64,000 nucleotides of DNA, taken from a virus. The stretch covers positions 62,001 to 126,000 of the IMG/VR virus record IMGVR_UViG_3300034072_001021; one strand, written 5' to 3'. The position numbers and the translations under genes are program-made. This document shows, piece after piece, positions 1 to 64,000 of the stretch. Within the stretch, counting starts at the first letter, position 1, and the number at the start of each line of letters is the position of its first letter. The notes under the pieces are model-generated. The model searched no databases. It saw only the letters and a program-made list of their open reading frames with translations, and had not been told where the DNA came from.

Positions 1-24
1 TCAAATACAACTGAGGTATCAACG

Positions 25-237
25 ATGTCCGAAGCACACATTGAAGCAATGGAAGTCCTCAAACGTAAGAAGCAAGAGTACCGTGCTACGCGTCAAGGAG
101 TCCATCAATCCTCTGGCAGAACAACGGTGCATAATCCCAATGCAGTGGCCGAGTGTCAGCTCCTGCTTCTGGAGATCACCTATCTGGAAAGTCGGATACT
201 CTCCTTGTCCAACATGGACTTGGACTTCATAGTCTGA
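25..237 (+). CDS. small hypothetical protein (70 aa)
   Basis: Not recognised. The ATG at 25 has a GAGG ribosome binding site 8 bases upstream (13-16), and the gene is followed at once by an intrinsic terminator, so it looks real and is probably the last gene of a plus-strand block. The protein is charged and mostly helix-forming (Lys/Arg-rich first half, Leu/Ile-rich second half with LLLLEITYLESRI near residues 46-58), so a short coiled coil is likely. No cysteine or metal motif and no membrane segment is seen. The antisense frame of similar length has no ribosome binding site and was left out. Confidence 0.6.
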   Translation: MSEAHIEAMEVLKRKKQEYRATRQGVHQSSGRTTVHNPNAVAECQLLLLEITYLESRILSLSNMDLDFIV

Positions 238-245
238 CACGGCAT

Positions 246-290
246 AGAGAGGAGCCCTAGGGCTCCCCTCTAGCTATTTCTTTTTTTGTT
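246..290 (+). terminator. intrinsic terminator after the first gene
   Basis: Stem AGAGAGGAGCCC / GGGCTCCCCTCT (246-271, one mismatch, 2-3 base loop) followed by a T-rich run ending in seven Ts. It separates the plus-strand small gene from the convergent helicase gene and may act on both strands. Confidence 0.8.
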
Positions 291-2467
291 TAGAACAGCA
301 CGCTTCCTGCAGCTGCCAGCAACTCACCCACTCCAATCACAGCGCCTTTGGCAACCTTGCCAGCAACACTCCCAACGGTCTTGACCGCATCGGTCAATGC
401 ACCCTCCATCCCCTCATCAGCAGAAAGATCCACTGCATCCTCAGGCATCATCTCACGCAACTGATCAATGAACTTCTCACCATCATCCAATGTGGCAGAG
501 GGGTTCTCAATCAGGTTCTCAAGAGATGTCTCCAAATCGTCCGGAGTCTTGACGCCCAGGATTGCAGCGACCTGTTCTTTAGACCATTGCAGAATGTCTT
601 TGGAGCGAGTCGATACGTTGGGCTCTTCGCCTGTATCGAGGAATACGTCAAACACATCGCAGCGATGTACCTGACCTACCCGATCAACACGAGCGATGGT
701 CTGAGTCCGTTCGTAGTCACGGAATGGCGAGTTAGTGAAGACCAGGGTGTTGGCCATCACCAAGGGCATTGCTGTCGACAACGACTTGAAGGTAGCGATC
801 AGGGGGTTGATATCCTCACTCTCACCAAACTTCTTGATGATTGCTGGGAGATCTTTGTTGGTTTCACCATAGACCAGAATCGGCTTGTAGCCTGCTTCAG
901 TCAACAGACGATCCAGTTCCTTGACCACTTCAACGTAGCTGGTGAAGATGACAGTCTTGCTCTTGGCATTGTCAATGATCCGATCCAGCGGAATCTTCGG
1001 CAGCATGTCCAGATGACACTGGATACGCATCTTGCCCAGAACCTGACTCAGCGCTTCGCCCATGACCTTGAGATCGACGTACTTGATGATCGCACGGACA
1101 TTCAAGAACGGTTTCCGGTAACGGTCTGGGAGAGAAGGTACGATGGTCTTCAGCTCGTAGCGATTACAGAACATCACCATATCCTTCATGGTGACTGGAT
1201 CATAACCCTTACGGATCTGCTTGATGTAGCCAGTGTAAAGGTTGAAGTCTTGGACACCTCGACCACTCAGTGACTTGGCATGAAGTTCCATGCAGGTCGC
1301 GTAGAGCTTTTCATACTCCGGCATTCCCTTACGGTAGAACTCCAGACGTTCTTTGATGAACGCCCCCATCTTGTCACGGACGCTGGCCAGCGTGTAGTCC
1401 TTACCATTGGAGATCGAGATCTTCTCCTCGTGGTAATCCACACCGGGTGTTTCGACTTCCTCTTTCAGTACCTTAAAGGAAACGATACCGATACGGTTAG
1501 CCAGAATCTCGTTGGCGCGCTTGGCTTCTTTGCCGAAGATCTTCTTGAACGCCATCTTGACTTCTGGTGTGAAGTCATTACAGATCGTGGTCAGGAGTGT
1601 GATTGCTTCGGAGCCAATGGCCTTGAACGGTGTACCGGAAGCATGGACGGTGTCGCGGGAATTCAGAACCTTGATCAGCTCGATGAGGAACGATGTACGG
1701 CCTGACTCTTCGTTGAAATTGTGCGACTCGTCGATCCCGGTGTACACCTTACCGAAGTTACCCGAATTGCGCTTGGCGAACTCAAGGAATTTCTCGAGGT
1801 AGTCGAAGTGGACAATGTAGTACTTCTTACCTGGAACAGGATCGGTACCACTCAGGCTGTGCCAGTAATCCACAGGACCTGACTTGAACAGGGTGTTGGC
1901 TGTCTTGACCCAGACATCGATGACCGAGTTCTTCGGCACGATGAACACGTTGGTATCTACACCGAGACAATGTCCCAACGCATAGTTGGTGATCGTCTTA
2001 CCACCACCGGCTGCCACGTCCATCAACATCCCTTTAAGGGAGTATTCCCACGTCGTACGGTCGTACAACTGTAAAAATTTAAGTTGATAGGTAAATAATG
2101 TGACATTCAGATCGTCAAGTGCCTTGTAGTTAAGGCGTGGTTTGAAGTCACCGGAGCCGATATTCCGCAACCAAGTGGAACGGAGTAACTCTTCATAGAT
2201 CCTTTGGAGTTGCCGACGGCCCACGTAAGTGCGACGAGACTGCATCAACTGTTCAATGATGTACAGTAGTTCGATGGCAAAGAACTTAGGCACTTTGACA
2301 TGGGAACGACCAACAGCAGTGAACATGTTGTTTGTGATCTTGCTCGTCTTCCAGTGGTTATACACGTCTTTTGCAAACCGCAGACCTGGGATTCCGTTCA
2401 CTATAATGTGAGAATCCGTCTCCTTTACGGAGATCAGTCCCAGCAGACGCGAAAAGTTTGCGTACAT
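290..2467 (-). CDS. SNF2/SF2-type DNA helicase
   Basis: Superfamily 2 ATP-dependent helicase or translocase of the SNF2-like type, 725 aa. An N-terminal region of about 170 residues is followed by a Walker A loop (AAGGGKT in GMLMDVAAGGGKTI), a DESH Walker B box (YTGIDESHNF) and a SNF2-like C-terminal lobe with VIFTSYVEVVKELDRLL, LVFTNSPF and the ARVDRVGQ motif VI. A role in replication, recombination or branch migration, like T4 UvsW, is plausible. The open frame runs on to 4015, but the extension only mirrors the opposite-strand virion gene. I chose the ATG at 2467, preceded by AAGGA; an ATG at 2512 is possible but has no ribosome binding site. It is divergent from the next gene, with about 50 bases between starts. 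Confidence 0.85.
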   Translation of the reverse strand: MYANFSRLLGLISVKETDSHIIVNGIPGLRFAKDVYNHWKTSKITNNMFTAVGRSHVKVPKFFAIELLYIIEQLMQSRRTYVGRRQLQRIYEELLRSTWLRNIGSGDFKPRLNYKALDDLNVTLFTYQLKFLQLYDRTTWEYSLKGMLMDVAAGGGKTITNYALGHCLGVDTNVFIVPKNSVIDVWVKTANTLFKSGPVDYWHSLSGTDPVPGKKYYIVHFDYLEKFLEFAKRNSGNFGKVYTGIDESHNFNEESGRTSFLIELIKVLNSRDTVHASGTPFKAIGSEAITLLTTICNDFTPEVKMAFKKIFGKEAKRANEILANRIGIVSFKVLKEEVETPGVDYHEEKISISNGKDYTLASVRDKMGAFIKERLEFYRKGMPEYEKLYATCMELHAKSLSGRGVQDFNLYTGYIKQIRKGYDPVTMKDMVMFCNRYELKTIVPSLPDRYRKPFLNVRAIIKYVDLKVMGEALSQVLGKMRIQCHLDMLPKIPLDRIIDNAKSKTVIFTSYVEVVKELDRLLTEAGYKPILVYGETNKDLPAIIKKFGESEDINPLIATFKSLSTAMPLVMANTLVFTNSPFRDYERTQTIARVDRVGQVHRCDVFDVFLDTGEEPNVSTRSKDILQWSKEQVAAILGVKTPDDLETSLENLIENPSATLDDGEKFIDQLREMMPEDAVDLSADEGMEGALTDAVKTVGSVAGKVAKGAVIGVGELLAAAGSVLF

Positions 2468-2515
2468 TCCTATATTCCTTGTTACATCAGGGAGTAAAGT
2501 TAAAGAGGTCATAAG

Positions 2516-4093
2516 ATGACACAGAAAACCCAAGGTCAGGTCTCCGTGAAAGTACTGCTGAACGAGACCCAGAACTACCGCGCAAGCCTGGAAAGCCTCA
2601 TGGAACTCGGCCGTAGCCTGCTGAGCGTCCCGAGCCTGGAATCTTCTTCCGCCGACGCTTTCCAGAGCACTGCCGAACACATCCTGGAAGAAGCTGGTCA
2701 TCAAGAAGACCTTCAAGTGGTCGACGGCGTTGCTGAACCGGAAGCTCGTATCGAGCTGATCATGCAGGACGTCCTGGTTCCGCGCCTGACTGAAGTCGAG
2801 CAGATCGAGAAGTCTCTGGCTGAGAAAGCCGAAGACGAGATCCCCACTCCGTTCACCACCCGTGACGCTGAAACTGCAGCGGCCATGGAATCTCTGCAAT
2901 ACCGTACTGACATCCTGGACATCTTCGGCGAAAACATCCGCAACGTGAAGACCATTCTGTCCATGGAAGGTATGCCGGTGGACGTGGTTCGTCCGATGGT
3001 TGTCAGCATCGTCAAGCGAGCTGGTGAAGAAGCTGCTTCGTTCGGCGTCTCGCTGGAAAGCGTTGAGCAGACCCAGGTTCTGGGCGAAATGGCCGATGCT
3101 GTTCAACGTATCGAACAACTCGTCGAGAAAGCTCACGAGACCACCACTGCTCAAGCCGAGCGCATTCGTTCCGAAGCCGAAGCTATCGGCAGTGACGGCC
3201 AGGACAAGATCGGCGATCTGATCGAACGTCATCGCGCCGACAATCCGAGCGGTGCACATCTGGCAGCCGGTACGTCGGTAACCACCGTGGCCAGCGACAA
3301 TGCGTCGTCCGATACTTCGGAAGAAGACAACCAGCTCGATGCTGGTGATGGTACCGATGAAGGTACTGACGATCTCGATGCTGGCGCCGAAGGTGCTGAT
3401 GAGTCGGCTGACGCCAATCTCGATCTGGACAACGCTGAAGGCGGCGATGACCTGGCCGGTCTCGATGATGCCGCTGGTGCTGAAGGTACTGGTGAAGCAG
3501 ACGACACCAGTGGCGATGCCGGTGACGATGTTGACAACGTCGATGATCTGTCCGGTGGTGACGCAAGCGATGACACCGGTAGTGCTGACGATACTTCCGG
3601 CGATGACCTGGGTGGCGATGACACTGGCACTGACGACAATGTCGAAGGTGCTGATGACGTAGCAGGCACGGATGATGTCGACAACGCTGAAGGTACTGAC
3701 GGTACCGAAGGTGGCGATGACACCGATAACCAGGAAGAGGAAGAAGAGGAGTCGGACAATAAGGACGACAACAAAGCTTCTATCGAATCCATGGTTGCTC
3801 CGGTCACCATCGAACAAGCCGACTATCGCATCGGTGACGAAGCTGACCAGATCCGTGGTCATGTCCTGAACCTGCTGGCTCTGCTGAATCAGAACGAAAT
3901 GCTGACCGAAGCTGGTCAAGTGGCCCTGTCCAACATCCAGGCCAACGAAGGTAATAACTTCGTCCTGACTTCCGACATGTTCACCGATCGTGCCGCCGAA
4001 GTCCTGATCCGTCATTACGACACCTGGATCGCTGCTGCATTCCGTGATGGTGAAGCCAACCTGCGTGGCATGAGCATCCTGCTCGATAGCTAA
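2516..4093 (+). CDS. acidic low-complexity virion/internal head-like protein
   Basis: 525 aa with a GAGG ribosome binding site at 2504-2507. Three parts: a helical N-terminal region (1-240) with several S-x-E tripeptides (SLES, SMEG), a very acidic Asp/Gly/Thr/Ala-rich linker (about 250-410) made of irregular GDD, TDD and EGADD units, and a folded C-terminal domain (about 415-525) beginning at an ASIES site. In phiKZ-like phages the prohead protease cuts head and inner-body proteins after S-x-E or A-x-E, so this is probably a processed head protein or scaffold (inference). Similar acidic linkers end the portal-like protein and the capsid protein here. Codon use is strongly biased to CTG, CGT, GAA and GGT, as in highly expressed virion genes. 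No enzymatic motif seen. Confidence 0.6.
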   Translation: MTQKTQGQVSVKVLLNETQNYRASLESLMELGRSLLSVPSLESSSADAFQSTAEHILEEAGHQEDLQVVDGVAEPEARIELIMQDVLVPRLTEVEQIEKSLAEKAEDEIPTPFTTRDAETAAAMESLQYRTDILDIFGENIRNVKTILSMEGMPVDVVRPMVVSIVKRAGEEAASFGVSLESVEQTQVLGEMADAVQRIEQLVEKAHETTTAQAERIRSEAEAIGSDGQDKIGDLIERHRADNPSGAHLAAGTSVTTVASDNASSDTSEEDNQLDAGDGTDEGTDDLDAGAEGADESADANLDLDNAEGGDDLAGLDDAAGAEGTGEADDTSGDAGDDVDNVDDLSGGDASDDTGSADDTSGDDLGGDDTGTDDNVEGADDVAGTDDVDNAEGTDGTEGGDDTDNQEEEEEESDNKDDNKASIESMVAPVTIEQADYRIGDEADQIRGHVLNLLALLNQNEMLTEAGQVALSNIQANEGNNFVLTSDMFTDRAAEVLIRHYDTWIAAAFRDGEANLRGMSILLDS

Positions 4094-4109
4094 TGTAGAA
4101 GATGAATCG

Positions 4110-4129
4110 CGAGGGTGGCAACACCCTCG
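4110..4129 (+). terminator. hairpin after the acidic protein gene
   Basis: Perfect 8-bp stem CGAGGGTG / CACCCTCG with a GCAA tetraloop, 17 bases after the stop codon, followed by TTGATTTGT. Probable terminator, with a weak U-tract. Confidence 0.6.
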
Positions 4130-4139
4130 TTGATTTGTA

Positions 4140-4617
4140 AGGACTTTTGCCCCCTATAGTGTGTAGAGTTCTGCTCTTTTACAATTTAGCTACATCAAGA
4201 ATGCGCTTAATTGCGTACTGTTCGGGTTGGATCATCCTCTGACCCTAATGCCACCTCTCGATAGGTTGCAGACTAGGTGAGAGGTAACCCCTCTCACCTC
4301 CCTATTCGTTGCCCCCGATGAACTCGTCGTGATAGTCGGGGTGGTTGCATGTTCCAGCATCCTGCTTAATCTCGCTACCGGTAGGCTCTGTTGGTAAACG
4401 ATGGCCGTTGACGCGTTGCTCCGGCCGCTGCCATAGCGTTCATTTGCATCCGGCTGTGTAAATGAGCGTGACAAGTGTAAGTGCCCGCTCCTCATTTCCA
4501 CTTGTCGTAAAGTGCAGCCTCCAGTGATCTTCTCTTCGCCTAGAGATTAGATCACTGGGGGAAGTACTTTATTATGCCGTCTTCCAATATATGTACGTGT
4601 CATTGAGGAGGGTAATC
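4140..4617. other. structured non-coding stretch of about 480 bases
   Basis: No convincing gene on either strand; the one open frame (minus, 89 codons) has no ribosome binding site. Several self-complementary segments occur: GGTGAGAGG/CCTCTCACC (4276-4298, perfect, 5-base loop), CCCCGA/TCGGGG (4313-4341) and CCAGTGATCT/AGATCACTGG (4521-4558, with an inner TCTCT/AGAGA). The last lies shortly before the ribosome binding site of the next gene. It may be a small RNA, a long structured leader or a replication signal. No tRNA cloverleaf was found. Confidence 0.4.
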
Positions 4618-4986
4618 ATGCTTACGCTGTACACGATTGCCATTCCTCAATGGAGGAAGGCTAAAGAAAAGAATATAGAGTTGTTCGACATCACTGTTAA
4701 GTCAGGTTATGAACCGTTTGCCCCGTATAAGGACGTACTGTACGCCTACAAGCGCGGCGAAGTAACTGACGACCAATATACCACCATTTATTTAGACAAG
4801 CTTAGAGCGCATTTTAGAGCCCGTCCAGAGGACTTTCAGAACCTATTGGAAAGAGATGCTCAATTAGCAATTGCTTGTTATTGTACTGCGGGTAAATTCT
4901 GCCATCGTCATTTGTTTATTCAGTTCATTAAGGAGATAGCTGAGGACAACGAGTACGACCTCGTCTATAACGGCGAAATAGTATGA
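4618..4986 (+). CDS. DUF488-like small protein
   Basis: 122 aa. The ATG at 4618 is used because GAGGAGGG lies just upstream; the frame opens nine codons earlier at 4591 without such a site. The C-terminal half carries ACYCTAGKFCHRHLF (about residues 92-106), the cysteine plus CHR signature of the DUF488 family, whose biochemical role is not established. The N-terminus (LYTIAIPQWRKAKEKNIELFDITVKSG) also fits the small phage versions of this family. It follows the long structured non-coding stretch and precedes a structural gene by 35 bases, so the two may be co-transcribed. No membrane or signal segment. Confidence 0.6.
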   Translation: MLTLYTIAIPQWRKAKEKNIELFDITVKSGYEPFAPYKDVLYAYKRGEVTDDQYTTIYLDKLRAHFRARPEDFQNLLERDAQLAIACYCTAGKFCHRHLFIQFIKEIAEDNEYDLVYNGEIV

Positions 4987-5021
4987 CCGTTCCTTAAGCA
5001 ACCTCCCTATCTGAGGTCATT

Positions 5022-5576
5022 ATGGCTTGCAAGACTGATGGATTTAAATTTGATCCAGAGAAGACAGCGCTGGAGAATCTCTTTGCACTGATCTACCGGA
5101 CGAACCGTGTAGCACTCAATCCCAGCGTAGTGGACGTTGAGAACGTACGGCCCATGGAAGAAGATGAACACGGTGACAACACCATCATCTTGGTAAAGGC
5201 TAAGGCAGGTGGACGTCTCAAGGGTGAGAAGGATCTCTACTACGCTCGGGCAGATATCGACAACCATTACCCTGTGTTCCAGATCGATGCTGAAGAAACC
5301 ATCGGCATCAATGACAAGGACGCACTCATTGAGTATCTCGACAACAAGTTCAATCTGGTGGACGGTGAGTTCGATATCGACATCAACGAACCATTTGAAT
5401 CCTTGATGGCTCATACGTCGATTGACATTTACGCCAAAGACCAATCACTGATCTACATTGGTCGCAAGACCATTCACATCTTCTGGTCTGGCGGTATCCG
5501 CCGTATCACCGAAGAAGGCCAGCTACGAATTACCGAGGATGGCGAGATTCGCATTACCGGCGATTTGATCGTTTAA
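5022..5576 (+). CDS. virion structural-like protein, single-module member of a paralogous family
   Basis: 184 aa, with GAGG 7 bases before the ATG. Not recognised by name, but the plan (a helical start with FxxxALIYxTN-like text, NPSVVDVENVRP, a strand with NTIILVKAKAGG, a central acidic helical part, and a C-terminal SLIYIGRKTIHIFW strand) is shared by 33430-34008 and by halves of 32412-33422 and 34010-34996, and the C-terminal strand by 8331-8909. It ends with three near-repeats (RITEEGQL, RITEDGEI, RITGDLIV). This is probably a baseplate or tail component, by analogy with its paralogues beside the portal gene. It is convergent with the tail fibre gene across a shared terminator. Confidence 0.5.
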   Translation: MACKTDGFKFDPEKTALENLFALIYRTNRVALNPSVVDVENVRPMEEDEHGDNTIILVKAKAGGRLKGEKDLYYARADIDNHYPVFQIDAEETIGINDKDALIEYLDNKFNLVDGEFDIDINEPFESLMAHTSIDIYAKDQSLIYIGRKTIHIFWSGGIRRITEEGQLRITEDGEIRITGDLIV

Positions 5577-5586
5577 TGACACACGG

Positions 5587-5618
5587 CATAGAGGGAGGGC
5601 TGATGCCCTCCCTCTATG
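5587..5618. terminator. bidirectional hairpin terminator
   Basis: Perfect 14-bp stem CATAGAGGGAGGGC / GCCCTCCCTCTATG with a TGAT loop between convergent genes. No long U-tract follows on either strand. Member of the recurrent CATAGAGGGAGGG hairpin family of this genome. Confidence 0.75.
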
Positions 5619-5640
5619 CGTTTATGCCGAAGGCATGGAC

Positions 5641-7818
5641 TTACGGAGCAGCCGGGTCCAGGTCTGCAGCAGCAGCGTCGAACGCAGCAGCCATCTGAGT
5701 CATCAGGTCACTGATGGCAGCAGTGTTGGCAGCGATAGCAGCGTCCTGGGCGTTCTGCTTGATCGACAGGGCAGCAGGAGTCACGAACTTGTCGGTAGAA
5801 GTACCGTCGATGACGTCCTGGTTGCTGGCGGTCAGGTCAGCAATGGTGCGACCTTGCAGTTTCGCCGAGTCCACGGCCTGGGCAGTGGCGTCCAGCTTGG
5901 TACCGATCTGGGTCATCAGGGTGTTGATGATGTCCGGATCGTTATTCAGCGCAGCAGCCAGCTCGTTGATGGTGTTCAGAGCTTCCGGTGCAGTGCCAGC
6001 CAGTTCGGCGATGGCAGCATCGATGGCGCCTTTCACGCTCAGCGAGGTGGTGTACTTGACATCGTCAGTACCAGCGATCACTTCAGCAGTGGTAGCTTTC
6101 GCCGCTACGAAGTTGTTGAACGCAGTCTGCAGAGCAGCCAGGTCAGTTGCAGCGCCGCTCTCGGCAGCTTCCACAGCCAGACGCAGCTGTTCCAGAACGG
6201 CGTCCAGAGCCTGCTGAGTCGGAGCCTGGGTGTCAGCATCCGGGAAGGTGACGGTGTTGGTACCGATGGCATCGCCAGCTTCCAGCTTGTCACCGATCTG
6301 GCCTTCCAGAGCAACGACGCGGCCGTCCAGAGCCGAGACAGCAGTATTGGTGCTGGCAATGGCGTTGGCGTTGGCAGTGGCCTGATCCTGCACACCCTGA
6401 ACGCTGGCTTGCAGAGCATCGCGTTCGCTGGTGATGCGGGCATCCAGCGCAGCGTCTTCCTGATCCAGACGCTCGACGATGGTCTTCAGGTTCTGAGCCG
6501 GGTTCTCACCGTCGGTAGCCAGTGCAACCGGGTTCAGACCCAGATCGCTTTCGCCAGCCTGCAGGAAGTTCGAACCTTCACCAACAGCAGCTTCCAGCGC
6601 ATCGATGCGCGCATCGATCGGAGTCAGGGCGGTGGCGATTTCAGCTTGTACCTGGGTCAGGTTCAGCTTGGTGTCGATGACGGTAACCAGAGCTGCAACA
6701 GCGTCTTCCTGGTTGGCCAGAGCGTCAGCCAGTTCCTTCAGGGTATCGAGGGCAGCCGGAGCGCCATCGACCACGCCGTTGATGGCAGCGTCAACCGCAG
6801 CCTTCAGGCCCAGGGCAGTGATGTACTTGGCATCGTCGGTACCGGCAACGGCTTCAGCCGAAGTGGCTTTGGCGGCGATGAAGTCGCTCAGTGCAGTCTG
6901 GACGGCAGTGATGGAATCGGCGTTGGTGCTGTCAGCAGCATTCAGAGCAGCGACCAGAGCGGTCAGAGTCTGACCACCGACGCTGTACTGACCGAAGTCA
7001 TCGGACTTCAGAACGACCTGGCTCAGGTCAACGCCAGCTTGCGCTTCGGCGATGATCTCGGCCTTGGTCTTGCCTTCGAGCTTGGCCGAGTCGGCAGCTT
7101 GTTCCAGCTTGCCGAGCTTGGAAGCCAGGCCAGAAGCCAGATCCGTACGGATAGCCGCTTCGCGACCGTCGGTGTAGGCATTGGCATCGGCTTCAGCAGC
7201 GTCTGCCTTGGCAGTGGCGTCGGTAGCAGCAGCAGCGATAGCAGCAGCCTGAGCAGCGTCGGCCTTGGCGGTGGCATCGTTGGCAGCGGTAACCAGAGCG
7301 GCAGCCAGATCGGTCTGCAGCTGGGCGATGGCAGCCTGGTTGTCACCGGCGATCTGCTGCAGAGCAGTCAGGGCATCGGGGTTGTTCTGCAGGGCAGCAG
7401 CCAGTTCCTGGATGGTGTCCAGGGTTTCCGGAGCGGTACCGACCTTGTCAGCCCAGAAGGCTTGCAGGTTGGCCGGGGTCAGGAACTTGTTGGTCAGCAC
7501 GCCAGCAACAGCTTCGACGTTGGTAGCGGTGCCGAAGTTGTCGACGTTACCCAGGCCGACTTGGGCCTTGGTTACGTTGTGCGGGTTGTCCTGGCGAGCG
7601 ATGAAGGCTTCGAATTCAGCGTTCAGGGCAGCCAGATCAGCAGCAGCGGCATCACCGATCAGAGCTTGTACTTCAGCGAGGGTCTTGCCACCCAGCTTGT
7701 TGGAGTCGAACGCTACGGCGTTGATGTCCAGCTTGCCATCGAGGCGACCACGAATGGCGGCGTTGAAGCTAGCCAGGGCGGTCAACAGATCCGTCAGTTT
7801 TTGAGCATCGAGAGACAT
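5641..7818 (-). CDS. repeat-rich tail fibre protein
   Basis: 725 aa, with AAGGTGA before the ATG at 7818. Tail-fibre-like: one NPHNVTKAQVGLGNVDNFGT unit (near residues 97-116), followed by units of about 120 residues with the pattern ATxAExxAGTDDxKYxTxLxxKxAxDAAI then GxAPxxLxTxxELAxALxN, seen clearly twice and more loosely at the N-terminal unit. Long Ala/Asp/Glu-rich helical segments between units suggest a trimeric coiled-coil fibre. It ends in a short Asp/Ala/Pro tail. It probably forms a slender fibre at the baseplate. First position of a minus-strand structural trio (with 7836 and 8331) downstream of nrdAB. Codons are strongly optimised (CTG, GCA, CAG), implying high expression. Confidence 0.8.
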   Translation of the reverse strand: MSLDAQKLTDLLTALASFNAAIRGRLDGKLDINAVAFDSNKLGGKTLAEVQALIGDAAAADLAALNAEFEAFIARQDNPHNVTKAQVGLGNVDNFGTATNVEAVAGVLTNKFLTPANLQAFWADKVGTAPETLDTIQELAAALQNNPDALTALQQIAGDNQAAIAQLQTDLAAALVTAANDATAKADAAQAAAIAAAATDATAKADAAEADANAYTDGREAAIRTDLASGLASKLGKLEQAADSAKLEGKTKAEIIAEAQAGVDLSQVVLKSDDFGQYSVGGQTLTALVAALNAADSTNADSITAVQTALSDFIAAKATSAEAVAGTDDAKYITALGLKAAVDAAINGVVDGAPAALDTLKELADALANQEDAVAALVTVIDTKLNLTQVQAEIATALTPIDARIDALEAAVGEGSNFLQAGESDLGLNPVALATDGENPAQNLKTIVERLDQEDAALDARITSERDALQASVQGVQDQATANANAIASTNTAVSALDGRVVALEGQIGDKLEAGDAIGTNTVTFPDADTQAPTQQALDAVLEQLRLAVEAAESGAATDLAALQTAFNNFVAAKATTAEVIAGTDDVKYTTSLSVKGAIDAAIAELAGTAPEALNTINELAAALNNDPDIINTLMTQIGTKLDATAQAVDSAKLQGRTIADLTASNQDVIDGTSTDKFVTPAALSIKQNAQDAAIAANTAAISDLMTQMAAAFDAAAADLDPAAP

Positions 7819-7835
7819 ACGTCACCTTTTTTGTC

Positions 7836-8309
7836 TTAAAGCGTAATGGAGTCGGTCATGTCGTTGATCACCTCAGTGATGTCGACAAGAGCCGTTTCGA
7901 ACTGGTCAACCAAGAGATAATCCGCTGCCGGTTTACCACCAAGGTTGCGCGCATCGTTTACAGTTCCCTGACGCGCTTCCTCGACAATCTCTTGTCGAGT
8001 ATAACCGTCCAATTTCAGGGAGTTGACAGCAATGCCGTCAATACCCAGCTTCTCTTCAAGAAGAGCCTGCACCTGTTCAATGGTGTAGGCGCCTACTTGT
8101 TCGGCAGTTACCTCGTTGGGGTTATCACGCCGAATAGCGTAAATGCTGAGGACATTATTGAGCGTGGTTCTGAACGATTTGCGTTCGAACCCCTCACCAC
8201 CATCGATACGAGTAGCGATCGTGATTTCAATACTGTCCTCACCGGACAACAGCTGCTGTTCAAGTAGAGGAAGCTGAGCAATCGTGGCTGTCAAGCTTTG
8301 ATTACTCAT
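7836..8309 (-). CDS. small tail-fibre-associated protein
   Basis: 157 aa, GAGGA before the ATG. It contains RDNPNEVTAEQVGAYTIEQV (about residues 60-79), a variant of the tail-fibre NPHxVTxAQVG repeat, then LKLDGYTRQEIVEEARQGT and NLGGKPAADYLL. The last two resemble the SAKLDGKTYNEVLAEI and KFGGKTFEEAKNDIL units of the 797-aa fibre at 60966-63359. It is therefore a short fibre or fibre-adaptor protein. It lies 17 bases upstream of the long fibre gene and is probably translated with it. Confidence 0.6.
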   Translation of the reverse strand: MSNQSLTATIAQLPLLEQQLLSGEDSIEITIATRIDGGEGFERKSFRTTLNNVLSIYAIRRDNPNEVTAEQVGAYTIEQVQALLEEKLGIDGIAVNSLKLDGYTRQEIVEEARQGTVNDARNLGGKPAADYLLVDQFETALVDITEVINDMTDSITL

Positions 8310-8330
8310 GGGTTGTCCTCACTACAGCCG

Positions 8331-8909
8331 TTACTGAGGCTGCGGTTCCGAGTCGACGGGGGTCACATCGCCGTAATCAGGCCCGTCCAGCACTGGATTG
8401 ATTACGACATCAGCTAAAGGGAGTTCGGGTGCGCCTGCTTGCTGGATATCCACCATCAGTTCGCCGCGGAAAGCGTAGGAACCTGGCAGGGCGGTCAGCA
8501 TAACCGAAGTGTCTTCGACAACGACGCTGAAGTCGATGTCTTCTTCGGTGAAATCCAGGCCGTAGCGAGCGTTCAGAGCAGCAACGACGTCACCGGTGGT
8601 GGTGTAGGTGCCAGCCGGAACTTCAGGTACTTCGATACCGACGTTCAGGAACATCATGCCGATGTCCAGACGGTCGAAGAACACGACCTGCGGACCGCTG
8701 ATGCGGGTTTCAACGCCGTTGACCGACTTGATGATGCCTTCGGCATTGGCGACAGCCACTTGCACTTCGGCTTCTTTAGCCGGATTGGTGGACACTTCCA
8801 CCGGGCTGAAGGTCAGCTCGCCAGCGGCGAACTCGAAGCCTTGGCCACGAACGGCCTTGTTCACGGCTTCGAGGAAGACACCCCGGCCAGTTTTATCAGC
8901 AATACTCAT
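8331..8909 (-). CDS. virion structural-like protein
   Basis: 192 aa from the ATG at 8909, which has GAGG upstream; the frame extends to 8957 without a ribosome binding site. The protein has FTEEDIDFSVVVEDTSVMLT and then GSYAFRGELMVDI near residues 150-170. The last element matches the C-terminal strand of the paralogous baseplate-like proteins at 5022, 32412, 33430 and 34010 (pattern Y-x-G-E-L/I-x-I/V). A Pro/Asp/Glu-rich tail ends the protein. Probably a tail or baseplate component; exact role unknown. Confidence 0.5.
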   Translation of the reverse strand: MSIADKTGRGVFLEAVNKAVRGQGFEFAAGELTFSPVEVSTNPAKEAEVQVAVANAEGIIKSVNGVETRISGPQVVFFDRLDIGMMFLNVGIEVPEVPAGTYTTTGDVVAALNARYGLDFTEEDIDFSVVVEDTSVMLTALPGSYAFRGELMVDIQQAGAPELPLADVVINPVLDGPDYGDVTPVDSEPQPQ

Positions 8910-8973
8910 CTTTTCATCCTCGAGGTAAGATGTAATACAGTTTACATCACTGTACATAGGATGTCGGCATAAA

Positions 8974-8999
8974 CCCCACAGCGCTTTCGCACTGTGGGG
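8974..8999 (-). terminator. hairpin downstream of nrdB
   Basis: Stem CCCCACAG / CTGTGGGG with a 10-base loop, 7 bases after the nrdB stop on the minus strand, followed by TTTATGCC in that direction. Possible terminator or processing site between the nrdAB and fibre transcripts. Confidence 0.5.
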
Positions 9000-9006
9000 A
9001 GTGTGC

Positions 9007-10161
9007 TTAACTCACTACGGGAATCTGGAAGGTTTCCCGAGGGCGACGCATTTCGAACGGGAACTTCCTGCCATGGTCGTTGTGGTGTACGACGTTGACA
9101 CGATACTGACCGTTATCTTGCTCTTGCGGGGATGCTTGAGTAGCAGCCACATCCAGCCACTTGGCCATGTACGGTAGCGGCATGTCCAACGGTGCCTTGA
9201 AGTCAACAGGACGTTCCAGAACGTCCATGGCATCTGCACAGTTGAAGTTGATGTAGGAACCGATCTCATCCCAACCCACGCCAGGTACCTTGGAACCAGA
9301 ATCACGTTGGAAATTACGCCAGCGCATTTCCGATGCACGTACCTCGAGCATCATGTCGTCGATGGTCTCGCGATTGGCTTTCCAGCAGGCCCGACCACGA
9401 GCAGTGGACATCTCGTACTGGATCACGTATTTACCGACGTTCACATGGATCTCGGACTCGTCTTGCGCAATACGCTGAACGGCCTTACAGATCGGCATGT
9501 AATCGCCGGTCATGGCGATGGCACCAGTCACAGCGAACGAGCCCATGAAGTGTACACGCTCGAGCAGGAACAGAGCGACAGTGAACATGAAAGCAGCCGC
9601 GTAGGCTTCTTCCGAGTTACGGTCGATCAGACCCAGCGATACCTTCAGGCCAGTGCGGTACGAATGACCCATGACACGAGCCACGGTTTCCATGCGGGAC
9701 ATGGATTCCTTGATCGCCAGTACCTGGTTAAGTACCTGGTTGGGTGCATCGAAGCTGTAGCGTACGATCTCGGAGTACGTGGTGGCATGCAGGTTCTCAT
9801 TGGCAACGATCTGATCCCACAATACCTTCAGCGCCGGATTGGTCACGAAGTTGTTACCTACAGCCATGATGCTGTTGGCAGCAATTGTGTCACCTTCCCA
9901 TTGCCAACCGAGATTCTGGATCATGGCCTGAGCAATCATGGGATCGCCGGTCTTGAACTCGATCAGACAGGGACTGAAGTCGAACTCGTTGGTATCCCAG
10001 TCAAGGCCACGCAACGAACGCCACATGCTCCATAGCTTGGGATGTGGGTCGTTCACGGTGTCCAGTAGACCACGGGGCTCACCCAGGAACAACCGCGAAT
10101 CGCCATAATCACCTTTATCGGTGTTGAAGATGGCATTGTCGATAACAGCCATTTCCGTCAT
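9007..10161 (-). CDS. nrdB: class I ribonucleotide reductase, beta subunit
   Basis: Radical-generating small subunit of aerobic ribonucleotide reductase, 384 aa, close to the normal family length. The diiron and radical motif ENLHATTYSEIVR (around residues 130-142) matches E-x-x-H-x-x-x-Y of E. coli NrdB, so the tyrosyl radical residue appears present. The second half supplies LLERVHF and DESEIHVNV, carrying the further Glu and E-x-x-H ligands. It lies 54 bases downstream of nrdA on the same strand. Together they reduce ribonucleotides for phage DNA synthesis. The ATG at 10161 is used; an ATG three codons later is an alternative, and neither has a strong ribosome binding site. Confidence 0.93.
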   Translation of the reverse strand: MTEMAVIDNAIFNTDKGDYGDSRLFLGEPRGLLDTVNDPHPKLWSMWRSLRGLDWDTNEFDFSPCLIEFKTGDPMIAQAMIQNLGWQWEGDTIAANSIMAVGNNFVTNPALKVLWDQIVANENLHATTYSEIVRYSFDAPNQVLNQVLAIKESMSRMETVARVMGHSYRTGLKVSLGLIDRNSEEAYAAAFMFTVALFLLERVHFMGSFAVTGAIAMTGDYMPICKAVQRIAQDESEIHVNVGKYVIQYEMSTARGRACWKANRETIDDMMLEVRASEMRWRNFQRDSGSKVPGVGWDEIGSYINFNCADAMDVLERPVDFKAPLDMPLPYMAKWLDVAATQASPQEQDNGQYRVNVVHHNDHGRKFPFEMRRPRETFQIPVVS

Positions 10162-10215
10162 ACTTCATATTTCCGAATGAGAGAGTGAAGCGGGCACATT
10201 AGTACCCGCTGTTCG

Positions 10216-12714
10216 TCAGATTGAGCAACCGCCACTGGTACAGGCCGGACCAGAGGTGTCCAGGCCATCATCTTCAGCCACGTCACGACGCACACGCGTC
10301 ATCACAGCTGCCAGCGCCTCACGGTCAGAAGTCTCGGAGTTGGTGTAGTACAGAGACTTACGGCCCATCTGCGCCATGTAGTTGGTCTCTTCGATCAGAT
10401 CGGACGAATCGATCTTTTCGTCGCCTTCAAACGTGGCGTAGTCGTCAGCACTGATGGATTGATCAGCCCACTTCTGGAAGATGGCGTAGGTGTCGGTGTG
10501 TTGCTTCCGAGTACGCTTCCAGGCAATGGAATACCACTCCTTCAGGGTGTCAGCTTCCGGAGCCACCCAGTACATGGTGTTATCACCGTCGGTCTTGATG
10601 ATCGAGATGTAACGCAGGTCCATGAGGCTGTTGGTGCAGGCGCTGTACTTGGACGACGACTCACCCGGCATGTGTGCGATCAGCGAGCTGAAACGACCAC
10701 CGCCTTGTTGAATGAGACGTTGACTTACATCGTGCCAATCGTACTGGTTAACGAACGGTGCCAGCGTGTCCACGTTCTTGTTGTAGGTGGATTGAGGAGT
10801 CCATCCACGTGGCCAGTTGGTCTTGTGAATCCACTCAGCATTGCCACGCTCTTGGCCCAGGCGGATGGAAGCATTGATCAGGTGATAAGCATGACGCTCA
10901 GCCACCCGGTGCAGTTCCATCATCCCTTCTTGAGAGGTGTACGACAGCTTACGCTGCGCCATGTAGTGAGCGATGTCCATCAGACCGACACCCGCATTGC
11001 GGCGCGCTTGAGCAGTGAGCTTCATGTGCGGCAGTGCGTAGTGGTTGTGGTCGATACAGAAATCGATCATGTACAGCGCGTTGTAGGCGGTCTCGGCGTA
11101 CTGTTCTTCGCTGTGGACGTTCGTGGGTATGATCGCTGCAAGTGCGCAAAGAGAAACTTCAGGTTCCTGACGTTTGTCAGTGACCTCAACTACACGTGAC
11201 CACTCATCATCGCCTTCTTTGCGATCTTGAGGAGCACGGCGGAACATGACACCGGGCTTGAGTTCCAGAGCCGCTACACAGCCCGGAATGCCCTTGACTT
11301 CAACCGGCACGTTGGAGTCCAAGAACATGCCCTTCTTGGATTCGGTATCGAACTTGATGTAGCCCAGGAACTTCTCGCTGTAGAGTTCGATCGCATGACC
11401 ATACGGTGCGGTCGGCTGAGTGATCTCGACACACAGGTTCGACGACAGGATCGGGTCACGATGCGGGGTGTGGTAGTTCACCTCATCGATCAGAAGCATG
11501 TAGAAGCGACCGGTCTCGAAACCTTCAGAACGAGCATTGACAACCAGTTGACGAGCAGACATCCACTTCTTCTTGAAGGAATCGTCGTTCTCGTATTTCT
11601 GATATAGTTCAATGAACTCATCGGGATCTTTGCCGTACAGTGCGCGATAGAGATCCGGCGCAGTATAGCAGTTAAAGAGGAAGATCTTCTCATCTGCAGC
11701 CGACTTGGCGAGTAGCCAGCTATTGAGCATCATGGTGTAATCGATGCTGCGATTGCGCTTATTGATTGGAGTGCGCGGGTTCTTGAGAACCATGATGTCG
11801 GCGACTTCCGGATCATAGGCGCTGAAGAACTCGTTCAGGCTACCGCCGCGATTGCCTTGTTTGTTCGACTTGACAATACCGGTCTGTTTGGTGTAGTAGG
11901 GTGTTTTGCCCTGGTGAATAACACGACCGTTATCAATGGGATCGCCCAGCGAACGCACCATCATGTTCTCACCGAGGCCGGCGGACATATAGGTCATCAC
12001 TTCAGCGATGTTGGTAGATGCGTTGATCGAATCACGATCATCAGAGCATGTGAACAGACAGCAGGAGAAGAAGCCGTTGTGACCAGTACCGAAGTTGTTG
12101 TGGTTCGGTGTGGGTGCGGACAGACGCTCGCTGTACAGATCCTCGTAGATCGACTTCAGACGAGCCATACGAGTGGTTTTCTCGTGAGGCTCACACATGA
12201 CCATAGCTACACGTGCCAACGCGTGCTGACGGGTCTCGTAGACCTTGCCAGTGATACGGTTACGCATCGCGTACTTGTCACGACCTTGCTTCAGCTGATA
12301 GTGAGCGCAGTGGAAGTCACGCTCATGATCCACCCACTTCTCGATCTCGTCGTATTCTTCGTCGGTGTAGTCAAGACGAACCATCACACCGGCATCGATC
12401 ATGGCAGTGTGGACTTCTTTCAGGGGACGACGCTTCTTACCACCGAACACTTCTTTGTGGATCTGCGCTGCGTAGATACGGCCAGCCATGAGCTGACCAG
12501 CCCAGGTGTCTTCATTCAGTGCATTCTGGATCAGGCCGTCATTGAAGTCCTTGGCATGGCAACGCTCGGGCATCTGGGCCACGGTGGTGACGACGATGCT
12601 TTGCCAGTCAATGTACTTCTTGAAACCACGTGCGCCCCACTCACCCCAACCGAGGGCTTTGCTGGCTTGGAATGGCACGATGCGACCGTCGCGTTTGATG
12701 AATTCTTTGATCAT
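10216..12714 (-). CDS. nrdA: class I ribonucleotide reductase, alpha subunit
   Basis: Catalytic large subunit, 832 aa. The N-terminal part (RDGRIVPFQASKALGWGEWG) resembles an ATP-cone, the barrel has SSNLCVEITQPT (family NLCxEI), the glycyl and loop region has GVGLMDIAHYM, and the C-terminus ends CTSGGCSI. This reproduces the redox-active Cys pair that E. coli NrdA ends with (CxxxxC), so reduction by a thioredoxin or glutaredoxin is expected. No intein or intron interrupts it, although phage nrdA is a frequent target. AAGG lies about 9 bases before the ATG. First gene of the minus-strand block that continues into nrdB and the fibre genes. Confidence 0.95.
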   Translation of the reverse strand: MIKEFIKRDGRIVPFQASKALGWGEWGARGFKKYIDWQSIVVTTVAQMPERCHAKDFNDGLIQNALNEDTWAGQLMAGRIYAAQIHKEVFGGKKRRPLKEVHTAMIDAGVMVRLDYTDEEYDEIEKWVDHERDFHCAHYQLKQGRDKYAMRNRITGKVYETRQHALARVAMVMCEPHEKTTRMARLKSIYEDLYSERLSAPTPNHNNFGTGHNGFFSCCLFTCSDDRDSINASTNIAEVMTYMSAGLGENMMVRSLGDPIDNGRVIHQGKTPYYTKQTGIVKSNKQGNRGGSLNEFFSAYDPEVADIMVLKNPRTPINKRNRSIDYTMMLNSWLLAKSAADEKIFLFNCYTAPDLYRALYGKDPDEFIELYQKYENDDSFKKKWMSARQLVVNARSEGFETGRFYMLLIDEVNYHTPHRDPILSSNLCVEITQPTAPYGHAIELYSEKFLGYIKFDTESKKGMFLDSNVPVEVKGIPGCVAALELKPGVMFRRAPQDRKEGDDEWSRVVEVTDKRQEPEVSLCALAAIIPTNVHSEEQYAETAYNALYMIDFCIDHNHYALPHMKLTAQARRNAGVGLMDIAHYMAQRKLSYTSQEGMMELHRVAERHAYHLINASIRLGQERGNAEWIHKTNWPRGWTPQSTYNKNVDTLAPFVNQYDWHDVSQRLIQQGGGRFSSLIAHMPGESSSKYSACTNSLMDLRYISIIKTDGDNTMYWVAPEADTLKEWYSIAWKRTRKQHTDTYAIFQKWADQSISADDYATFEGDEKIDSSDLIEETNYMAQMGRKSLYYTNSETSDREALAAVMTRVRRDVAEDDGLDTSGPACTSGGCSI

Positions 12715-12814
12715 TGATGGATGCCTTACCAGGTAATTTCGAGACTAAGAATCTGGATGTTTTAGCCCTCTGTGCATAAAGTATCAGGGGTCAATTATTT
12801 TTGTAAATTGAACT

Positions 12815-12836
12815 CTTATTTAACAATACATAATGA
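12815..12836 (+). promoter_or_regulatory. promoter-like motif (ACAATACAT family)
   Basis: CTTATTTAACAATACATAAT about 70 bases before the next start codon, in the AT-rich gap (12715-12906) between nrdA and a plus-strand gene. The motif recurs upstream of four other small plus-strand genes (near 24461, 41116, 42059 and 43228). Confidence 0.5.
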
Positions 12837-12906
12837 CGTTGATACCACGTTAAATAAAACCAAAGTATCCAAAACTATGGTGTCTAAGATAGACTAAGGG
12901 GGCAAT

Positions 12907-13275
12907 ATGGAAGGTATTACGGTTCACAAACTCAACGAGAAACTGGTAGTCAGCTTGTATGAGCTGCCTGGGTTCAAGCGTATGGGTGGTTGTGTGATCC
13001 GTGGTGAGGACGGTATGCGTACAGGCAATGTGAATGTCTACTATGCTGGGTCGTTCTTCCAATCTAAGTTGCAACCGGGGGATCGCGATAAAGCGATTAA
13101 AGCAGCCATGCGGTTGGCTCAGAACTTTGCTGTAAAGCAAGGCATCGGTCGCTACGCAACTCGACTCAATCTAACGTCAGAGTTGCGCAAAGACCCACAT
13201 CGAATTCCAGGTGTTAAGAAGGGGCAAGTTAATGTTCAAGACAAAGGCGCAGAAGCGGCGACTTGCTCAACTTGA
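12907..13275 (+). CDS. hypothetical protein (122 aa)
   Basis: Not recognised. A GGGGG-type ribosome binding site lies 7 bases before the ATG, and a repeated promoter-like motif lies about 75 bases upstream, so this is probably the first gene of the plus-strand block 12.9-19.8 kb. The protein is basic; the centre contains GDRDKAIKAAMRLAQNFAVK, which looks like an amphipathic helix, and the C-terminus is short and polar. No catalytic signature. Its 3' end overlaps the next gene by 44 bases in another frame. Confidence 0.6.
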   Translation: MEGITVHKLNEKLVVSLYELPGFKRMGGCVIRGEDGMRTGNVNVYYAGSFFQSKLQPGDRDKAIKAAMRLAQNFAVKQGIGRYATRLNLTSELRKDPHRIPGVKKGQVNVQDKGAEAATCST

Positions 13276-13555
13276 TGAGCTAGTTGATCTGGTCATCAAA
13301 ATCACCGATGGGATCAAGGAGCATCGGTTCGAGACGGCTAGTGATGAAGAGTTCATGAGTCTTCATGGCGAATACACGTCCAAGCTCGATATATTAGCTG
13401 ACGAGATAATTCGGATGAATCCGATCAAGGCGTGGTTCTACACCGACTCTATGATCTCCCAGTTGATGAAAATCAAGGCATACAACCACATCATCGTCAT
13501 TTGGACGGGAGATGATTTCCAGAAACGTCTCCTGGTCAACCTTAACCAACAGTGA
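13232..13555 (+). CDS. hypothetical protein (107 aa)
   Basis: Not recognised. The start at 13232 is chosen because AAGGGG lies 8 bases upstream; the frame opens seven codons earlier without a good site. The N-terminus is Lys/Arg-rich (MFKTKAQKRRLAQLDELVDL), then the protein is helical and mixed-charge, and it ends with IIVIWTGDDFQKRLLVNLNQQ. Possibly a small DNA-binding or regulatory protein, but no fold is identified. It stops 7 bases before dcd, so the two are likely co-translated. Confidence 0.55.
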   Translation: MFKTKAQKRRLAQLDELVDLVIKITDGIKEHRFETASDEEFMSLHGEYTSKLDILADEIIRMNPIKAWFYTDSMISQLMKIKAYNHIIVIWTGDDFQKRLLVNLNQQ

Positions 13556-13562
13556 GTAAATC

Positions 13563-14384
13563 ATGGCAGTTAAAAGCGATCGCTGGATCATTCATCAGTG
13601 CACCAAACCTACCCACCAGATCTATGATCGCATGGGGATGCCTCAGGGATTGATCTCTCCACCGTACAGTAAGGAAGAACAAGAACTCATCAACAACTGG
13701 TGTGATGAGAACCAGCGTGACATTTACGGCAACAAACCGTACGCCGTGCCATTGCCGGAAGATGCCCTTCCTGACTGGAAGCCAATGATTGAAGGTTTCT
13801 TCGATCGTCCTGTACGGTACGTCGAGAAGACCAACGGTCTGCCAATAGATCTCCACGACGGTGTAGACCCGACCGGTGTTCTGCGCAAGGTCATCTCGTA
13901 CGGCACGTCGTCGTACGGATACGATGTTCGTCTGGCTGCTGATCCAACCCACATCAAAGTCTTCACCAACGTACATGAGCCGGAGATCGATCCGAAGCGC
14001 ATGAAGGAAACCAACTTCGGCACTCCCGCCATCCATGTGGATGAAGACGGCGCTCGATTCGTTTGGATTCCAGCCCACAGCTACATCCAGGGCCCGACGG
14101 TCGAGTACTTCCGTATCCCGCGTGACATCCTCGTGATCGTCCTCGGCAAGAGCACGTACGCACGTTCTGCTCTGATCTGTAATGTCACTCCCATCGAGCC
14201 AGAGTTCGAAGGTCATGTAGTGATAGAAGTCGCTAACGTGACCAGCAGTCCTGTACGGTGTTACTTAGACGAGGGCATTGCCCAATTCGTCTTCTTCCAA
14301 GGGGATGAAGAGTGCTTGCGTTCGTACAAAGACAAAGGCGGCAAGTACATGTACCAAACAGGCTTAACTCTTGCGAGGGTGTGA
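13563..14384 (+). CDS. dcd: dCTP deaminase with N-terminal extension and replaced C-terminus
   Basis: Deaminates dCTP to dUTP for thymidylate synthesis; 273 aa, about 80 more than usual, the extra residues being N-terminal (1-105) with no recognised fold. The Dcd core is clear: SYGYDVRLAA, TVEYFRIPRDIL, GKSTYARSALICNVTPIEPE and FEGHVVIEVAN with the catalytic Glu, then YLDEGIAQFVFF. The last 54 codons are duplicated at 15091-15255. The copy in the intact gene reads GGKYMYQTGLTLARV, while the downstream remnant keeps the family-typical GKYQGQRGLTLAKV, so the present C-terminus seems imported with the endonuclease cassette. Substrate-lid function may be altered. Stop overlaps the endonuclease start by one base. 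Confidence 0.9.
   Translation: MAVKSDRWIIHQCTKPTHQIYDRMGMPQGLISPPYSKEEQELINNWCDENQRDIYGNKPYAVPLPEDALPDWKPMIEGFFDRPVRYVEKTNGLPIDLHDGVDPTGVLRKVISYGTSSYGYDVRLAADPTHIKVFTNVHEPEIDPKRMKETNFGTPAIHVDEDGARFVWIPAHSYIQGPTVEYFRIPRDILVIVLGKSTYARSALICNVTPIEPEFEGHVVIEVANVTSSPVRCYLDEGIAQFVFFQGDEECLRSYKDKGGKYMYQTGLTLARV
14218..14384 (+). repeat. first copy of duplicated dcd 3' end
   Basis: The last 54 codons of intact dcd. Compared with 15091-15255 the proteins differ at 8 of 54 positions, but most third codon positions differ. This copy uses codons less typical of the phage (TTA, CGG, AGG, CTT), consistent with import from another phage. Confidence 0.85.
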
Positions 14385-15094
14385 TGGGAGAAAAGACAGA
14401 CGTCCAAATGACCGGCTTTGTCCCGGTCAAAGGAGAGCCCCTCTGCGGGGCGTATGAGCTTAGACATACCGCGTCTGGTAAGGTCTACTACGGATCGACT
14501 GGAGACATCGAGCGTCGTCGTAGAGAACATCTCAATAGCTTGCGGCGAGGAGATCACCACAATCATGCTCTTCAAGGTTTGGTCAACGAAAATCCCGAGA
14601 TTGAATTGGTGTTCCATCGGACAGATTCCATAGAGTCGGCCAGAGCGATCGAGCAAGGTCATATTGGCTCGGAGGCTGGCCTTAACGTGGCTATAGATGC
14701 CGTAACTAGCGTCAATGGACTCATGGCAATCCCAGATGTTGTCAAGCGTCATTCTGAAAAGCTAATAGGCAACACTAACGCAAAAGGATCTAAGCACTCT
14801 GAAGAATGGAAGGCTAAGAAATCCGAATCCATGAAGGGCAATACTAACTTGCTCGGTCATAGGCACAGCGAGGAGACACGCCGCCAATACTCAGAGGTCA
14901 GGAAGGGTCGTGTCAATGATCCTGACCATGTCGCCAGATCTGCTGAAGGGCGTACCAGAGAAAGAGTAGTTATCGATGGCGAAACCTACCAAAATGCGGC
15001 TGCCGCAGGTAAAGCTGTAGGAATGACCGCCGGCGGTGTTAAGAAACGCTGTCGATCCGATAAATTTCCAAATTGGAGTCTTGTTCCGAAATGA
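14384..15094 (+). CDS. GIY-YIG homing endonuclease with NUMOD3 and NUMOD1-like domains
   Basis: 236 aa from the ATG at 14384, which overlaps the dcd stop codon. Residues 22-65 form a GIY-YIG nuclease core (GAYELR ... KVYYGST, then an Arg-rich helix DIERRRREHL, and a Glu in ARAIEQGHI). Residues about 125-185 contain NUMOD3-like DNA-binding repeats (GSKHSEEWKAKKSESMKG, GHRHSEETRRQYSEVRKG). The C-terminus (VVIDGETYQNAAAAGKAVGM ... GGVKKRC) is NUMOD1-like, a helix-turn-helix for site recognition. Freestanding, inserted between the new and old dcd 3' ends. Its stop overlaps the ATG of the dcd remnant (ATGA). It presumably cuts dcd alleles lacking the cassette. Confidence 0.9.
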   Translation: MGEKTDVQMTGFVPVKGEPLCGAYELRHTASGKVYYGSTGDIERRRREHLNSLRRGDHHNHALQGLVNENPEIELVFHRTDSIESARAIEQGHIGSEAGLNVAIDAVTSVNGLMAIPDVVKRHSEKLIGNTNAKGSKHSEEWKAKKSESMKGNTNLLGHRHSEETRRQYSEVRKGRVNDPDHVARSAEGRTRERVVIDGETYQNAAAAGKAVGMTAGGVKKRCRSDKFPNWSLVPK

Positions 15095-15255
15095 TCGAAG
15101 TAGCCAACGTGACGAACAGTCCGGTGCGCTGCTACTTGGATGAGGGTATTGCTCAATTCGTCTTCCTGCAGGGTGACGAAGAGTGCCTGCGCTCCTACAA
15201 GGACAAGATGGGCAAATATCAAGGCCAACGCGGTCTCACACTGGCAAAGGTGTAA
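15091..15255 (+). pseudogene. displaced native 3' end of dcd (54 codons)
   Basis: Begins with ATG in the ATGA overlap with the endonuclease stop and encodes MIEVANVTNSPVRCYLDEGI and onward, matching the dcd C-terminus in 46 of 54 residues. It keeps the canonical Dcd end GKYQGQRGLTLAKV and host-like codons (CTG, CGC, GGC), so it is most likely the original 3' part left behind when the cassette inserted. It stays open and GGAG lies about 12 bases upstream, so a 54-aa peptide could still be made. Confidence 0.8.
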
Positions 15256-15257
15256 TC

Positions 15258-15467
15258 ATGCGTAAATCGTCACAGTACCCTGGCCTGCATCACGCAGACC
15301 AACTGATTGCCGAAGGTAATGACAATCAGCGGCAGGTAATGATCGAGGGTAAGCCGCGCTGGGTTGCGTGTCGGCCAGAAGGTTATCCATCGTTGCGTAA
15401 TCGTTTCCGCATGGCCTGGAAAGTTTTCACTGGAAAAGCGGATGCGCTTGTATGGGAGCAGCAATGA
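15258..15467 (+). CDS. hypothetical protein (69 aa)
   Basis: Not recognised. AAAGG precedes the ATG at 15258, two bases after the dcd remnant stop; before the cassette entered, this gene would have followed dcd directly. The protein is basic with RWVACRPEGYPSLRNRFRMA near residues 34-53 and a Trp-rich end. No known motif. Its stop overlaps the next ATG (ATGA), suggesting translational coupling. Confidence 0.55.
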   Translation: MRKSSQYPGLHHADQLIAEGNDNQRQVMIEGKPRWVACRPEGYPSLRNRFRMAWKVFTGKADALVWEQQ

Positions 15468-15883
15468 GCAAACAACGTAAGAAGCAATCAGTACAAGCTA
15501 CTGTGTGCCTGAGTCACAACCTGCACGCCTCCGGGCGGGTTTATCCAGAGGTCTTTCAGAAGCTTGCCGAGAAGGCCGCTAAAGAAGGTCTTCTGGTCGA
15601 GTTTGGTACGCCTCGGCTTCCCGAGACTGCTCATGCCAACGAGCGTCTCGATCGTTACCGTCATGTCGATAGAAGTCGCGTGTGCGCACGCATTACCGAC
15701 ATCTGGACTGAAGGCGATCAGGTCGTGATGGGCAAGATTCAGACCGAAGGCCCGATGGCTCAGTTCGTTGAGAACGCCATCAATAGCAACGGCGGCGATA
15801 ACCTTCGTTTCAGTGTCCGCAGTATGGTCAAGGGTAACAACGAGATCGAGCTGTTCACGTACGACCTCGTCAATTACGGTTGA
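15464..15883 (+). CDS. hypothetical protein, weakly like phage prohead-protease-type folds
   Basis: 139 aa, ATG at 15464 with GGGAG upstream, coupled to the preceding gene by ATGA. After a basic start it reads HNLHASGRVYPEVFQKLAEK, then RITDIWTEGDQVVMGKI and GGDNLRFSVRSM. This order (NGRxYP-like opening, a D-x-x-x-GDxVxGKI strand, SxRS-like serine) recalls T4 gp21-type capsid proteases and their relatives. However, the protein is shorter than those, is away from capsid genes and no certain catalytic His is seen. I regard the similarity as suggestive only. Confidence 0.4.
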   Translation: MSKQRKKQSVQATVCLSHNLHASGRVYPEVFQKLAEKAAKEGLLVEFGTPRLPETAHANERLDRYRHVDRSRVCARITDIWTEGDQVVMGKIQTEGPMAQFVENAINSNGGDNLRFSVRSMVKGNNEIELFTYDLVNYG

Positions 15884-15888
15884 TCGTG

Positions 15889-16131
15889 ATGGACGGCTAT
15901 TTCGTCTTCATGAACGTAATGGCATGTGTCCTTGCGGCGTCCATCGTCGCAAGGCATCACGTCAGTGAGTACAAGGAGATCCACGCTAGGTGTCCTGTGT
16001 TTACTCGAGGCGAATACGTCTACGACTCAGTCGATGGATTTATAATCCAGACGTTAGCCTTAGCGATCCTATTCTGCATCAGCCTGTCTCTTCTCAGGCT
16101 GGCAATCCCCATCTATCTGTTCGGAGAGTGA
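15889..16131 (+). CDS. small membrane protein (80 aa)
   Basis: Two predicted membrane segments: FVFMNVMACVLAASIVA (about 4-20) and IIQTLALAILFCISLSLLRL (about 52-71), joined by a polar loop with HHVSEYKEIHARCPVF. The start is uncertain: TTG at 15880, GTG at 15886 or ATG at 15889, none with a strong ribosome binding site. It follows the previous stop closely and precedes the DHH gene by one base, so it is part of the same operon. Function unknown. Confidence 0.5.
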   Translation: MDGYFVFMNVMACVLAASIVARHHVSEYKEIHARCPVFTRGEYVYDSVDGFIIQTLALAILFCISLSLLRLAIPIYLFGE

Positions 16132-16132
16132 T

Positions 16133-17074
16133 GTGAGCAAACATTCCATGGCTGTGGTCTATCACGGCAATTGCAATGATGGTACAGCTTCTGCATGGGC
16201 GGCATGGAAGATACTCGGTCCTGAAGCCGAGTACATTGCATGGCGTTACGGTGATCCAGTTCCACAAGTCGATGGGATGGTTGTTTTCGTTGTCGACATC
16301 TCTCCCAAACCCGAAGAAGTCGAACAACTCCGTGCATCGGCTAAGGCAGTGGTCATCGTAGATCACCATGATTCTAGCCTGCGCAAGATCAGTGATCTGC
16401 CTCGGGTAGACAAGTACTCGGACTTCATGAAGATCGTCGACAAGTATGACGGAATCGAGGCTCCGGTATACCTGATGATGGACATCGAGCGATCAGGCGC
16501 CATTCTGTCGTGGTTGTTCTTCAATGATCATGGTCTGGAATACACAGGTCCTGTCCCTACAGCGCTGACACTGATCGACGACTACGATCGCTTCACCAAG
16601 AAGTATCCCGAGACTGCTGCGTTCAACGCCTGGCTGGCTGGCTCCGGACGTTACATCGATAACTTCGATCGTCACGTCAACGAAGACGGCACACCCAAAT
16701 ACACAGCACTGTCGGCTGGCAAGTTGCTAGTCAAACAACTGCAACGGCAAGTGAATGACATCATTCGCAACTACGTACGTCGGGTGGAATGGCGTGGTTA
16801 TAAGGTTGCTCTTGTAAACGCACCGTTCACCATTCGAAATGAAGTGGCGGATGAACTGAACCAAACCACCGATGTCGACTTTGTGCTGGTTTACAGCATC
16901 CGGTCTGACAAAGTGGTGTTCAGTGCACGTGGCAAGGACAAAAAGATCAATCTCAGTATCCTCGCTGAAGAGTTTGGTGGTGGTGGTCACGAAGACGCTG
17001 CTGCATTCTCCATTCCGCTGGATAACCTGTCCCTGATGTTTGCGTTGGGGATTGCTAAAACAACAACTTTCTAA
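16133..17074 (+). CDS. DHH-family phosphoesterase
   Basis: 313 aa, GTG start at 16133 with GGAGAG upstream; the ATG seven residues on is less well placed. It shows the DHH superfamily layout: VVYHGNCNDGTASAWAA (residues 8-24, first metal Asp), VVFVVDISP (second), then the name-giving VIVDHHDS (about 80-87), TALTLIDDYDRFTKKYPE, and a C-terminal DHHA1-type domain ending EEFGGGGHEDAAAFSIPL (GGGGH). Likely a nanoRNase or oligoribonuclease (NrnA-like) that recycles short RNA or DNA, or a nucleotide phosphoesterase. Last gene before a hairpin. Confidence 0.85.
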   Translation: MSKHSMAVVYHGNCNDGTASAWAAWKILGPEAEYIAWRYGDPVPQVDGMVVFVVDISPKPEEVEQLRASAKAVVIVDHHDSSLRKISDLPRVDKYSDFMKIVDKYDGIEAPVYLMMDIERSGAILSWLFFNDHGLEYTGPVPTALTLIDDYDRFTKKYPETAAFNAWLAGSGRYIDNFDRHVNEDGTPKYTALSAGKLLVKQLQRQVNDIIRNYVRRVEWRGYKVALVNAPFTIRNEVADELNQTTDVDFVLVYSIRSDKVVFSARGKDKKINLSILAEEFGGGGHEDAAAFSIPLDNLSLMFALGIAKTTTF

Positions 17075-17080
17075 ATAAAC

Positions 17081-17104
17081 GAGAGACTGCGCAAGCAGTC
17101 TCTC
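17081..17104 (+). terminator. hairpin after the DHH gene
   Basis: Stem GAGAGACTGC / GCAGTCTCTC with a GCAA loop; no U-tract follows. It lies between the DHH gene and the next ribosome binding site. Confidence 0.55.
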
Positions 17105-17116
17105 TATGGGGGCGCT

Positions 17117-17326
17117 ATGACCGATAACCATTTGTTGATAGTGGCAGCAATTGTGATGGCAGCAGTAGCGGAGTTCATCGCTCCGTTTGTACTGGTGGCG
17201 GTTGGTTGGCATAACCGCATCCCCAGTCCGTTTGTGCGCTTGTTCGTCACCTGGCCATTGGGTTCGCTTGTTCTGTACGCGATTCTTTATATTGCGTACT
17301 CTATGTTCTTCCACAAATCCCCGTAA
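17117..17326 (+). CDS. small membrane protein (69 aa)
   Basis: GGGGG precedes the ATG by 4-8 bases. Two hydrophobic segments are visible: LLIVAAIVMAAVAEFIAPFV (6-25) and WPLGSLVLYAILYIAYSMFF (46-65), with a short RIPSPFVR loop. It is flanked on both sides by hairpins and could be expressed as its own unit. A holin role is possible from size and topology, but the endolysin is far away (45.9 kb), so I leave the function open. Confidence 0.55.
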   Translation: MTDNHLLIVAAIVMAAVAEFIAPFVLVAVGWHNRIPSPFVRLFVTWPLGSLVLYAILYIAYSMFFHKSP

Positions 17327-17333
17327 TTAAATA

Positions 17334-17355
17334 CGACAGGGCACATGCCCTGTCG
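17334..17355 (+). terminator. hairpin between small membrane and secreted protein genes
   Basis: Perfect 9-bp stem CGACAGGGC / GCCCTGTCG with an ACAT loop, 8 bases after the preceding stop; no clear U-tract. Confidence 0.55.
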
Positions 17356-17380
17356 CCTATGTCCGCTGTGAGGAAATAAC

Positions 17381-18190
17381 ATGAAAAAGATTATCTGTTC
17401 CATCCTGCTCTCTCTGGCTGCTGTTTTCCAAATGTCGGCCATGGCACTCCAGTACGATCGGGGATCTTTCCCTGACGAACTGAGCATGGAAGGTCTGCCC
17501 GAAGCCATCCCTTGCAAGATGAACAAGGTGGCCGTCACCGGCGGGCCCGATGTAGACGTGCTGCTGTGTACCTGGATGGCCATGCCGCGCCAAATCACGG
17601 AATGGATACCAGACGAAGGTCGTCACGTAACCTACTTTAACCGCAGGCAGGCTGTATGTCGTAAAGGTGTATGTCGAGTGAAAGGGAAAGAGGTCGGCAC
17701 TCATCCGGAAGATGTAACTCTTCTGCTGTCGCTCTGGTACTACATCGGGCAGAGCACCGATGGCAAGCCCGTAGCCTATCGTTTCGGCGCAGGCCCGAAT
17801 GCAGGCATGAATGCAGTCAGCTACGTCCAGGCCGGACAGATGCTAGTGGAATTCTACGAGAACTCCGGTATCGACCATGAATTGGCCATTATGAACGAGC
17901 TGGAATTGCACTACATCGGTGGTAGCAAGCAGTTCCAAGCGGATCTTGCTGGTGGTCAGCCTGCAGCTCAGGTTGCCAGCTTCGGCGAGATCAAGGAAGC
18001 CTGGTGCAATCCTCGTCTGGACGATTCCTGCTCTATCAATGGTAATCCGGTACCGAAAGCAGATCTGCCCAAGTACCTGCCGCTGCTCGATCCGTCTGTA
18101 GTCGAAAGCAACGGTGGTTCGTGCGAATACCCGATCTGCTACGATAGTAACTACAAGCCGATCGGCGTTAGCAAACTCAGCTACAAGTAA
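17381..18190 (+). CDS. secreted or periplasmic hypothetical protein
   Basis: 269 aa with GAGG upstream of the ATG. A classic Sec signal peptide opens it (MKKIICSILLSLAAVFQMSA, cleavage probably after AMA near residue 23). The mature part contains several cysteines (IPCKMNK, LLCTWM, VCRKGVCRVKG, AWCNPRLDDSC, SCEYPICYD), which fits disulfide bonds in the periplasm. No known domain is recognised. A phage protein exported to the envelope may act in superinfection exclusion or lysis timing, but this is inference. It ends 10 bases before the next start. Confidence 0.6.
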   Translation: MKKIICSILLSLAAVFQMSAMALQYDRGSFPDELSMEGLPEAIPCKMNKVAVTGGPDVDVLLCTWMAMPRQITEWIPDEGRHVTYFNRRQAVCRKGVCRVKGKEVGTHPEDVTLLLSLWYYIGQSTDGKPVAYRFGAGPNAGMNAVSYVQAGQMLVEFYENSGIDHELAIMNELELHYIGGSKQFQADLAGGQPAAQVASFGEIKEAWCNPRLDDSCSINGNPVPKADLPKYLPLLDPSVVESNGGSCEYPICYDSNYKPIGVSKLSYK

Positions 18191-18200
18191 GGGGGTGTGG

Positions 18201-18719
18201 ATGTCTGTAATATCGATGCGAACCCATTACTTCATTGATGGGCTTGGGTTAGTTCCTCGCGTCAAATCTCTCAACCGGTATCAGGGTCGGGAGTGCTGGC
18301 GCATCACACCCACTAACGACAACGAGCACTACAGCGAGTGTTTCTTCGATTCTGATTATGGCAGTGCAGCTGAAGGTTACAAGGCAGCAATGCGTACGAT
18401 CAAGAAGATCTCAGCGATCATGAAACCGAAGTTCAGAACTATCGTGATGGAGCGTAAAGACAAACGCGTTCCTCTCGGTATGCCTGGACTGATTCTGGTT
18501 ACTCGGAAATCGCTGCACACCGTGAAGTATTACTTCAGGGTCACCAATCCTCTCACTGGCGACTACGATGAGATCTTGATTGGTGATGAGGTGAAAGTAA
18601 TGGCCCATTGGGACATCGCTATCTCTCGTGCTAAAGCACTTCGCCGTAGCATCCTTTACCGCAAGCGTAAACGCGCTAAGTTGGATAAGGGCGACGAGCA
18701 GTACGTCATGTCACTCTGA
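18201..18719 (+). CDS. hypothetical protein, possible AP2-like DNA-binding
   Basis: 172 aa, starting at the ATG at 18201, which has AAGGGGG upstream; the frame opens 29 codons earlier inside the previous gene. Residues 20-65 (YQGRECWRITPTND ... CFFDSDYGSAAEGYKAA) recall AP2-type DNA-binding domains (YR-x-R-W, then F-x-D-x-x-Y-G-x-x-x-x-A), and a second, looser copy may lie at 95-155. The C-terminus is very basic (SILYRKRKRAKLDKG). A DNA-binding role is plausible but not secure. A strong hairpin follows. Confidence 0.45.
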   Translation: MSVISMRTHYFIDGLGLVPRVKSLNRYQGRECWRITPTNDNEHYSECFFDSDYGSAAEGYKAAMRTIKKISAIMKPKFRTIVMERKDKRVPLGMPGLILVTRKSLHTVKYYFRVTNPLTGDYDEILIGDEVKVMAHWDIAISRAKALRRSILYRKRKRAKLDKGDEQYVMSL

Positions 18720-18724
18720 TAGAT

Positions 18725-18746
18725 ACGGGAGGGTTCGCCCTCCCGT
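18725..18746 (+). terminator. hairpin with TTCG loop
   Basis: Perfect stem ACGGGAGGG / CCCTCCCGT closed by a TTCG tetraloop, 6 bases after the stop; no long U-tract. Confidence 0.65.
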
Positions 18747-18796
18747 GATATCCTATGACAAACCTTTTTATTTTGTCATCTGAGGTAACAACAACT

Positions 18797-19135
18797 ATGG
18801 AACTCTGGGTGTTGTTTGTCGACATAGCCATCATCCTGGTGACGGCTGCGTTGGTCATACTGCTTCACCGGATTCTCATATCGACTAAGCAAGTACGCAT
18901 TACCAAAGCTGCTCAGAAAGCATCTCTTGGTGTCACTGTGATGCTTGCCATCGTCCTTTCAACTAGCACTGCCATTGCTGTATTTTCCTACGAATTCAGC
19001 AGCGGCGACCCAATGACTCGAGTGGTCTTCCCTGCCACTGTAGCCATCATCAATTTCATCTTTCAGATTTGCGTGGCTGTGAATTCTGATGCAATCTATA
19101 AGTTCATCCGTAATTTCCCGTACAACGGGAAATAA
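18797..19135 (+). CDS. three-segment membrane protein (112 aa)
   Basis: The ATG at 18797 follows TGAGG by about 11 bases; an upstream in-frame ATG at 18755 lies against the preceding hairpin and lacks a site. Three hydrophobic stretches: LWVLFVDIAIILVTAALVIL (3-22), LGVTVMLAIVLSTSTAIAVF (39-58) and FPATVAIINFIFQICVAV (73-90), separated by a basic loop (STKQVRITKAAQK). No family recognised. The positive loop after the first segment suggests an inner membrane location. Flanked by hairpins. Confidence 0.55.
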   Translation: MELWVLFVDIAIILVTAALVILLHRILISTKQVRITKAAQKASLGVTVMLAIVLSTSTAIAVFSYEFSSGDPMTRVVFPATVAIINFIFQICVAVNSDAIYKFIRNFPYNGK

Positions 19136-19159
19136 AGAGGGAGGGTTCGCCCTCCCTCT
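19136..19159 (+). terminator. hairpin with TTCG loop
   Basis: Perfect stem AGAGGGAGGG / CCCTCCCTCT with a TTCG loop immediately after the stop codon, followed by ATGTCCG. Member of the recurrent hairpin family. Confidence 0.7.
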
Positions 19160-19204
19160 ATGTCCGTCTATCATGTGATGAATACTTAACCCTTCGAGGC
19201 CACC

Positions 19205-19837
19205 ATGAGTCGTCTGACCCCACCGATGGGTATCTCGGGTTCGTTTATACTGCGCGCGCCCTTTACAGTAGATGCCAACAAGATTTACACCGTAGTTGCT
19301 CTACGGACGTTCTCCGAACTGGTAGCACGTAAACAAGACCCAATGAAACTGGTCTATGAACCAGTCGGTCTCACGGCTACTGCCTACAGCGAAGACCAGC
19401 TCGACGGTGCTCTGGTTGTCTGTCTGCGTGACAAGACTGGTGCACTCACTTACGTCCCGGACACATACATCGAACGCTACCCCAACATGGGTAGCATCAA
19501 GTACAGTCGTTTGGTGCTCGGTGTGTCGATGGGTATGTGGCCTGACTCCCGCGATATCACAGATGTCAAACAAGCCATCATCGAGTCTGTCAACTCCAAG
19601 ATTGGTGTGACTCCTCAGATTTTCGTTGGCAAAGCACTGACCAGTGATTTTGTGTCTGAGCAACAACATGCCCAGTTGACCCAGGCTCGCATGAACGCAG
19701 TCACCAACCGTGAGACGAGTACAGCGACCATCATCCGCCTGTCGGACACGATTGCTCAACGTGATGCAACTATCGCTGAACAAGAACTCATGATTGAAGC
19801 TCTGATCCAAGAGAACAATCAGTTGCGCGGTAACTGA
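19205..19837 (+). CDS. hypothetical protein with C-terminal coiled coil (210 aa)
   Basis: CGAGG lies 5-9 bases before the ATG. The first 130 residues look globular, with alternating strands (FILRAPFTVDANKIYTVVAL, ALVVCLRDKTGALTYVPDTY). The last 60 form a likely coiled coil (TIIRLSDTIAQRDATIAEQE then LMIEALIQENNQLRGN). This arrangement suits a virion or scaffold accessory protein, but there is no match I can name. Single-gene unit between hairpins; convergent with the DnaB-like helicase gene. Confidence 0.5.
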   Translation: MSRLTPPMGISGSFILRAPFTVDANKIYTVVALRTFSELVARKQDPMKLVYEPVGLTATAYSEDQLDGALVVCLRDKTGALTYVPDTYIERYPNMGSIKYSRLVLGVSMGMWPDSRDITDVKQAIIESVNSKIGVTPQIFVGKALTSDFVSEQQHAQLTQARMNAVTNRETSTATIIRLSDTIAQRDATIAEQELMIEALIQENNQLRGN

Positions 19838-19846
19838 GACGGCATA

Positions 19847-19869
19847 GAGGAGGGGCGGTGCCCCTCCTC
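19847..19869. terminator. bidirectional hairpin terminator
   Basis: Stem GAGGAGGGGC / GCCCCTCCTC with a 3-base loop between two convergent genes, flanked by GGCATA and TTATGC. Confidence 0.7.
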
Positions 19870-19870
19870 G

Positions 19871-21436
19871 TTATGCGGCTGCGTTCATTTCATCAATGTC
19901 ATCCCAATGCAGGCCACCGCCAGCACTGTTAGGCTTACCACCGACTACTTTGTAGCTCAGGTCGTCATCCAGATCGAAGTCGTAACGGATACCGTACATC
20001 GGATGATCCGAGAACTTCATGACGAAGTACTTGTGAGCTTCCGGAGTAGGCTCTACTACGCCGCGGTGTTTGCCCCAGAGGTATTCTAGGTAAGCACCAT
20101 CGTTGACGGTCTGTTTGTTGACATAGAACTCCCAATCCACTTCGGTATCCAGCTTCTTACAGCCCTGATAGTAACCGCCACCAGGTAGCATGCGGATGAA
20201 CTTGGTAGGTTCGACCCGCTTTTCTTCTTTTGCCTGTGTAGACAACTGATGCGCTGTAATCTGAAGGATCTTCTCAGCTGACGTATATTCACGAACTCGT
20301 TTGTAGAGGTCTTGAAGATCATCGCCAGTCGCACCTTGCACACAACCGTCTTTGCTGTACATGGCCAAGTAGTCAATGATGGATACACAGACTTCGTAGC
20401 CTTTGGCTTTGTACTGCTCTAGGTGACGGATGTACTTGGCGTAAGTGAACTCGGAACCTTTAATACGATGGAGTTCGACTTCCCAACCGCGTGCCCGTAG
20501 TTTGGACATCACGTATTCGGTCGCTTCAATCGGATCAAGACCCTTGACCGATACCGCATGACCCAGTTCAAGCTGCTTGAGGATCACGTAGATCTTCTGG
20601 ATGATGATTGGGACATCGTCCTCGGTACTGTAGAACAATACCAGCGGCTTCTTGCTGGGGTCGAACAGGAACGGGTCGTTGTAGATGCACGTACCAATGA
20701 ACAGGTCGAGGAGAGTACCTGACTTGTTGTTGTGTGGTAGAGCGTTCACAAGACCGAATTCGCCACGACGTGCACCACCCTGCACACCCATCATCCGGTT
20801 CAATCCCTTGAAGGGGAACTTGATGATGCCCTCGGTACTCAAGGACTTGTTCATGTCCTCAAACGCTGCGGCTACCGACTTAGCACAACTGAAGTCTACC
20901 GAGGTGATAAAGGCTGGGTCAACACGCTCTTCAGTCTCCATATCAACAGACAGGAGATCTTGAGCAGTTTGCAGAACGAAGGTATCCCAGTCTTCTACTT
21001 CTGCTTCCCGGAAGGAGAGTGTATAGGATGCCTTCTTGATGATGTCGTGAAGTTTGTCACGGCTTTTATAACGACGGATCTCTCGAGAAATGTCGTTGAT
21101 GTGTCTCCGGATGACCGACTCATCGGGATAACGACGGATGATTTTCTCGAAGGCTTTATAGGTGGTATCGTCGTGCTGAGTGTTGAGGCGCAGACGCTGC
21201 AACAACGAATCTGCGTCATATCTCTGTGAAGCACCTTCGTTGAGCATCCACAACACGGTGGTACGCAGGTTGGCAAGCGTATTCCTGCCGTCTCCGAGTT
21301 CACCGATGGTTTCCGGAAGCTTGATTTGGCTGAGTATGTCTCGAATCATTTTCGGATTGCCGGACGAATATCCTTCAATCTGACTTTCGAGATACAACAG
21401 CGACACGGATTTAACTAGAAAAAGTTTGACGTCCAT
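19871..21436 (-). CDS. DnaB-like replicative helicase
   Basis: 521 aa RecA-fold helicase. The N-terminal half is helical (a DnaB-N or gp41-like region up to about residue 175). The ATPase core begins near residue 195 with FPFKGLNRMMGVQGGARRGE, then the P-loop position LPHNNKSGT, which is a divergent Walker A (K-S kept, glycines reduced). It continues with LVLFYSTEDD, a Walker B at VSIIDYLAMY, and ITAHQLS (the family H/Q sensor). These match T4 gp41 and phage DnaB relatives in order. The altered P-loop is notable but seems shared with some giant phage helicases, from memory. It presumably unwinds the phage fork. Monocistronic, divergent from 21476. Confidence 0.75.
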   Translation of the reverse strand: MDVKLFLVKSVSLLYLESQIEGYSSGNPKMIRDILSQIKLPETIGELGDGRNTLANLRTTVLWMLNEGASQRYDADSLLQRLRLNTQHDDTTYKAFEKIIRRYPDESVIRRHINDISREIRRYKSRDKLHDIIKKASYTLSFREAEVEDWDTFVLQTAQDLLSVDMETEERVDPAFITSVDFSCAKSVAAAFEDMNKSLSTEGIIKFPFKGLNRMMGVQGGARRGEFGLVNALPHNNKSGTLLDLFIGTCIYNDPFLFDPSKKPLVLFYSTEDDVPIIIQKIYVILKQLELGHAVSVKGLDPIEATEYVMSKLRARGWEVELHRIKGSEFTYAKYIRHLEQYKAKGYEVCVSIIDYLAMYSKDGCVQGATGDDLQDLYKRVREYTSAEKILQITAHQLSTQAKEEKRVEPTKFIRMLPGGGYYQGCKKLDTEVDWEFYVNKQTVNDGAYLEYLWGKHRGVVEPTPEAHKYFVMKFSDHPMYGIRYDFDLDDDLSYKVVGGKPNSAGGGLHWDDIDEMNAAA

Positions 21437-21475
21437 TTACACCCGACCCAAACAGCTCGTAAGAGGTAAGTTCTG

Positions 21476-22009
21476 ATGAGCAACATCAACATGGTCATCG
21501 TGCCCGTCTGGCTCAACCTCATTCAGAAGGAGCTGGGCATCGCCGATGCTGATTTTGCAAACTATGAAAAGATTTCTGGCATACTATCGCCTCGAGATCT
21601 TTTGATTTACAAGATGGCCAACTTCCAAGCTGAAGATATCCTCGGCTGGGTAGGTGGTTATCAGAAGGCAGGTAAGGTTCACTTCGATTTTGGTTCGGTA
21701 GTTCCGTCTCCGACTCTCGAAGAACTTGCCAGTATGGCCAACGCCTCGGTTGAGACTTTGGCTATCGGTGCGACCTCTGCTGAAGTAGATGCGCCGTACG
21801 TCAGTGTCGAACTCGCCGACACCGAACTACTGGTGATTCGTCTATGGCCGGCGCATTCTGCTCCGGATAGTGTGAAACAAAGCGAAGGTTGCGTCGCTAC
21901 CAAGATGGTGAAGGCTCTTCATGGCCGGATCGATCTGAGTAAGCTCGCAAACACGGTTGCTTTCAGACGGTACGTGGATCACGTACAAAATAACTCGGTA
22001 TTCTATTGA
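21476..22009 (+). CDS. hypothetical protein (177 aa)
   Basis: AAGAGG precedes the ATG. It begins hydrophobic (MVIVPVWLNLIQKELGI), has LLIYKMANFQAEDILGWVGG near residues 42-61, a Ser/Ala/Glu-rich middle (LEELASMANASVETLAIGAT) and a C-terminal HGRIDLSKLANTVAFRRYV helix. No known domain. It sits directly upstream of the capsid gene and could be a head-assembly protein by position only. It is divergent from the helicase gene, with 39 bases between starts. Confidence 0.5.
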   Translation: MSNINMVIVPVWLNLIQKELGIADADFANYEKISGILSPRDLLIYKMANFQAEDILGWVGGYQKAGKVHFDFGSVVPSPTLEELASMANASVETLAIGATSAEVDAPYVSVELADTELLVIRLWPAHSAPDSVKQSEGCVATKMVKALHGRIDLSKLANTVAFRRYVDHVQNNSVFY

Positions 22010-22129
22010 CAGACTGTCAAAGTCTGCAATGGTATGCAGAACGTACGTTATACTGGGGTAACGGAGATGGAAACCTCGGTATTTCGTGCTAACCGCAGCT
22101 AAGCTGCACTTTTCCCCGCGGAGAAAACA
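22004..22129 (+). promoter_or_regulatory. leader and possible promoter of the capsid gene
   Basis: Gap of 120 bases with TTGACA at 22006-22011 inside a small inverted repeat (CAGACT/AGTCTG, 22010-22026) and TTATACT about 35 bases further on. Promoter-like, but the exact elements are uncertain; a GGAG ribosome binding site precedes the capsid ATG. Confidence 0.35.
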
Positions 22130-24364
22130 ATGAGTGTAATCGGCAAGCAGGCCCGTACTGCCCAGCAAGCGCTGGCGGACCAGGCCAAGACTCTTCAACA
22201 GATGTACAAGCAGGGCGCCATCAGCGGCAACGTCGGTGTGGCCTCGATGGAATCTCTGAACGAGATCGATCGTGAGAACCTGATCACCTCCATGGAAAGT
22301 ATCGGCCAGCAGCTGACCGCTTCCCTGGAAAGCCACGGCGAGCAGCTGACCCAGGCCCAGATCGACGCCACTGCCGTGATCGGTATGGCTTCGCAAGATC
22401 CGGCCAAGTACGCCTCCGCCGCTCTGGCCATCTCCGACATGAGCGCTCCGCGCGTCGGTTCCGTGGTTTCCGTCGAGTCCATGGGCGACTTCGACTTCCA
22501 CGAGAAAGCCGTTCCGTCGATGGAAGCCTTCGACAACAGCAACCTGACCGACTTCATCGGTCTGTCCATGGTGTACAACCAGAAAGCGGCCAAGCAAGGC
22601 GAGTTCGCTGAAGGTTTCTACCGCACCGTGATCCTGACCCCCGAGCAGGGCGGTGCCGACGTAACCATCCGTTCGCACCTGGTTCTGAACCACTTCCTGC
22701 ACAACACCCGTGGCGACCACGCTGACTTCAAGCAGAAGCGCCTGCTCGAAGCTGCCATCAACTACAAGATCCTGGCTGACCACAGCACCGATCTGGTTCC
22801 CGAGCGTCATGCCGGTAACGAAGATCTGTTCGTCGGCGCTGGCGTAGTTGAGCCGCGTTCCGTCGACCTGGGCAACCGTACCGTCGTTACCGCTCCGCTG
22901 CTCGTCGGCAAGCGCGTCAACCTGGTAGGTCTGGCTCAGAACACCCTCGTGAAGATCGCCGGTCAGGCCAACCAGACCGATGCTCTGGATCGCTCCGTTG
23001 GCGTCAAGACCCTGTACGTCCGTAAGGGCGACACCGACGTCCTGGCCTTCGACATCCAGAACATGCCGCGTGCGCACTTCATCAAGGGCAACCAGGGTCT
23101 GGCCCGCGAACTGGAACTGAATTTCCGTACCAGCTCGCTGCAGATCAACGCCAAGTCCGTGAACTACAAGGGCGAAGCTCTGACCAACCCGATCCTGCAG
23201 CAGATCGTCTCGGGCGGCTACACCGTCACCCTGAACGTGATCGCTACCGGTAACGTCGATACCGAGAAAGCCAACGCCATCGTGCAGGCTGCTCCGATCA
23301 ACGTCGAGAAGGTCGTCAACGCCGCTGGTGAAGTTCTGTCCCTGACCGAAGCCGGTCCGGGCCGTGACATCGCTCAAGGTCTGGCTGATCTGGCCGTCAT
23401 CGGCTGGGAACCGAACGCTCGTCTGTCCAACGCCAACCGCCGTCTGCGCGGTCTGCAGCTGAACAGCTCCGAGTACACCGAGCGCTACCCGGTATACCTG
23501 GGCAGCCCGCTGTCGATCCCGAGCCCGCTGGCCGAACAACGCGGCATGGCCGACATCGACCTGCTGGTCACCGCAGCTCGTCTGCGTAACGACAACAACG
23601 CCATCACCACTCTGCTGCGTTTCGCAGACGGCCTGGCTCGTTGGAAGTTCCTGACCGGTTCCGTCGACGCCGACGACCTGCTGCCGGAAGTGGAAGGCAT
23701 CGCTCGCTTCCTGGTCCGTCCGTGGTTCCGTGAACGCACCATCGACCTCCGCACTCTGGTACGCAGCCTGCGTTCCTACGAGCGCGTGCAGGACATCCAA
23801 GCTGCACTGGGCAACGTGCTGCGTAGCGACATCCAGGACGCCGTTCTGGAAACCAACTACCGCACCGCTCTGGATGCCTACACCGGCTACACCGGCGAGC
23901 AGATCAACGTGCTGATCGGTTCCGATCCGAAGACCGCTTCGTTCATCCTGAAGGACGGCGACAGCCGCACCCTGGGCGACGACATCACCTTCGAGAAGGT
24001 GACCACTGTCGACCAGCGCGTCCGTCACACCATCTTCTGGACCTTCAAGCGCAAGTCGGAAGGCCTGGACCCGCTGAACTGCGGTACCCACCTCTGGATT
24101 CCGGAGCTGATCTCCCACGTGAACGTTTCGCGTGACGAGACCCAGATCCGCGAGGCCATGGTACAGCCGCGCAACCGTCACATCAACCACCTGCCGATCC
24201 TCGGCAAGATCAACGTGGTCGGTCTGAACGAAGTACTGTCGGAGGGCTGGACCATCCCGGTCCAGACATTTCCCGGTAACGGCTCCGACGCCGACGCCGG
24301 TGCCGGCGGTGACACTGGCGGCGCTGATGCCGGCGGTGATACCGGCGCTGGAACTCAGCCCTAA
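22130..24364 (+). CDS. major capsid protein
   Basis: 744 aa, almost the length of the phiKZ capsid protein, and the most codon-optimised gene in the window (CTG, CGT, AAC, ATC dominate), as expected for the most abundant virion protein. The N-terminal 150 residues are a helical propeptide-like region with repeated S-x-E sites (ASMES, TSMES, ASLES, SVES, PSMEA). Cutting after PSME near residue 133 would release the mature shell protein starting near AFDNSNLTDF. The middle contains the long HK97-type body (for example LLRFADGLARWKFLTGSVDA). The C-terminus is a Gly/Asp/Ala-rich tail. Identity rests on size, processing sites and codon bias rather than a database match. Confidence 0.8.
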   Translation: MSVIGKQARTAQQALADQAKTLQQMYKQGAISGNVGVASMESLNEIDRENLITSMESIGQQLTASLESHGEQLTQAQIDATAVIGMASQDPAKYASAALAISDMSAPRVGSVVSVESMGDFDFHEKAVPSMEAFDNSNLTDFIGLSMVYNQKAAKQGEFAEGFYRTVILTPEQGGADVTIRSHLVLNHFLHNTRGDHADFKQKRLLEAAINYKILADHSTDLVPERHAGNEDLFVGAGVVEPRSVDLGNRTVVTAPLLVGKRVNLVGLAQNTLVKIAGQANQTDALDRSVGVKTLYVRKGDTDVLAFDIQNMPRAHFIKGNQGLARELELNFRTSSLQINAKSVNYKGEALTNPILQQIVSGGYTVTLNVIATGNVDTEKANAIVQAAPINVEKVVNAAGEVLSLTEAGPGRDIAQGLADLAVIGWEPNARLSNANRRLRGLQLNSSEYTERYPVYLGSPLSIPSPLAEQRGMADIDLLVTAARLRNDNNAITTLLRFADGLARWKFLTGSVDADDLLPEVEGIARFLVRPWFRERTIDLRTLVRSLRSYERVQDIQAALGNVLRSDIQDAVLETNYRTALDAYTGYTGEQINVLIGSDPKTASFILKDGDSRTLGDDITFEKVTTVDQRVRHTIFWTFKRKSEGLDPLNCGTHLWIPELISHVNVSRDETQIREAMVQPRNRHINHLPILGKINVVGLNEVLSEGWTIPVQTFPGNGSDADAGAGGDTGGADAGGDTGAGTQP

Positions 24365-24391
24365 TCCGTAAGGGTTAGCTGAGGTCAAATT

Positions 24392-24419
24392 AGAGCAGGG
24401 GACCGAAGTCCCCTGCTCT
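24392..24419 (+). terminator. intrinsic terminator after the capsid gene
   Basis: Perfect 12-bp stem AGAGCAGGGGAC / GTCCCCTGCTCT with a CGAA loop, followed by a T-rich run (TTTTATTTATTTC). The strongest canonical terminator in the window. Confidence 0.9.
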
Positions 24420-24454
24420 TTTATTTATTTCTTTTTTACCGTTCGACTCAAGCT

Positions 24455-24476
24455 CATTCTGACAATACATTATAAA
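24455..24476 (+). promoter_or_regulatory. promoter-like motif (ACAATACAT family)
   Basis: CATTCTGACAATACATTATA about 75 bases before the start of 24542. Shares TTnTGACAATACAT with the copy near 41110 and ACAATACAT with those at 12822 and 43230. Confidence 0.5.
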
Positions 24477-24487
24477 TCTGCAAACAG

Positions 24488-24540
24488 ACATGAAGCATTA
24501 GCATAAATGCCATGTTAAAATTTAAATAAGGGACATTCCC
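24488..24540 (+). promoter_or_regulatory. leader with two hairpins, one over the ribosome binding site
   Basis: First hairpin ACATG-AA-GCATT / AATGC-CATGT (24488-24515). Second, AGGGA-CAT-TCCCT (24529-24541), contains the ribosome binding site and ends just before the ATG, so it could limit initiation. Confidence 0.4.
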
Positions 24541-24541
24541 T

Positions 24542-25660
24542 ATGCATGAGTTTTCACGAGTCGATAATCACGCCCACCTCAGCGGTAAAAGCGGTTACAA
24601 CAGCGGCAAGGCTATCCTGCCTTTCCAAACCAAGAATGCTACCCGGATTCGGGGAGCGAGTCGTTTGCATGAAAACGGCATAAAGGGTACTCCGGTAGTT
24701 ACAGCTCAGTACTATAACTACACGGATCGTGATTTAGTCGTTACTACTCGTGACGGCACTTCTGTCATGATCCCTCCTGTGGGGGATTATTCGGCAGACG
24801 AGTTCATTGTGTGTGTTACCCACTCGATGACTCGGCAAGCGATGGAACGCGCATTGGACACCCTTCGTAGTAAAACCAACCAGGACGACCGCGAGGTCAT
24901 GTGCTGGATACGGGCCTACGAGATCTCCCTGTTTAACAACACCCACCAGATGCTGGCTGCCAGTGTCGAATACATTGTCTACAGTCGTGACTTGTGTGAC
25001 GCCGCTGGGCGTTGCTATATGCCCGATGTCGACTTGTTGGTGGAGTGGTTAGCTGACCATGGTTCGACGCACCCCTTTGATAAGTCCAAACGTGATGAGG
25101 CAACTCTTCAGCATCTGACTCCAGGTGCTGGCGAGAATACGTTTGTGTTCATGATCAAGGCGGTGGATAACGCAAGTCAAGTGCAACGTGCGACTCGCTA
25201 TGTCAACTTTGGTGGTCAGATTTTCATGGTACCGATTGAGCGCGATCCGTGCTACCCAACCGGTGTACATGTCATCTCCAGGGCGCCCATCAGGGACGGT
25301 ACTCACGTGTCTGACATCATCAGCAAAACCTATACGTTCGAGGAGGCCGATAAGCGGTTCGGTCTTCACATGAGCGTAGAGGAAGCTGAAATTGGCGGAC
25401 CCTTCCACGACATGGCCAAGATCATTGTTGAGCGCGAGTCAGTCGAGAAGCGAGTCGAAGAAGCCAGAATAAGGACAGAGCAGCTGGGGGCTGACATCAT
25501 CGTTCAACGACTGAAGAACGAAGGTGCCATCTCGAAAGCCATCCAGGACAAGGATGCAGCCGATCGGCGTAACTACGTCGAGTGGGCTAAGACAGCTGCA
25601 GCATTGCTAGGGGCGGCAGTAACCATTTACGGGATTCTGTCGAGTTTGACATCTAAGTGA
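24542..25660 (+). CDS. C-terminally membrane-anchored protein (372 aa)
   Basis: The protein has a polar, mostly beta N-terminal region with TPVVTAQYYNYTDRDLVVTT near residues 43-62. A central domain follows (MLAASVEYIVYSRDL, then FMIKAVDNASQVQRATRYVN). Next comes a charged coiled-coil stretch (ERESVEKRVEEARIRTEQLG) and one C-terminal hydrophobic segment (TAAALLGAAVTIYGILSSL, about 350-368). It therefore resembles a tail-anchored protein facing the cytoplasm or lodged in the virion. No family recognised. Ribosome binding site AAGGG lies within a small inverted repeat. It starts the block leading into the RNA polymerase-like gene, 9 bases away. Confidence 0.55.
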   Translation: MHEFSRVDNHAHLSGKSGYNSGKAILPFQTKNATRIRGASRLHENGIKGTPVVTAQYYNYTDRDLVVTTRDGTSVMIPPVGDYSADEFIVCVTHSMTRQAMERALDTLRSKTNQDDREVMCWIRAYEISLFNNTHQMLAASVEYIVYSRDLCDAAGRCYMPDVDLLVEWLADHGSTHPFDKSKRDEATLQHLTPGAGENTFVFMIKAVDNASQVQRATRYVNFGGQIFMVPIERDPCYPTGVHVISRAPIRDGTHVSDIISKTYTFEEADKRFGLHMSVEEAEIGGPFHDMAKIIVERESVEKRVEEARIRTEQLGADIIVQRLKNEGAISKAIQDKDAADRRNYVEWAKTAAALLGAAVTIYGILSSLTSK

Positions 25661-25669
25661 AGGTTAACC

Positions 25670-27313
25670 ATGGACGCTTCTCTATTCGAGTTTTCCCATC
25701 GCAAACGGGCACCGGTCTTTAACCAGGATGTCGTTAAAGGCATTGCCGTCAAAGACGTGCCTTTCTCGAAGTCGTATATCGACAACATCATTCGCTGCGG
25801 TGAGGACCAGTATCCGGATGGTTTCGAATACATCGGAAGTGAAGTGTGTGACCCCCTGACGGAATACAACACCATTACCCGTGTGCGCGCCGGTAGCAAC
25901 CGCGTGTACGACATTGCGCGTAGTGACGTGCGTCTGGTGAAATACCGCTTTAGCCTTCATGGCAAAGAGCTGGCACCGATGTTCATGTACATTCCGTTTG
26001 TCCGTCAGGCAGGCATGCTTTACGTCTCGGGCAAGCAGTTCGCTGTGGCACCCGTCATGGGTGACATTGCGTTCGAGATCGAAGAAAACAGCGTCTTCAT
26101 CCGTATTCCTCGCGCACCTATCTCGTTCAACCGAGAGAACCACACCATCGTGGTCGACGGTATCCGTACCAAGGACTACGTCGTCCATTCGCTGCTCCAC
26201 AACAAGGGCGGCAAGAAATCGCGCAGTAAGTCGGATCTGATCCGCATGGGCAAGGTGTACAGTTCGATGCCGCATTACTTGTTCTGCAAGTTCGGCGTCA
26301 CGGGTGCGTTTGAGAAATACTGCGGTACACGTCCAGTGATCACGACAGAATCGGAATACGATCCGGTGAAGTTTCCGCCTGAGCACTGGGTGAAGGTCTC
26401 CTCTCTGAAGAAAGCGCCCGACGGCATCAACCCACGCCGTCACTACGCATCGATCGCCACAGATGTGGTGTTGTTGATAGATCGTGGTGCATGGACCGAT
26501 ATGGCGAAGAGCTTTGCAACAGGCTTCTTCTACGTGTTGGACCATTTCCCTGAGTATGCCGAAAAGACCGAGGAGCTTTACGATCCTTGGTGGTGGTGTG
26601 TATTCATGGGTTTCATTCTGTGGAGTGAAGCCAACAAACATGGCAAGCTGGTAGACGAAGTAGAAACACACTTGCGATCTCTTGACGCGTATGTTGACCA
26701 GGAAACGGTCAAGACGCTCGAAGAGGTACAGGTGGAGTGTCATGATTTCTATGACTTGATGGCCTACATCATGCGCGAAATGCAGAACATGCTCGACAGC
26801 AAACGCGGTCGTGAAGCATGTCTGTACAACAAGCGTCTTGAAGTACTGCGCTATCTGCTCCGCAACATCAACAACAGCATGTTCGAGTTTCTGTTCCGTA
26901 TCACTGGCAACAACAAAAAGGAAATGGCGGCAAAAGACTACGAAGAACTCCTCAGGAAGTACTTCCGTCCGTGGCTGATTCATGGCATCAGCTCAGCAGC
27001 AGAGCACCCTGAAGTCTCCTCGGTATCCAACCCGAGTGACAACTACTTCTTCAAGATCACCTCTGTGATTGTTCAGCAGAACGACACACATGGTCGCGGG
27101 AAGAGTCAGGACGCCAAGCCGATTGGCCCGACGATGTATCTCCATTCCTCGTTTGCAGCCGTCACCGGTTTCGGTGTGCTGCCGAAGTCAACACCGATTG
27201 GTAACAACCGGTTCAATCCTTGCGTTAAGCTCGACGAGAAACACACCACTGTGGAGCCCGAAGAGCATAAAGAATCGCTTGACGGTGTACAACGTCTGAT
27301 TCAACGCACCTAA
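25670..27313 (+). CDS. candidate RNA polymerase beta-like N-terminal fragment
   Basis: 547 aa. Several segments recall the N-terminal half of a multisubunit RNA polymerase beta chain: PLTEYNTITRVRAG and APMFMYIPFVRQ followed by GMLYVSGKQFAVAPV (compare beta P-L-M-T-E-x-G-x-F-I-x-N-G-x-E), CLYNKRLEVLRYLLRNINNS (compare beta GNRRIRSVGEL), and near the end ITSVIVQQNDTHGRG and MYLHSSFAAVTGF. phiKZ-like phages carry split beta and beta-prime chains in the virion, and one beta fragment lies beside virion genes there, as here. No catalytic DxDGD motif is expected in this half. Identification is by eye and tentative. GAAGG before the ATG; tightly linked to both neighbours. Confidence 0.45.
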   Translation: MDASLFEFSHRKRAPVFNQDVVKGIAVKDVPFSKSYIDNIIRCGEDQYPDGFEYIGSEVCDPLTEYNTITRVRAGSNRVYDIARSDVRLVKYRFSLHGKELAPMFMYIPFVRQAGMLYVSGKQFAVAPVMGDIAFEIEENSVFIRIPRAPISFNRENHTIVVDGIRTKDYVVHSLLHNKGGKKSRSKSDLIRMGKVYSSMPHYLFCKFGVTGAFEKYCGTRPVITTESEYDPVKFPPEHWVKVSSLKKAPDGINPRRHYASIATDVVLLIDRGAWTDMAKSFATGFFYVLDHFPEYAEKTEELYDPWWWCVFMGFILWSEANKHGKLVDEVETHLRSLDAYVDQETVKTLEEVQVECHDFYDLMAYIMREMQNMLDSKRGREACLYNKRLEVLRYLLRNINNSMFEFLFRITGNNKKEMAAKDYEELLRKYFRPWLIHGISSAAEHPEVSSVSNPSDNYFFKITSVIVQQNDTHGRGKSQDAKPIGPTMYLHSSFAAVTGFGVLPKSTPIGNNRFNPCVKLDEKHTTVEPEEHKESLDGVQRLIQRT

Positions 27314-27329
27314 TCCAGCTGGAGTAAAC

Positions 27330-29210
27330 ATGAGCAGTCTCACCAACTACGTGTACGAACGCACGGTCGACTACATCCGCAACTCTGCGCGACAAAACGG
27401 CCTGCGTGACGAATACGACCGTTACATGGGCGCACAGAACTACAACAACAACGAGATGCAGAAGCTCGTTGATGTGATTGTCATCTTGGCCGAAGATGCT
27501 CTCCGTGGTTCGCGCACCGAAGCCGAAGACCGTGCCATCATCGCGGACACCATCGAGGCGGTTGTTATCGCCAACGTAGCGGCATTCGCCATGAGTGATC
27601 GCCGTATCAGTGACGCTCTGCCCGACGACATCTTCCGTGATGTTCAGCGTGCAGAGTCCGATTGGCGCCGTGCCTGCGAGAAGGCAGTCGCCATCTCTCG
27701 TGGCGGTTCTGCTCGTCCGGCGGGTTATCAGTCGAGCCAAGCTCGCAGTGCGTTGTTCGGTAACGTTCAGCGTGACAACACCAGTGTCTTCGGTAGCCGC
27801 AGCAATTCGCTGTTCGATCGCCAAGAGCAAGCCGCGCCGGCGCGCTCGAGCAGTATCTGGGACACCCCGAATACCCGCGCTACTCAACAACAGGCAGCTG
27901 CACCGGCAGGGCAGTCCGAATGGCCTGCTCGCTCGCGTGAAGAACCGGCCCGTCAGGCTCCGGTTCAACAGCCTGCGGAAGAAGTGCGTCAAAACGGTCC
28001 GGACATGTCCAAAGAGCGTCCGTACGATGACTTCTGGCTGGACGGTGAGCATTGGCAGCTTGCCCACAAGTCTAACTGGCAGTGGTCGTTCTCCCCCAAA
28101 CAACAAACTCGCCGCACCTATGACCCGGACAATGAAGTCTGCTTCCTGGTCAAGGACAAGACCGGCCATGTCCGTGAGGAGTTCCTTCCCGTGGTTGACG
28201 ATCTCGAAGAAGCATCGCATGAAATCCGCGTCTCCAATCGCCCGAACTCCCGTCTGGTGAGTGAGCGTGAAGAAGGTGATGCTTTCGTAGTGGGCAATGA
28301 CATCGATGCTGTCGATCTCGACGTCCTGGCGAACACTGCCGCGTACGTGCGCAAACAGCACATCGCTGAACTGGAAGTGGACAAGCCGGCGATCATCGAC
28401 ACCCCGCAGACCATCAGCACTGTGCGTGAAGCTGCTGTCCGCGTAGCCGGTGAAGCCGTTCGTAATGAAGCCGATGTGGTTGCCGTCAACAACTACATCC
28501 CGGTACCGATGGTGGCCGACGCCAAGACCCTGACGGCGCTGGAAACCATCACCGCGATCAGCGGTAGTGACTCCGACCTGGCCATCCTGGCCAAGCGCCT
28601 GCGTTCCCTGCGCGGTGTCATGGCGGAAAACGTCATGGACTTCATCGACGAGCACTTCACCAACGAAGTCAACGCTGCCCTGCGTGATCAGTTCGGTCTG
28701 ACTGTCAGCATCGACAGTTTCGTCAGTGACTTCGACGACCTGCTGGAATGCGGTACCTTCAAGCGCCTCGGTTCCGGAGCTGTGGCACAGTTCCTGTCGC
28801 GCACCCGTGCACTGCTGGCAACGCTGCAGTACGTCAACGATGCCGATTCCCGCGAAGAGCTGGTCGACGCCATGGATATCCTGCCACGTGCTGAAGACAG
28901 CACCGAACAGGCCTCTCAGGCGTTCGAAGACTTCCGTAAGACTGTTGCCATCATGTTCAAGCCGATGTCGGTTCTGCACGTGAAGATCGATTCCGACAAG
29001 TTCGGTATGGTCGGCAAAGAAGTACGCACCCCGCCCCGTCAAGGGCAACACGCAGACGTACCGCTGGCAACGGCGTTGACGTCCCTGTATCACATCGGTC
29101 GCAAGACCAGTGGTGCCGGTCATGTGTACGTGGTGACGGCTGACAACATCATGTTCGAGCTGGTTCCGATCAGCGGCGCGCGTGACGTCGTCGGCATTCG
29201 CCTGGCGTAA
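27330..29210 (+). CDS. virion protein with Gln/Pro/Ala-rich linker (626 aa)
   Basis: GGAG precedes the ATG. The N-terminal helical domain (1-125; EYDRYMGAQNYNNNEMQKLV) is followed by a low-complexity linker (about 130-230) rich in Gln, Arg, Pro, Ala and Ser with repeated SSIWDTP- or SRSNSLF-like text. Next comes a WLDGEHWQLAHKSNWQWSFS segment and a large mixed domain with conserved-looking FKRLGSGAVAQFLSRTRALL. Codon bias is strong, so it is abundant. In phiKZ, as I recall, a structural protein sits next to the virion RNA polymerase beta fragment; the same adjacency is seen here (16 bases). Function unknown; virion role inferred. Confidence 0.55.
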   Translation: MSSLTNYVYERTVDYIRNSARQNGLRDEYDRYMGAQNYNNNEMQKLVDVIVILAEDALRGSRTEAEDRAIIADTIEAVVIANVAAFAMSDRRISDALPDDIFRDVQRAESDWRRACEKAVAISRGGSARPAGYQSSQARSALFGNVQRDNTSVFGSRSNSLFDRQEQAAPARSSSIWDTPNTRATQQQAAAPAGQSEWPARSREEPARQAPVQQPAEEVRQNGPDMSKERPYDDFWLDGEHWQLAHKSNWQWSFSPKQQTRRTYDPDNEVCFLVKDKTGHVREEFLPVVDDLEEASHEIRVSNRPNSRLVSEREEGDAFVVGNDIDAVDLDVLANTAAYVRKQHIAELEVDKPAIIDTPQTISTVREAAVRVAGEAVRNEADVVAVNNYIPVPMVADAKTLTALETITAISGSDSDLAILAKRLRSLRGVMAENVMDFIDEHFTNEVNAALRDQFGLTVSIDSFVSDFDDLLECGTFKRLGSGAVAQFLSRTRALLATLQYVNDADSREELVDAMDILPRAEDSTEQASQAFEDFRKTVAIMFKPMSVLHVKIDSDKFGMVGKEVRTPPRQGQHADVPLATALTSLYHIGRKTSGAGHVYVVTADNIMFELVPISGARDVVGIRLA

Positions 29211-29213
29211 TAC

Positions 29214-29237
29214 GATGGGGGCCTTCGGGCCCCCATC
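29214..29237 (+). terminator. hairpin after the 626-aa gene
   Basis: Perfect 10-bp stem GATGGGGGCC / GGCCCCCATC with a TTCG loop, 3 bases after the stop; TATTATG follows. Confidence 0.65.
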
Positions 29238-29283
29238 TATTATGAAAGCGTCTTCTTATTTTTTCTTTTATGGAAAACAGGCC

Positions 29284-30087
29284 ATGCTGAACAAAATCCT
29301 CAGGAATGCGTTCCTGCCAGAAGCGGTTACGTCTCTGGAATCTCTCATCCCTTCTCTGGAAGGTGAGGGTGGTGACGGTAGTACCGTTATCGAGCGGGAA
29401 TACGAGATCTACGGTCGTGTAGACGATCTGTCGGTACTCAAAGAAAAGGCTGAGCGCACTGAATACCAAGAGCAATGGGGTCTCCCTTGCAACGCGGGTA
29501 GCGAAGCTGGCATCAACGGTAACATCCGTGTTCGCATGACTCGTGAAGGCGATGATGGCGAACAGAAGTACACCATGACCATCAAGGTCAAGGGCAAGGA
29601 TAGCAACAAAGAGAACGAGATGGACATCACTGAGGATACGTTCAATATCTTCAGCAGCCTCGTTCCCAACGGTCTGATCAAGACTCGTTACATCTTCCCG
29701 GTGCGTGACACTGAGTTCGAACTCGAAGTCGACGTGTTCCATGATGCCGACGGTAATGAGTGCAACATCGTCAAGATCGATCTGGAAGTTCCGGAAGGCA
29801 CTGACGTTAATGCGATCACCATGCCGTTCAAGCTGGAAGAGCCTCGTCTGATCAAGCCGGGTCAGAAGTCTCAGGAAGATCTGGACTACGTGCGCAAGCT
29901 GTTCAGCGAGCAATACGAGGTCAAGAATCCCCTCCATACTCCCAAGGAAGAGAGTGGCGAAGACGATCTGGGTGAAGAAGACGATACCTCCGCTGAAGAA
30001 GCAGATGACGTGAATGACGGCGCTGCTGAAGATGGTGAAGATGGTACTTCCGAGCCCGAACAAGACAACGCAGCATCGATCTCCTAA
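29284..30087 (+). CDS. CYTH-domain protein (triphosphate tunnel fold) with acidic tail
   Basis: 267 aa from the ATG at 29284 (AGG upstream); an earlier ATG at 29182 lies inside the previous gene. After a short lead with SLESLIPSLEGE comes a CYTH-like domain (about 40-200): EREYEIYGRVDD, GNIRVRMTREGDDGEQKYTM, TIKVKGKD, LIKTRYIFPV and ELEVDVFHD. These give the alternating E-x-E, R-x-R, K-x-K, K-x-R-Y and E-x-D pattern that lines the tunnel in CyaB or thiamine triphosphatase enzymes. It may hydrolyse an inorganic or nucleoside triphosphate or act as an RNA triphosphatase. The last 60 residues are strongly acidic. CYTH proteins are uncommon in phages. Confidence 0.7.
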   Translation: MLNKILRNAFLPEAVTSLESLIPSLEGEGGDGSTVIEREYEIYGRVDDLSVLKEKAERTEYQEQWGLPCNAGSEAGINGNIRVRMTREGDDGEQKYTMTIKVKGKDSNKENEMDITEDTFNIFSSLVPNGLIKTRYIFPVRDTEFELEVDVFHDADGNECNIVKIDLEVPEGTDVNAITMPFKLEEPRLIKPGQKSQEDLDYVRKLFSEQYEVKNPLHTPKEESGEDDLGEEDDTSAEEADDVNDGAAEDGEDGTSEPEQDNAASIS

Positions 30088-30103
30088 GAGATACCGCATA
30101 GAA

Positions 30104-30137
30104 CCTCCTACGACGCCGTTTAAAGCGTCGTAGGAGG
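30104..30137. terminator. bidirectional hairpin terminator
   Basis: Perfect 13-bp stem CCTCCTACGACGC / GCGTCGTAGGAGG with an 8-base loop between convergent genes. Different stem sequence from the rest of the family. Confidence 0.75.
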
Positions 30138-30147
30138 CAATATGCTG

Positions 30148-30393
30148 TCATGCATCGTCACTGGATGAAACTAGCTTAAACAGGGTATCCAGGACGTTCT
30201 GGAGCAACTCTGTGTTTATCGGTTCACCCCGATAGACTTTGACGCCAGTGTCTGCAACGAATGCAAGAATGGCTACGCCGGCAATCGCGATCAAGAACCA
30301 GGATTTGAGGCCCAGTTTCTTTTCTGATTGTGGTGCTTGAGCGGCAGGAGTCTCCGCACCATTCTGTTCTTGAATCTCTTGATTATCACTCAT
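30148..30393 (-). CDS. small single-pass membrane protein (81 aa)
   Basis: Polar N-terminus rich in Glu, Gln and Ala (1-25), then one membrane segment (SWFLIAIAGVAILAFVADTG, about 31-50), then a helical C-terminus (TELLQNVLDTLFKLV). N-in or N-out topology cannot be judged. It lies 6 bases after a second single-pass membrane protein gene, so the two may form a complex. A holin or spanin role is conceivable but not supported by motifs. Confidence 0.55.
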   Translation of the reverse strand: MSDNQEIQEQNGAETPAAQAPQSEKKLGLKSWFLIAIAGVAILAFVADTGVKVYRGEPINTELLQNVLDTLFKLVSSSDDA

Positions 30394-30399
30394 CTTGGT

Positions 30400-30858
30400 C
30401 TACTCTTTCTCTTCGCTGGATACTTCGATGATGGCATCTATAAGAGCCTGCCAACTTAAGTCGTCATGAGCTGAGAGTCGAAAGACCATGTTCAGTGCAA
30501 CGACGACAATGACACAAACAATCGTCGTCACTACAACGAACTTGGGTGACAACATAGCACGCCACAATTGAACAGTCGGATCGTCATGGTATTCATCGGT
30601 GTGTTTGACCACCATACCACCACCAACCGGCTGAGTAACACTGCAACGCGAGGGGTCGATCGTGGCTTTCAGGACGAGGTCTTTCACCTCATGTCCTAGA
30701 GAATCCAATGACCTCAATACATCATTGCCAGTCGAGTTCTCATTCAGACGAAACTCATTCTTGGCAAACAGGTTGATGGTATCCTTGACCACATTCCCCC
30801 AGGGAAACTCCTTGAGAGAAGATTCCCCAACAACTTTTATTACGTCAGACATTTGCAT
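30400..30858 (-). CDS. membrane-anchored hypothetical protein (152 aa)
   Basis: GAGGA 8 bases before the ATG. The soluble N-terminal part (1-105) contains WGNVVKDTINLFAKNEF and LRSLDSLGHEVKDLVLKA, suggesting helices; one membrane segment follows (FVVVTTIVCVIVVVALNMVF, about 108-127), then an acidic amphipathic end. No family recognised. It is tightly coupled with the 81-aa membrane protein downstream and with the RuvC-like gene upstream. Confidence 0.55.
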   Translation of the reverse strand: MQMSDVIKVVGESSLKEFPWGNVVKDTINLFAKNEFRLNENSTGNDVLRSLDSLGHEVKDLVLKATIDPSRCSVTQPVGGGMVVKHTDEYHDDPTVQLWRAMLSPKFVVVTTIVCVIVVVALNMVFRLSAHDDLSWQALIDAIIEVSSEEKE

Positions 30859-30877
30859 GACGTGTCCTCACTAGGTG

Positions 30878-31462
30878 TCATCTGACGAACCCAGTTGCCT
30901 TCCTTATCGCCTCTCCGTGGGCTCTGGCTACTGCGATGGCATCGTACTCGTGTTCTGTCAGATTGCCTTTTTGAATGCCCTCTTTCCAAATCAGATTATT
31001 CAGATTAAGGACGCAATCCTTGATCGCATCCTTCTTCATGGTGAACTTCTCGGTTTGGACAGCTCGCTTCGCCTCCCCAGGCGAAACGCCATAGATGTCA
31101 TTACCCGAGTAGTCGTAAACTGCTTGGCGTATGAAGATCATCATTTCTGTCAGTGTCTCAAAACTCTGGACACGTCTAGGCATGAAGAACGGAGTCTCAA
31201 CGGCTACGTTGTGAGGATTATGGAACCATAGCTCTTTGCCGAGTTCTTCCTTGAGGATGTTCTGGCGCTCCCAGCGGCTGCCATGCGATGCAGTACTGAT
31301 ACGCCTTTCCCGTAGAAGCTTCTCGGCAATGAGTGTCCTCGTGTACAGGACAGTGTATTCGCCACCTCTAAGGTCAAGCTCCAGTACAGCTATCCCCAGA
31401 TTCGAGGAACCGTTGTCGATACCCATGATTCTGTAGATGAACGATGCATCTGTGAACTGCAT
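30878..31462 (-). CDS. RuvC-like Holliday junction resolvase
   Basis: 194 aa RNase H-fold nuclease. MGIDNGSSNLGIAVLEL (about residues 13-29) gives the first catalytic Asp, VAVETPFF the central Glu, and the C-terminal EHEYDAIAVARAHGEA the last acidic pair. This is the same order as RuvC and related phage junction resolvases. It would cleave branched DNA before packaging. The ATG at 31462 has AAGGCAGG upstream; an ATG at 31426 just before the motif is a possible alternative. It shares an operon with tail genes and small membrane proteins. Confidence 0.8.
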   Translation of the reverse strand: MQFTDASFIYRIMGIDNGSSNLGIAVLELDLRGGEYTVLYTRTLIAEKLLRERRISTASHGSRWERQNILKEELGKELWFHNPHNVAVETPFFMPRRVQSFETLTEMMIFIRQAVYDYSGNDIYGVSPGEAKRAVQTEKFTMKKDAIKDCVLNLNNLIWKEGIQKGNLTEHEYDAIAVARAHGEAIRKATGFVR

Positions 31463-31488
31463 AAAGCCTGCCTTAGACAGCGAATGCC

Positions 31489-32361
31489 TTAGCCCAGTAA
31501 GGACATGGTCATGGTCGGGATTTGGTTGGTGGCCAGCAGCGGCTGGACGGCACCCACCTCGAGGTTGAAGTCGAAGCCCTTGCTGTTGTAGATCATCTCG
31601 TAGTGACCACTGATGATGGTCGCGATCTGAGCACAGATGGTTTCCTTGAAGGTCACTGCGCCAGCCGGGGTGTTGATCGAGACGTCTGCATCGACAGCGG
31701 TGCAGAAACCGAACTCGGAGATCACAGCCATGCGACGATCACCGAAGAGGATCTCTGCGACGTTGTACAGTTCTGCGACATCGGCTTCAGTGAACGGCAT
31801 CGGAATAACAGCACTGGTGGCCAGGTATTCGTTGCTGGTGGTCACTGCGCCAGTGTTCGGGATTTCCGGCGGGGTCGGACTCAGGTTGGCTTCGGTGTAT
31901 ACGTACTCTTCGATGACGGTTTGGTCGTCGACGATGGTACGTTTGGTCATCTTCGGAATGACGCCGGTCATGTTCAGACGCTTACCGTAGTAGGCGACGT
32001 AATTGGTGCCATCGACTTCGATGATCTTGCGCAGGCAGTAGCGGCTACGCTCACCGGCGGTCAGGTCATCGTTGATCGGACGGAGTACGAACGGCAGGTG
32101 ACGGTACAGACCGGCATCACCAGAGCTGTGGTCAATGACCTGGCTCAGCGGAATGCTGTTCGGGCCCATGGTGTAACCGTGGCCACCGATACCGATGGTG
32201 TAGAACTTCAGGGCTGGACGAGAACCAGGTGGCAACAGAGCGCCAGCCTGGATATCGAATTTCTGGTTCAGCGTGGTGTCTTCGAATTGCTGGAAGGGAG
32301 TGTCCAGGAAGGAACTCACCTGCAGGTAGTTCGACAGCTGAGTCGGAACGATCTTTTGCAT
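31489..32361 (-). CDS. tail or baseplate structural-like protein (290 aa)
   Basis: AAAGG before the ATG. The protein is rich in strands and Pro-Thr loops with IGIGGHGYTMGPNSIPLSQV (about 52-71) and a VDADVSINTPAGAVTF segment near 225-240. It ends IPTMTMSLLG, and the same I-P-T-M-T ending is seen in 33430-34008 (NIPTMTLSQVLQ), suggesting a shared C-terminal element. Strong codon optimisation points to an abundant virion component. No enzymatic motif. It heads the minus-strand tail block next to the RuvC-like gene. Exact role unknown. Confidence 0.55.
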   Translation of the reverse strand: MQKIVPTQLSNYLQVSSFLDTPFQQFEDTTLNQKFDIQAGALLPPGSRPALKFYTIGIGGHGYTMGPNSIPLSQVIDHSSGDAGLYRHLPFVLRPINDDLTAGERSRYCLRKIIEVDGTNYVAYYGKRLNMTGVIPKMTKRTIVDDQTVIEEYVYTEANLSPTPPEIPNTGAVTTSNEYLATSAVIPMPFTEADVAELYNVAEILFGDRRMAVISEFGFCTAVDADVSINTPAGAVTFKETICAQIATIISGHYEMIYNSKGFDFNLEVGAVQPLLATNQIPTMTMSLLG

Positions 32362-32411
32362 GGTGATGATGGCCTTTTGAGGTCAGAAGTAAATACGGTA
32401 CATACGATGGG

Positions 32412-33422
32412 TCACTGGTCCTGGATAGGCAGGTTATCGATCCGTACGCGTCTTAGCCATGTCTCACGGTTGTAATAACCGATGATCCACTGGCCTGCAA
32501 TGTTGGTGCAGTGGGTGTCAGAGAACTGGACGATCAGCAGGTTGGTGACCTTGGGATCGTTGATGTAAACATCGCCAGTATTCAGACCATTGTAGACCAC
32601 GCGGGCACCGTAAAGGTTGAACGGATTGGAGTTCTGAGTGAACACCCAAGCATCTGGGGAGATGGCTTTTGCCGACTCTACAATCCACTCACCGACCAGG
32701 TCACCCACCTTCAGGTTCTTCATGAGATGGTCATGATCGACGAACCGGTTGTTAGGCAGGATCATCTCAGCGGGCATTTTGGCGTGGTCGCCAGGGCCGA
32801 GATAACGCTTCACTTCCAGAGTGGTCTTGATGTTGCGGTCCAGGAACCGTACGGCTTCACGGATGTAGACATGGATCTCACCCATGTAGATCGGGTGTTC
32901 GGGCTTCATCCGGATGATTGCATCGTACGCAATCGGAGGAACGTAATCTGCACAGACGTCAGTTTCCAGAATACTGCCCATGTGATCTTGGAAGAGGACT
33001 TCGTTCAGATCTACCTGCTGTATTTCGACATCCACCAAATGAGCATCGAGAAACAAAGCATACTGTTTATTAAGTTCTTCCAAAATAACCGCTGGGGTGT
33101 ACTCGGTCGCATAGATCACGAACGGGACACTGGCAAACTTATCTTGGATAACTTCGCGCCGATAGGTCAACGTCATCGGGTCAGTCCATCCTGATTCAGG
33201 AGTGGGTCTGACTTCGATGGCAGTCAGTGTATTGGCCGGAGGGCGCTGCAGATTGTAGTCGTTCATGTGGTTGGGAACGATCTGCGGTTTGACCTCCGGT
33301 ACCGGCGAAGGTTCACCAAAGGTAATTTGCCACGACTCTACTGCAGTCTTGTTGGTCAGATTGAAGATATCCAACAGCAACTGAGCAGCAGGTACGGAGT
33401 AGCGCAGGGGGCGTACGTACAT
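32412..33422 (-). CDS. baseplate-like structural protein, two-module member of a paralogous family
   Basis: 336 aa from the ATG at 33422, 5 bases after GAGG; an in-frame GTG two codons earlier overlaps that site. Two consecutive modules of about 160 residues: the first ends HPIYMGEIHVYIREAVRF (about 180-197), the second ends with the related IAGQWIIGYYNRETW. Each contains a helical LLDIFN- or LMKNL-type start and an NPFNLY or VPFVIY strand. The same plan occurs in 34010-34996 (two modules), 33430-34008 and 5022-5576 (one each). Likely baseplate or tail-sheath-terminator proteins arising by duplication; function inferred from the neighbourhood of the portal. Confidence 0.5.
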   Translation of the reverse strand: MYVRPLRYSVPAAQLLLDIFNLTNKTAVESWQITFGEPSPVPEVKPQIVPNHMNDYNLQRPPANTLTAIEVRPTPESGWTDPMTLTYRREVIQDKFASVPFVIYATEYTPAVILEELNKQYALFLDAHLVDVEIQQVDLNEVLFQDHMGSILETDVCADYVPPIAYDAIIRMKPEHPIYMGEIHVYIREAVRFLDRNIKTTLEVKRYLGPGDHAKMPAEMILPNNRFVDHDHLMKNLKVGDLVGEWIVESAKAISPDAWVFTQNSNPFNLYGARVVYNGLNTGDVYINDPKVTNLLIVQFSDTHCTNIAGQWIIGYYNRETWLRRVRIDNLPIQDQ

Positions 33423-33429
33423 ACTCACC

Positions 33430-34008
33430 TCAAAGTGGTCTTTCCAAGGACGGGAGGTCGCTCTGCAGTACTTGCGACAATGTCATCGTCGGGATGTTTG
33501 CAGTGCACTCCAGTACTGGAATATTTGAACTCAAAATACCGGCCAACGGGACGGGGTCTAACTGTCCAGCGTATTTGATCTCGATCTCACCGTACCATCG
33601 TAGTGATGTCGGTGCTGCTTTCAGGCGATTGTTGGAGAGATTGATAACCTCATCAACAAAGTCACGACGATCAAAGACGATGCCAGTCACTTTGGTTATC
33701 GCGTTAGCGACGTCATGACTGACAACCTCTCCCGGATAGTCCAAGTAAAACGGTTCATTGAACAAATCGCTCAGGTTGAGCCTGTCGACAGTGATTGTCC
33801 CTTCGGAGAAGAACTTCTTCTCCTCTACGTTGGGGAGATCTTTGCGTGCTTTCAACTTAACCTGAAGCGAACGTCCTACAGCAGAGGGTACACCGTCGAT
33901 CTCTACGTAACGCGGATTCAGCGTCGTCCCATGGACACCGTTAAACGCAATCAGCATCGCCTCGAAAGGTGGATACTTGAGCAACTGAACCAATGAAAAA
34001 TTAGGCAT
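33430..34008 (-). CDS. baseplate-like structural protein, single module
   Basis: 192 aa. The opening FEAMLIAFNGVHGTTLNPRY and VEIDGVPSAVGRSLQVKLKA align in order with 5022-5576 (FALIYRTNRVALNPSVVDVE then NTIILVKAKAGG), and LRWYGEIEIKYAGQLD gives the family C-terminal strand. It continues with IPVLECTANIPTMTLSQVLQ, like the end of 31489-32361. It is 7 bases from the next gene and 1 base from the previous one, so it is translated within the tail operon. No enzymatic signature. Confidence 0.55.
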   Translation of the reverse strand: MPNFSLVQLLKYPPFEAMLIAFNGVHGTTLNPRYVEIDGVPSAVGRSLQVKLKARKDLPNVEEKKFFSEGTITVDRLNLSDLFNEPFYLDYPGEVVSHDVANAITKVTGIVFDRRDFVDEVINLSNNRLKAAPTSLRWYGEIEIKYAGQLDPVPLAGILSSNIPVLECTANIPTMTLSQVLQSDLPSLERPL

Positions 34009-34009
34009 C

Positions 34010-34996
34010 TTACACCGCCCTATAGTCGATGGTCAGTTCGCCCGCATAACGGGTCGATTCTGGGTTGAAGTAGATTGTCAGTGTCTCCAATTCACCGGAC
34101 TGGATCGCTGAGTACGTCTCGACAATCACATCGGTGATCTTGATCTGAAATCCAGTCAACTCGGTGACCTTATCGATCATGTACTGTGTCGTAGGTACAG
34201 ACGGTCCTTCAACATAATGCTGATTACCGCCAGTAGACCACGCAAAGTCATGACGTGTATAAATGATCTCGATCTCGCCGATATGTACGCCGTCACCACG
34301 AGCGGTCAGGACAACCGACGTGTTATTGCGAGCGTAGCCACTGATGTTGACAGGCGTGTCGAACGAAAGGTTCTCGTACTCCAGCGGGTAACGCAGATCT
34401 GGGTTGGCTGCTGACAGCTGATCCAGAAGGAATACGCGATCGTCAACACTCTGCATGTCTGCAGCAACACGGAAGCCATCGATCGTTGTGGTCTGGAGCA
34501 CCTCAGTCAACTGTCGTTGGAACGGTTTGACAATGAAGGAAGTCGAGCCCTCAATGAATGCCATCCCTGGTATTGCACTGACTTCATAGACACCCAAGTC
34601 ATCGACATTACCATCGATAACCTGATCAGAACGATCATGAAGACCCAGTCGGCTAAAGTACACAGCCATCATTTCTTTTATGGTGGTCGGGAAATCGACC
34701 CGAATGGTGTTGCCGAAATAGTTAGCCACTTCGGACAACTTCACTCGTTTGTAACTGATTGCCAGCGAGTCCGTGTACGGCCAGAGACTGATGTCAGCTT
34801 TGGCACGAGACACGGATACCGGCGTTGTGACTTTGTTTGGATCTGACGGATCAGGCGTGACAGCACCGTGGACGAAACTCTTCGGATCGATTCCGGGCTT
34901 AAGCATGATAGAAAGGAGGCTTTGGAAAGCCTCCTCATCAGATCCCCTTACGACCCCTAGCCACAACTGGCCGGGATTAAGGAGCGGTGAAGTCAT
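34010..34996 (-). CDS. baseplate-like structural protein, two modules
   Basis: 328 aa, AAAGGA upstream. Module one covers about 1-165 (AFQSLLSIMLKPGIDPKSFV, then SVSRAKADISLWPYTDSLAI) and module two 166-328 (DDRVFLLDQLSAANPDLRYP, then VHIGEIEIIYTRHDFAW and STRYAGELTIDYRAV). The Y-x-G-E-L/I-x-I-x-Y strand is the hallmark of this paralogous set. Its start lies 20 bases inside the 3' end of the 729-aa gene, indicating translational coupling. Likely structural, by family and position. Confidence 0.55.
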   Translation of the reverse strand: MTSPLLNPGQLWLGVVRGSDEEAFQSLLSIMLKPGIDPKSFVHGAVTPDPSDPNKVTTPVSVSRAKADISLWPYTDSLAISYKRVKLSEVANYFGNTIRVDFPTTIKEMMAVYFSRLGLHDRSDQVIDGNVDDLGVYEVSAIPGMAFIEGSTSFIVKPFQRQLTEVLQTTTIDGFRVAADMQSVDDRVFLLDQLSAANPDLRYPLEYENLSFDTPVNISGYARNNTSVVLTARGDGVHIGEIEIIYTRHDFAWSTGGNQHYVEGPSVPTTQYMIDKVTELTGFQIKITDVIVETYSAIQSGELETLTIYFNPESTRYAGELTIDYRAV

Positions 34997-37166
34997 TAGT
35001 GGTTATCCTTTCGAACAGATCACTGATCGGTTTCGTCTCAAGCTGGGGGATTGCCACTACAGCACCATTCAGACTGGAAAGATCCTTAGACGGTTCAGTA
35101 ATGACTGCCATGGTGGCACCCAGCACTACACCGTTGCGGATGTATTGGTTCAGGCCAGACATCCCAAACTCGAGACCGATCTGAACTTCCATATCGTGCT
35201 TAGAACTGTGGTCGAACGAATGCAGTGAGATATTCGAGGCATCAATCACTGCTTTCAATTTGGCTTTGGCCCCCAGATCCTCGACTACTGCCTGAGTCAC
35301 TGGAAGACGAATGTCGTGTCCGACTTTACCACCCAAGTAGTGCCAACGAAGGTGAGGCCAATCAAACATGGTGATGGCAGCTTCGTTGATCTGCTGAATA
35401 TAGTGCACGCTGTAACTAGACAGTTGCGACATGATGTTCAGCATGGCACGCTGGATATCTTTCAGGCTCTGCGAAGTACGCAGCTCCAGACCAGTTGCCT
35501 GGTTAAGGACATCGAGCATAATGCCATCGAGTTCGGCTGGTGTGAATCCCTCGAAGTTCAAACCACGATCACGCAACCACTGGGAGTAGTTCTGACCATG
35601 ATCCAGATCAACAGGGATGTCGGCGTAGAACCGATCCGTCATTAACTTTATTTCAGCGTACTGGTGGAGATCCTCACGGAACACGTAAAGGTCTCTATGC
35701 AGTAACATCCGTTTTTGGATAGCTCGACACGCATTAAGGAACGAATCCACCGACACGTAGTTAGTGATGGTGACGTTGTCCCGAAGTGCTTCACGAATGA
35801 ACGCATCCGACGTGACTGCGCGAGTCGTCATCGACCGCAGTTCTTCAAACGTCGGTAGTGCCAGTCGTCTGACTCGTTTTGCCATGAGTCGAGGAATCTC
35901 GACCATATCCACACCTAGACGCAGCATGTAGAGGTACTGGTAAACGATGTACGCTTCCTTCATGGTCAGCTTGAAGATGTCGCTGCCATTAGGGAGTTGC
36001 AGAGTCAGTACGGTTTCGTAGAGCCCTTGGTCTGCCAGATAGATCCATTGGTTAAGCAGGATCTCAGACAGCGTGTAAGGTTCCGATTCCTTCAGGTCAA
36101 GGACGTTGGATTCCAAGACCTTAGTCGTAGCCTGAGCATTGAGGTTACGAGACATCATTGCAGGGATGTACTGCTCAGCCTCGATGATCTCACTCGGGTT
36201 AGACCGTGCCAGCGTGCGCTGCAGTTGCAGCATAGCGGGCGTATCCTTGATGTCCTCACCCAGTGCAGACGGAATGCCATTGAGGCTCTTACGTTCGTAC
36301 TGGGTGACTGGATCAAAGTTGACCGTGATGTCGCCGTCATTCTGTTGAATCGTGTAATCTGCCAGAGGGAAATTACGACGAGTCATGACGTTTTTGATGA
36401 GTTCCTGGAACGTCTCATCCTTACCGTTGTTCCGGATGATGTACCGGATGTTGCGGTAGAAATAAAGACGCTGGAATTCATTCATCTGGTCGTAGTACTG
36501 ATCCAGAGGACCAAACGACGCCAGATAACGACGGATATGGTAGCTGTGTGCCATGTTGGTTTTGGCATTCTCCAGCCGGATCGACTTGATCTGAGACGGA
36601 GTACCCATGCCAATGATGGCCAGACGCGCAGCAATAAAGAGACTGTTGTTAATCCGATAGTCTTCGTTAGCCCACCGGATGAACTGACCATTTATCCAGT
36701 CCTGAAGTTTGGGAATCAGGTTAGTCTCACGGCTTTCAACCAGAGTTCGGTCATAATACAGAATACTATGATCCGGCGCAGCGATTGCTGTGTCAACGTT
36801 TACTGGATTCAAGATACCGAGAATCAGCATCTTCTGATCAGGATACTTGGTGATGAGTTCTTTATAGTACCGTGAACCGTATTGGTACTCGCGCCACGTA
36901 GCGCGGTGGATGTCCATGTTCTCGACAGTGAATTCGATCTCTTCCTGGGTGTCCATGGAAGTGACGGTCATCATCTTGTCAGACGCATGATACTTGCCAG
37001 CTAGGTTCAGGTAGTATTTCCACGTCTCGGGTCGACCCTCATCAATCGAATAGCCGAAGTACGAGAGTCGATTATTGATGTGATTGCACGTGGCCTCATC
37101 TTTTACCACGAGCGTGGCAGCAAGCCTGACCACAGACTCATGGTAGATCTGATAACGAGTGCTCAT
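34977..37166 (-). CDS. large structural protein next to portal (729 aa)
   Basis: Not recognised by name. The protein is largely helical with many aromatic residues: WREYQYGSRYYKELITKYP near 90, YLASFGPLDQYYDQMNEFQR near 225, YFYRNIRYIIRNNG, and a C-terminal part with HYIQQINEAAITMFDWPHLR followed by beta-rich VVLGATMAVITE. It is divergent from the portal-like gene with 30 bases between start codons, and it is the first gene of the minus-strand tail operon. Position and size suggest a baseplate hub or neck protein, but this is inference only. Confidence 0.5.
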   Translation of the reverse strand: MSTRYQIYHESVVRLAATLVVKDEATCNHINNRLSYFGYSIDEGRPETWKYYLNLAGKYHASDKMMTVTSMDTQEEIEFTVENMDIHRATWREYQYGSRYYKELITKYPDQKMLILGILNPVNVDTAIAAPDHSILYYDRTLVESRETNLIPKLQDWINGQFIRWANEDYRINNSLFIAARLAIIGMGTPSQIKSIRLENAKTNMAHSYHIRRYLASFGPLDQYYDQMNEFQRLYFYRNIRYIIRNNGKDETFQELIKNVMTRRNFPLADYTIQQNDGDITVNFDPVTQYERKSLNGIPSALGEDIKDTPAMLQLQRTLARSNPSEIIEAEQYIPAMMSRNLNAQATTKVLESNVLDLKESEPYTLSEILLNQWIYLADQGLYETVLTLQLPNGSDIFKLTMKEAYIVYQYLYMLRLGVDMVEIPRLMAKRVRRLALPTFEELRSMTTRAVTSDAFIREALRDNVTITNYVSVDSFLNACRAIQKRMLLHRDLYVFREDLHQYAEIKLMTDRFYADIPVDLDHGQNYSQWLRDRGLNFEGFTPAELDGIMLDVLNQATGLELRTSQSLKDIQRAMLNIMSQLSSYSVHYIQQINEAAITMFDWPHLRWHYLGGKVGHDIRLPVTQAVVEDLGAKAKLKAVIDASNISLHSFDHSSKHDMEVQIGLEFGMSGLNQYIRNGVVLGATMAVITEPSKDLSSLNGAVVAIPQLETKPISDLFERITTNDFTAP

Positions 37167-37196
37167 TATTAAGGTTCCAAAGACAAGAGGTAGAAC

Positions 37197-40163
37197 ATGT
37201 CTACTGAATCAACTGTCCGGCGGTTTCAGAAATTCGCATCTGCAAGAACTATTCCAACAGAAGTAAAAGCGGCGATTTCTAAACTGGGCGCTGACCCACA
37301 TGGCAATTCTGGAAGTCGCAATAACATCAGGTTGCCCGATGGTCGTGTGATGGCACATATTGCCAACCAGACCATCGGTAACATTCAGGATGCTCGGAAC
37401 CTGTTCCAAGTCCTTCCTGACATGGATTATGCGCGGCAGCTGCTTATTTCTGCGACGCTATCTCCTGGTGATCTTACGGACACTAAAGTTCTGTACAGTA
37501 TCGAAGACCGGGCGGTGGATAGCAACCTTGCAGGGCCGCTTCTTCGCAACGTCCAGGAGTTCTTCGATAACTCCTATAGAATTAGGTCGCTTCTTCACCC
37601 GATCCTGAACGACACGATGTTCGAGACAGGGTCATACCCAATTCTGGTTATGCCCGAGTCCTCGATTGACCGAATCATCAATTCGGACAACTACAACGGG
37701 ATCTCGATGGAGTCGGCTATTCAGCAACTCGATGGTCACATCAATGCTGAAACCGATCGCGATGGCAACTACTTGCCTTGGGGTGTGCTGGGTAACCCAG
37801 CTACAGCGCCGGCAACTGCCAACTCCTACTCTGGGGTGAGCTTCGAAAGCCTGAAGATCGACAACTATCAGCGTGACGTCAAGCTCAATGATCTCAATGT
37901 GAGCTTCGAGTCGATGATCTCCAATGTCAAGGGCACCTACCCTGACGAAGAGATCGGTAAGTTGAAGACGTCTCTGGAATCACTGTCCAAGACAGCCCAG
38001 AAGATGATCACCGAGAAAGGTTCCACCATCCAAGTCACTGACAACATGAACGTGTTGAAACGACCGATGATCGTGGAAACCCGTCGTCGACTGGCTGTGC
38101 GTCGTATTTACGGCGGCCGCCTGCACGCTAAGGCTTCTCTGGAATCCAAGGCTAAAGCAGGTGATCAAGACGCCATGCGTAACTTGGCTGCAGTGGAGAA
38201 ATCTCTGTACACCAAGCGCAATTACAAGCACATCCCTGTTCAACCTGTGATGACTCATAAGCAGACCAAGACAGAAACCTACGGCCATCCGTTGGTTCTG
38301 CATCTTCCGTCTGAGTCTGTCATCCCAATTCACGTCCCAGGCAACCCTGCTGAGCACGTGGGCTACTACGTCCTTCTGGACATCGATGGTAACCCTATCT
38401 CGATTGCTGACATGACGTCCTACATGGACGACATTCGCAACCAGATGAACAGTGCCGACAGTTATAGCAGCCAGATCATCAATCAGGCTCGCCGTGGCTT
38501 TGAAGGCATGGGTGGGATTCAGAACGAAATCATCAATGAGATGTCTCGTGTGCACTCTGAAGCGGTAGAGGCCGATCTTCTGTCTCGTCTGCGTGCAGGT
38601 GCATTGTCTGGTAACTACGAACTGGGTAAAACCGAGAACATCAACCGCATCATGTTGGCCCGTCACCTAAAGGGTCAGAAAACCATGATGTTGTTCGTCC
38701 CGGCTGAGATGATGATCTACATCGCATTCGATTACAACGAGTACGGTGTCGGTAAGTCGATTCTGGAAGACGGCAAGATCCTCGGTTCGATCCGTGCTGC
38801 GCTGATGCTGTCCAACACCCTGGCCACCATCAACAATGCCGTAGGTGGCAAGACCATCAACATCGAGCTTGATCCTGATGACGAAGATCCGGTAAGTACG
38901 GTGGAGTTCTTGCTCTCCGAACACGCCAAGGTCAACGCCCAAGGGTTCAGCCGTATTGTTGGGTCGACTCACCCACTGGGTCTGGCTGACCAGATTCAGA
39001 ACCACGGCGTGAACGTAGTGGTCACTGGTAACTCGCGTTATCCTGAAACCAAGTACGACGTGAACCAACGTGAGGGCACTGCCCGACCGATTGACGTCGA
39101 CATGGAGAAGATGATGCGTGATCGTCACATCCAGATGTTCGGGCTGAGTCCGGAGATGATGGAGGGCGTGAACCAGTCGGACTTCGCTACTACAGTCGTT
39201 CAAAACAACCTGATGCTTCTCAAGCGTGTGATCCACAACCAAGAGAAATTTGAGCCATTCCTGACAGACTTCGTCCGTCGTTATGTGCTTAACTCAGGCG
39301 TCTTCATTGACGAGATGCGGCAGATCATCAAGGACAACATCAAGTACCTTCCAGATGACCTGCGCGATGACAAGACCATGGACGAAGCCACTAAGGTGGA
39401 TGAATTCATGTACCGGTTCATCAGCTCCCTGACTGCCACACTGCCGTCACCTGAAGTAGGTGACATCAAGAAAGCAATGGAGCAGTTCCAGGATTACACC
39501 GATGCGCTGGATAAGGTCATCGATGCATACCTCAGTGAAGAAATGTTCGCTACCGACACCACTATTGGCATGGAGGAAGTCCTCCCGAATGTCAAAGTCG
39601 TGGTCAAGGCAGAGTTCCAGCGTCGTTGGCTACGTAAGTACAACATCATGCCGGAACTGGACGTCTTCAACACCGTAGATGAGGAAGGCGATGATACGCC
39701 TGCGTTCAGTTTGCTGGAAGCCAGTGCAGATCACCTCGACGGCCTGAACAACTCGATTGCCGAGTACATTCAGAAAGTCATTGAGGCGGCTAACCTCCGT
39801 GCCAAGAAACTGAAGCCCATCAATGAAGCTAAAGAAGCACTGACTACTGCGAAAGATGAAGCAGGTGGCACGCTCTCTGGTGGAGGTGGTGACAACTTCG
39901 GTGGAGATGACACCGGCGGTGGTGATGATCTAGGTGGCGGTGACGACCTGGGTGGTGAGGGTCTTGATGGCCTTGACGATACAGGTGGTGACGATCTTCC
40001 TGCGGATGATCTTGAAGCAGGTGATGAAGCCGGCGATGAGACTAACGCTGAAGAAGAGGAAGGTACCGAAGGTACTGACGAAGGTGGTGAGAACACCGAT
40101 ACTCCTGCGGATGATGAAGCAGGTGGTGACGGTCTCGACATCCCTGAAGCGCCTAAGGTGTAA
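37197..40163 (+). CDS. portal-like protein with acidic C-terminal tail
   Basis: 988 aa, AAGAGG before the ATG. T4 gp20-like portal features: an N-terminal GNSGSRNNIRLPDGR segment and a long helical middle. Then come FVPAEMMIYIAFDYNEYGVG (portal clip/wing strand), SMSLSN-like text ALMLSNTLATINNAVG (long helix), EGTARPIDVDMEKMMRDRHI and MFGLSPEMMEGVNQSDFATT before a helical crown. Three ESM/SLES sites near residues 170-270 suit S-x-E processing. The last 130 residues are a Gly/Asp/Thr-rich acidic tail with GGDD units like the one in 2516-4093. It is probably the dodecameric DNA entry channel of the head. Assignment rests on motifs and position next to tail genes. Confidence 0.65.
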   Translation: MSTESTVRRFQKFASARTIPTEVKAAISKLGADPHGNSGSRNNIRLPDGRVMAHIANQTIGNIQDARNLFQVLPDMDYARQLLISATLSPGDLTDTKVLYSIEDRAVDSNLAGPLLRNVQEFFDNSYRIRSLLHPILNDTMFETGSYPILVMPESSIDRIINSDNYNGISMESAIQQLDGHINAETDRDGNYLPWGVLGNPATAPATANSYSGVSFESLKIDNYQRDVKLNDLNVSFESMISNVKGTYPDEEIGKLKTSLESLSKTAQKMITEKGSTIQVTDNMNVLKRPMIVETRRRLAVRRIYGGRLHAKASLESKAKAGDQDAMRNLAAVEKSLYTKRNYKHIPVQPVMTHKQTKTETYGHPLVLHLPSESVIPIHVPGNPAEHVGYYVLLDIDGNPISIADMTSYMDDIRNQMNSADSYSSQIINQARRGFEGMGGIQNEIINEMSRVHSEAVEADLLSRLRAGALSGNYELGKTENINRIMLARHLKGQKTMMLFVPAEMMIYIAFDYNEYGVGKSILEDGKILGSIRAALMLSNTLATINNAVGGKTINIELDPDDEDPVSTVEFLLSEHAKVNAQGFSRIVGSTHPLGLADQIQNHGVNVVVTGNSRYPETKYDVNQREGTARPIDVDMEKMMRDRHIQMFGLSPEMMEGVNQSDFATTVVQNNLMLLKRVIHNQEKFEPFLTDFVRRYVLNSGVFIDEMRQIIKDNIKYLPDDLRDDKTMDEATKVDEFMYRFISSLTATLPSPEVGDIKKAMEQFQDYTDALDKVIDAYLSEEMFATDTTIGMEEVLPNVKVVVKAEFQRRWLRKYNIMPELDVFNTVDEEGDDTPAFSLLEASADHLDGLNNSIAEYIQKVIEAANLRAKKLKPINEAKEALTTAKDEAGGTLSGGGGDNFGGDDTGGGDDLGGGDDLGGEGLDGLDDTGGDDLPADDLEAGDEAGDETNAEEEEGTEGTDEGGENTDTPADDEAGGDGLDIPEAPKV

Positions 40164-40168
40164 CGCAT

Positions 40169-40196
40169 ATGGAGGAGGCCCTAGGGCCTCCTCCTA
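40169..40196. terminator. bidirectional hairpin terminator
   Basis: Perfect stem GGAGGAGGCC / GGCCTCCTCC with a CTAG loop between convergent genes; flanked by GCATAT and TATGTC. Confidence 0.75.
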
Positions 40197-40205
40197 TGTC
40201 GTCTG

Positions 40206-40925
40206 TCAGAAACTGCTTGGTGCTTGGAATGAGCTACCGCTATAGATGGCAGCGTGGGTAAACCGGAAGCCAATCAACTTGCCGATGAAACGCCACCATA
40301 CGTCGCCAGCATTACCACCTCGACGACTCATGATCCGGAATGGACCGTTGACGTCGCCTTTAAGGTCAGCTGGGTATGCTGCCGTGTGAACCAATACACC
40401 GTTACGGTAAATGTATCCTACACCGTTTTTACGCTGGAACGCAAAGTGATTAACGATGTTGAGGTCAATTGCACTCAGTGCTGATTTAATCAGGAAACTG
40501 TTACCAGACGGCTGATAGATGCCTACTTGCAGCCCGGTGTTGAGATGGTTGTACAGTGCATCCAGTTGCATGGTTTGGCCTGGGGCGCCCCACGTACCCC
40601 ACATGCAGAATGGGATCAACTGGCTGTTGTCTGCCGGGTTATTATGGATGCCATCGGCGTCGAGGATAACTTCTAGTGTGAAGTCGCCAGTACGCGCTGC
40701 AAACGCTGGGTTATGTGCTAGCTGGATACCACCAATGACACTGGAAGTGAACACAGCTACGTTCTTACCGTTGAGAGTACTGTACGTCATCCCCGACGGA
40801 ATCACTGCTTGCTCTCCAGTGACCTTATTGACTACTCGGTTAGATTGAATGTCGAGATCGATCTTGACGTGTCTACGCCAATCACCTAAACGACGACCTG
40901 ATGCTGCCATCAATGCTGTTTTCAT
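40206..40925 (-). CDS. LamG/concanavalin-like lectin domain protein
   Basis: 239 aa. Strand-rich throughout with the LamG-type order: MTYSTLNGKNVAVFTSS, TGDFTLEVILDADGIH (the typical FTLE strand), LQVGIYQPSGNSFLIKSAL, NHFAFQRKNGVGYIYRNGVL (the R-x-G-x-x-Y-x-N-G-x-L turn) and FIGKLIGFRFTHAAIYSG. Such jelly-roll domains bind glycans on phage fibres or decorate capsids. No signal peptide. A single gene transcribed toward the portal terminator; a promoter must lie in the 244-base gap upstream. Carbohydrate binding is family knowledge; the target is unknown. Confidence 0.7.
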   Translation of the reverse strand: MKTALMAASGRRLGDWRRHVKIDLDIQSNRVVNKVTGEQAVIPSGMTYSTLNGKNVAVFTSSVIGGIQLAHNPAFAARTGDFTLEVILDADGIHNNPADNSQLIPFCMWGTWGAPGQTMQLDALYNHLNTGLQVGIYQPSGNSFLIKSALSAIDLNIVNHFAFQRKNGVGYIYRNGVLVHTAAYPADLKGDVNGPFRIMSRRGGNAGDVWWRFIGKLIGFRFTHAAIYSGSSFQAPSSF

Positions 40926-41169
40926 GGTTTTCTCAAATAAAGAGGTTAACTACATAAAATTCGGTAATTAAATACAGTCTTGGATTATTCTCTGAATAAA
41001 TTCAGAATGCTATAAAAAGCATTGCTGGAGGGTACGGAAGCAATGCGCTAGCGGAGGAGCGGAGCGACGACTTCTTCTATTCTTTTCTGTAGCTTTGGCT
41101 TTCCGATTTTATTCTGACGATATATTGTTGACACATACCTGTGACGATAACCACAGCAGGATAAGAATA
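40926..41169. promoter_or_regulatory. divergent intergenic region with two palindromes
   Basis: No gene seen. CTGAAT-AA-ATTCAG (40992-41005) is a perfect short palindrome and GCATTGCT / AGCAATGC (41019-41046) a hairpin. A promoter-like motif follows at 41110. This probably holds the promoters for the LamG gene (minus) and the 90-aa gene (plus). Confidence 0.45.
41110..41127 (+). promoter_or_regulatory. promoter-like motif, diverged copy
   Basis: TATTCTGACGATATATTG, about 45 bases before the start at 41170; same TTCTGAC start as the copy at 24455 but GATATAT instead of AATACAT. Confidence 0.4.
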
Positions 41170-41442
41170 ATGAAACAAGCGATCTACTTTGAGGATCTCC
41201 AGAAGACTACCTTTATCATCAAGGTGATTGATGGTGATGAGATGTATCTGGAAAAACGTGAATGGTACAAGAACGACTACGAGTACACTCCTGCAGATGC
41301 ATTCGACATGTTCTGCAAGTCTGGCGACTTTGATGGCGTCACTAAGTACAAGTGGATCGCTGAGAGGTCCTCGTTGGTCGCTGTGTCCCCTGATACGCCC
41401 AAGTGGACTGATCGGGAATGGACCAAGATGAATGGGTTCTGA
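41170..41442 (+). CDS. hypothetical protein (90 aa)
   Basis: Starts at the ATG at 41170 (AGGATAAGAATA upstream); the frame opens 25 codons earlier without a site. Acidic and aromatic: YFEDLQKTTFIIKVIDGDEM, REWYKNDYEYTPADAFDMF, then a C-terminal TPKWTDREWTKMNGF. No recognised domain. Single-gene unit between a promoter-like motif and a hairpin, the usual arrangement of early accessory genes in this stretch. Confidence 0.55.
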   Translation: MKQAIYFEDLQKTTFIIKVIDGDEMYLEKREWYKNDYEYTPADAFDMFCKSGDFDGVTKYKWIAERSSLVAVSPDTPKWTDREWTKMNGF

Positions 41443-41448
41443 ATAGAC

Positions 41449-41470
41449 GGGGGAGGCATGTGCCTCCCTC
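41449..41470 (+). terminator. hairpin
   Basis: Stem GGGGGAGGC / GCCTCCCTC with a 4-base loop, shortly after the stop; followed by TATGCC. Recurrent hairpin family. Confidence 0.65.
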
Positions 41471-41515
41471 TATGCCAGAAGTATCGTATGTAACTATACA
41501 CATATCGAGGACACC

Positions 41516-42004
41516 ATGTCTGTACGCACGATACTCTCAGCAGCAACCCGTCGTAAACGTGTAGTGGGAAGGACGGCATACCCACTTGATTTTATAAGCG
41601 CTGAAAAAGTAATTCCATGGAGGGTCAATACTCAGCATCCTTATCCGACGTTCCTTGGCTTCGGTGAATATAACGGCCATAAGACTGTGAAGGTAAGGTT
41701 TACTACAGGGGGCAACATTCAGCGCGTTTACATCGAGCTCCCTGTCGATCATCGAATCGCACAACTGATGTATAAGCGAGACAAACCGCAATATAGTGAA
41801 GCACTCGGTTATGTTTCACTTCAGGAAAGCACCTCGATTGGCGGCAATGCCAATAGCCTGGGTAACGCAGCCGCCAACGTATGGTATCTACGATCGCTTT
41901 CAGTCAAGCGCGTAGGTAAATACTTTGCTGTCGGCATTAACAACACCACTACCTACCCAGTCATTATGGAGTTTTATCTTGTAGACGACTTGGCGACTAT
42001 CTGA
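41516..42004 (+). CDS. hypothetical protein (162 aa)
   Basis: CGAGG lies 6 bases before the ATG. Basic N-terminus (SAATRRKRVVGRTAYPLDF), central strands (TVKVRFTTGGNIQRVYIELP), then a Gly/Asn/Ala-rich stretch (SIGGNANSLGNAAANVWYLR) and YFAVGINNTTTYPVIMEFYL. It reads as a beta-rich small protein, possibly a virion decoration or a host-takeover factor; neither can be decided. Single-gene unit between hairpins. Confidence 0.5.
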   Translation: MSVRTILSAATRRKRVVGRTAYPLDFISAEKVIPWRVNTQHPYPTFLGFGEYNGHKTVKVRFTTGGNIQRVYIELPVDHRIAQLMYKRDKPQYSEALGYVSLQESTSIGGNANSLGNAAANVWYLRSLSVKRVGKYFAVGINNTTTYPVIMEFYLVDDLATI

Positions 42005-42007
42005 TTC

Positions 42008-42033
42008 TAGAGGGAGGCGCGCGCCTCCCTCTA
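42008..42033 (+). terminator. perfect palindromic hairpin
   Basis: TAGAGGGAGGCGC / GCGCCTCCCTCTA, a continuous 13-bp inverted repeat with no spacer, 3 bases after the stop. Confidence 0.65.
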
Positions 42034-42052
42034 TTCCGATTCGATTGAAAAG

Positions 42053-42070
42053 AGTTATAGCAATACATGA
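42053..42070 (+). promoter_or_regulatory. promoter-like motif (CAATACAT family)
   Basis: GTTATAGCAATACATGAC about 65 bases before the start at 42133; shares GCAATACAT or ACAATACAT with the other copies. Confidence 0.45.
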
Positions 42071-42132
42071 CTTATCGTGATAACGATCGTTGTCTGGTTT
42101 GTTTAGACAGTATAACTCAACTAAGGGGAATC

Positions 42133-42324
42133 ATGATGGAATTGTTTGCCGATATCAGCACCGCTCTAGCACTCGCTGTCCTGACAGTCGTTGCGATTGT
42201 CTTGTGTAGTCATATCAAACAACTCAAATATAACAGCATTTACACCTACGCTCTGGTGCTACGTACTGCTCTGTCTGTACTGTGTGCAGCATTCTGGTTT
42301 AAGGCGATTATCCAGATCTGGTAA
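42133..42324 (+). CDS. small membrane protein (63 aa)
   Basis: Start at 42133 chosen because AAGGGG lies upstream; an earlier in-frame ATG at 42067 overlaps the promoter-like motif. Two hydrophobic stretches: ISTALALAVLTVVAIVLC (7-24) and LRTALSVLCAAFWFKAII (43-60), with a short loop (HIKQLKYNSIYTY). Function unknown; the two-helix layout fits many phage small membrane proteins. Confidence 0.55.
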   Translation: MMELFADISTALALAVLTVVAIVLCSHIKQLKYNSIYTYALVLRTALSVLCAAFWFKAIIQIW

Positions 42325-42377
42325 ATAAAAACAAATCTGACACATGCTTTAGGAGATAGGTACCACGGGTCTCCGTA

Positions 42378-42423
42378 GGCATGCCGGTGCAGCTGAAGCA
42401 GTCGTGCTCAGCTCCCGGATGCC
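42378..42423 (+). other. GC-rich hairpin in a 130-base gap
   Basis: Interrupted stem GGCAT-CCGG-AGCTGA / TCAGCT-CCGG-ATGCC in the gap 42325-42455 between two plus-strand genes; TTCTATG follows. It could be a terminator or a structured leader. Nothing else is seen in the gap. Confidence 0.45.
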
Positions 42424-42455
42424 TTCTATGCCGATTTATTAACAGGAGTGTAATC

Positions 42456-43163
42456 ATGTCCTATCCAGAAATTCTTTTCACGCTGCATAAACCGTTTAAG
42501 AAACAACCCAAACGATTCATGGACAAACTTGACTTTAATTTACCGATCTGGTCGGTATTTGTCAATTACATGTTTGGTGACTATGAAGTTAAGCTGTATG
42601 GTTACGTCAAGCAAGGGGTTGATATCGAGGATGAAAATAATAATGATGCCGCAGAAATCGTCATCACGCGCAACTTGACCATAAACACTAAAACAGACAT
42701 AAAGATCGATCATCGACTTGTAGATGATCCTGTATTAGATCGTGTCTACGAACAGAGCCCTATCACCTACGGATTCCTGAAATCTACATTGAATACAGCC
42801 GACGACGATATCGGTTTTACTAATGATAACGGCGCAGGTCATCGTCCTGAAGATTTTGATGACGATAACCCAGATCATCGATTCATGTTTGATATATTCG
42901 TCGATGCAGTAATGCGCATGAGTAGTTGCCAGGCCTGGGGTATGATCGCTTACCTTAATGAAGGTGGCTTCAATAAATTCCGCATTTGGGGATCTGATAT
43001 TCGATCTCGAGGTCATATGACCAAAAGCGTAATAGGCAGCATCGTTGATAAAGTAAATAATCGCCAGGTGGAAATGGAAATTGGTGATTATACATACGGG
43101 ATTGTTCGTCTTTACAACGGTGAACGTGATATTGAATTACGGTTCCCGAGTTTCCTTATATGA
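42456..43163 (+). CDS. hypothetical protein (235 aa)
   Basis: The ATG at 42456 follows CAGGAG. It is acidic and has an Asp/Asn-rich centre (DIEDENNNDAAEIVITRNLT, then a second run near residues 122-145 with DDDIGFTNDNGAG and DDDNP), a helical FMFDIFVDAVMRMSSCQAWG and a C-terminal strand pair (YTYGIVRLYNGERDIELRF). Codon use is more AT-rich than in the virion genes (many ATT, GAT, AAT), suggesting lower expression or a different origin. No function assigned. Confidence 0.5.
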   Translation: MSYPEILFTLHKPFKKQPKRFMDKLDFNLPIWSVFVNYMFGDYEVKLYGYVKQGVDIEDENNNDAAEIVITRNLTINTKTDIKIDHRLVDDPVLDRVYEQSPITYGFLKSTLNTADDDIGFTNDNGAGHRPEDFDDDNPDHRFMFDIFVDAVMRMSSCQAWGMIAYLNEGGFNKFRIWGSDIRSRGHMTKSVIGSIVDKVNNRQVEMEIGDYTYGIVRLYNGERDIELRFPSFLI

Positions 43164-43167
43164 ACAC

Positions 43168-43198
43168 AAGGGTAGGGACTTCCCTACCCTTTCTTTTT
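43168..43198 (+). terminator. intrinsic terminator
   Basis: Perfect stem AAGGGTAGGG / CCCTACCCTT with a short loop, followed by TCTTTTTTG. Canonical. Confidence 0.88.
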
Positions 43199-43220
43199 TG
43201 CCGTTTTGATTCGATTCCAA

Positions 43221-43242
43221 TTTATTTCAACAATACATAGTG
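43221..43242 (+). promoter_or_regulatory. promoter-like motif (ACAATACAT family)
   Basis: TTTATTTCAACAATACATAG, about 55 bases before the first of a run of small plus-strand genes; nearly identical to the copy at 12815. Confidence 0.55.
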
Positions 43243-43293
43243 CTGGTGATAAGGAAGAATGATCTTCCATTAACCTAAGTAAGGAGCATCCAC

Positions 43294-43434
43294 ATGAGCA
43301 ACTTCCTGAGCCTGATGCTTGTTCTGTGCTTTGCTGTTGCCCTTGTGGGCTGCAAGCACGAAGAAGTAAAGATCCCGGCAGACGCCACTGCTGAACAAAT
43401 CATCGCCATGCAAGTGGCAAAGAAACAACCCTAG
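43294..43434 (+). CDS. very small lipoprotein (46 aa)
   Basis: Found by direct reading. AAGGAG lies 8 bases before the ATG at 43294. The 46-aa product has a lipoprotein signal: hydrophobic LSLMLVLCFAVALVGC with a LVGC lipobox, so Cys20 would be lipidated, leaving a 27-residue mature tail (KHEEVKIPADATAEQIIAMQ ...). Small lipoproteins of this size include Rz1-type spanins and superinfection-exclusion proteins; the tail lacks the Pro-rich content of Rz1. First of three tiny genes with near-identical spacing (10-11 bases). Confidence 0.7.
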   Translation: MSNFLSLMLVLCFAVALVGCKHEEVKIPADATAEQIIAMQVAKKQP

Positions 43435-43444
43435 GAGAAGCACC

Positions 43445-43555
43445 ATGAAAGAAGTAATTTCCACCATTGCTGTCTTTGCCGGCATTTACATCGGCATCGA
43501 TCAGTACAACCGCTACATGGCCCGCAAGGACCGTGCAGCCCTCAAACGCGGCTAA
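43445..43555 (+). CDS. tiny membrane protein (36 aa), paralogue 1
   Basis: Found by direct reading. AGGAG before the ATG at 43445. Product: MKEVISTIAVFAGIYIGIDQ then YNRYMARKDRAALKRG, one membrane helix followed by a basic tail (positive-inside). It is clearly related to the next gene: both have a hydrophobic 17-residue segment, the IDQY-x-R core, and a Lys/Arg-rich end. Function unknown. Confidence 0.65.
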   Translation: MKEVISTIAVFAGIYIGIDQYNRYMARKDRAALKRG

Positions 43556-43566
43556 GGAGAAGAACC

Positions 43567-43677
43567 ATGGGTTCTGTATTCAAAACCATTGCAATCGTTG
43601 TAGGTTGCTACATCGTCATCGACCAATACGGTCGGTTCTGCAAGCGCCAGGATGCGAAAGCATCTAAAGAAGGCTGA
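43567..43677 (+). CDS. tiny membrane protein (36 aa), paralogue 2
   Basis: Found by direct reading. AGGAG lies before the ATG at 43567. Product: MGSVFKTIAIVVGCYIVIDQ then YGRFCKRQDAKASKEG. Same length and layout as the preceding gene (identical TIA, IDQY and R positions), so a tandem duplication. One membrane helix and a cytoplasmic basic tail are predicted. Confidence 0.65.
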   Translation: MGSVFKTIAIVVGCYIVIDQYGRFCKRQDAKASKEG

Positions 43678-43684
43678 GTCTCTC

Positions 43685-43708
43685 AGAGGGGTTCGCAAGA
43701 GCCCCTCT
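43685..43708 (+). terminator. hairpin
   Basis: AGAGGGG / CCCCTCT with a 10-base loop between the tiny-gene cluster and the next gene; no U-tract. Confidence 0.5.
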
Positions 43709-43745
43709 CGGAGAAACACCCTAACCAGTTCTTAAGGAGAACACC

Positions 43746-44150
43746 ATGAGCATCACTTACACTCACATCGTCACTGCCAAAGAAAAAGAAATCGCTGCTG
43801 GCGCTACCACTGGCCTGATCGGCGTGATCAAATGGGGCAATGACGTCAAGGTAGATTACTACCGTAAAGAAAATGGTTTCCATATCTGCAAAGTAGACGC
43901 CGGTATGATTGGTGAATACGCTGTACCGGCTAATGCCGAATGGAAACATCTTTCCGAAGGCGAGCAGACTGCAGTAGTCTGTGCAATGGTGGCTATCAGT
44001 GCACCGCGTTTTCAATACGGCAAGGACCATGTGGTTCTGGTCGACGTCAAACAACCTGAGAAGAAACCGGTCTCTAAGAAGAAGATCGCTTTCTGGGCTG
44101 GCGCTGCCGCGCTGGTCGTTGGCGGCATCTACGCTGCTACTCGTAACTAA
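43746..44150 (+). CDS. tail-anchored hypothetical protein (134 aa)
   Basis: AAGGAG lies 6-11 bases before the ATG. The soluble part (1-105) has strands and helices (TTGLIGVIKWGNDVKVDYYR; EWKHLSEGEQTAVVCAMVAI). A Lys-rich stretch (KKPVSKKK) leads into one membrane helix (FWAGAAALVVGGIYAA), and the protein ends ATRN. The next gene has the same build and ends AASRN, so they are probably paralogues. C-terminal anchoring with the bulk in the cytoplasm is predicted. Function unknown. Confidence 0.55.
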   Translation: MSITYTHIVTAKEKEIAAGATTGLIGVIKWGNDVKVDYYRKENGFHICKVDAGMIGEYAVPANAEWKHLSEGEQTAVVCAMVAISAPRFQYGKDHVVLVDVKQPEKKPVSKKKIAFWAGAAALVVGGIYAATRN

Positions 44151-44166
44151 TTCCGAGGATATAACC

Positions 44167-44691
44167 ATGAAACTGATCAACCACGTTTACAATGCCACTT
44201 CCATCTCCGTTGCCCGTGCTGCTACCGTCAAGAGCAACCGCGTTGAGTGGGACAACAGCACCTATGTCGAATACGCCCTCCAGGGTAACATGGTGGCCAT
44301 CAAGTCCATCCACACCGGCATCGGCGAATGGGAAACCATTTACTTCAGCGACTCCTTCAACAAACTGAAGGATCGTTATAAGGATTTGGTAGCTGCCGCA
44401 ATGGTAGCACTGAATCAAAGTACCGCCAAGGTAGGCGAATCGTTGGTAACCTTCATCTACAACCCTTCCGTGGTGATTGTGGAAGAAGAACGTCGTAAGC
44501 CGGAAGCGCTGACTGATCAACCGTATGCCATCAGTGGCCATCGGATTGAGAAAGATCCGCGTCGTGAAGAAACCCGCGTCAACATCAACATCCCATCGAT
44601 CGAAGTCAAAGGCAAGGGCGGTTGGCTCCTTGGCGTTGGCATCGGTCTTGCCGTAGTAGCTGGCATCGCAGTCGCAGCCAGCCGTAATTAA
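44167..44691 (+). CDS. tail-anchored hypothetical protein (174 aa)
   Basis: Start at the ATG at 44167 with CGAGG upstream; the longer frame from 43981 only mirrors the previous gene. A soluble domain (1-150) with SVARAATVKSNRVEWDNSTY and YKDLVAAAMVALNQSTAKVG is followed by a linker and a Gly/Ala-rich membrane helix (GWLLGVGIGLAVVAGIAVAA), then SRN at the end. Same plan as the preceding 134-aa protein. Possibly a membrane-associated pair. Confidence 0.55.
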   Translation: MKLINHVYNATSISVARAATVKSNRVEWDNSTYVEYALQGNMVAIKSIHTGIGEWETIYFSDSFNKLKDRYKDLVAAAMVALNQSTAKVGESLVTFIYNPSVVIVEEERRKPEALTDQPYAISGHRIEKDPRREETRVNINIPSIEVKGKGGWLLGVGIGLAVVAGIAVAASRN

Positions 44692-44738
44692 ACCACACCC
44701 ACATACACCACATTACCCAAGATCCAAGGAGATCCACC

Positions 44739-45152
44739 ATGAACAAGCAACAATACCTGGCTCAACCCACTCCGGTTCTGACCGAAGCGAATGCCAAAAT
44801 CATCGAGGCTGTGAAAGCCTCTAACTTCATCCTGAAGGACGAACACGATCCTAAGGGCGAGCGTGAGCTGCGCCTGTCGGGTGTCGTGGTTTATCAGAAC
44901 GGCGATCGTCAGAACGTAGTGGCGCTGTTCGACAAGAACTTCTCCAGCTACTACTGCCTGAACCGCATCGCTGTACGTGACGGCAAACCGGTAGTCACCC
45001 GTGACAACTGCGCTGGCATCGTCTCTGTTGCCAGCAACGACCCGGTGGCCGACATCAACGCCATCATTGATGGTATTGCATGGGATCGCGTCGAGCAGTA
45101 TCCGGTTCTCTGTCCAGGTCAGTACTTCAACATCGTGTTGAAGACTGCTTAA
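44739..45152 (+). CDS. hypothetical protein (137 aa)
   Basis: AAGGAG precedes the ATG. Cytoplasmic, with no membrane segment: TEANAKIIEAVKASNFILKD (helix), GERELRLSGVVVYQNGDRQN and a beta-rich centre, DNCAGIVSVASNDPVADINA, and a C-terminal YFNIVLKTA. Codon use is optimised. No family recognised. Ends a plus-strand run with a perfect palindromic hairpin. Confidence 0.5.
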   Translation: MNKQQYLAQPTPVLTEANAKIIEAVKASNFILKDEHDPKGERELRLSGVVVYQNGDRQNVVALFDKNFSSYYCLNRIAVRDGKPVVTRDNCAGIVSVASNDPVADINAIIDGIAWDRVEQYPVLCPGQYFNIVLKTA

Positions 45153-45163
45153 ACATAAACAAA

Positions 45164-45197
45164 GTGAGGGCGGTACCGCCCTCACTAACTATTTTTT
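45164..45197 (+). terminator. intrinsic terminator
   Basis: Continuous palindrome GTGAGGGCGGTACCGCCCTCAC followed by TAACTATTTTTT. Canonical stem plus U-tract. Confidence 0.85.
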
Positions 45198-45216
45198 ACT
45201 TTACCCGAGGTGACAT

Positions 45217-45873
45217 ATGTTTCGTTATGATTCTCTTTTCTGCATCACTGCTGATCACGATACCTATCATACCCTGTTCGGTATTACTGCTGACGGAATT
45301 ATTATTAACGGTGCCGAATGTATCACTTCATTGGCATATATGGTCTGCGATGAAAGCGGTAAAAAGTTTTATGCCGTCCCTGACGGTGAAGAAGAAAGCC
45401 ACGAAATAGAGTTTATTGATGGACAATATGTTTCAGTGAGGGTTGCTGAAGACATGTTCAAGCTTGATCGCCGTAGTGATTTTATCGTCTGGGCTGAAAC
45501 ATTGCTCAACAGCGGTCTCATCAATGCGTTCGGTGCAGAATACATTTATGACAAAACCGATAAACCAGAATGTGTTTATCCATCTGGCTCGTTTGTAATC
45601 AACGAACCGAGTGAATATAACCTTTACGCGTTCGATCCGACATTCAGCTCTGAACTTTTCACGACACCTGAAAACGATGTTGAATCTGATTGTCCGGAAA
45701 TATCCCCATTTGAAGATAAAAATCCACTTTACCTATCTGAATTTATGGAGGGGGATGTACTTTACTTCGATGTCGACACAGATTCTTTCTATGAACTCAA
45801 GATCTTAAACAATTATCCACTGGTGGCAGTCCGATTCAGGAAAGATTTCCGACGCTACATTGCTTCTATTTGA
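45217..45873 (+). CDS. hypothetical acidic protein (218 aa)
   Basis: CGAGG lies 6 bases before the ATG. It is acidic with a Tyr/Phe-rich composition: HTLFGITADGIIINGAECIT, EEESHEIEFIDGQYVSVRVA and DVLYFDVDTDSFYELKILNN. It has several cysteines (FCIT, ECIT, VCDE, ECVY, DCPE) but no spaced motif. AT-rich codons resemble 42456-43163 rather than the virion genes. Function unknown. Convergent with the endolysin. Confidence 0.5.
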   Translation: MFRYDSLFCITADHDTYHTLFGITADGIIINGAECITSLAYMVCDESGKKFYAVPDGEEESHEIEFIDGQYVSVRVAEDMFKLDRRSDFIVWAETLLNSGLINAFGAEYIYDKTDKPECVYPSGSFVINEPSEYNLYAFDPTFSSELFTTPENDVESDCPEISPFEDKNPLYLSEFMEGDVLYFDVDTDSFYELKILNNYPLVAVRFRKDFRRYIASI

Positions 45874-45886
45874 AATACGGAATAAG

Positions 45887-45921
45887 AAGGAGGGGCATTG
45901 CCCCTCCCTTTTATTTTTTTC
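45887..45921. terminator. bidirectional terminator with U-tract
   Basis: Stem AAGGAGGGGC / GCCCCTCCCTT with a 3-base loop, followed on the plus strand by TTATTTTTTTC. Separates the 218-aa gene from the convergent endolysin. Confidence 0.8.
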
Positions 45922-45926
45922 TTTTG

Positions 45927-46640
45927 TTACGCCACGCGCAGGTTGTTCGGGTGCAGACCCTCGACCAACTTCTGCATCACCTTGGCAGCGGCTTCAGACT
46001 TGGTGATCTTGCCGTTCTTGTCGATATCCAGGCCTTTGTTCTGTACGTACGCTTTCGACTTGGTGTTCATCTTGTCGAAGAGCACGTAGTCGGAAGGCTT
46101 ACCAACAGCAGCAGGCCAGAGTATCCTCATATAGACGTCGGACAGATCCTTCAGCTTGCCTTTGTACGGCTTGAAGAAATTGTAGACGTACTGAAGCTGT
46201 TGTACGTTGGTCATCTTCAGCAGCTGAGCGATAGTGGTACCGGCGTCCTTGGCAGCAGCAGCGCCGAACTGAATGATGCCGTAGTACGGAGCGCCAGCGC
46301 CGTTCTGGATGGTCGGAGAGAACGTACCACCAGTCTCGAACGCCATGCATGCCAGCAGTTCATCGGTGCCTTGGAACGTCATGCCGAGATCTTTGGCAAT
46401 GCGCTTGGTCTCGGCGATGAACTCATCAGAGACCCTGGCGGACCAGGCATGGGCTTTGCAGTACTTGAACAGCAGTTCACTGAAGCCAGCCGGAGGAGTT
46501 ACCGAGTTGGTACCTGCCATACGACGAGCATTGAGGAAAGCACCATGGCTAAGTTGACCCCAGGCACCATCGATGGCACCTGCATAGATACCAAGTGCTT
46601 TCATGTCACGTTGCAGATCTTTCAGCAGAGCGGTAGACAT
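45927..46640 (-). CDS. endolysin: peptidoglycan-binding plus lytic transglycosylase-like, with EF-hand loop
   Basis: 237 aa, AAGGAG before the ATG. Residues 5-40 look like a peptidoglycan-binding repeat (LQRDMKALGIYAGAIDGAWG). The catalytic domain follows with Glu102 in LACMAFETGGTFSP and then YYGIIQFGAAAA, the E ... YG-x-x-Q-F pattern of SLT/lysozyme-fold transglycosylases such as phiKZ gp144, which has the same domain order. The C-terminus carries DIDKNGKITKSE (205-216), a complete EF-hand loop (acidic or Asn at 1, 3, 5; Glu at 12), so calcium may stabilise it. It degrades the cell wall during lysis or entry. No holin is adjacent. Confidence 0.82.
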   Translation of the reverse strand: MSTALLKDLQRDMKALGIYAGAIDGAWGQLSHGAFLNARRMAGTNSVTPPAGFSELLFKYCKAHAWSARVSDEFIAETKRIAKDLGMTFQGTDELLACMAFETGGTFSPTIQNGAGAPYYGIIQFGAAAAKDAGTTIAQLLKMTNVQQLQYVYNFFKPYKGKLKDLSDVYMRILWPAAVGKPSDYVLFDKMNTKSKAYVQNKGLDIDKNGKITKSEAAAKVMQKLVEGLHPNNLRVA

Positions 46641-46641
46641 C

Positions 46642-47280
46642 TCACATCTCCTTGCTTTCGAGGTATTCTTTCAGCTTGTCGTAGCAGTCACGCTCACGAG
46701 TGAAAGGATAGTTGTCGATGGATTCGTTGACATGTTCTTCTTCAGAACCCGTCATCTTCCAGTCCAGACGAATGCCTTCACCCACAACAGCCAGCGGTGT
46801 GCTAACAGTTGTCTCGTAACGAGTGATGTGTACTGCGTTACGGTACGAGAACGGAGTCAACGGCAGTTCACGCCAGATGACCGCACTGGCGACTTGCTCA
46901 GCAGCTTCTTGGGTGTAGCTGTTGAGTTTCATCGGGTCGGCCAGCACTTTTGTCGACAGGAAGTCGTTGATGATGGCGTCTTCCAGATAGAGCATCTTCG
47001 GTACATTTGAAGACTTCATCCGGAAGTACATCTTCGTAGCATTCGGACGACCACGCGGAGCGTAGATCTTGGCCTGGCCGCCTTCATGTGGCGGCTTGTC
47101 GAATTCAGGCCACCATTCGACGGTATACCCTACGATGGTGTAGTGAAGGTCGCTCAGGTACGTGAAACACGCAGCGTCTTTGATGCGGCAGTTAACACGC
47201 AGTTTCACACCAGTGTCATCTGTCAGACGCATTACACGGAAGTGACCACGATCTGGGCCAGTATAAAGTTCATCGGGCAT
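46642..47280 (-). CDS. hypothetical protein in the modification island (212 aa)
   Basis: Not recognised. It contains GHFRVMRLTDDTGVKLRVNC, YTIVGYTVEWWPEFDKPPHE, MKSSNVPKMLYLEDAIINDF and a C-terminal acidic EYLESKEM. The fold looks mixed alpha-beta with many aromatic residues. Its stop is one base from the endolysin start, and it begins 8 bases after the first oxygenase gene, so it is translated with both. It could belong with the endolysin (tail or lysis) or with the modification enzymes. Confidence 0.45.
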   Translation of the reverse strand: MPDELYTGPDRGHFRVMRLTDDTGVKLRVNCRIKDAACFTYLSDLHYTIVGYTVEWWPEFDKPPHEGGQAKIYAPRGRPNATKMYFRMKSSNVPKMLYLEDAIINDFLSTKVLADPMKLNSYTQEAAEQVASAVIWRELPLTPFSYRNAVHITRYETTVSTPLAVVGEGIRLDWKMTGSEEEHVNESIDNYPFTRERDCYDKLKEYLESKEM

Positions 47281-47288
47281 GGACGCAC

Positions 47289-47846
47289 CTAAAGGAGTTT
47301 AGTGACGTAGTACTCATGCAACAGAGACAAACGAATGTCTTCGGTCACATGACTGACACTGTGGTTGATGTAACTCGGGAAAATGTAGATGTCGCCTTTC
47401 TTCGGCGAGATCCGCAGATTAGCGAAGTGATGATTACGCATCGGCTTGGGATAACCACGAGCAGCATTACACCGAGGGTCGAACATGTTCAATGCATTCT
47501 CTGAATCCGACGGATAACAGATAGCGGAGATCACAGACCCAGGATGCAGGTGTGGGAATAGCCCTTCACCCGGAGGAATCCACTTGCCGTTTGTCTCGAC
47601 ATAGAATTCGTCCATTTCGTAATTGAAGCTGTGCTTCGAAAACTCCATGACAGCCGGGGTGATAATCTTGTCACGCATTTCAATGATGACAGGATAGTGT
47701 TCAGCCAAGACTTTTACCTGACTGTCATCTTCACCGCCCGTCATTGAATAGAGCGTGAACACCTCATTCGCAAACAAATCCATATCAAACTGATCGGCTA
47801 CGTTGAAGTGTGCGATCTCAGTGATCCATGGCTGCAAGTATTTCAT
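47289..47846 (-). CDS. 2-oxoglutarate/Fe(II)-dependent oxygenase-like protein 1
   Basis: 185 aa from the ATG at 47846, which follows GGGAGG; the frame extends to 47963 without a site. The pattern of the TIGR02466-type 2OG oxygenases is visible: LFPHLHPGSVISAICYPSD (residues 97-115, H-x-H-P in place of H-x-D), then GDIYIFPSYINHSVSHVTED (151-170, distal His162) and IRLSLL with Arg172 for 2-oxoglutarate. Such enzymes hydroxylate amino acid side chains or small molecules. It sits among radical SAM genes, so a peptide or protein substrate is likely. Confidence 0.65.
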   Translation of the reverse strand: MKYLQPWITEIAHFNVADQFDMDLFANEVFTLYSMTGGEDDSQVKVLAEHYPVIIEMRDKIITPAVMEFSKHSFNYEMDEFYVETNGKWIPPGEGLFPHLHPGSVISAICYPSDSENALNMFDPRCNAARGYPKPMRNHHFANLRISPKKGDIYIFPSYINHSVSHVTEDIRLSLLHEYYVTKLL

Positions 47847-47847
47847 C

Positions 47848-48279
47848 TTAACCTCCCATGACAGAGCTAAGACCTTCCTCCGTGCACTCGAGTAGACAGT
47901 ACTTGACTGTCTGAGGTGCCCAGCCAGACTCCAACCAGTTTGGCATCGTCTTAAGACGCTCAATGATCTGGTCGTAAGTGGTGGGGTCTTTATCGTAAGT
48001 GACGAAGTAATGGTCGTGACCTAGGAACAGGTCTTCATCACGCAGGGTTTCGTAAATATCAATGCCATAGATCTCTTTAAGCTTGAACGCGTAAATGATC
48101 GCTACAGCATACGACTTGGCCGGATAGATCAATGGGAACGTTGCTTCCTTGAAATAGTGCAAGGCGTTCTCTACCAGCTCTTCTTCTTCGATAATCTCCA
48201 TGTTCTGGAAATCATCGGGATGATTCACTACCAGCTCTTCGTAGAGAAGCTGGTATTCCTTATACGGTTTGGAATTCAT
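47848..48279 (-). CDS. hypothetical protein between oxygenases (143 aa)
   Basis: Not recognised; helical, acidic and aromatic (YQLLYEELVVNHPDDFQNME; YAVAIIYAFKLKEIYGIDIY; MPNWLESGWAPQTVKYCLLE). The start overlaps the second oxygenase gene by 20 bases and the stop is 2 bases from the first oxygenase start, so the three are translated together. It may be a partner or substrate-recognition subunit (inference). One Cys near the C-terminus (YCLLEC has two) but no metal motif. Confidence 0.45.
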   Translation of the reverse strand: MNSKPYKEYQLLYEELVVNHPDDFQNMEIIEEEELVENALHYFKEATFPLIYPAKSYAVAIIYAFKLKEIYGIDIYETLRDEDLFLGHDHYFVTYDKDPTTYDQIIERLKTMPNWLESGWAPQTVKYCLLECTEEGLSSVMGG

Positions 48280-48703
48280 AATTGCTCACAAATGTGACCC
48301 GTAATTCAGGTTCGGGAGACGGTCTGACGTAATGAATCCAGCTGGCAGGGAATATGATCATTTTACCTTCTTCAGGGATAATCACGTTCTCACTACCGTC
48401 TGGCATGTTCATTACCAACTCACCCAATGAGTCAGTCAGGAATACCACTGAGGTGAATTCGTGAGGCAGGTGATCATGCGGCTTCACACCGACATCACCA
48501 ATGTGCACATGGTTAGCGCACAACCACAGGTCTTCACGTCCAGTGACCAACTGAGCCACAGGAAGAATGTGATCAATCGCCCATTGATTGAGTTTGCTCG
48601 AAGCAATGACGCCCAGATTGGGTTCAGCCAATAACTCAGCCAAAAGCCAATCTGGGACATCTACGCTAGAACATCCCATTTGTTTCGCATTCTCACCAGA
48701 CAT
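48260..48703 (-). CDS. 2-oxoglutarate/Fe(II)-dependent oxygenase-like protein 2
   Basis: 147 aa from the ATG at 48703 (AGGGG upstream); longer readings lie inside the next radical SAM gene. Double-stranded beta-helix signature: VGVKPHDHLPHEFTSVVFLT (72-91, H76 and H78), then EGKMIIFPASWIHYVRPSPE (112-131, distal His124) and ELRVTFVSNYEF with Arg135 for 2-oxoglutarate. This matches prolyl-hydroxylase-like enzymes. It overlaps the 3' end of radical SAM gene A by 43 bases, showing tight coupling with that enzyme. Confidence 0.65.
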   Translation of the reverse strand: MSGENAKQMGCSSVDVPDWLLAELLAEPNLGVIASSKLNQWAIDHILPVAQLVTGREDLWLCANHVHIGDVGVKPHDHLPHEFTSVVFLTDSLGELVMNMPDGSENVIIPEEGKMIIFPASWIHYVRPSPEPELRVTFVSNYEFQTV

Positions 48704-49686
48704 TCGTCTACCCCTAAGTGCGACATGACCGAGTGTATATCGCCGCGTGCACACCGATTGACGTGCATGCATTTACTACACAGGTCGCTAGTGCTCCACT
48801 TGATCAACTCAGTCAGATAAATTGATTCGTAGAACTCTTCGATAGACTCTGGTGTCCACGGTTGTTCAAGAGCAAACGCTTGATCGAAGATAGGGAACTT
48901 TTCAATCAGCGTAGGTGTATAGAACAACTCACCTTGCCGATAGGTCAGCTCTAAGCTATCTGTGGGAGGCTTGATCAGATAACGGTTGTACGGCGTATCG
49001 CGACACTCTTGAATGACATCGCAAAACTTACCAAACTCGTTCAAGAATAGTTGCCGATTGATCAGGTCATCAAACCCTCGGCGAACATGAGGGAAGACAT
49101 ACTCAACAAGCCTTCTCACACCAAAGTTCAATTCATGAAGATCTTGGTTGGCCTTCGGAGTAAAGTCACGTACAGAGTCACCAGTCATATTCACCGTCAA
49201 GTAAAGCAATTCGAACTTTACATCGGGTAGATGACTGATTACAAAGTCCACTCGACGTTTTACCAGATCTTGGTGTTTCTGGTTGTATGTGCTTTTGAGT
49301 GGAAACGGAGTTGCCAGTGTGAACGACTTACCTGCCATCAGTACATTCACTTTAGCACAGAGTTCTTCTAAACCATCATCGGACAATAACGCCAGCGGTA
49401 GCACGATACTTTCGTAACGTTCTGCTAGATCCTTGACCAACGGATGATCGAGAATATCAATCCCTGCCTTAGACGCAATCACGTCCACTGGCCCCACTGT
49501 GAACTCACGCAGCCGATAACCCCCTTGAGCCATCTGGTCAACCAATGTAATCAAACGCTCACGGTCATTATCGAAAGGACCGGGATCAAAGTCCCGGTCA
49601 ACCATGCAACCGACACACTGGTACTTACAACCCTGCAATATCTCAAGCGTCAGGTTAAACGCCTGGTTTGGAATTATTGCTGACAT
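48661..49686 (-). CDS. radical SAM enzyme A with C-terminal cysteine cluster
   Basis: 341 aa. The CxxxCxxC cluster is C20-KYQ-C24-VG-C27, which binds the 4Fe-4S that cleaves S-adenosylmethionine. Near residue 305 CSKCMHVNRCARG forms an auxiliary-cluster (SPASM-like) motif. Closest relative in the window is gene B (both begin with LTLEILQGC or ITLDIFRGC and GCM-x-DR), so the pair arose by duplication. Such enzymes make C-C, C-S or epimerised bonds in peptides. Overlaps gene B (32 bases) and the oxygenase behind it (43 bases). Confidence 0.82.
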   Translation of the reverse strand: MSAIIPNQAFNLTLEILQGCKYQCVGCMVDRDFDPGPFDNDRERLITLVDQMAQGGYRLREFTVGPVDVIASKAGIDILDHPLVKDLAERYESIVLPLALLSDDGLEELCAKVNVLMAGKSFTLATPFPLKSTYNQKHQDLVKRRVDFVISHLPDVKFELLYLTVNMTGDSVRDFTPKANQDLHELNFGVRRLVEYVFPHVRRGFDDLINRQLFLNEFGKFCDVIQECRDTPYNRYLIKPPTDSLELTYRQGELFYTPTLIEKFPIFDQAFALEQPWTPESIEEFYESIYLTELIKWSTSDLCSKCMHVNRCARGDIHSVMSHLGVDECLVRMRNKWDVLA

Positions 49687-50707
49687 GACTAAGCCCCACT
49701 AGACAGTCACGGATCTTCATGCGCTCCATGATGTTGATGATCCCCTTCTCACTGCAGCTACTCATGTAGACGCACGTCATGCAGGGAGTGTCAGCCAAGT
49801 ACTCCATAGCTTTGTTCATGGCCTTCTGACGGGTATCGAGAAGATTCTCCATTGTCCAGGGCTTGGGGATGGTGAACTCGTCTTCAATAAACGGACAGTC
49901 GTCTTTGAGGAAGGGCACCCAGTACAATTTACCGCCGGTGTACAGCAAGTTCACCATAGTGCCTGTATGGTAGCACAGATCGGGATTACGGCGACGCTCA
50001 TCTTCACCAGACAACCCAGAATAGAACTGAGTGATGCGGTGTGACATGCGCTTGATATTCTCGCCAACAATCAGATCCTTGTTCGGTAAACGACCGTACG
50101 GGATATTCAAGATGTCATCTTTGTCCACAGGGAACTCGACATCAAATCCGTTCATCATCATTTCGTCAAAGTCTTCACCCACAGTCTCGTGAGTGCAGTT
50201 CACCACAAACCCAGCTTCGTTCAGATAAGCATCTTTAAGATGCTCTTTTACGAAGTTCAGTTTGGAGACGATCATGTCAGAGAACTTATTCGACTTGAAA
50301 AAGTGCGGAGCAGCAGGCATCAGGAAACGGACTGCTTTGCCAGGGATCGCGCGATCGATCTCTTCACACATCACCGCGTACTTGTCCATGTCTTTCTCAA
50401 GGAACGCAGCGTTGAAGGTCACCTGATGGAACTCTTGCGCCATCTCACGGAACACTGGGTGCTCCATGACTTCATTGACGTTATCGGCAGACATGTAGTC
50501 AGTAGGGCCAATACCGAGATCGAATGCAACGTAACCGTTGTCAACCATCTCATTGATCAATGCACTCAATTCAGGGATGTCATTAACATCCCCGCCCAGC
50601 GTACGATCGATCATGCAGCCAGAACAGCTGTGTTGACATCCACGGAAGATGTCAAGGGTGATTTCAAGACGTTGCCGGTGTTGAACCGACCCGTATGCCA
50701 TTTTCAT
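49655..50707 (-). CDS. radical SAM enzyme B with C-terminal cysteine cluster
   Basis: 350 aa. C24-QHS-C28-SG-C31 is the SAM-cluster motif and CMTCVYMSSCSEKG (about 312-325) the auxiliary one; C-x-x-C-x-5-C is exactly as in enzyme A. The region between includes DLGIGPTDYM (residues 62-71), corresponding to the FTVGPVDVIA segment of A. The ATG at 50707 has GGGG upstream, and a second ATG two codons later is possible. It overlaps gene C by 44 bases. Substrate unknown; probably acts with A. Confidence 0.82.
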   Translation of the reverse strand: MKMAYGSVQHRQRLEITLDIFRGCQHSCSGCMIDRTLGGDVNDIPELSALINEMVDNGYVAFDLGIGPTDYMSADNVNEVMEHPVFREMAQEFHQVTFNAAFLEKDMDKYAVMCEEIDRAIPGKAVRFLMPAAPHFFKSNKFSDMIVSKLNFVKEHLKDAYLNEAGFVVNCTHETVGEDFDEMMMNGFDVEFPVDKDDILNIPYGRLPNKDLIVGENIKRMSHRITQFYSGLSGEDERRRNPDLCYHTGTMVNLLYTGGKLYWVPFLKDDCPFIEDEFTIPKPWTMENLLDTRQKAMNKAMEYLADTPCMTCVYMSSCSEKGIINIMERMKIRDCLVGLSHVSNNSKPGV

Positions 50708-51626
50708 GTGAACCCCATTTATCGATTAGTCCGCGGAACCCATTGCAGGAGTTCTCCAAGGATTTGACATCACGTAAGTGCTCAGAGAGACAGTGACCGT
50801 TATACGGACAAGTCGAGCAGATAGGATTGCTATTGACTCGAGACTTCTCCAACTCACACCATTGCCGATATGCATCAAGGCTATCGAGCGTCAAGAAAAA
50901 CTCATTGTCGTTCTCATCGAACTCCAGTACAGCATAGTCGCCAGTCGGAGTGATGTAGACATGGTCATCACTGTACGCGTTACGAGTCTTCTCAAACGCT
51001 TCTTTGACCTGCGTCTCGTTTTCGAAGTAGAAGGTTCGTTCAGGATGTTCGATAACTGCCCAGACGAACTCTTCAAACTCCTTGTACGTCACATTTTGCT
51101 GGTTTGCCTGATTCGAGCTGTAAGGCTTGATCTCAGCGCTTTTCAGGTTACCCAGGAGGTTCATCGTCTGAACGTACAAGTCGGGCGTGACGGTGTCCAG
51201 AAAGGCCCTAGAAGCCAATGTCAGCACATTGAACGGCTGAGTCATCAGTAACATGTTCTGCAACACGTTCTCGTTACGCTCACGTGCACCGAAATCGTAA
51301 GACACTGAGAACTCGTAACACTGATCATGGACAATGTCAGGCATGAACGACAAGTTGGTCTGTATCACGATGTCATCGATACCACGTGCGTAGAGGATAT
51401 CGAGGATAGTGTACAGATACTCTTCCTTGAGTAGTAGAACTTCGCCACCATAGAGGTCAACGTGCCCGATGGTATAATGTTCCATGATCTCGTCAATCAT
51501 AGCCGCTACACGATCAGGACTGATGCACGTAACATCAGACAATTGCGTTGGTGTTAGGTAGCAGAAATCACACCGGAAGTTGCAGTAGTACCATGGATTC
51601 AGTGACACATTTAGATGCGTTTTCAT
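50664..51626 (-). CDS. radical SAM/SPASM enzyme C
   Basis: 320 aa. The 4Fe-4S motif is C15-NFR-C19-DF-C22, followed by HVDLYGGEVLLL (the GGE motif that contacts the SAM amino group, residues 56-67). The C-terminus has CSTCPYNGHCLSEH and a later SCNGF, a SPASM-type layout (about 268-295). It overlaps both neighbours: the ATG shares ATGA with the stop of the 43-aa gene, and its end covers the start of B. Family knowledge: peptide-modifying radical SAM enzymes have this domain order. Confidence 0.85.
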   Translation of the reverse strand: MKTHLNVSLNPWYYCNFRCDFCYLTPTQLSDVTCISPDRVAAMIDEIMEHYTIGHVDLYGGEVLLLKEEYLYTILDILYARGIDDIVIQTNLSFMPDIVHDQCYEFSVSYDFGARERNENVLQNMLLMTQPFNVLTLASRAFLDTVTPDLYVQTMNLLGNLKSAEIKPYSSNQANQQNVTYKEFEEFVWAVIEHPERTFYFENETQVKEAFEKTRNAYSDDHVYITPTGDYAVLEFDENDNEFFLTLDSLDAYRQWCELEKSRVNSNPICSTCPYNGHCLSEHLRDVKSLENSCNGFRGLIDKWGSHENGIRVGSTPATS

Positions 51627-51754
51627 TTAGCTGCTCGTATGATCATGGTAATGGTCGACAGCTTAAACAAGTCCTCAACTAACCAGATGAACAGTGGTTC
51701 TTTTTCGACATACAGGTTCTTGAGATGATAATCGATGAATTCTTCTGTTCTCAT
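51623..51754 (-). CDS. tiny protein between radical SAM genes (43 aa)
   Basis: Found by direct reading. ATG at 51754 two bases after the stop of gene D, and its TGA overlaps the ATG of gene C (ATGA). Sequence: MRTEEFIDYHLKNLYVEKEP then LFIWLVEDLFKLSTITMIIR and AAK. The tight coupling supports it; no strong ribosome binding site is seen, so it may depend on re-initiation. It may be a small binding partner (RRE-like helper or leader), or a substrate; there is no Cys, Ser-rich or repeat core, so a peptide substrate role is less likely. Confidence 0.55.
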   Translation of the reverse strand: MRTEEFIDYHLKNLYVEKEPLFIWLVEDLFKLSTITMIIRAAK

Positions 51755-51756
51755 GA

Positions 51757-52845
51757 TTAGCCCTTAGCAATGAGCTGTACGGATTCGTCCACGTAAGGCG
51801 TAGGGGTCATGTATTCTGACATCCCGTTGATCTCGATGATACGTGGAGCCAATGTCTTCATCTTCTTGCAGTGGTGTTCTACCAGCCCCATCTTTTTGGT
51901 ATCTGCAATGGTCTTCTTGCAACCATTGCAGATGCTGAACATAGGACAGACATAGCACGACTGCTTCATGGTCTGAATATCGTCAGCCTCTTGAAGAGGT
52001 GTGAAGAATTCGCCAGCCATTTCTTTTTCGAAGTCGACGGGATATGCGCCATCATCACCAAACGCACCACACGTGAAGTACCCACCGCCTGGCTGCATGG
52101 CACGGATACCTTCATCGCAGTTTCTGGCTAGTGGGCAAGTGGTGTTGGCAGACTTCAATCGCCGAGCCATCTGTTTGGTATTGTACTCCCACTCCATTAG
52201 GCCTGCATCGTAGATCTGAATGTAGTGTTCGTACATATCCGCTTGAGTGAAGAAATTATCCTCACTGCCCATGACGATGCCACGATTATTGATCTTGGGA
52301 CCAGAAGCCATGACGTAATTGATCTTGGCTTCTACACCGAGTTCCTTAGCCAACCTGACAGTATCAAGAACGGAGTGACGATTGTCTTCATCAATGACCG
52401 CAATGAAGTCAAGGCTGTATCCGATCATCTCTGTAAACAGTGCGTTTACATTCCTGAAGTCTTCTTCAGTGAAGACCGTGCCATCGCCCTTGATGCGTTT
52501 GTCACCATATTGGAATGATGTGGTGATGCCTAGACGTGGATGACGGAACAATTCTGTCCACAGCTCAGGCTTCTTGTAGAACGGCCAAAGGTTACTGGTG
52601 AAACTGATACTTGCCTCAGAACCCAGACGATCCAGCATCGCAATCATCTCCCAGTAATACTCAGGAGGCATCATGAGCGGATCACCACCATTCACAATGA
52701 TGGTCCGTGTCTCTGGATAACGAGTGATGAAACGTTCGATGTCAGCAATGGTGACAATGTCATCACGGTTATCTGACAGGTGAGTACTTGAGCAGAACGT
52801 GCACCTGAAGTTACAGGCTACCGTCGGCTTAACGATAAGATCCAT
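51757..52845 (-). CDS. radical SAM/SPASM enzyme D (anSME-like architecture)
   Basis: 362 aa. C11-NFR-C15-TF-C18 at the N-terminus, IIVNGGDPLMMPP (GG-D/E-P) at 48-60, then CPLARNCDEGIRAMQPGGGY with a following FTCGAF. The C-terminal SPASM is CYVCPMFSICNGCKKTIADT followed by HHCKK. The C-x-x-C-x-5-C-x-x-C-x(n)-C series is typical of anSME and peptide maturases carrying two auxiliary clusters. The clearest match to the SPASM family in the window. It starts 4 bases after the SH3-like gene. Confidence 0.87.
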   Translation of the reverse strand: MDLIVKPTVACNFRCTFCSSTHLSDNRDDIVTIADIERFITRYPETRTIIVNGGDPLMMPPEYYWEMIAMLDRLGSEASISFTSNLWPFYKKPELWTELFRHPRLGITTSFQYGDKRIKGDGTVFTEEDFRNVNALFTEMIGYSLDFIAVIDEDNRHSVLDTVRLAKELGVEAKINYVMASGPKINNRGIVMGSEDNFFTQADMYEHYIQIYDAGLMEWEYNTKQMARRLKSANTTCPLARNCDEGIRAMQPGGGYFTCGAFGDDGAYPVDFEKEMAGEFFTPLQEADDIQTMKQSCYVCPMFSICNGCKKTIADTKKMGLVEHHCKKMKTLAPRIIEINGMSEYMTPTPYVDESVQLIAKG

Positions 52846-52849
52846 TGCG

Positions 52850-53086
52850 TCACCGATTGTGCGGAAATGGTTTTTGTTTCATCAGTTCTGTCGCTTTGGC
52901 TGAGAATGGTTCTGAACCATCTTCCCTTGCAGACAACACATAAGCGAATTCTTTACCTGGACGATGTTCTAGCACGTAGAGTTTATCGCCGTGACGAGCA
53001 TGTAGAAACGCAGGATGATCACCGCATGCATCGGTTTGAATAACACATCCGGCGTACGCAACATCACCAACCTTGAAAAGAGCCAT
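52850..53086 (-). CDS. small SH3-like hypothetical protein (78 aa)
   Basis: Starts at the ATG at 53086 with GGAG upstream; the frame extends eight codons further into the promoter region. Strand-rich: FKVGDVAYAGCVIQTDACGD, then HARHGDKLYVLEHRPGKEFA and SAREDGSEPFSAKATELM. The V-G-D start and the KLYVLE and FAYVLS strands suggest a small beta barrel. First gene of the minus-strand part of the island (53.1 to 45.9 kb), probably made together with enzymes D, C, B and A. It might be a recognition or binding module; unproven. Confidence 0.5.
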   Translation of the reverse strand: MALFKVGDVAYAGCVIQTDACGDHPAFLHARHGDKLYVLEHRPGKEFAYVLSAREDGSEPFSAKATELMKQKPFPHNR

Positions 53087-53119
53087 GGTCAACTCCATTA
53101 AAATTATCATACCGATTAG

Positions 53120-53167
53120 CCTGTTATGTTTTAAATACTCGGTATTTTCTATAGACCATAACAGGAG
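53120..53167. promoter_or_regulatory. divergent control region with nested palindromes
   Basis: Outer inverted repeat CCTGTTATG (53120-53128) / CATAACAGG (53157-53165) and inner AAATAC-TCG-GTATTT (53133-53147), in an AT-rich gap between divergent genes. The right outer arm overlaps the AGGAG ribosome binding site of the ATP-grasp gene. It could be an operator for both directions or a translation-blocking hairpin. Confidence 0.55.
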
Positions 53168-53169
53168 CC

Positions 53170-54186
53170 ATGGAAATGGACAAAGTACACATTGTTGTTA
53201 GCCGTCTGATGAACAACTTCGGTATCCTTCCTCAGGGTATTGTGATCGGTGGAAAACGCGTGTTCTTCCATAACGACCCGCGCATGTCGGCTGATGGAGA
53301 CACCGTCCACTTTAACTTCGATTACATGATCACCGACGGTACCATCAAGATCGACAGTGACGTAGATGCAGAGAGTATTGTTCCTGCGCACATGTTGTCG
53401 ATCACCAAGCGGTATAACAAGTTCGAGCAAATGACCCGCCTTCGCAACTTTGCTACCGAGCAAGCAAAGAAGGGCAAGTTCGACATCGACAACTTCGTTG
53501 TGCCGGGTGTCTGGTACAACAAACAACAATCCGGTCTGTCTAACCTGGTCATTCCAGATGAAGAGACGGTCATTGTCAAACCGGCCGATGGTGCTCGTGG
53601 TATCGGTCAGTTCATGGTGAAACTGGATAAGATCCCATTCGTGGTATTTGTCGAGACACTCGATCGGTACCGCTTAGGGAAAATAACTGAAGAGCAGTTT
53701 TGGTTAGGACTCAATAAGTTCTCAGGTTGCTATGTCTATTCCACGGCTGGCGAACATTACGAGAACGAAGGTCTTCTTTCCCTGAAGAACCAAGGCTACG
53801 TAGTTCAGGGTTTTGTTAAAGACGTCTGCTCTGAATACCGACTCTTGACCGATCTTGATGGTAAGATCGCTTACTGTCAAATGCGAGGTATCCGCGATAA
53901 AGATCAGTCTGAATTCCCTCAGGCTACTGGGTCGGACACCAACAGCATCGAGGGCAGTGATATCGTCCCTATCGATGAAGTCGTTAATAAACGCACTCTC
54001 AGAGATCTGAATGCGGTTGCATCAAAAGTCGTTGGGCCTCTCAGTTCTATCGATCTCTTCTTAACCGAAGATGGTCGTTGGGGGATCTTCGAGTACTGCA
54101 ACCAGTTCGGCATCAAGGGCGTTCCAATGGAGACGACGTTCAAACTCCATTACGACTTTATTGAACGACTCATTGGAGATAAGTGA
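53170..54186 (+). CDS. ATP-grasp ligase
   Basis: 338 aa; CAGGAG just upstream (a second ATG two codons later is equally placed). Residues about 90-130 form a cap, then VIVKPADGARGIGQFMVKLD is the ATP-grasp glycine-rich loop, VVQGFVKDVCSEYRLLTDLD the central strand with the E-x-R pair, and IDLFLTEDGRWGIFEYCNQF the D ... E-x-C-N-Q metal-binding end (family E-x-N). It forms amide or ester bonds using ATP. It is the only plus-strand enzyme in the island, divergent from the SH3-like gene. Role similar to RimK or microviridin-type ligases is possible; substrate unknown. Confidence 0.8.
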   Translation: MEMDKVHIVVSRLMNNFGILPQGIVIGGKRVFFHNDPRMSADGDTVHFNFDYMITDGTIKIDSDVDAESIVPAHMLSITKRYNKFEQMTRLRNFATEQAKKGKFDIDNFVVPGVWYNKQQSGLSNLVIPDEETVIVKPADGARGIGQFMVKLDKIPFVVFVETLDRYRLGKITEEQFWLGLNKFSGCYVYSTAGEHYENEGLLSLKNQGYVVQGFVKDVCSEYRLLTDLDGKIAYCQMRGIRDKDQSEFPQATGSDTNSIEGSDIVPIDEVVNKRTLRDLNAVASKVVGPLSSIDLFLTEDGRWGIFEYCNQFGIKGVPMETTFKLHYDFIERLIGDK

Positions 54187-54187
54187 C

Positions 54188-54376
54188 ATGTCTCAAGATT
54201 CAGTTGAAATGAAGTACGATCCAGCTGATGGCGGCATGGCCCCGTCCCCGAACATTGCCAGTCATTGGCGTACGTTCAATGGCGACACCGCATGGATGTA
54301 CAATCCGTGGACAGGTGAGCTGCGGGATGCACGCGATGTGGGTTCCGATCCACAAGGCATACTGATCACTCCGTAA
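54188..54376 (+). CDS. small protein following the ATP-grasp gene (62 aa)
   Basis: TTGGAG lies 8 bases before the ATG at 54188, one base after the ligase stop. Sequence runs MSQDSVEMKYDPADGGMAPS, then NIASHWRTFNGDTAWMYNPW, ending in an Asp/Gly-rich TGELRDARDVGSDPQGILIT. Not recognised. It could be a ligase substrate or an unrelated small phage protein. No Cys, and no repeated core motif. Ends at the convergent hairpin. Confidence 0.5.
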   Translation: MSQDSVEMKYDPADGGMAPSPNIASHWRTFNGDTAWMYNPWTGELRDARDVGSDPQGILITP

Positions 54377-54383
54377 TAGCGGA

Positions 54384-54412
54384 CATAGGGGAGGGCTGAG
54401 CCCTCCCCTATG
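54384..54412. terminator. bidirectional hairpin terminator
   Basis: Perfect 13-bp stem CATAGGGGAGGGC / GCCCTCCCCTATG with a TGA loop between the ATP-grasp unit and radical SAM gene E. Confidence 0.75.
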
Positions 54413-54415
54413 CCG

Positions 54416-55411
54416 TTACTTCAGGATAACGTCGTACATCGCCTTAATGCGGCAACTATCATCCAGACCATCCTCGATAAATGAATGATGGAGGAAGCAG
54501 CGCATACCACAGCGGGAGTAATACTCACACGCAAAGCAGTTGTACTTCTCAACGAAACGAAGCTCGGCCTCGTCCTTTGCCATCAGTCCCTCTTTCTCAT
54601 CGAGAATAGAGTTCTTCCCGGCTTCACTCCAGCAGGTCGTCACCACATTGTCTTTGTTGACAATCTTGGTGGAACGACAGGTGGTCTCGTTGAACTTGTT
54701 TTCCTTCCAGTCCTTGATCGGATAGGAATTCGGGTACCGTTCATTGAGATGGATGTAGAGCTTACTGATCAGATCCTCGTCGGGCTGAAGATGCTCGTAC
54801 ATGTGACTCGGGATGTAATGGTCAAAGTAGACATTGAAGTTCTCACAGAGCCAGTCCACCTCGGCACCCTCTTTACCTTCTAGGAATGACTCGATGTTCT
54901 GCTTAGTGATCACGACATTGACTGTCTTGACGTAATCCTTGACTTTCACCAGGTTCTCGAAGAACTTCTTACGGTCTTCTGGGTTGAAACGCCCCGCAGG
55001 ATCGTAGGAGGTTGCAACGATACAGTTACCGTGCTTACGAAGGCGCTCAACAAGCGCTATAAGTCGATTTACGTGATAGTAGACAAGGTTGGTACCCAAG
55101 ACCAAGATAGCGTCGTCATAGTACTCCAGAACCCGTTTACCGGCTTCGTAGAATGCGTCGAACAACGAATCAGGATATTGGTCAAGGAACAACTCACCGC
55201 CAGTGAAATTGACGACGTACTGATCAGTTGGACTGGTATTGGCCAGCAACTGATCTACCTTGCCATGAATGTCAGTCATTCCGACAATAGAATCGTGATC
55301 TTGGTGGCAGAATGAACATCTCAGATTACAGTACTCAAAGAAAATAAGATGAGCCTCCTTTCGGAGGCCCTTCTTTTCCCTGAGTATGTCTACGACAGGG
55401 ATCAACTCCAT
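54416..55411 (-). CDS. radical SAM/SPASM enzyme E
   Basis: 331 aa. The SAM-cluster motif is C28-NLR-C32-SF-C35, VNFTGGELFLDQ the GGE motif (about 66-77). CRSTKIVNKDNVVTTCWSEA and CFACEYYSRCGMRCFLHHSF with a final DDSCRIK make the C-terminal SPASM. The N-terminal extension of 27 residues before the first Cys is longer than in A to D. The ATG at 55411 has AGGAG upstream. Its start overlaps the stop of the 351-aa gene by one base, so it is translated with the 55.4-59.3 kb group. Confidence 0.85.
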   Translation of the reverse strand: MELIPVVDILREKKGLRKEAHLIFFEYCNLRCSFCHQDHDSIVGMTDIHGKVDQLLANTSPTDQYVVNFTGGELFLDQYPDSLFDAFYEAGKRVLEYYDDAILVLGTNLVYYHVNRLIALVERLRKHGNCIVATSYDPAGRFNPEDRKKFFENLVKVKDYVKTVNVVITKQNIESFLEGKEGAEVDWLCENFNVYFDHYIPSHMYEHLQPDEDLISKLYIHLNERYPNSYPIKDWKENKFNETTCRSTKIVNKDNVVTTCWSEAGKNSILDEKEGLMAKDEAELRFVEKYNCFACEYYSRCGMRCFLHHSFIEDGLDDSCRIKAMYDVILK

Positions 55412-56466
55412 TACCAGTTGGCTCCTACGAGGGCCTCATTGAGCACAGAGAGATCCGCATTCAGAATGAACCGAATCAGGTTCTCATCGTACTTACCAGT
55501 ATCACGGAAAGCCATAGCAATGCGGTGTTCACCATTGAAGATGGCGTTGACACGCTCCATGCAGACTGCTGGGTCACCCGGATTCTCGACTGCCGACAGC
55601 AGCGAGAGGATCATGGACGCACGCTTGGCAGACGACTCGTCTTCCAGTACGTTCATCAGCGTGATGGCTTCTTTCAGCATGTTCTTCAGCCATGCATCAT
55701 TCGGCTTGAAGTCGTACAGGCCAGGACGCAGCAGTTGCTGGCTAGCCAGATGAGGCATGTTCACGCAGGCCTCGAACACCGTCGGTGCAGTCAGCAGACT
55801 ATCCAGATCACAACCACCTACTTCCCAGAACTTCTCACGAGTCAGGTGACGACCCCAAACTTCCAGCGCATCATGGGCGTTGCTGAGCGCAATGCGACGC
55901 AGGATGTTCTTGATGGTTTTCGGGATCTTGCCAACACGCTGCTCGGTACGCAGACGGATCAGACGCCATTCCAGCGACAAGGCATCCGGATCATCATTGA
56001 CCAGATCGACCATGGCTTCTTGGAAAGCTTCAGTGCGCTTGTAGACTTCTTCCACTTTAGCCGCAGTGAACGTGACAGAGCCGAGTACGTCTACACGAGG
56101 TTCGCCACCGGCACAGATGACAGTGTTGAACGTGGCTTTCTTGCACACCATGATCCAGCGGAAAGTGTCCAGGTCGATCGACGGCATGAGGGCCTTGATC
56201 AACGACGCGTACAGGCGCAGATAGGTGTCGCCATCGCAATAGATCATGGTCTTGTTTTCAGAAGCATGAGCTTCCTTCATTGCAGCCAGGAACTTCTCGA
56301 CGTCTACCGTATCCAGAGAAGTAGCCCAATACAGCTGCTTGCCGACTTCTTCGTGGGCAGCGGGGAAGTACTCATGGCCATGCTCGGGGGAGATGGTGAT
56401 GACATTGTGAGATCGGTCGATCCGACGCTCCGAGTCGACATACGTCGAATTAAACAGATGGTACAT
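55411..56466 (-). CDS. hypothetical protein in the modification island (351 aa)
   Basis: Not recognised. It contains VGKQLYWATSLDTVDVEKFL, TMIYCDGDTYLRLYASLIKA, RWIMVCKKATFNTVICAGGE and a long helical C-terminal half (ITLMNVLEDESSAKRASMIL). The start overlaps the 3' end of the 251-aa gene by 17 bases and the end touches radical SAM gene E, so the three form one translational unit. It has codon bias closer to virion genes than to accessory genes. Perhaps a substrate carrier or scaffold for enzymes E and F (inference). Confidence 0.45.
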   Translation of the reverse strand: MYHLFNSTYVDSERRIDRSHNVITISPEHGHEYFPAAHEEVGKQLYWATSLDTVDVEKFLAAMKEAHASENKTMIYCDGDTYLRLYASLIKALMPSIDLDTFRWIMVCKKATFNTVICAGGEPRVDVLGSVTFTAAKVEEVYKRTEAFQEAMVDLVNDDPDALSLEWRLIRLRTEQRVGKIPKTIKNILRRIALSNAHDALEVWGRHLTREKFWEVGGCDLDSLLTAPTVFEACVNMPHLASQQLLRPGLYDFKPNDAWLKNMLKEAITLMNVLEDESSAKRASMILSLLSAVENPGDPAVCMERVNAIFNGEHRIAMAFRDTGKYDENLIRFILNADLSVLNEALVGANW

Positions 56467-57205
56467 GTTCGATCCCTTTCAAGAGTTCTTGACATTCCAG
56501 CATGGAGCTGCGGGCAGCAGCTTCAAGCTTAGCCACACCGTCCGGCTCTGCAATGGCAAGCAGACCAACGAACAGCGGATTGCGCTTGCTGGCGAAGTGA
56601 TGGAAGAGGTTCTTACCGGCAAAACAATACTTGTCGAACAGCATGGGGTTCCACGACAGTTCTTGTTGCTCTACCGAATTGAAGAAATTGGGGAACAGTT
56701 CATGATCGATCAGTTGGACGAAGTTGATACCGCGCAGGTCTTCACTTTCGTCTTTCTCAAACTGCTCGACCATCGATTTGGTATTCGGTGCAGTGTGCAG
56801 AGCAAACACCATGAGCGACAGAATGCGTTTGAGCCACTGTTCGATGATCTCTTCGTTTTCAGCGATGAAGTTGGCCGGATCGAAGTCCAGGAAATTCATC
56901 TCGCCCCGACAAAGCAGTAGGAGGTTGATCGCAAGATCTTCCATCTCACTGAATTTGACCAACAGCGCACTGTTGAGATACGACTTCAGCAACTCGAGTT
57001 TAGATTCTTGAGTGCTGAACGTAACCCGACAGTTGAGGTTCAAGTTGGTAAGGTACGTGAGGAACGTATCACCTTTGAACGCACTCTTGTCGTAGTCTAC
57101 GACGAATTGCACGTTCTCCTTAAACTTACGTTTCAGGTCATTGATCGGGATTGGGGCAGCGGTTTCGATGATTACCAACTCGCCCTTGTCTTGATTCTCG
57201 CTCAT
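56450..57205 (-). CDS. hypothetical protein in the modification island (251 aa)
   Basis: Not recognised; helical, with IPINDLKRKFKENVQFVVDY, LAINLLLLCRGEMNFLDFDP, ENEEIIEQWLKRILSLMVFA and KNLFHHFASKRNPLFVGLLA. There is no enzymatic motif. It begins 12 bases after the CHxS-tailed gene and overlaps the 351-aa gene, so it is in the same operon as radical SAM enzymes E and F. Its role may be substrate binding; unsupported by motif. Confidence 0.45.
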   Translation of the reverse strand: MSENQDKGELVIIETAAPIPINDLKRKFKENVQFVVDYDKSAFKGDTFLTYLTNLNLNCRVTFSTQESKLELLKSYLNSALLVKFSEMEDLAINLLLLCRGEMNFLDFDPANFIAENEEIIEQWLKRILSLMVFALHTAPNTKSMVEQFEKDESEDLRGINFVQLIDHELFPNFFNSVEQQELSWNPMLFDKYCFAGKNLFHHFASKRNPLFVGLLAIAEPDGVAKLEAAARSSMLECQELLKGIEHVPSV

Positions 57206-57217
57206 GGTCGCTCCTAA

Positions 57218-57757
57218 TTACCGGCGGCCACGGTTACTGTGGCAGCTGCTGTGACAACTGGTGTGGCAGATGGTGTTGGTCAGGGTCAGGGTGGTGAAGC
57301 GGGTATTGAGCGCATATGCGACCCAGAGATCTTCACATGCCTGATTGAAGTCTGCCAAATTCATCTCGTTACCGTTTGCAAACGGCATGGCCACATTATT
57401 GGCAAATGCTGGAACAAACGCAACTACGTTAGCAACTGCTGTTTGATCACTGACTACCGTGGCACCAACTGAGTAGTGCGACATGTAGATCACGATACGA
57501 GTATTACGTACACCACCAAACAGATTGGTCACGTATTTGAGTGCGTTGATGACATTGGTGGCGTTGGTTTTATCCTGATCGCCCCAGCTGTCATTAGTCC
57601 ACGCAGCACCCGGTCCAGCTGTGGTTCCAGCAAACCATTCTGGAAGTGAGTACGCCGGATAGTTGTTGGTGCCCCATGCAATACCGGAAATGGCCCGGTT
57701 TCGAATCAGTGAGTTAGCGTTTGCAGTCATTCGACTGCGGCGCAGTTCTTCAGTCAT
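57218..57757 (-). CDS. CHxS-tailed protein, candidate substrate of the radical SAM island
   Basis: 179 aa. The body (1-163) has a short basic start (TEELRRSRMTANANSLIRNR), an Asn/Ala/Trp-rich part (GIAWGTNNYPAYSLPEWFAG, residues 25-44) and strands with FGGVRNTRIVIYMSHYSVGA. The last 16 residues read CHTS-CHSS-CHSN-RGRR, three tetrapeptide repeats beginning CH, then a basic end. No zinc-finger or heme spacing fits. The gene begins one base after the stop of radical SAM gene F. Cys, His and Ser repeats recall the His-Xaa-Ser and other radical SAM-modified peptides, so I infer that the tail is a modification site. It could also be a virion protein whose tail binds metal. Confidence 0.55.
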   Translation of the reverse strand: MTEELRRSRMTANANSLIRNRAISGIAWGTNNYPAYSLPEWFAGTTAGPGAAWTNDSWGDQDKTNATNVINALKYVTNLFGGVRNTRIVIYMSHYSVGATVVSDQTAVANVVAFVPAFANNVAMPFANGNEMNLADFNQACEDLWVAYALNTRFTTLTLTNTICHTSCHSSCHSNRGRR

Positions 57758-57758
57758 G

Positions 57759-58793
57759 TCACACCTTCAATATCAGGTTTGAATGTTGGTTTCTACCGGA
57801 AAGGTAACGGAGTGTGTTCTTCAAGCCACCGCATCGACCGTTCTGCCAAGGGAGTCTGTGACAATCACCTCCACATAGATCGAACACGTCGCAGCCTAAA
57901 CAACCCGGCTCCCATGTAAGCTCTTTTACAATTTCATTGACTCGACCGTCTGACGTCAAGAACGTCTCTATCGAATCGGTGATTTTGGCGTGGTGTTTTT
58001 GAGTGGCTGCATTAGGGCAGCCGGACAACGTACCATTGGAATTGATTGTGACCAGATTCTGTTCACAGTTCCGACAGTTAGTGTCTACCTTCACCACGTT
58101 CTTCTGGATCTTCTCTTCAAGAATATCCAAGGTCTTTATCCTGACCCGAGGAGAGCGTTCTTTATAACGTTTGAATAGCGCCAGATACCAATTGTCTTGC
58201 TCTTCGTTATTAGGGAAGATGTCAAGGTTCTCAGTAGCGCTGCCATCCAGCGTCAGTCGTTCGAGTGAACACTCTTGAATAGGGAGTGACTCCAGATGGT
58301 CCAAGAACCAATCTGGGGTCTTCTGTATCAGATCTTTACTGACCGATACCTTAACAGCAATACCAATGCCTTCATCGGACAACACTTGAAGGTTGTGCTT
58401 CCAGAGGTCGTATTGTTTCTGGTTGGACCACCTGATCCAATTGTCCCAGCTTGTCCCTATCCAGCTGCCGAAGTAATCCTTGATGAATGCGATCTGCTCA
58501 TCACTCATCTTGAACGTGAGATTACTGTTGGCGCACATGGTTACATTTTCCATGTGTTTGAATCTGTCTGCAAACCGCTTGAGCTTTTCAACAGGAACGA
58601 GGAAAGGCTCACCACCATGAAACTCGAAATGGTACTGTGTATCGTCAGGATATTGCTGGATGAACTGTTCTACCCAGTCGGCGGTTGCTTCTGGATCAAA
58701 CTGTGTTTTGTCGCCATTCTTGCCGTTGGTGAAACAGTGCTGGCAATTCAGGTTACAGGTTCCAGTCGTCTTGACGTAGATGACTTTATTCAT
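57759..58793 (-). CDS. radical SAM/SPASM enzyme F
   Basis: 344 aa. C13-NLN-C17-QH-C20, then YHFEFHGGEPFLVPVEKL with a textbook HGGEPFL motif (57-65). NCRNCEQNLVTINSNGTLSG with the following C-P-N-A, and a dense C-terminal SPASM: CLGCDVFDLCGGDCHRLPWQ and a later RCGGLK. This is the most complete peptide-maturase layout of the six. It is directly followed by the CHxS-tailed gene (1 base) and preceded by the JmjC-like gene (2 bases), which makes it the best candidate for modifying the CHxS tail. Confidence 0.88.
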   Translation of the reverse strand: MNKVIYVKTTGTCNLNCQHCFTNGKNGDKTQFDPEATADWVEQFIQQYPDDTQYHFEFHGGEPFLVPVEKLKRFADRFKHMENVTMCANSNLTFKMSDEQIAFIKDYFGSWIGTSWDNWIRWSNQKQYDLWKHNLQVLSDEGIGIAVKVSVSKDLIQKTPDWFLDHLESLPIQECSLERLTLDGSATENLDIFPNNEEQDNWYLALFKRYKERSPRVRIKTLDILEEKIQKNVVKVDTNCRNCEQNLVTINSNGTLSGCPNAATQKHHAKITDSIETFLTSDGRVNEIVKELTWEPGCLGCDVFDLCGGDCHRLPWQNGRCGGLKNTLRYLSGRNQHSNLILKV

Positions 58794-58795
58794 GG

Positions 58796-59314
58796 TTAGA
58801 GCTTCTGTTCGATAAACAACTCGAGACCAAAACTGAGCATCACGGATTGTTCATGGTTGATGGCCTGGTGTTTGACACCACGCGGAATGTAAAGCATCTG
58901 TCCTTCTTCGAGCATGAAGTTACCACACTCGGTCAGGAACTCTTTTCGACCTTCCACCATGTAGATCACGACATCATCGAGATCGATGTGCATGGGAAAG
59001 CTCAAGGAATCTTTGGGTGACAGAAAGAGATGAGCAGATACGTAACCATAATGTCCATAGTGCTTGGCTAGTGCCGCAGCTACCTTGAACATAGTTTCGT
59101 TGAACCGCTCATAACCCTCGATCTTGACTGGACAGCAATCGACTTCCATCGCCTCCAGAACATCGGTAGGACCGTTCGCTAAAACAGACCCACCGTGTTT
59201 GATATATTTGACCAGTTGCTGGAGATAAGGATAGGGGCTTGCAAGAAGATCATCAATGCGAAGATCTTCCTTCTTAAGTCCGATCAAACCAAACTCAGAA
59301 ATTCGATGGACCAT
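58796..59314 (-). CDS. JmjC/cupin-type Fe(II)-dependent hydroxylase-like protein
   Basis: 172 aa from the ATG at 59314 (AAAGGAGGGG upstream); longer readings lie in the fibre gene. The C-terminal cupin has SFPMHIDLDDVVIYMVEGRK with H109-x-D111, then EEGQMLYIPRGVKHQAINHE with distal His149. These are the metal ligands of ribosomal-oxygenase or JmjC hydroxylases, which hydroxylate protein side chains. The N-terminal 95 residues are helical and shorter than in full-size relatives. First gene after the tail fibre, in the same run as enzyme F. Confidence 0.68.
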   Translation of the reverse strand: MVHRISEFGLIGLKKEDLRIDDLLASPYPYLQQLVKYIKHGGSVLANGPTDVLEAMEVDCCPVKIEGYERFNETMFKVAAALAKHYGHYGYVSAHLFLSPKDSLSFPMHIDLDDVVIYMVEGRKEFLTECGNFMLEEGQMLYIPRGVKHQAINHEQSVMLSFGLELFIEQKL

Positions 59315-59331
59315 TACAAGCCCCTCCTTTA

Positions 59332-60906
59332 TCAGTTCATCCAGTACGCCGGCCAGACTTGACGCCACGTGCCGTCTACAGTCGCATACAGTCGACCACC
59401 TGCATTGAGCAGTTGGATTTCCTGCGTGTTACCGAGAACGGGTTCGTTAGCACCTTCCGCCACATGGCCACTCCAAGTGGCAGGCCAGAGTTGTTTCCAC
59501 TGGCCGCTGATGTAACCCTGGAGCTTACCATTCACCACACGAAGGCTGGTATTGGTAGCAGTGTTCAGGCGGACATAACGGTTGTCATGGTCACCCGAGT
59601 TGATGTGGTCGAACATGGCCCCAGCTAACAGCAGAGTCGAATCGCTGTTGAGGTTTCGTGCACGAGTCACAGCGTTGGGGATGTTACTCAGACCAACCTG
59701 TGCTTTAGTGGTTTGGTGCGGGTTGTTGGTGTCCGAAATGTGGGCGTTCAGCAAATTGCCCGCAATGAACATGATCGCTTCTTTAGTCCGTTGTGGGGTC
59801 ATGAAGCGGTTGCTTGCAGATCCCAGTTCGGCTTCGGCTTTGGTAGCCGTTTGGAAGTTATCAACCAGACCTAGACCCACCTGAGCTTTGGTGGTAGCGT
59901 GCGGGTTGTTGGTGTCAGCTGCGTGCGCATTGAACGCGTTGCCAACATGGAACATGATTGCCTGGTAAGTACGCAGGGGTGTCATGAATTTGTTGTTGAC
60001 AGTTTGTGACTCAGCCTCTGCCCGCATGGCCGTAGCAAAGTTATCCACCATGTCGAGACCAACTTGCGCCTTGGTCACTTCATGGGGGTTATCTTTACGA
60101 GCCTCATGGATCATGGTGATTTCGGTTGCCACACGAGTCGACAGAAGGTTACTGCCGTACGGTGTCATGAACCGATCCATCAGTACACCAGCGCTAGCCT
60201 CAGCATCACTGGCAGTCAGGAAGTTATCGACGTTGCCGAGACCTACCTGCGCCTTAGTGGTACGGTGTGGATTATTGAAGTCGTCAATGTGGTTGTCCAC
60301 TTTGGTATCGACTGCAACAATCTGAGCTTCCAGCTGATCACGAATGTACTGCATCTGTGCACGCAGTTCATCATGAGACGCCTCGTCACCTACCAGGATC
60401 GCATTGGTAATGCGCTCCAGCTGCCAGGTCACGTACTCCCAGCCGTAGGTGTCACCGATATCATGGATGTGGGGTGCCGGTGGATAAGCCGTCGGACGAC
60501 CAAGAACAGAACCCCACTTGATGGGACGTTCATCCAGATCCAGTTCTTCGATCAGAGCAGCCAGCGCGCCGAGGTTCCACGAATACTCACCACCGATCAC
60601 ACGGTAGTTCATCGTGATACGAATCGGAGCATTGACTTTCAGAACGACAGCACACTGGACGTCTTTACCACTACGAAGACTAGCTTGCTGGAACGGCTGC
60701 ACCAGCAGATAGTCGTCGACCGGGCGCAGAGGTTCGAGGGTGTTGGCGTCGAAGATCTCGAACGATTCGGTGAAGAAAGGGCCTGCCATAGGAACGAACA
60801 CACGTGCCGTGTTCGTTGTGATATCTCGGACCTCACCGACGATTTCGTTCGTCGGCGAAGTACCATTCAGATCCAGCGGATACTGAATGATCGGTGGTAG
60901 ACTCAT
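59332..60906 (-). CDS. tail fibre protein with NPHxTTKAQVGL repeats (524 aa)
   Basis: The N-terminal domain (1-170) starts IIQYPLDLNGTSPTNEI and is shared with the next fibre (PQYPFDPTGVAVTNKV). Then five units of the type DNPHxxTKAQVGLxxVDNF-x-TA-x-x-AEAE-x-G-x-x-x-x-RFMTP (about 215-460), the known phage tail-fibre repeat. The C-terminus has two strand pairs ending QWKQLWPATW and TWRQVWPAYW. It is trimeric in known fibres, for adsorption. In the same operon as the 797-aa fibre and ahead of the modification island; 17 bases separate it from the JmjC-like gene. Confidence 0.85.
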   Translation of the reverse strand: MSLPPIIQYPLDLNGTSPTNEIVGEVRDITTNTARVFVPMAGPFFTESFEIFDANTLEPLRPVDDYLLVQPFQQASLRSGKDVQCAVVLKVNAPIRITMNYRVIGGEYSWNLGALAALIEELDLDERPIKWGSVLGRPTAYPPAPHIHDIGDTYGWEYVTWQLERITNAILVGDEASHDELRAQMQYIRDQLEAQIVAVDTKVDNHIDDFNNPHRTTKAQVGLGNVDNFLTASDAEASAGVLMDRFMTPYGSNLLSTRVATEITMIHEARKDNPHEVTKAQVGLDMVDNFATAMRAEAESQTVNNKFMTPLRTYQAIMFHVGNAFNAHAADTNNPHATTKAQVGLGLVDNFQTATKAEAELGSASNRFMTPQRTKEAIMFIAGNLLNAHISDTNNPHQTTKAQVGLSNIPNAVTRARNLNSDSTLLLAGAMFDHINSGDHDNRYVRLNTATNTSLRVVNGKLQGYISGQWKQLWPATWSGHVAEGANEPVLGNTQEIQLLNAGGRLYATVDGTWRQVWPAYWMN

Positions 60907-60965
60907 GGAGTTACTCCACTGGTAAATGATTCATTGAGGATGGGGTGTTTCCACCCCATCTCTGT

Positions 60966-63359
60966 TTACGCGAAGTAATTCGCAAGCGCGTCGTCAATAA
61001 CAACGCCCAGCTCGTCGCATAGCGCATCGATGGAAGTTTCCACCTTAGCAGCGGTGCTCGCCGGTGTCATGAACCGATCGGTAGCAGTGCCTGCAATCGC
61101 TTCTGCGTTAGACGCATCCGGATAGTTGCTGACGCTGCCAAGACCAACTTGAGCTTTGGTAACCTGGTGAGGGTTATCTGTGCGCTGACTGAATGAGATC
61201 AGTTGATCGATCTCGGCGCTGCCTTCTTTGAGATGAGGGCAGTACACGATATTCGCTGGCTCGACAGTGATCAGCTCAGACATCTGAGTCGGGGCATCCA
61301 TCGGATTATGGATGAAGCGACGGTTCGACAGCTCAGTGATGTTCAGTCGGTTACGGCACCCGCTGGACTTCAACCAGATCTCCAATTCGGAGGTCAGGTT
61401 AGTACCCACTTGCCGTACACCAATCTCGAAAGGATTGCTTACCGGGGTGAGTTCTTTCAGGAGCAGGCTCTTGATGACCATGACCAGGTCACCCTGACCA
61501 TCGATGGTATCGCGCACAGTACTGATCTCAACCAGCACCGTGTGGTGTTTGAATTCACCTTGCGAGTTATCGTCACGACCACCAGTGATCAAGAGGGTGG
61601 TGTCTGCCTGGAGGTTATCCGGAGTCGCAGCCACTTTACCGATCCGCATCCAGTGTTCACCAGGAACAACCAACTCACCGAAATCATCTTCCAGCTCAGT
61701 GATCTCCGGCACGATGAACTGGATCGATCCACCATCAACTACCTGAGAGATCTCAGCCAACACTTCGTTGTAAGTCTTACCGTCCAGTTTGGCACTGTCG
61801 GCTGCTTTGCCGGTCAGGATATCGTTTTTGGCTTCCTCGAAGGTTTTGCCGCCGAACTTAGTCGAATCACCAGCGAGGATGGTAGAGATCCAGCCCTGCA
61901 GTGCTTCTTGATCCAGGCCGAATACCAACGCCGAGTCAGCAGCCACACCGTTGTCATCGAGCTTGTTGGCTAGCAATCCATCCATGATCTCGATGCTATA
62001 TGCACCTACTTGAGCAGCCGTCACTTGGTGAGGGTTGTCAAGATCGGACACGTGAGCGTTCGACATATCGCCAACAAGGGCGTTGATGGTACGGCGAGTA
62101 GCCAGCGGAGTCATGTAACGGTTATCCAGTGTTGCATCTTCGGCTTCTGCCTGACTTGCAACCGGATAGTTCATTACGAACTCGAGACCTACCTGAGCTT
62201 TGGTGGTGCCGTGTGGGTTCTGATCGTTGGCAATGTGGTCTGCCACACCATCGCCCAGCGTTTCGGTCATAACCAAAGCCAACAGTCGTGGCGTGATAAT
62301 GCCGTTGTCGCCGACACCAGCGATCGCATCTTCGTCAGAAGCAATACCGATGTTTGGTACGTTACCCAAACCTACCTGTGCACGAGTCACGTTGTGCGGG
62401 TTCGATGTATTCGCGGCGTGAGCCTGGAATGCGGTTTGCACAATGGCGACGATCGCTTCACGGGTACGAGCAGGTGTCATGAACCGAGCGTTGGATGCAC
62501 CAGCTTCCGCTTCCGCTTGGCTAGCAACAGCATAGTTCTGGACGTTGCTCAACCCTACCTGAGCCTTGGTGGTCTGGTGAGGATTGTTGGTGTCGTCTTT
62601 GTGCGCGTTCAGTGCATTGATCGCAATTGCTTCGATCGCCTGACGGGTGCGCAGCGGGGTCATGAACCGAGTGTTCAGAGTGCCTGACTCGGCTTCCGCA
62701 GGAGCAGCTGTGGCGTAGTTATCAACCAAACCAAGACCCACTTGAAACTTGTTGACTTCGTGTGGGTTGTTCTTGTTGTTGACGTGATCGGTCATGCCAC
62801 CTTCATTCTTCTGAATGATGGCACGTTCGATATCGCCCAGGCGATCCTCGACTTCCGACATACCGACGAAATCGTCGATATTGAAGTCATGGTTCACCAC
62901 CGGGAACTGGTGAGGCAACTCAACCATTTGTTCCCAGGTAGCAATGCGTGGGTTCTGCGTGACGTTAGCCAGCAGCTCGGTCATTGCTTGGTGATCGAGG
63001 ACCCACTCGCCACCCAGAGTCTGGTACTCCATGCGGAGCTGACCAGCCAGAGCACGATCGTAGAACGAAATCGCACCGTAGACCGGCTTTCCAATGGTAT
63101 GCGAGGCGTGAGCGAAGTGATAACCGAAGTTAAAATGCTCGCCCTCTACCAAGAGGGTACCGCCCAGAGGATTGTTTACGTTCGCACCGGCCGGATAGAG
63201 GCGCAGACGAACGCTCTCTGCATAAAACGGACCGCTACGCGGAACGATGTAGTAGTGGTCAAACATCCCACGCGATTGGATCGCTTGGGTCTCCGTAACC
63301 TTGTTGGTCACCGCGACACCCGTCGGGTCAAAAGGGTACTGCGGAATAGTTGTACTCAT
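60966..63359 (-). CDS. long tail fibre protein with NPHxTTKAQVGL repeats (797 aa)
   Basis: ATG at 63359 with GGAG upstream; the frame runs to 63464 through the promoter region. N-terminal domain as in the 524-aa fibre. It has at least six NPHxxTKAQVGLxxVxNY units with AEAE/AEAG and FMTP blocks (about 230-480 and again near 745-785). A middle part resembles the small fibre protein at 7836 (TAAQVGAYSIEIM, then KFGGKTFEEAKNDIL and SAKLDGKTYNEVLAEI), with a beta-rich insert around 570-720. Probably the main receptor-binding or stalk fibre. Divergent from the last gene. Confidence 0.87.
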   Translation of the reverse strand: MSTTIPQYPFDPTGVAVTNKVTETQAIQSRGMFDHYYIVPRSGPFYAESVRLRLYPAGANVNNPLGGTLLVEGEHFNFGYHFAHASHTIGKPVYGAISFYDRALAGQLRMEYQTLGGEWVLDHQAMTELLANVTQNPRIATWEQMVELPHQFPVVNHDFNIDDFVGMSEVEDRLGDIERAIIQKNEGGMTDHVNNKNNPHEVNKFQVGLGLVDNYATAAPAEAESGTLNTRFMTPLRTRQAIEAIAINALNAHKDDTNNPHQTTKAQVGLSNVQNYAVASQAEAEAGASNARFMTPARTREAIVAIVQTAFQAHAANTSNPHNVTRAQVGLGNVPNIGIASDEDAIAGVGDNGIITPRLLALVMTETLGDGVADHIANDQNPHGTTKAQVGLEFVMNYPVASQAEAEDATLDNRYMTPLATRRTINALVGDMSNAHVSDLDNPHQVTAAQVGAYSIEIMDGLLANKLDDNGVAADSALVFGLDQEALQGWISTILAGDSTKFGGKTFEEAKNDILTGKAADSAKLDGKTYNEVLAEISQVVDGGSIQFIVPEITELEDDFGELVVPGEHWMRIGKVAATPDNLQADTTLLITGGRDDNSQGEFKHHTVLVEISTVRDTIDGQGDLVMVIKSLLLKELTPVSNPFEIGVRQVGTNLTSELEIWLKSSGCRNRLNITELSNRRFIHNPMDAPTQMSELITVEPANIVYCPHLKEGSAEIDQLISFSQRTDNPHQVTKAQVGLGSVSNYPDASNAEAIAGTATDRFMTPASTAAKVETSIDALCDELGVVIDDALANYFA

Positions 63360-63500
63360 TTCTCTTTCTCCGTTGGGATCTCCATCGATCTGAAGACCGA
63401 TTAACGGGGATCTTGGTGTACGGCACTTTTCTAAAAACAGACTGTGTCTAATATGGAATATCAAACAACTGGCATACCATTATCGTGGGAGACGCGTTAA
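63360..63500. promoter_or_regulatory. divergent promoter region
   Basis: 141-base gap between divergent start codons, AT-rich near the middle (TTTTCTAAAAACAGACTGTG, TAATATGGAATATC). It must contain promoters for the fibre operon (minus) and the last gene (plus); exact elements not resolved. Confidence 0.4.
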
Positions 63501-64000
63501 ATGTACCAATATGAAAGTGCTCTCGTGAAGCACCGCCTTCCAAACGTCCGTTTCGAGGAAAAAGATATCCGTGGCGTTTCCGTAAAGTCACTGATCAGCC
63601 TCTATGCCGAAGTGTATCTGGTACTGAGTCATCCATCGATCACTGGCAAAGTAACTCTGGTTCTTTCTGAAGCAGAAAACGAAACCACTGCTCTGGAAGA
63701 ATCGGTCACGGTTGCGCAATGGCTCACCGCAAACGGCAACAACACACTCCTGACCCATCCAGGCATCCCCAAGGTCAAGGAATCTGTTGCGCTCAGTCGA
63801 GATGCTTGGCAGGCCGGCTATACCGTAGATATCTGCGTGCCGTCAGGGTCACCGCACAACGATGCATCCGACTACGACAAGACCGATATCTGGTTGACGC
63901 GCAAAGATACCAACTACGCCGATGTCATGCATCACTGTCTTGGCACAGTCAACGGCATCGTGCATCGTCTGGACGCTGACGGTGACGGCATCTACATCAA
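63501..64000 (+). CDS. unfinished gene at window end (166+ aa)
   Basis: Found by direct reading; it runs off the window. GGGAG lies 10 bases before the ATG at 63501. The protein starts MYQYESALVKHRLPNVRFEE and continues with IRGVSVKSLISLYAEVYLVL, VTLVLSEAENETTALEESVT, then VDICVPSGSPHNDASDYDKT and HRLDADGDGIYIK at the edge. Strand-rich with no known motif in the visible part. Beside fibre genes, so a structural role is likely. Confidence 0.65.
   Translation, partial: MYQYESALVKHRLPNVRFEEKDIRGVSVKSLISLYAEVYLVLSHPSITGKVTLVLSEAENETTALEESVTVAQWLTANGNNTLLTHPGIPKVKESVALSRDAWQAGYTVDICVPSGSPHNDASDYDKTDIWLTRKDTNYADVMHHCLGTVNGIVHRLDADGDGIYI

What the first reader, a model, noticed from the sequence alone, without database searches (positions are those of the whole stretch)
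46642..59314. A phage island of six radical SAM enzymes, three oxygenases and an ATP-grasp ligase
Within 12.7 kb I count six CxxxCxxC radical SAM proteins (48661, 49655, 50664, 51757, 54416, 57759), most with SPASM-like C-terminal Cys clusters, three Fe(II)/2OG or JmjC-like proteins (47289, 48260, 58796) and an ATP-grasp ligase (53170), plus at least six unrecognised partner genes. These families together are known from RiPP and protein-maturation pathways, but I know of no described phage locus with this density. Genes overlap or abut, so they are expressed as units, inside the late/virion region between an endolysin and tail fibres. I infer a phage-encoded system that modifies a peptide or virion protein, perhaps to protect fibres, change receptor specificity or attack a competitor.
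Basis: partly seen in the sequence, partly recalled or inferred. Interest (0 to 1): 0.95.

Follow-up and report, generated by a model that had tools for sequence, protein, structure and literature searches.

The report
Phage cassette modifying a fibre-linked protein
Many large tailed phages, and a few predatory bacteria, carry next to their attachment-fibre genes a set of up to six radical-SAM and three oxygenase enzymes together with one small protein ending in an almost unchanging cysteine-histidine tag, so these viruses very probably rework the chemistry of a protein of their own attachment machinery, which to my knowledge has not been described.

Summary
Between radical SAM (rSAM) gene 57759 and partner gene 56450 lies a 179-aa gene (57218-57757, minus strand). 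It encodes a folded domain (pLDDT 90.7) with a flexible C-terminal tag, ICHTSCHSSCHSNRGRR-stop. In 80 viral loci collected with rSAM 57759 alone, 74 carry a protein ending exactly CHxxCHxxCHxxRxRR; three of the six others are cut by contig ends. Conversely, 109 of 115 viral loci found by the tag alone contain rSAM relatives; the other six are truncated. Gene order oxygenase > rSAM A > tag protein > 56450 > 55411 > rSAM B > C > D is conserved, directly downstream of tail-fibre-like genes. One homologue carries a fibre chaperone (Peptidase_S74) right after the tag. In phage Atu_ph07 the MS-defined virion gene cluster begins at the tag protein. The cassette is also chromosomal in a few Bdellovibrionota, beside S74 fibre genes. 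The 58796 oxygenase resembles the histidyl hydroxylase MINA53. Best reading: a multi-rSAM/oxygenase system maturing a Cys/His tag on an adsorption-fibre-associated protein. Chemistry and benefit are inferred. The ATP-grasp gene is optional and on the other strand; two of the six rSAMs are divergent.

The parts
58796..59368 (-). JmjC/cupin oxygenase (cassette gene 1; most homologues start about 20 aa further in)
   Evidence: Pfam JmjC_2 1e-12; H127/D129/H167 invariant in 16 homologues; profile hits MINA53 histidyl hydroxylase 2xdv 2.6e-7
57759..58793 (-). rSAM A, SPASM-type
   Evidence: Pfam Radical_SAM 9e-8, anSME-like TIGR03942 1.2e-15 (below cut-off), SPASM TIGR04085 5.6e-6 (just below cut-off); PDB profile hits 8vpo, CteB 5wgg, anSME 4k36-39; Cys pattern
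57218..57757 (-). tag protein: candidate substrate, 179 aa, folded domain plus C-terminal Cys/His tag; starts one base after rSAM A ends
57221..57268 (-). the tag itself: CHTSCHSSCHSNRGRR, last 16 residues
   Evidence: only match in window and in the 259-kb genome, expected 0.01 in the window; residues 164-179
56450..57205 (-). conserved partner P_56450 (PHROG 20767, unknown); pLDDT 93.5, no PDB fold match
   Evidence: 63/63 loci
55411..56466 (-). conserved partner P_55411, unknown
   Evidence: 53/63 loci
54416..55411 (-). rSAM B
   Evidence: 59/63 loci
53170..54186 (+). ATP-grasp-like gene, optional, opposite strand
   Evidence: motifs conserved in 5 homologues; 4/63 loci; no HMM or PDB support
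52850..53110 (-). 86-aa ORF, unknown
51757..52845 (-). rSAM C, SPASM-like
   Evidence: Pfam 1.7e-12; PHROG 1802 1e-51; full-length PDB profile hit to anSME 4k36 2e-5
50664..51626 (-). rSAM D
   Evidence: Pfam 8.8e-8; viperin-like profile hits; invariant Cys and GGE
49655..50707 (-). divergent rSAM E
48661..49686 (-). divergent rSAM F
48260..48697 (-). 2OG-Fe(II) oxygenase-like
   Evidence: phrog_81 3e-9; Pfam PF13759 2e-4
47848..48279 (-). conserved small partner P_47848
   Evidence: homologues beside rSAM D in many loci
47289..47846 (-). 2OG-Fe(II) oxygenase
   Evidence: Pfam PF13759 5e-12
46642..47280 (-). unknown protein shared with DT01 and L017; last cassette gene
59332..60906 (-). upstream tail/fibre structural protein (repeats NNPHxTTKAQVGLxxVxN)
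   Evidence: PHROG 2163 virion structural, 13857 tail
60966..63464 (-). second upstream fibre-like protein with the same repeat
   Evidence: sequence; equivalents upstream in related loci
45927..46640 (-). baseplate-hub/transglycosylase-like protein after the cassette
   Evidence: PHROG 196 baseplate hub 1.4e-37; equivalent annotated putative transglycosylase in DT01

Best explanation
The island is a protein-maturation cassette. The 179-aa tag protein is a component of the virion's adsorption apparatus (fibre or fibre-tip associated). Its folded domain presents a flexible C-terminal tail of tandem CHxS units ending RxRR. The rSAM/SPASM enzymes A, B, C and D, plus the divergent E and F, act on the Cys, His or Ser residues of the repeats, most plausibly forming cross-links or other C-H functionalisation. 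The JmjC (ROX-like) and 2OG oxygenases hydroxylate His, Arg or other positions of the tag. The product is a rigid, protease-resistant and possibly metal-binding basic cap that contacts or penetrates the target cell envelope. Shown here: the cassette, its conserved order, the near-absolute linkage to the tag, conservation of the tag at amino-acid but not DNA level, a predicted folded body with a flexible tail, the fibre-gene neighbourhood in phages and in Bdellovibrionota, and one homologue with an S74 fibre chaperone directly after the tag. Inferred: that the tag is the substrate (about 0.85), that the protein is in the virion adsorption apparatus (about 0.7), the exact chemistry (low confidence) and the role in adsorption or entry.
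For: Linkage in both directions: tag-only scan 109/115 viral loci with rSAM, the other six cut within 1.7 kb downstream; rSAM-A-only scan 74/80 with exact tag plus stop, three cut by contig ends, two with variant tags of 2 and 4 units, one with tag followed by S74. Control: 29 of 32 hits of a looser CH-repeat pattern are low-complexity sequence without rSAM. Tag positions not fixed by the search are also constrained (S at position 4 in 71/74, G before RR in 67/74), while codons vary freely: 63 distinct DNA versions, TGT/TGC about 1:1. The tag is flexible on a folded domain. Virion: the Atu_ph07 paper's MS-based virion cluster 'CDS 170-215' begins at the tag protein gp170 (numbering matched by portal gp198 and prohead core gp204). 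Fibres: directly downstream of fibre-like ORFs; L188 body-tag-Peptidase_S74 fusion, 1.5e-11; Bdellovibrionota copies near Peptidase_S74 genes. Chemistry: A and C resemble peptide- or protein-modifying anSME, CteB and YydG; oxygenase 58796 resembles MINA53, a His hydroxylase, with its metal triad conserved, and the tag has three invariant His.
Against: No modification has been measured. gp170 detection is inferred from the published cluster boundary; the supplementary list could not be read. No leader peptidase, exporter or recognisable RiPP recognition element was found (P_56450 has no fold match). E and F lack strong rSAM support. A Cys/His tail could instead bind metal without rSAM chemistry. 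The adhesin role rests on neighbourhood and a single S74 fusion; the tag protein's fold matches no known fibre.
Confidence: 0.62

Rival explanations
1. The tag protein is not the substrate but a metal/Fe-S-binding or carrier partner that serves the rSAM enzymes; the enzymes modify another target such as the adjacent tail fibres.
For: Cys/His repeats are typical metal ligands (general knowledge); fibre genes are immediately upstream.
Against: The tag sits on a flexible C-terminus with a strictly fixed end; bodies diverge to about 22-30% identity while tag residues do not; unit number varies from 2 to 5; the tag is joined to a fibre chaperone in L188; the Atu_ph07 virion cluster starts at it. 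A scaffold protein would not need to enter the virion.
Confidence: 0.18
2. The cassette makes a secreted RiPP natural product (bacteriocin or signal) cut from the tag, used against competitors.
For: rSAM/SPASM plus small precursor is the RiPP logic.
Against: No peptidase, transporter or immunity gene was recognised in the cassette; the 'precursor' is a 165-aa confidently folded domain; position among virion genes; only about 16 residues of core.
Confidence: 0.07
3. The enzymes are auxiliary metabolic genes acting on nucleotides, tRNA, sugars or lipids and are co-located with the tag gene only by history.
For: Phages carry QueE-like and other metabolic rSAMs; D resembles viperin by profile.
Against: Conserved order around the tag protein in unrelated phages and in bacterial chromosomes; near-absolute mutual presence; A and C are closest to protein- or peptide-modifying SPASM enzymes.
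Confidence: 0.05
4. The system modifies host proteins or surface during infection, for example to block superinfection, and the tag protein is an effector rather than a virion part.
For: Sporadic distribution; large phages carry many takeover genes (general knowledge).
Against: Fibre neighbourhood, S74 fusion, virion cluster, and use in predatory bacteria next to fibre genes.
Confidence: 0.08

Closest known systems
rSAM/SPASM RiPP maturation systems (sactipeptides, ranthipeptides, cyclophanes, His-Xaa-Ser HxsABC)
   Same: SPASM-type rSAM beside a small gene with a conserved repetitive Cys/His/Ser C-terminus; A and C resemble CteB, PapB, DynA and anSME models
   Different: All curated NCBIfam models far below cut-off (e.g. 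HxsB 30.7 vs 370 bits, PapB 53.6 vs 340); no leader peptidase or exporter; substrate is a folded, fibre-linked viral protein; up to nine rSAM genes in a locus; added JmjC/2OG oxygenases
Anaerobic sulfatase-maturating enzymes (anSME)
   Same: Best full-length model for A (TIGR03942 1e-15) and PDB profile match for C; act on Cys/Ser in CxPxR-type motifs (general knowledge), loosely like the last tag unit CHxSR
   Different: Below cut-off; no sulfatase; tag lacks the P/A position
MINA53/NO66/YcfD ribosomal oxygenases
   Same: JmjC_2 match and profile match to MINA53 with metal triad
   Different: Single small domain; no ribosomal-protein substrate known here
Bdellovibrio MAT fibres (PMC10769870) and phage S74 fibres
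   Same: S74 chaperone fibres near bacterial cassettes and fused to one tag protein
   Different: No rSAM cassette or tag is described there in the passages read; most bacterial S74 proteins here begin with pilin-type N_methyl motifs
Radical-SAM gene cassettes in pelagimyophage host-recognition clusters (PMC7029224)
   Same: Same genomic setting (tail-fibre region), rSAM genes
   Different: Reported as variable genes; in the passages read no substrate, tag or function was proposed
R2K ATP-grasp ligases of phages (PMC4431377, PMC7824862)
   Same: Gene 53170 has ATP-grasp-like motifs; predicted protein-modifying role
   Different: Membership unconfirmed; optional and on opposite strand

Membership tests
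Radical SAM superfamily | CxxxCxxC plus SAM-binding barrel recognised by HMM (A-D) | tested here: met
   B below the Pfam cut-off (2.6e-5) but with invariant CxxxCxxC and GGE in homologues
Radical SAM superfamily | Same for E and F | tested here: inconclusive
   E to A hhalign 1.1e-4; 6/33 members hit Radical_SAM; F to A weak; GPTD/GPVD replaces GGE
SPASM | Cx(9-15)Gx4Cx(n)Cx2Cx5Cx3Cx(n)C | tested here: met
   rSAM A: C243..G254-x4-C259..C298x2C301x5C307x3C311..C321
RiPP pathway | Conserved modifiable core on a co-encoded precursor | tested here: met
   tag in 74/80 loci sampled without reference to it
RiPP pathway | Leader removal by peptidase and export | tested here: not met
   no such family among the window cassette genes scanned
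RiPP pathway | Covalent modification of the core | not testable with these tools
   needs mass spectrometry
His-Xaa-Ser (Hxs) system | HxsB/HxsC above NCBIfam cut-offs | tested here: not met
   HxsB 30.7 of 370 bits (rSAM A); HxsC 22.7 of 267.9 bits (rSAM C)
JmjC/ROX oxygenase | DSBH/cupin fold with HxD/E...H triad | tested here: met
   JmjC_2 1e-12; H127/D129/H167 invariant; MINA53 2.6e-7
JmjC/ROX oxygenase | Hydroxylates His or Arg of a protein | not testable with these tools
   biochemistry needed
Virion fibre/adhesin | S74 chaperone or fibre domain on the tag protein | tested here: inconclusive
   one homologue (L188) has Peptidase_S74 directly after the tag; others lack it; fold matches no known fibre
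Virion protein | Detected in purified particles | tested here: inconclusive
   PMC6102473 virion cluster begins at gp170; supplementary table not readable
ATP-grasp (R2K) | HMM or structure match | tested here: inconclusive
   no HMM or PDB hit; KPxDGARGIGQF and FEYCNQFG motifs conserved in 5 homologues

The most novel reading that the evidence does not exclude
A new, widespread class of virus-encoded post-translational chemistry: diverse phages, and some predatory bacteria, tip or decorate their attachment fibres with an enzymatically built CHxS-repeat structure (cross-linked, hydroxylated, perhaps metal-loaded), made by a dedicated array of radical-SAM enzymes, as a general device for engaging or breaching bacterial envelopes.
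Probability: 0.45. Interest if true: 0.97.

Novelty: new variant of a known kind. Interest (0 to 1): 0.9.

Why it matters
Covalent rSAM maturation of a viral particle protein would, as far as I know, be a first. It would give unknown chemistry a short, defined substrate (16 residues, three Cys, three His, three invariant Arg), link phage adsorption to RiPP-type enzymology, and explain a large unannotated gene block in marine and soil phages. Its presence in Bdellovibrionota next to S74 fibre genes suggests a shared solution for attacking bacterial envelopes. It is directly testable on cultured phages (DT01, FLC6, FLC8, SURPRISE13, Atu_ph07, Phosso).

Tried and rejected
Rejected: ATP-grasp as a core part (4/63 loci, opposite strand). 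Rejected: membership in Hxs, PapB, anSME, DarE or DynA families (all far below NCBIfam cut-offs). P_56450 as a RiPP recognition element: AlphaFold model confident, but no PDB match better than E 0.09. Tag-protein fold: no PDB match; viral library returns only what look like homologues. tblastn of the tag alone found nothing, probably because of low-complexity filtering, so DNA patterns were used. A looser four-unit pattern gave mostly low-complexity noise. PDB profile searches with E/F and B gave no significant rSAM structure. The jumbo-phage survey PMC7824862 does not mention radical SAM. Literature searches for phage RiPP or rSAM virion modification found nothing matching, but only open-access papers are held.
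Full report
WHAT IS THERE. The window is bases 62001-126000 of a 259-kb virus record. The virus matches PHROGs for phage helicase, ribonucleotide reductase, major head and virion proteins; its nearest relative in the phage collection is Pseudomonas phage pPa_SNUABM_DT01, about 74% nucleotide identity over the matching part of the island. The minus-strand genes from 59368 down to 46642 overlap or abut, apart from a plus-strand insertion (53170-54186) and short gaps. Four rSAM proteins (57759 A, 54416 B, 51757 C, 50664 D) are supported by profiles and by invariant CxxxCxxC, GGE/GGD and C-terminal Cys. Two more (49655 E, 48661 F) are divergent members by profile comparison. Three oxygenases are present.

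THE MISSING PIECE. ORF 57218-57757 starts one base after rSAM A ends. It ends ...ICHTSCHSSCHSNRGRR-stop. The gene in the same place in DT01, Atu_ph07, Phosso, SURPRISE13 and FLC6 ends ICHTSCHTSCHSARGRR, FCHSSCHASCHNSRSRR, YCHTSCHASCHSSRSRR, VCHSSCHTSCHGSRGRR and VCHSSCHTSCHGSRGRR. The motif occurs once in the whole viral genome, against 0.01 expected by chance in the window.

LINKAGE. 115 encode the motif at the exact C-terminus of a real ORF, and 109 of these have rSAM relatives in the fetched stretch; the other six have at most 1.7 kb downstream. Because that scan fixes C, H and R, I also sampled with rSAM A alone: of 80 loci, 74 have an ORF ending in the exact tag. Of the six others, three are cut by contig ends, L182 has a two-unit tag, L186 a four-unit tag without RxRR, and L188 a four-unit tag followed by another domain. 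The 80 are the best-scoring relatives of rSAM A (40-73% identity), not a random draw. Tag DNA is not conserved: 63 distinct versions, with both Cys and both His codons at similar frequency. Selection is therefore on the peptide. A looser pattern used as control gave 32 hits, of which only the three inside rSAM cassettes are real tags.

ARCHITECTURE. In 63 full-length loci the usual order is oxygenase > A > (tag) > P_56450 > P_55411 > B > C > D, with P_56450 in 63, the oxygenase in 61, B in 59 and P_55411 in 53 (C and D are often beyond the fetched 11 kb). Some lineages carry two tandem tag proteins and four to five E/F-type rSAMs. AlphaFold (51-row alignment) gives a confident domain (pLDDT 90.7) with the last 15 residues flexible; there is no PDB fold match and only apparent homologues in the viral library.

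VIRION AND FIBRE LINK. The cassette lies immediately downstream of one or two large fibre-like ORFs in most loci. The published pelagimyophage host-recognition cluster contains rSAM cassettes beside tail fibres (PMC7029224). In Atu_ph07 the authors' MS-based virion cluster is CDS 170-215 (PMC6102473). Matching portal gp198 and prohead core gp204 to the record makes the tag protein gp170, the boundary gene. This strongly suggests that it was detected, but I could not read the table. L188 encodes body-tag-Peptidase_S74 in one chain (1.5e-11). S74 is a chaperone/protease domain of phage fibres and spikes that cleaves itself off after trimerisation (PMC10769870), which would leave the tag near the mature C-terminus; its relative L186 simply stops there. 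In L211 a Gly-rich, adhesin-like segment interrupts the tag-protein body.

BEYOND PHAGES. A genome-collection scan gave 19 hits, 16 genuine: nine from Bdellovibrionota assemblies, the rest mostly virus-like contigs in other bins. Five of the nine were read in wider context; in four the flanks look chromosomal (L152-L159), and in those four the loci carry Peptidase_S74 proteins nearby, three of them with pilin N_methyl starts. Only 8 of 291 sampled genomes of that phylum have it. The bacterial rSAM C sequences form one clade (SH-aLRT 95) among viral ones, so a single transfer is possible; direction is not resolved.

MECHANISM. A and C resemble peptide/protein-modifying SPASM enzymes, and the 58796 oxygenase resembles MINA53, a protein histidyl hydroxylase, with its metal triad intact. 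With three invariant His, three Cys and three Arg in the tag, the simplest reading is stepwise modification of the repeats. Which bonds are made is unknown. The role (binding, puncturing, stabilising) is inferred from the fibre context.

NOVELTY AND LIMITS. No Pfam or NCBIfam model covers the tag protein; PHROG 35144 (unknown function) matches only its C-terminus weakly. No paper found in the held library describes the system, but subscription papers and preprints are not held. Named isolates with the cassette are few: DT01, Atu_ph07, Phosso, FLC6, FLC8, SURPRISE13. Everything chemical awaits mass spectrometry.

Noticed in passing
L011, L035, L044, L064, L078, L097: Viral loci with two tandem ~130-aa tag proteins and several E/F-type rSAM paralogues, with no rSAM A in the fetched stretch of several of them; possibly one enzyme per unit or residue.
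   Followed up: partly
L250:1-7002: 504-kb viral contig with a five-unit tag ending ...NCHTNCHSSCHSSCHSSCHGSSGGW and rSAM relatives; unit number varies from 2 to 5 across loci.
   Followed up: partly
L152:15698-16324, L155:4153-4704, L156:10929-11525, L159:14546-15145: In Bdellovibrionota loci a ~200-aa protein without Pfam match sits next to each S74 fibre gene near the cassette.
   Followed up: no
L007:18406-19583 (SURPRISE13) and FLC6 equivalents: Two dihydrofolate-reductase-like genes lie inside the Burkholderia phage cassettes, perhaps a reductive step.
   Followed up: no
L211:6016-6942: Tag-protein body interrupted by a Gly-rich adhesin-like segment; the rest of the gene continues as a separate ORF with the tag (also L214, L218, L221).
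   Followed up: partly
L121:2228-10699: Tag gene directly follows an open frame of about 2,800 codons on the same strand, probably a giant fibre.
   Followed up: no
L141: Metagenome contig with a genuine tag but no rSAM relative in the 5.2 kb downstream; a prepilin-like gene and a peptidase-like ORF are nearby.
   Followed up: partly

Follow-up and report, generated by a model that had tools for sequence, protein, structure and literature searches.

The window, by which we mean the whole 64,000-nucleotide (64-kb) stretch of DNA that was analysed, is part of a 259 kb virus record. It encodes a protein of 179 residues with the C-terminal letters NTICHTSCHSSCHSNRGRR, given also as ICHTSCHSSCHSNRGRR. 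The first-pass annotation of this DNA had described a 16-residue tail, CHTS-CHSS-CHSN-RGRR, behind a 163-residue body, in a gene that starts one base after a radical SAM enzyme (F) with a SPASM motif. This tail is exact in the translated open reading frame, at 57221-57268, and base 57758 alone separates the TGA stop codon of F (57761-57759) from the ATG of the tail gene (57757-57755). The tail pattern occurred once in the window, with none expected even at three mismatches (100 shuffles), and the CHxS tail is far outside chance expectation. Searches of the body in Pfam, NCBIfam and PDB yielded nothing meaningful, and the window protein itself carries no Peptidase_S74 domain (Pfam). The features of the locus are given below. 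Counts refer to the best 80 of 378 loci that encode a relative of F, and those for enzymes E, D and C are upper bounds, because matches overlap between these related enzymes.

48661..49686 (-): enzyme A, radical SAM-like, associated; below the cut-off of every family
49655..50707 (-): enzyme B, radical SAM-like, associated; below the cut-off of every family
50664..51626 (-): radical SAM enzyme C, associated; at most 43 of 80 loci
51757..52845 (-): radical SAM enzyme D, associated; at most 63 of 80 loci
54416..55411 (-): second radical SAM enzyme, E; at most 74 of 80 loci
55411..56466 (-): cassette protein H; 38 of 80 loci
56450..57205 (-): cassette protein G (phrog_20767); in 72 of 80 loci, where it usually follows the tail gene directly
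57218..57757 (-): putative substrate, the tail-bearing protein of 179 aa, small and probably fibre-type (from sequence and from L156, a homologue with a fused Peptidase_S74 domain)
57221..57268 (-): putative modified region CHTS-CHSS-CHSN and the invariant C-terminal RGRR
57269..57757 (-): body of 163 aa, variable, with 16-60% identity to relatives
57759..58793 (-): enzyme F (phrog_1802), a radical SAM/SPASM protein of 344 aa that putatively modifies the tail
58796..59314 (-): JmjC_2/cupin Fe(II)/2OG-type hydroxylase; a match in 79 of 80 loci, with few exceptions directly beside F (upstream)
59332..60906 (-): structural gene resembling a tail fibre, immediately upstream and in the same direction; recognised before F in only 26 of 80 loci

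Enzyme F and the surrounding cassette

The CxxxCxxC core of enzyme F (C13, C17, C20) is joined by eight more Cys (C240, C243, C259, C298, C301, C307, C311 and C321), all invariant or nearly so. This amounts to a full SPASM set; the first-pass annotation had called the SPASM motif of F the most complete one. The protein is above the cut-off for PF04055 and just below that for TIGR04085 (26.7 bits, cut-off 27). Its best NCBIfam matches are the anaerobic sulfatase maturase (57.5 bits), PapB (53.6 bits) and YhhB (49 bits), against cut-offs of 340 bits or more, and F falls in none of the curated subfamilies. In a PDB search a sulfatase maturase aligned with F over its full length. Among the best 25 families listed, F reached no NCBIfam cut-off for any cyclophane maturase; the scores for FxsB, YhhB and AmcB were 39.3, 49 and 46.7 bits against cut-offs of 370, 445 and 425.

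The region of the window holds five radical SAM genes besides F, at least two 2OG-Fe(II)-oxygenase-like genes and one JmjC-type cupin. The product of the JmjC_2/cupin gene scores 48.3 bits against PF08007 (cut-off 22). Its cupin H-x-D...H triad (H114, D116 and H154) and K69, numbered from K1 of 58796-59329, are present in 100% of 71 sequences, and its nearest solved structures are the histidyl hydroxylases MINA53 and NO66. By analogy, His or Arg of the tail are candidates for its putative targets. Protein G, for which a PDB search found no solved relative, is a possible substrate-presenting partner. Radical SAM and cupin genes have been listed without function for phages FLC6 and SURPRISE13 (PMC8066314, PMC11898562).

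Several other genes lie in or near the radical SAM row. A 2OG-Fe(II)-oxygenase-like pair (47289-47963 and 48260-48772, both -) stands beside it, and similar pairs are found in phages FLC6 and DT01. On the strand opposite the radical SAM genes, 53170-54186 (+) reads like an ATP-grasp ligase, with no Pfam match, and is followed by a gene for a 62-residue peptide (54188-54376, +). The ligase-like gene recurred in 4 of the best 80 of 378 F loci and the peptide in none of these 80. In the cassette of the Burkholderia phage FLC6, two genes annotated as dihydrofolate reductase (gp77-gp78, L008:20319-21532) lie between radical SAM genes.

Conservation of the tail and its link to enzyme F

The nearest cultured relative of the window virus is the Pseudomonas jumbo phage pPa_SNUABM_DT01, in which the gene order is much alike and the counterpart of the tail protein is 47% identical, with the C-terminus ICHTSCHTSCHSARGRR. 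The Burkholderia phages FLC6 and SURPRISE13, the Agrobacterium phage Atu_ph07 and the Sinorhizobium phage Phosso encode an F-type enzyme followed directly by a tail gene that ends in VCHSSCHTSCHGSRGRR, FCHSSCHASCHNSRSRR or YCHTSCHASCHSSRSRR; BLAST found no similarity between the bodies of these four proteins and that of the window.

A degenerate pattern of the tail DNA, which itself contained no stop codon, matched at least 120 stretches of viral contigs. In the first 80 of these loci, 93 of 97 matches lay exactly 16 residues ahead of a stop. The matched tails sit on often unrelated bodies and most of them have an F-type enzyme directly upstream, which is the radical SAM neighbour that the first-pass annotation had suggested looking for beside CHxS-ended phage proteins. 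Matches in L018, L053, L067, L070, L216, L217 and L223 were rejected as chance or repetitive frames.

Circularity was avoided by searching from the side of the enzyme, which gave the 378 stretches encoding an F relative, of which the best 80 were kept. The tail gene was present in 72 of these 80 loci and was nearly always the very next gene. Of the other eight, four contigs are cut at that point (L149, L199, L204 and L208), three are of a tandem-gene type (L183, L210 and L211, with a tandem pair elsewhere on the L210 contig), and the eighth, L156, is a fusion. The tandem genes constitute a second body family of about 130 residues per protein, with F a few kilobases off. All 61 distinct tails from the enzyme-side search fit CHxxCHxxCHxxR[GS]RR, though the screen was looser than this. 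An alignment of 81 sequences had C, H, C, H, C, H, R, R and R as its only invariant columns, all of them in the tail, at a mean column identity of 22%. Since most rows of this alignment came from the pattern that fixed the invariant positions, the 61 tails from the enzyme side are the fair test. The third positions of the six Cys and His codons agree in 0.50 of comparisons, which equals chance and indicates saturation of silent sites. The conservation of the tail is therefore old and selection acts on the protein. The randomness of the silent positions also ruled out that the tail is a mobile DNA element or was copied recently.

Tail and F co-occur in nearly every contig big enough to tell. 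Whole records were searched for F in 20 viral cases, consisting of loci with F not beside the tail and two F loci without a tail. It was present in 16 of them, and the four without it are fragments of 5.6, 7.2, 24 and 39 kb; all 12 bacterial or binned genomes tested also encoded F. The finding that had been named as contrary to a modified tail, the same tail in a genome lacking any radical SAM gene, was thus confined to these four fragments. The carriers are uncultured phage contigs, numbering in the hundreds, together with a few cultured jumbo phages and chromosomes of predatory bacteria. A search for the tail in 114 genomes of the phylum of genome G024 returned only the three carriers already known, so the tail is rare in that phylum. 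From these patterns in the sequences, it is very likely that F acts on the CHxS tail as its substrate.

The CHxS unit itself varies in number. Tail proteins of L150 and L152 contain many such units with VPV or VV spacers and a single terminal RGRR. The unit thus multiplies like a modified core, and the RGRR, which stays single, behaves like a recognition handle.

Candidate chemistry of the repeats

Nearly every unit contains H-x-S, H-x-N or H-x-A and thereby an aromatic-x-residue motif with a beta carbon at i+2. The residue at His+2 is S, N, A, Q, R or K and is Gly in 0 of 533 units, counts that are not independent as the sequences are related; a single Leu at this position comes from outside the core set. 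Gly is found at His+1 in 81 of the 533 units. Its absence at His+2 is expected if the bond goes to the beta carbon there. Known SPASM enzymes bond His C2 to C-beta(i+2) of Ala or Arg, and Phe to Ser (PMC11002830). We tentatively propose, as the most likely form of the putative bond, a three-residue cyclophane between the His ring and the beta carbon two residues on (Ser, Asn or Ala).

A parallel system in other phages points to a bond from His to residue +2 as well. The Thermus phage Cumys encodes a 343-residue protein in which 54 of 54 His occur as H-x-D; its gene lies immediately ahead of that for a distant SPASM relative of F (gp13-gp12, L012:4955-7245). A scan for H-x-D repeats retrieved six further proteins (L259, L264, L275, L281, L285 and L294), each directly upstream of a Thermus-type SPASM radical SAM gene, and proteins of this family have 27-54 units. 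Most other matches of the scan were simple-sequence repeats. In the Thermus phage phiLo, gp142 (L010:5995-7443) is itself a radical SAM protein whose C-terminal extension has H-x-D units (the whole protein has nine), which looks like a fusion of enzyme and substrate.

The arrangement resembles that of the triceptide maturases (XncB, OscB, MscB/FxsB, YhhB and HaaB), in which a SPASM enzyme lies beside a substrate with repeated aromatic-x-residue motifs. Triceptide substrates, however, are short leader-core peptides, whereas those of the tail family would be folded fibre-type proteins of about 130-370 residues. Further differences are the invariant Cys of the tail unit and its RxRR end, the JmjC hydroxylase and the additional radical SAM enzyme of the cassette, and the fact that most carriers of the tail system are phages. 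In the Hxs system (HxsABCD), a His-x-Ser repeat protein is likewise accompanied by two radical SAM enzymes, but the unit of the tail is CHxS with an RxRR end. None of the 81 aligned tail-family members matched HxsA, and a TIGR03979 search of the window virus's own genome gave only a 19-bit match elsewhere. F scored 30.7 bits for HxsB (cut-off 370), and D and E scored 22.7 and 13.7 bits for HxsC (cut-off 267.9). On these HxsA, HxsB and HxsC cut-offs, membership of the Hxs system was ruled out.

In the tails Cys is as invariant as His, and a pure His-x-Ser reaction would not need it. F could instead form thioethers, joining each Cys sulfur to a carbon of a nearby residue as in sacti- and ranthipeptides and leaving a knotted tail. 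Because Cys is invariant at three positions, we allow this reading a limited place, and rate it as unlikely. PapB-type ranthipeptide maturases do combine a SPASM enzyme with Cys-containing repeats, PapB is the second-best NCBIfam match of F, and the solved radical SAM relatives of F include 5wgg, a thioether-forming SCIFF maturase. F nevertheless misses the PapB cut-off of 340 bits, and the tails have no CxxxD/E motif, that is, no Asp or Glu acceptor three or four residues past each Cys. Thioethers would also leave the invariant His and the Cys-less H-x-D family unexplained. Of the proposal that the tail is a target for thioether or ring formation, the crosslink is retained in a His-centred form, with the thioether less favoured from the sequences.

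Alternatively, the three Cys and three His, regularly spaced, might bind metal, perhaps in a fibre trimer, while F acts elsewhere and no radical SAM chemistry takes place on the tail. Such binding has a counterpart in the fibre tips of T4 gp37, which bind iron through His pairs. It would not account for the invariant R-x-R-R, nor for F following the tail across unrelated bodies, phages and bacteria, and we consider it improbable. Slightly less probable still is a tail that serves as a docking tag for the enzymes of the cassette, with the chemical change in the body or in a partner fibre. An R-x-R-R that is invariant and never repeated in expanded tails would suit a tag. However, a tag needs neither three or more identical CHxS units nor their expansion in L150 and L152, and the repeats of L156 persist without the R-x-R-R end.

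Formylglycine formation from the tail Cys by a sulfatase-maturase-like F seems very improbable: although anaerobic sulfatase maturases are its best NCBIfam match and its closest whole-length relatives by sequence, and the last unit, CHxSR, resembles the sulfatase motif CxPxR, F misses their cut-off of 349 bits, no sulfatase substrate was seen, the first two Cys have no Arg at +4, the middle residue of the last unit is rarely Pro or Ala, and the Asp of VYPCD, the catalytic base of sulfatase maturases, is Pro or Ala in F (GGCPN/GGCAN), which disfavours this reaction.

Fibre connection and predatory bacteria

The nature of the protein that carries the tail is suggested by L156. Its body is homologous to those of the window family (HMM E 1.3e-31) and is followed by CHTSCHSSCHDSCHGD, repeats kept without an R-x-R-R end, and next by a Peptidase_S74 domain (44.8 bits, gathering cut-off 22) that opens with an SDERLK motif. 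Domains of the S74 type, which have an SDxxxK motif, serve trimeric phage spikes as chaperone-proteases, and in Bdellovibrio they occur on adhesive fibres (PMC10769870). If S74 cleaves itself off in L156, the repeats would come to lie near the mature C-terminus, as they do in the tail proteins.

The system can also be compared with the S74 fibres of phages and Bdellovibrio (endosialidase chaperone family, MAT proteins), given the S74 end of L156 and the S74 genes adjoining bacterial cassettes. Most tail proteins differ in having no S74 domain, and the MAT paper mentions no link to radical SAM enzymes (PMC10769870). The Bdellovibrionota cassette is chromosomal in the contigs examined, where the flanking genes read like rpsT, cbb3 oxidase and tldD. 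For two contigs whose flanks were read in detail, the housekeeping genes read there (rpsT, cbb3-oxidase and others) rule out that the bacterial carriers are merely binned phages. One Bacteroidetes MAG carrier is a binned phage, as its contig carries a tail sheath. Four Bdellovibrionota cassettes have an S74-domain gene nearby, with a prepilin methylation motif in at least two. In pelagimyophages, cassettes with radical SAM genes are inserted in the tail-fibre host recognition cluster (PMC7029224). Because of the S74 fusion in L156 and the Bdellovibrionota cassettes beside S74 genes, the CHxS repeats very probably form the modified tip of a protein of the fibre type. A fibre role of the tail protein in the virion is probable, its grounds being a single S74 fusion and the position of the gene; the open-access literature offered no virion proteomics for any named carrier phage.

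Our preferred reading, which we think has a good chance of being the best explanation as a whole, is that a small fibre-type protein has its CHxS tail crosslinked by the adjoining enzyme F. The tail protein would be a small fibre-type virion protein, probably at an adhesive tip, and F would install an identical crosslink once in each CHxS repeat, probably finding the tail by its invariant R-x-R-R end. A cyclophane would leave Cys for a second role, in a disulfide, in metal binding or in another crosslink. Within the cassette, protein G, enzyme E and the JmjC-type hydroxylase probably assist or modify the tail protein too. The modification of a structural-protein tail by the enzyme next to it, as envisaged in the first-pass annotation, gains support from the co-occurrence, the conserved tail on unrelated bodies and the fusion of repeats to S74. 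The claim is strongest for the tail belonging to F, good for the fibre-type protein and lower, indeed tentative, for the type of bond.

More broadly, phages and predatory bacteria may share a dedicated cassette of a SPASM enzyme, a JmjC histidyl-hydroxylase-like enzyme, a partner protein and a second radical SAM enzyme, which would make the C-terminus of a fibre a rigid, poly-crosslinked tip contacting Gram-negative cells. This would be a new class of virion-protein modification, with a parallel H-x-D version in other phages, and we regard the case for it as evenly balanced. Crosslinking of peptides by radical SAM enzymes is known for small secreted peptides, and the apparent substrate here is the tail of a folded, fibre-type phage protein. 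If this is true, receptor-contact parts of phages carry chemistry that is invisible to genome annotation or structure prediction, amounting to a hitherto undescribed means of hardening or arming host-contacting parts. Phage clusters of radical SAM and 2OG-oxygenase genes, so far considered accessory, would then gain a concrete job. Curated families and open-access papers contained no description of a CHxS-tail system, and the tail strings were absent from open-access papers.

The S74-domain genes near the four Bdellovibrionota cassettes lie at L233:12658-13692 (-), L235:9628-10917 (+), L231:284-1522 (+) and L238:5958-7100 (-), and, given the prepilin methylation motif where it was detected, they are apparent chimeras of pilin and phage fibre. 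Beside the pilin-S74 gene there is a conserved protein of about 200 residues, without a Pfam match, which has a GRHWVKVK-like end (L233:13698-14324 (-), L235:10929-11525 (+), L238:7153-7704 (-) and L231:1563-2153 (+)).
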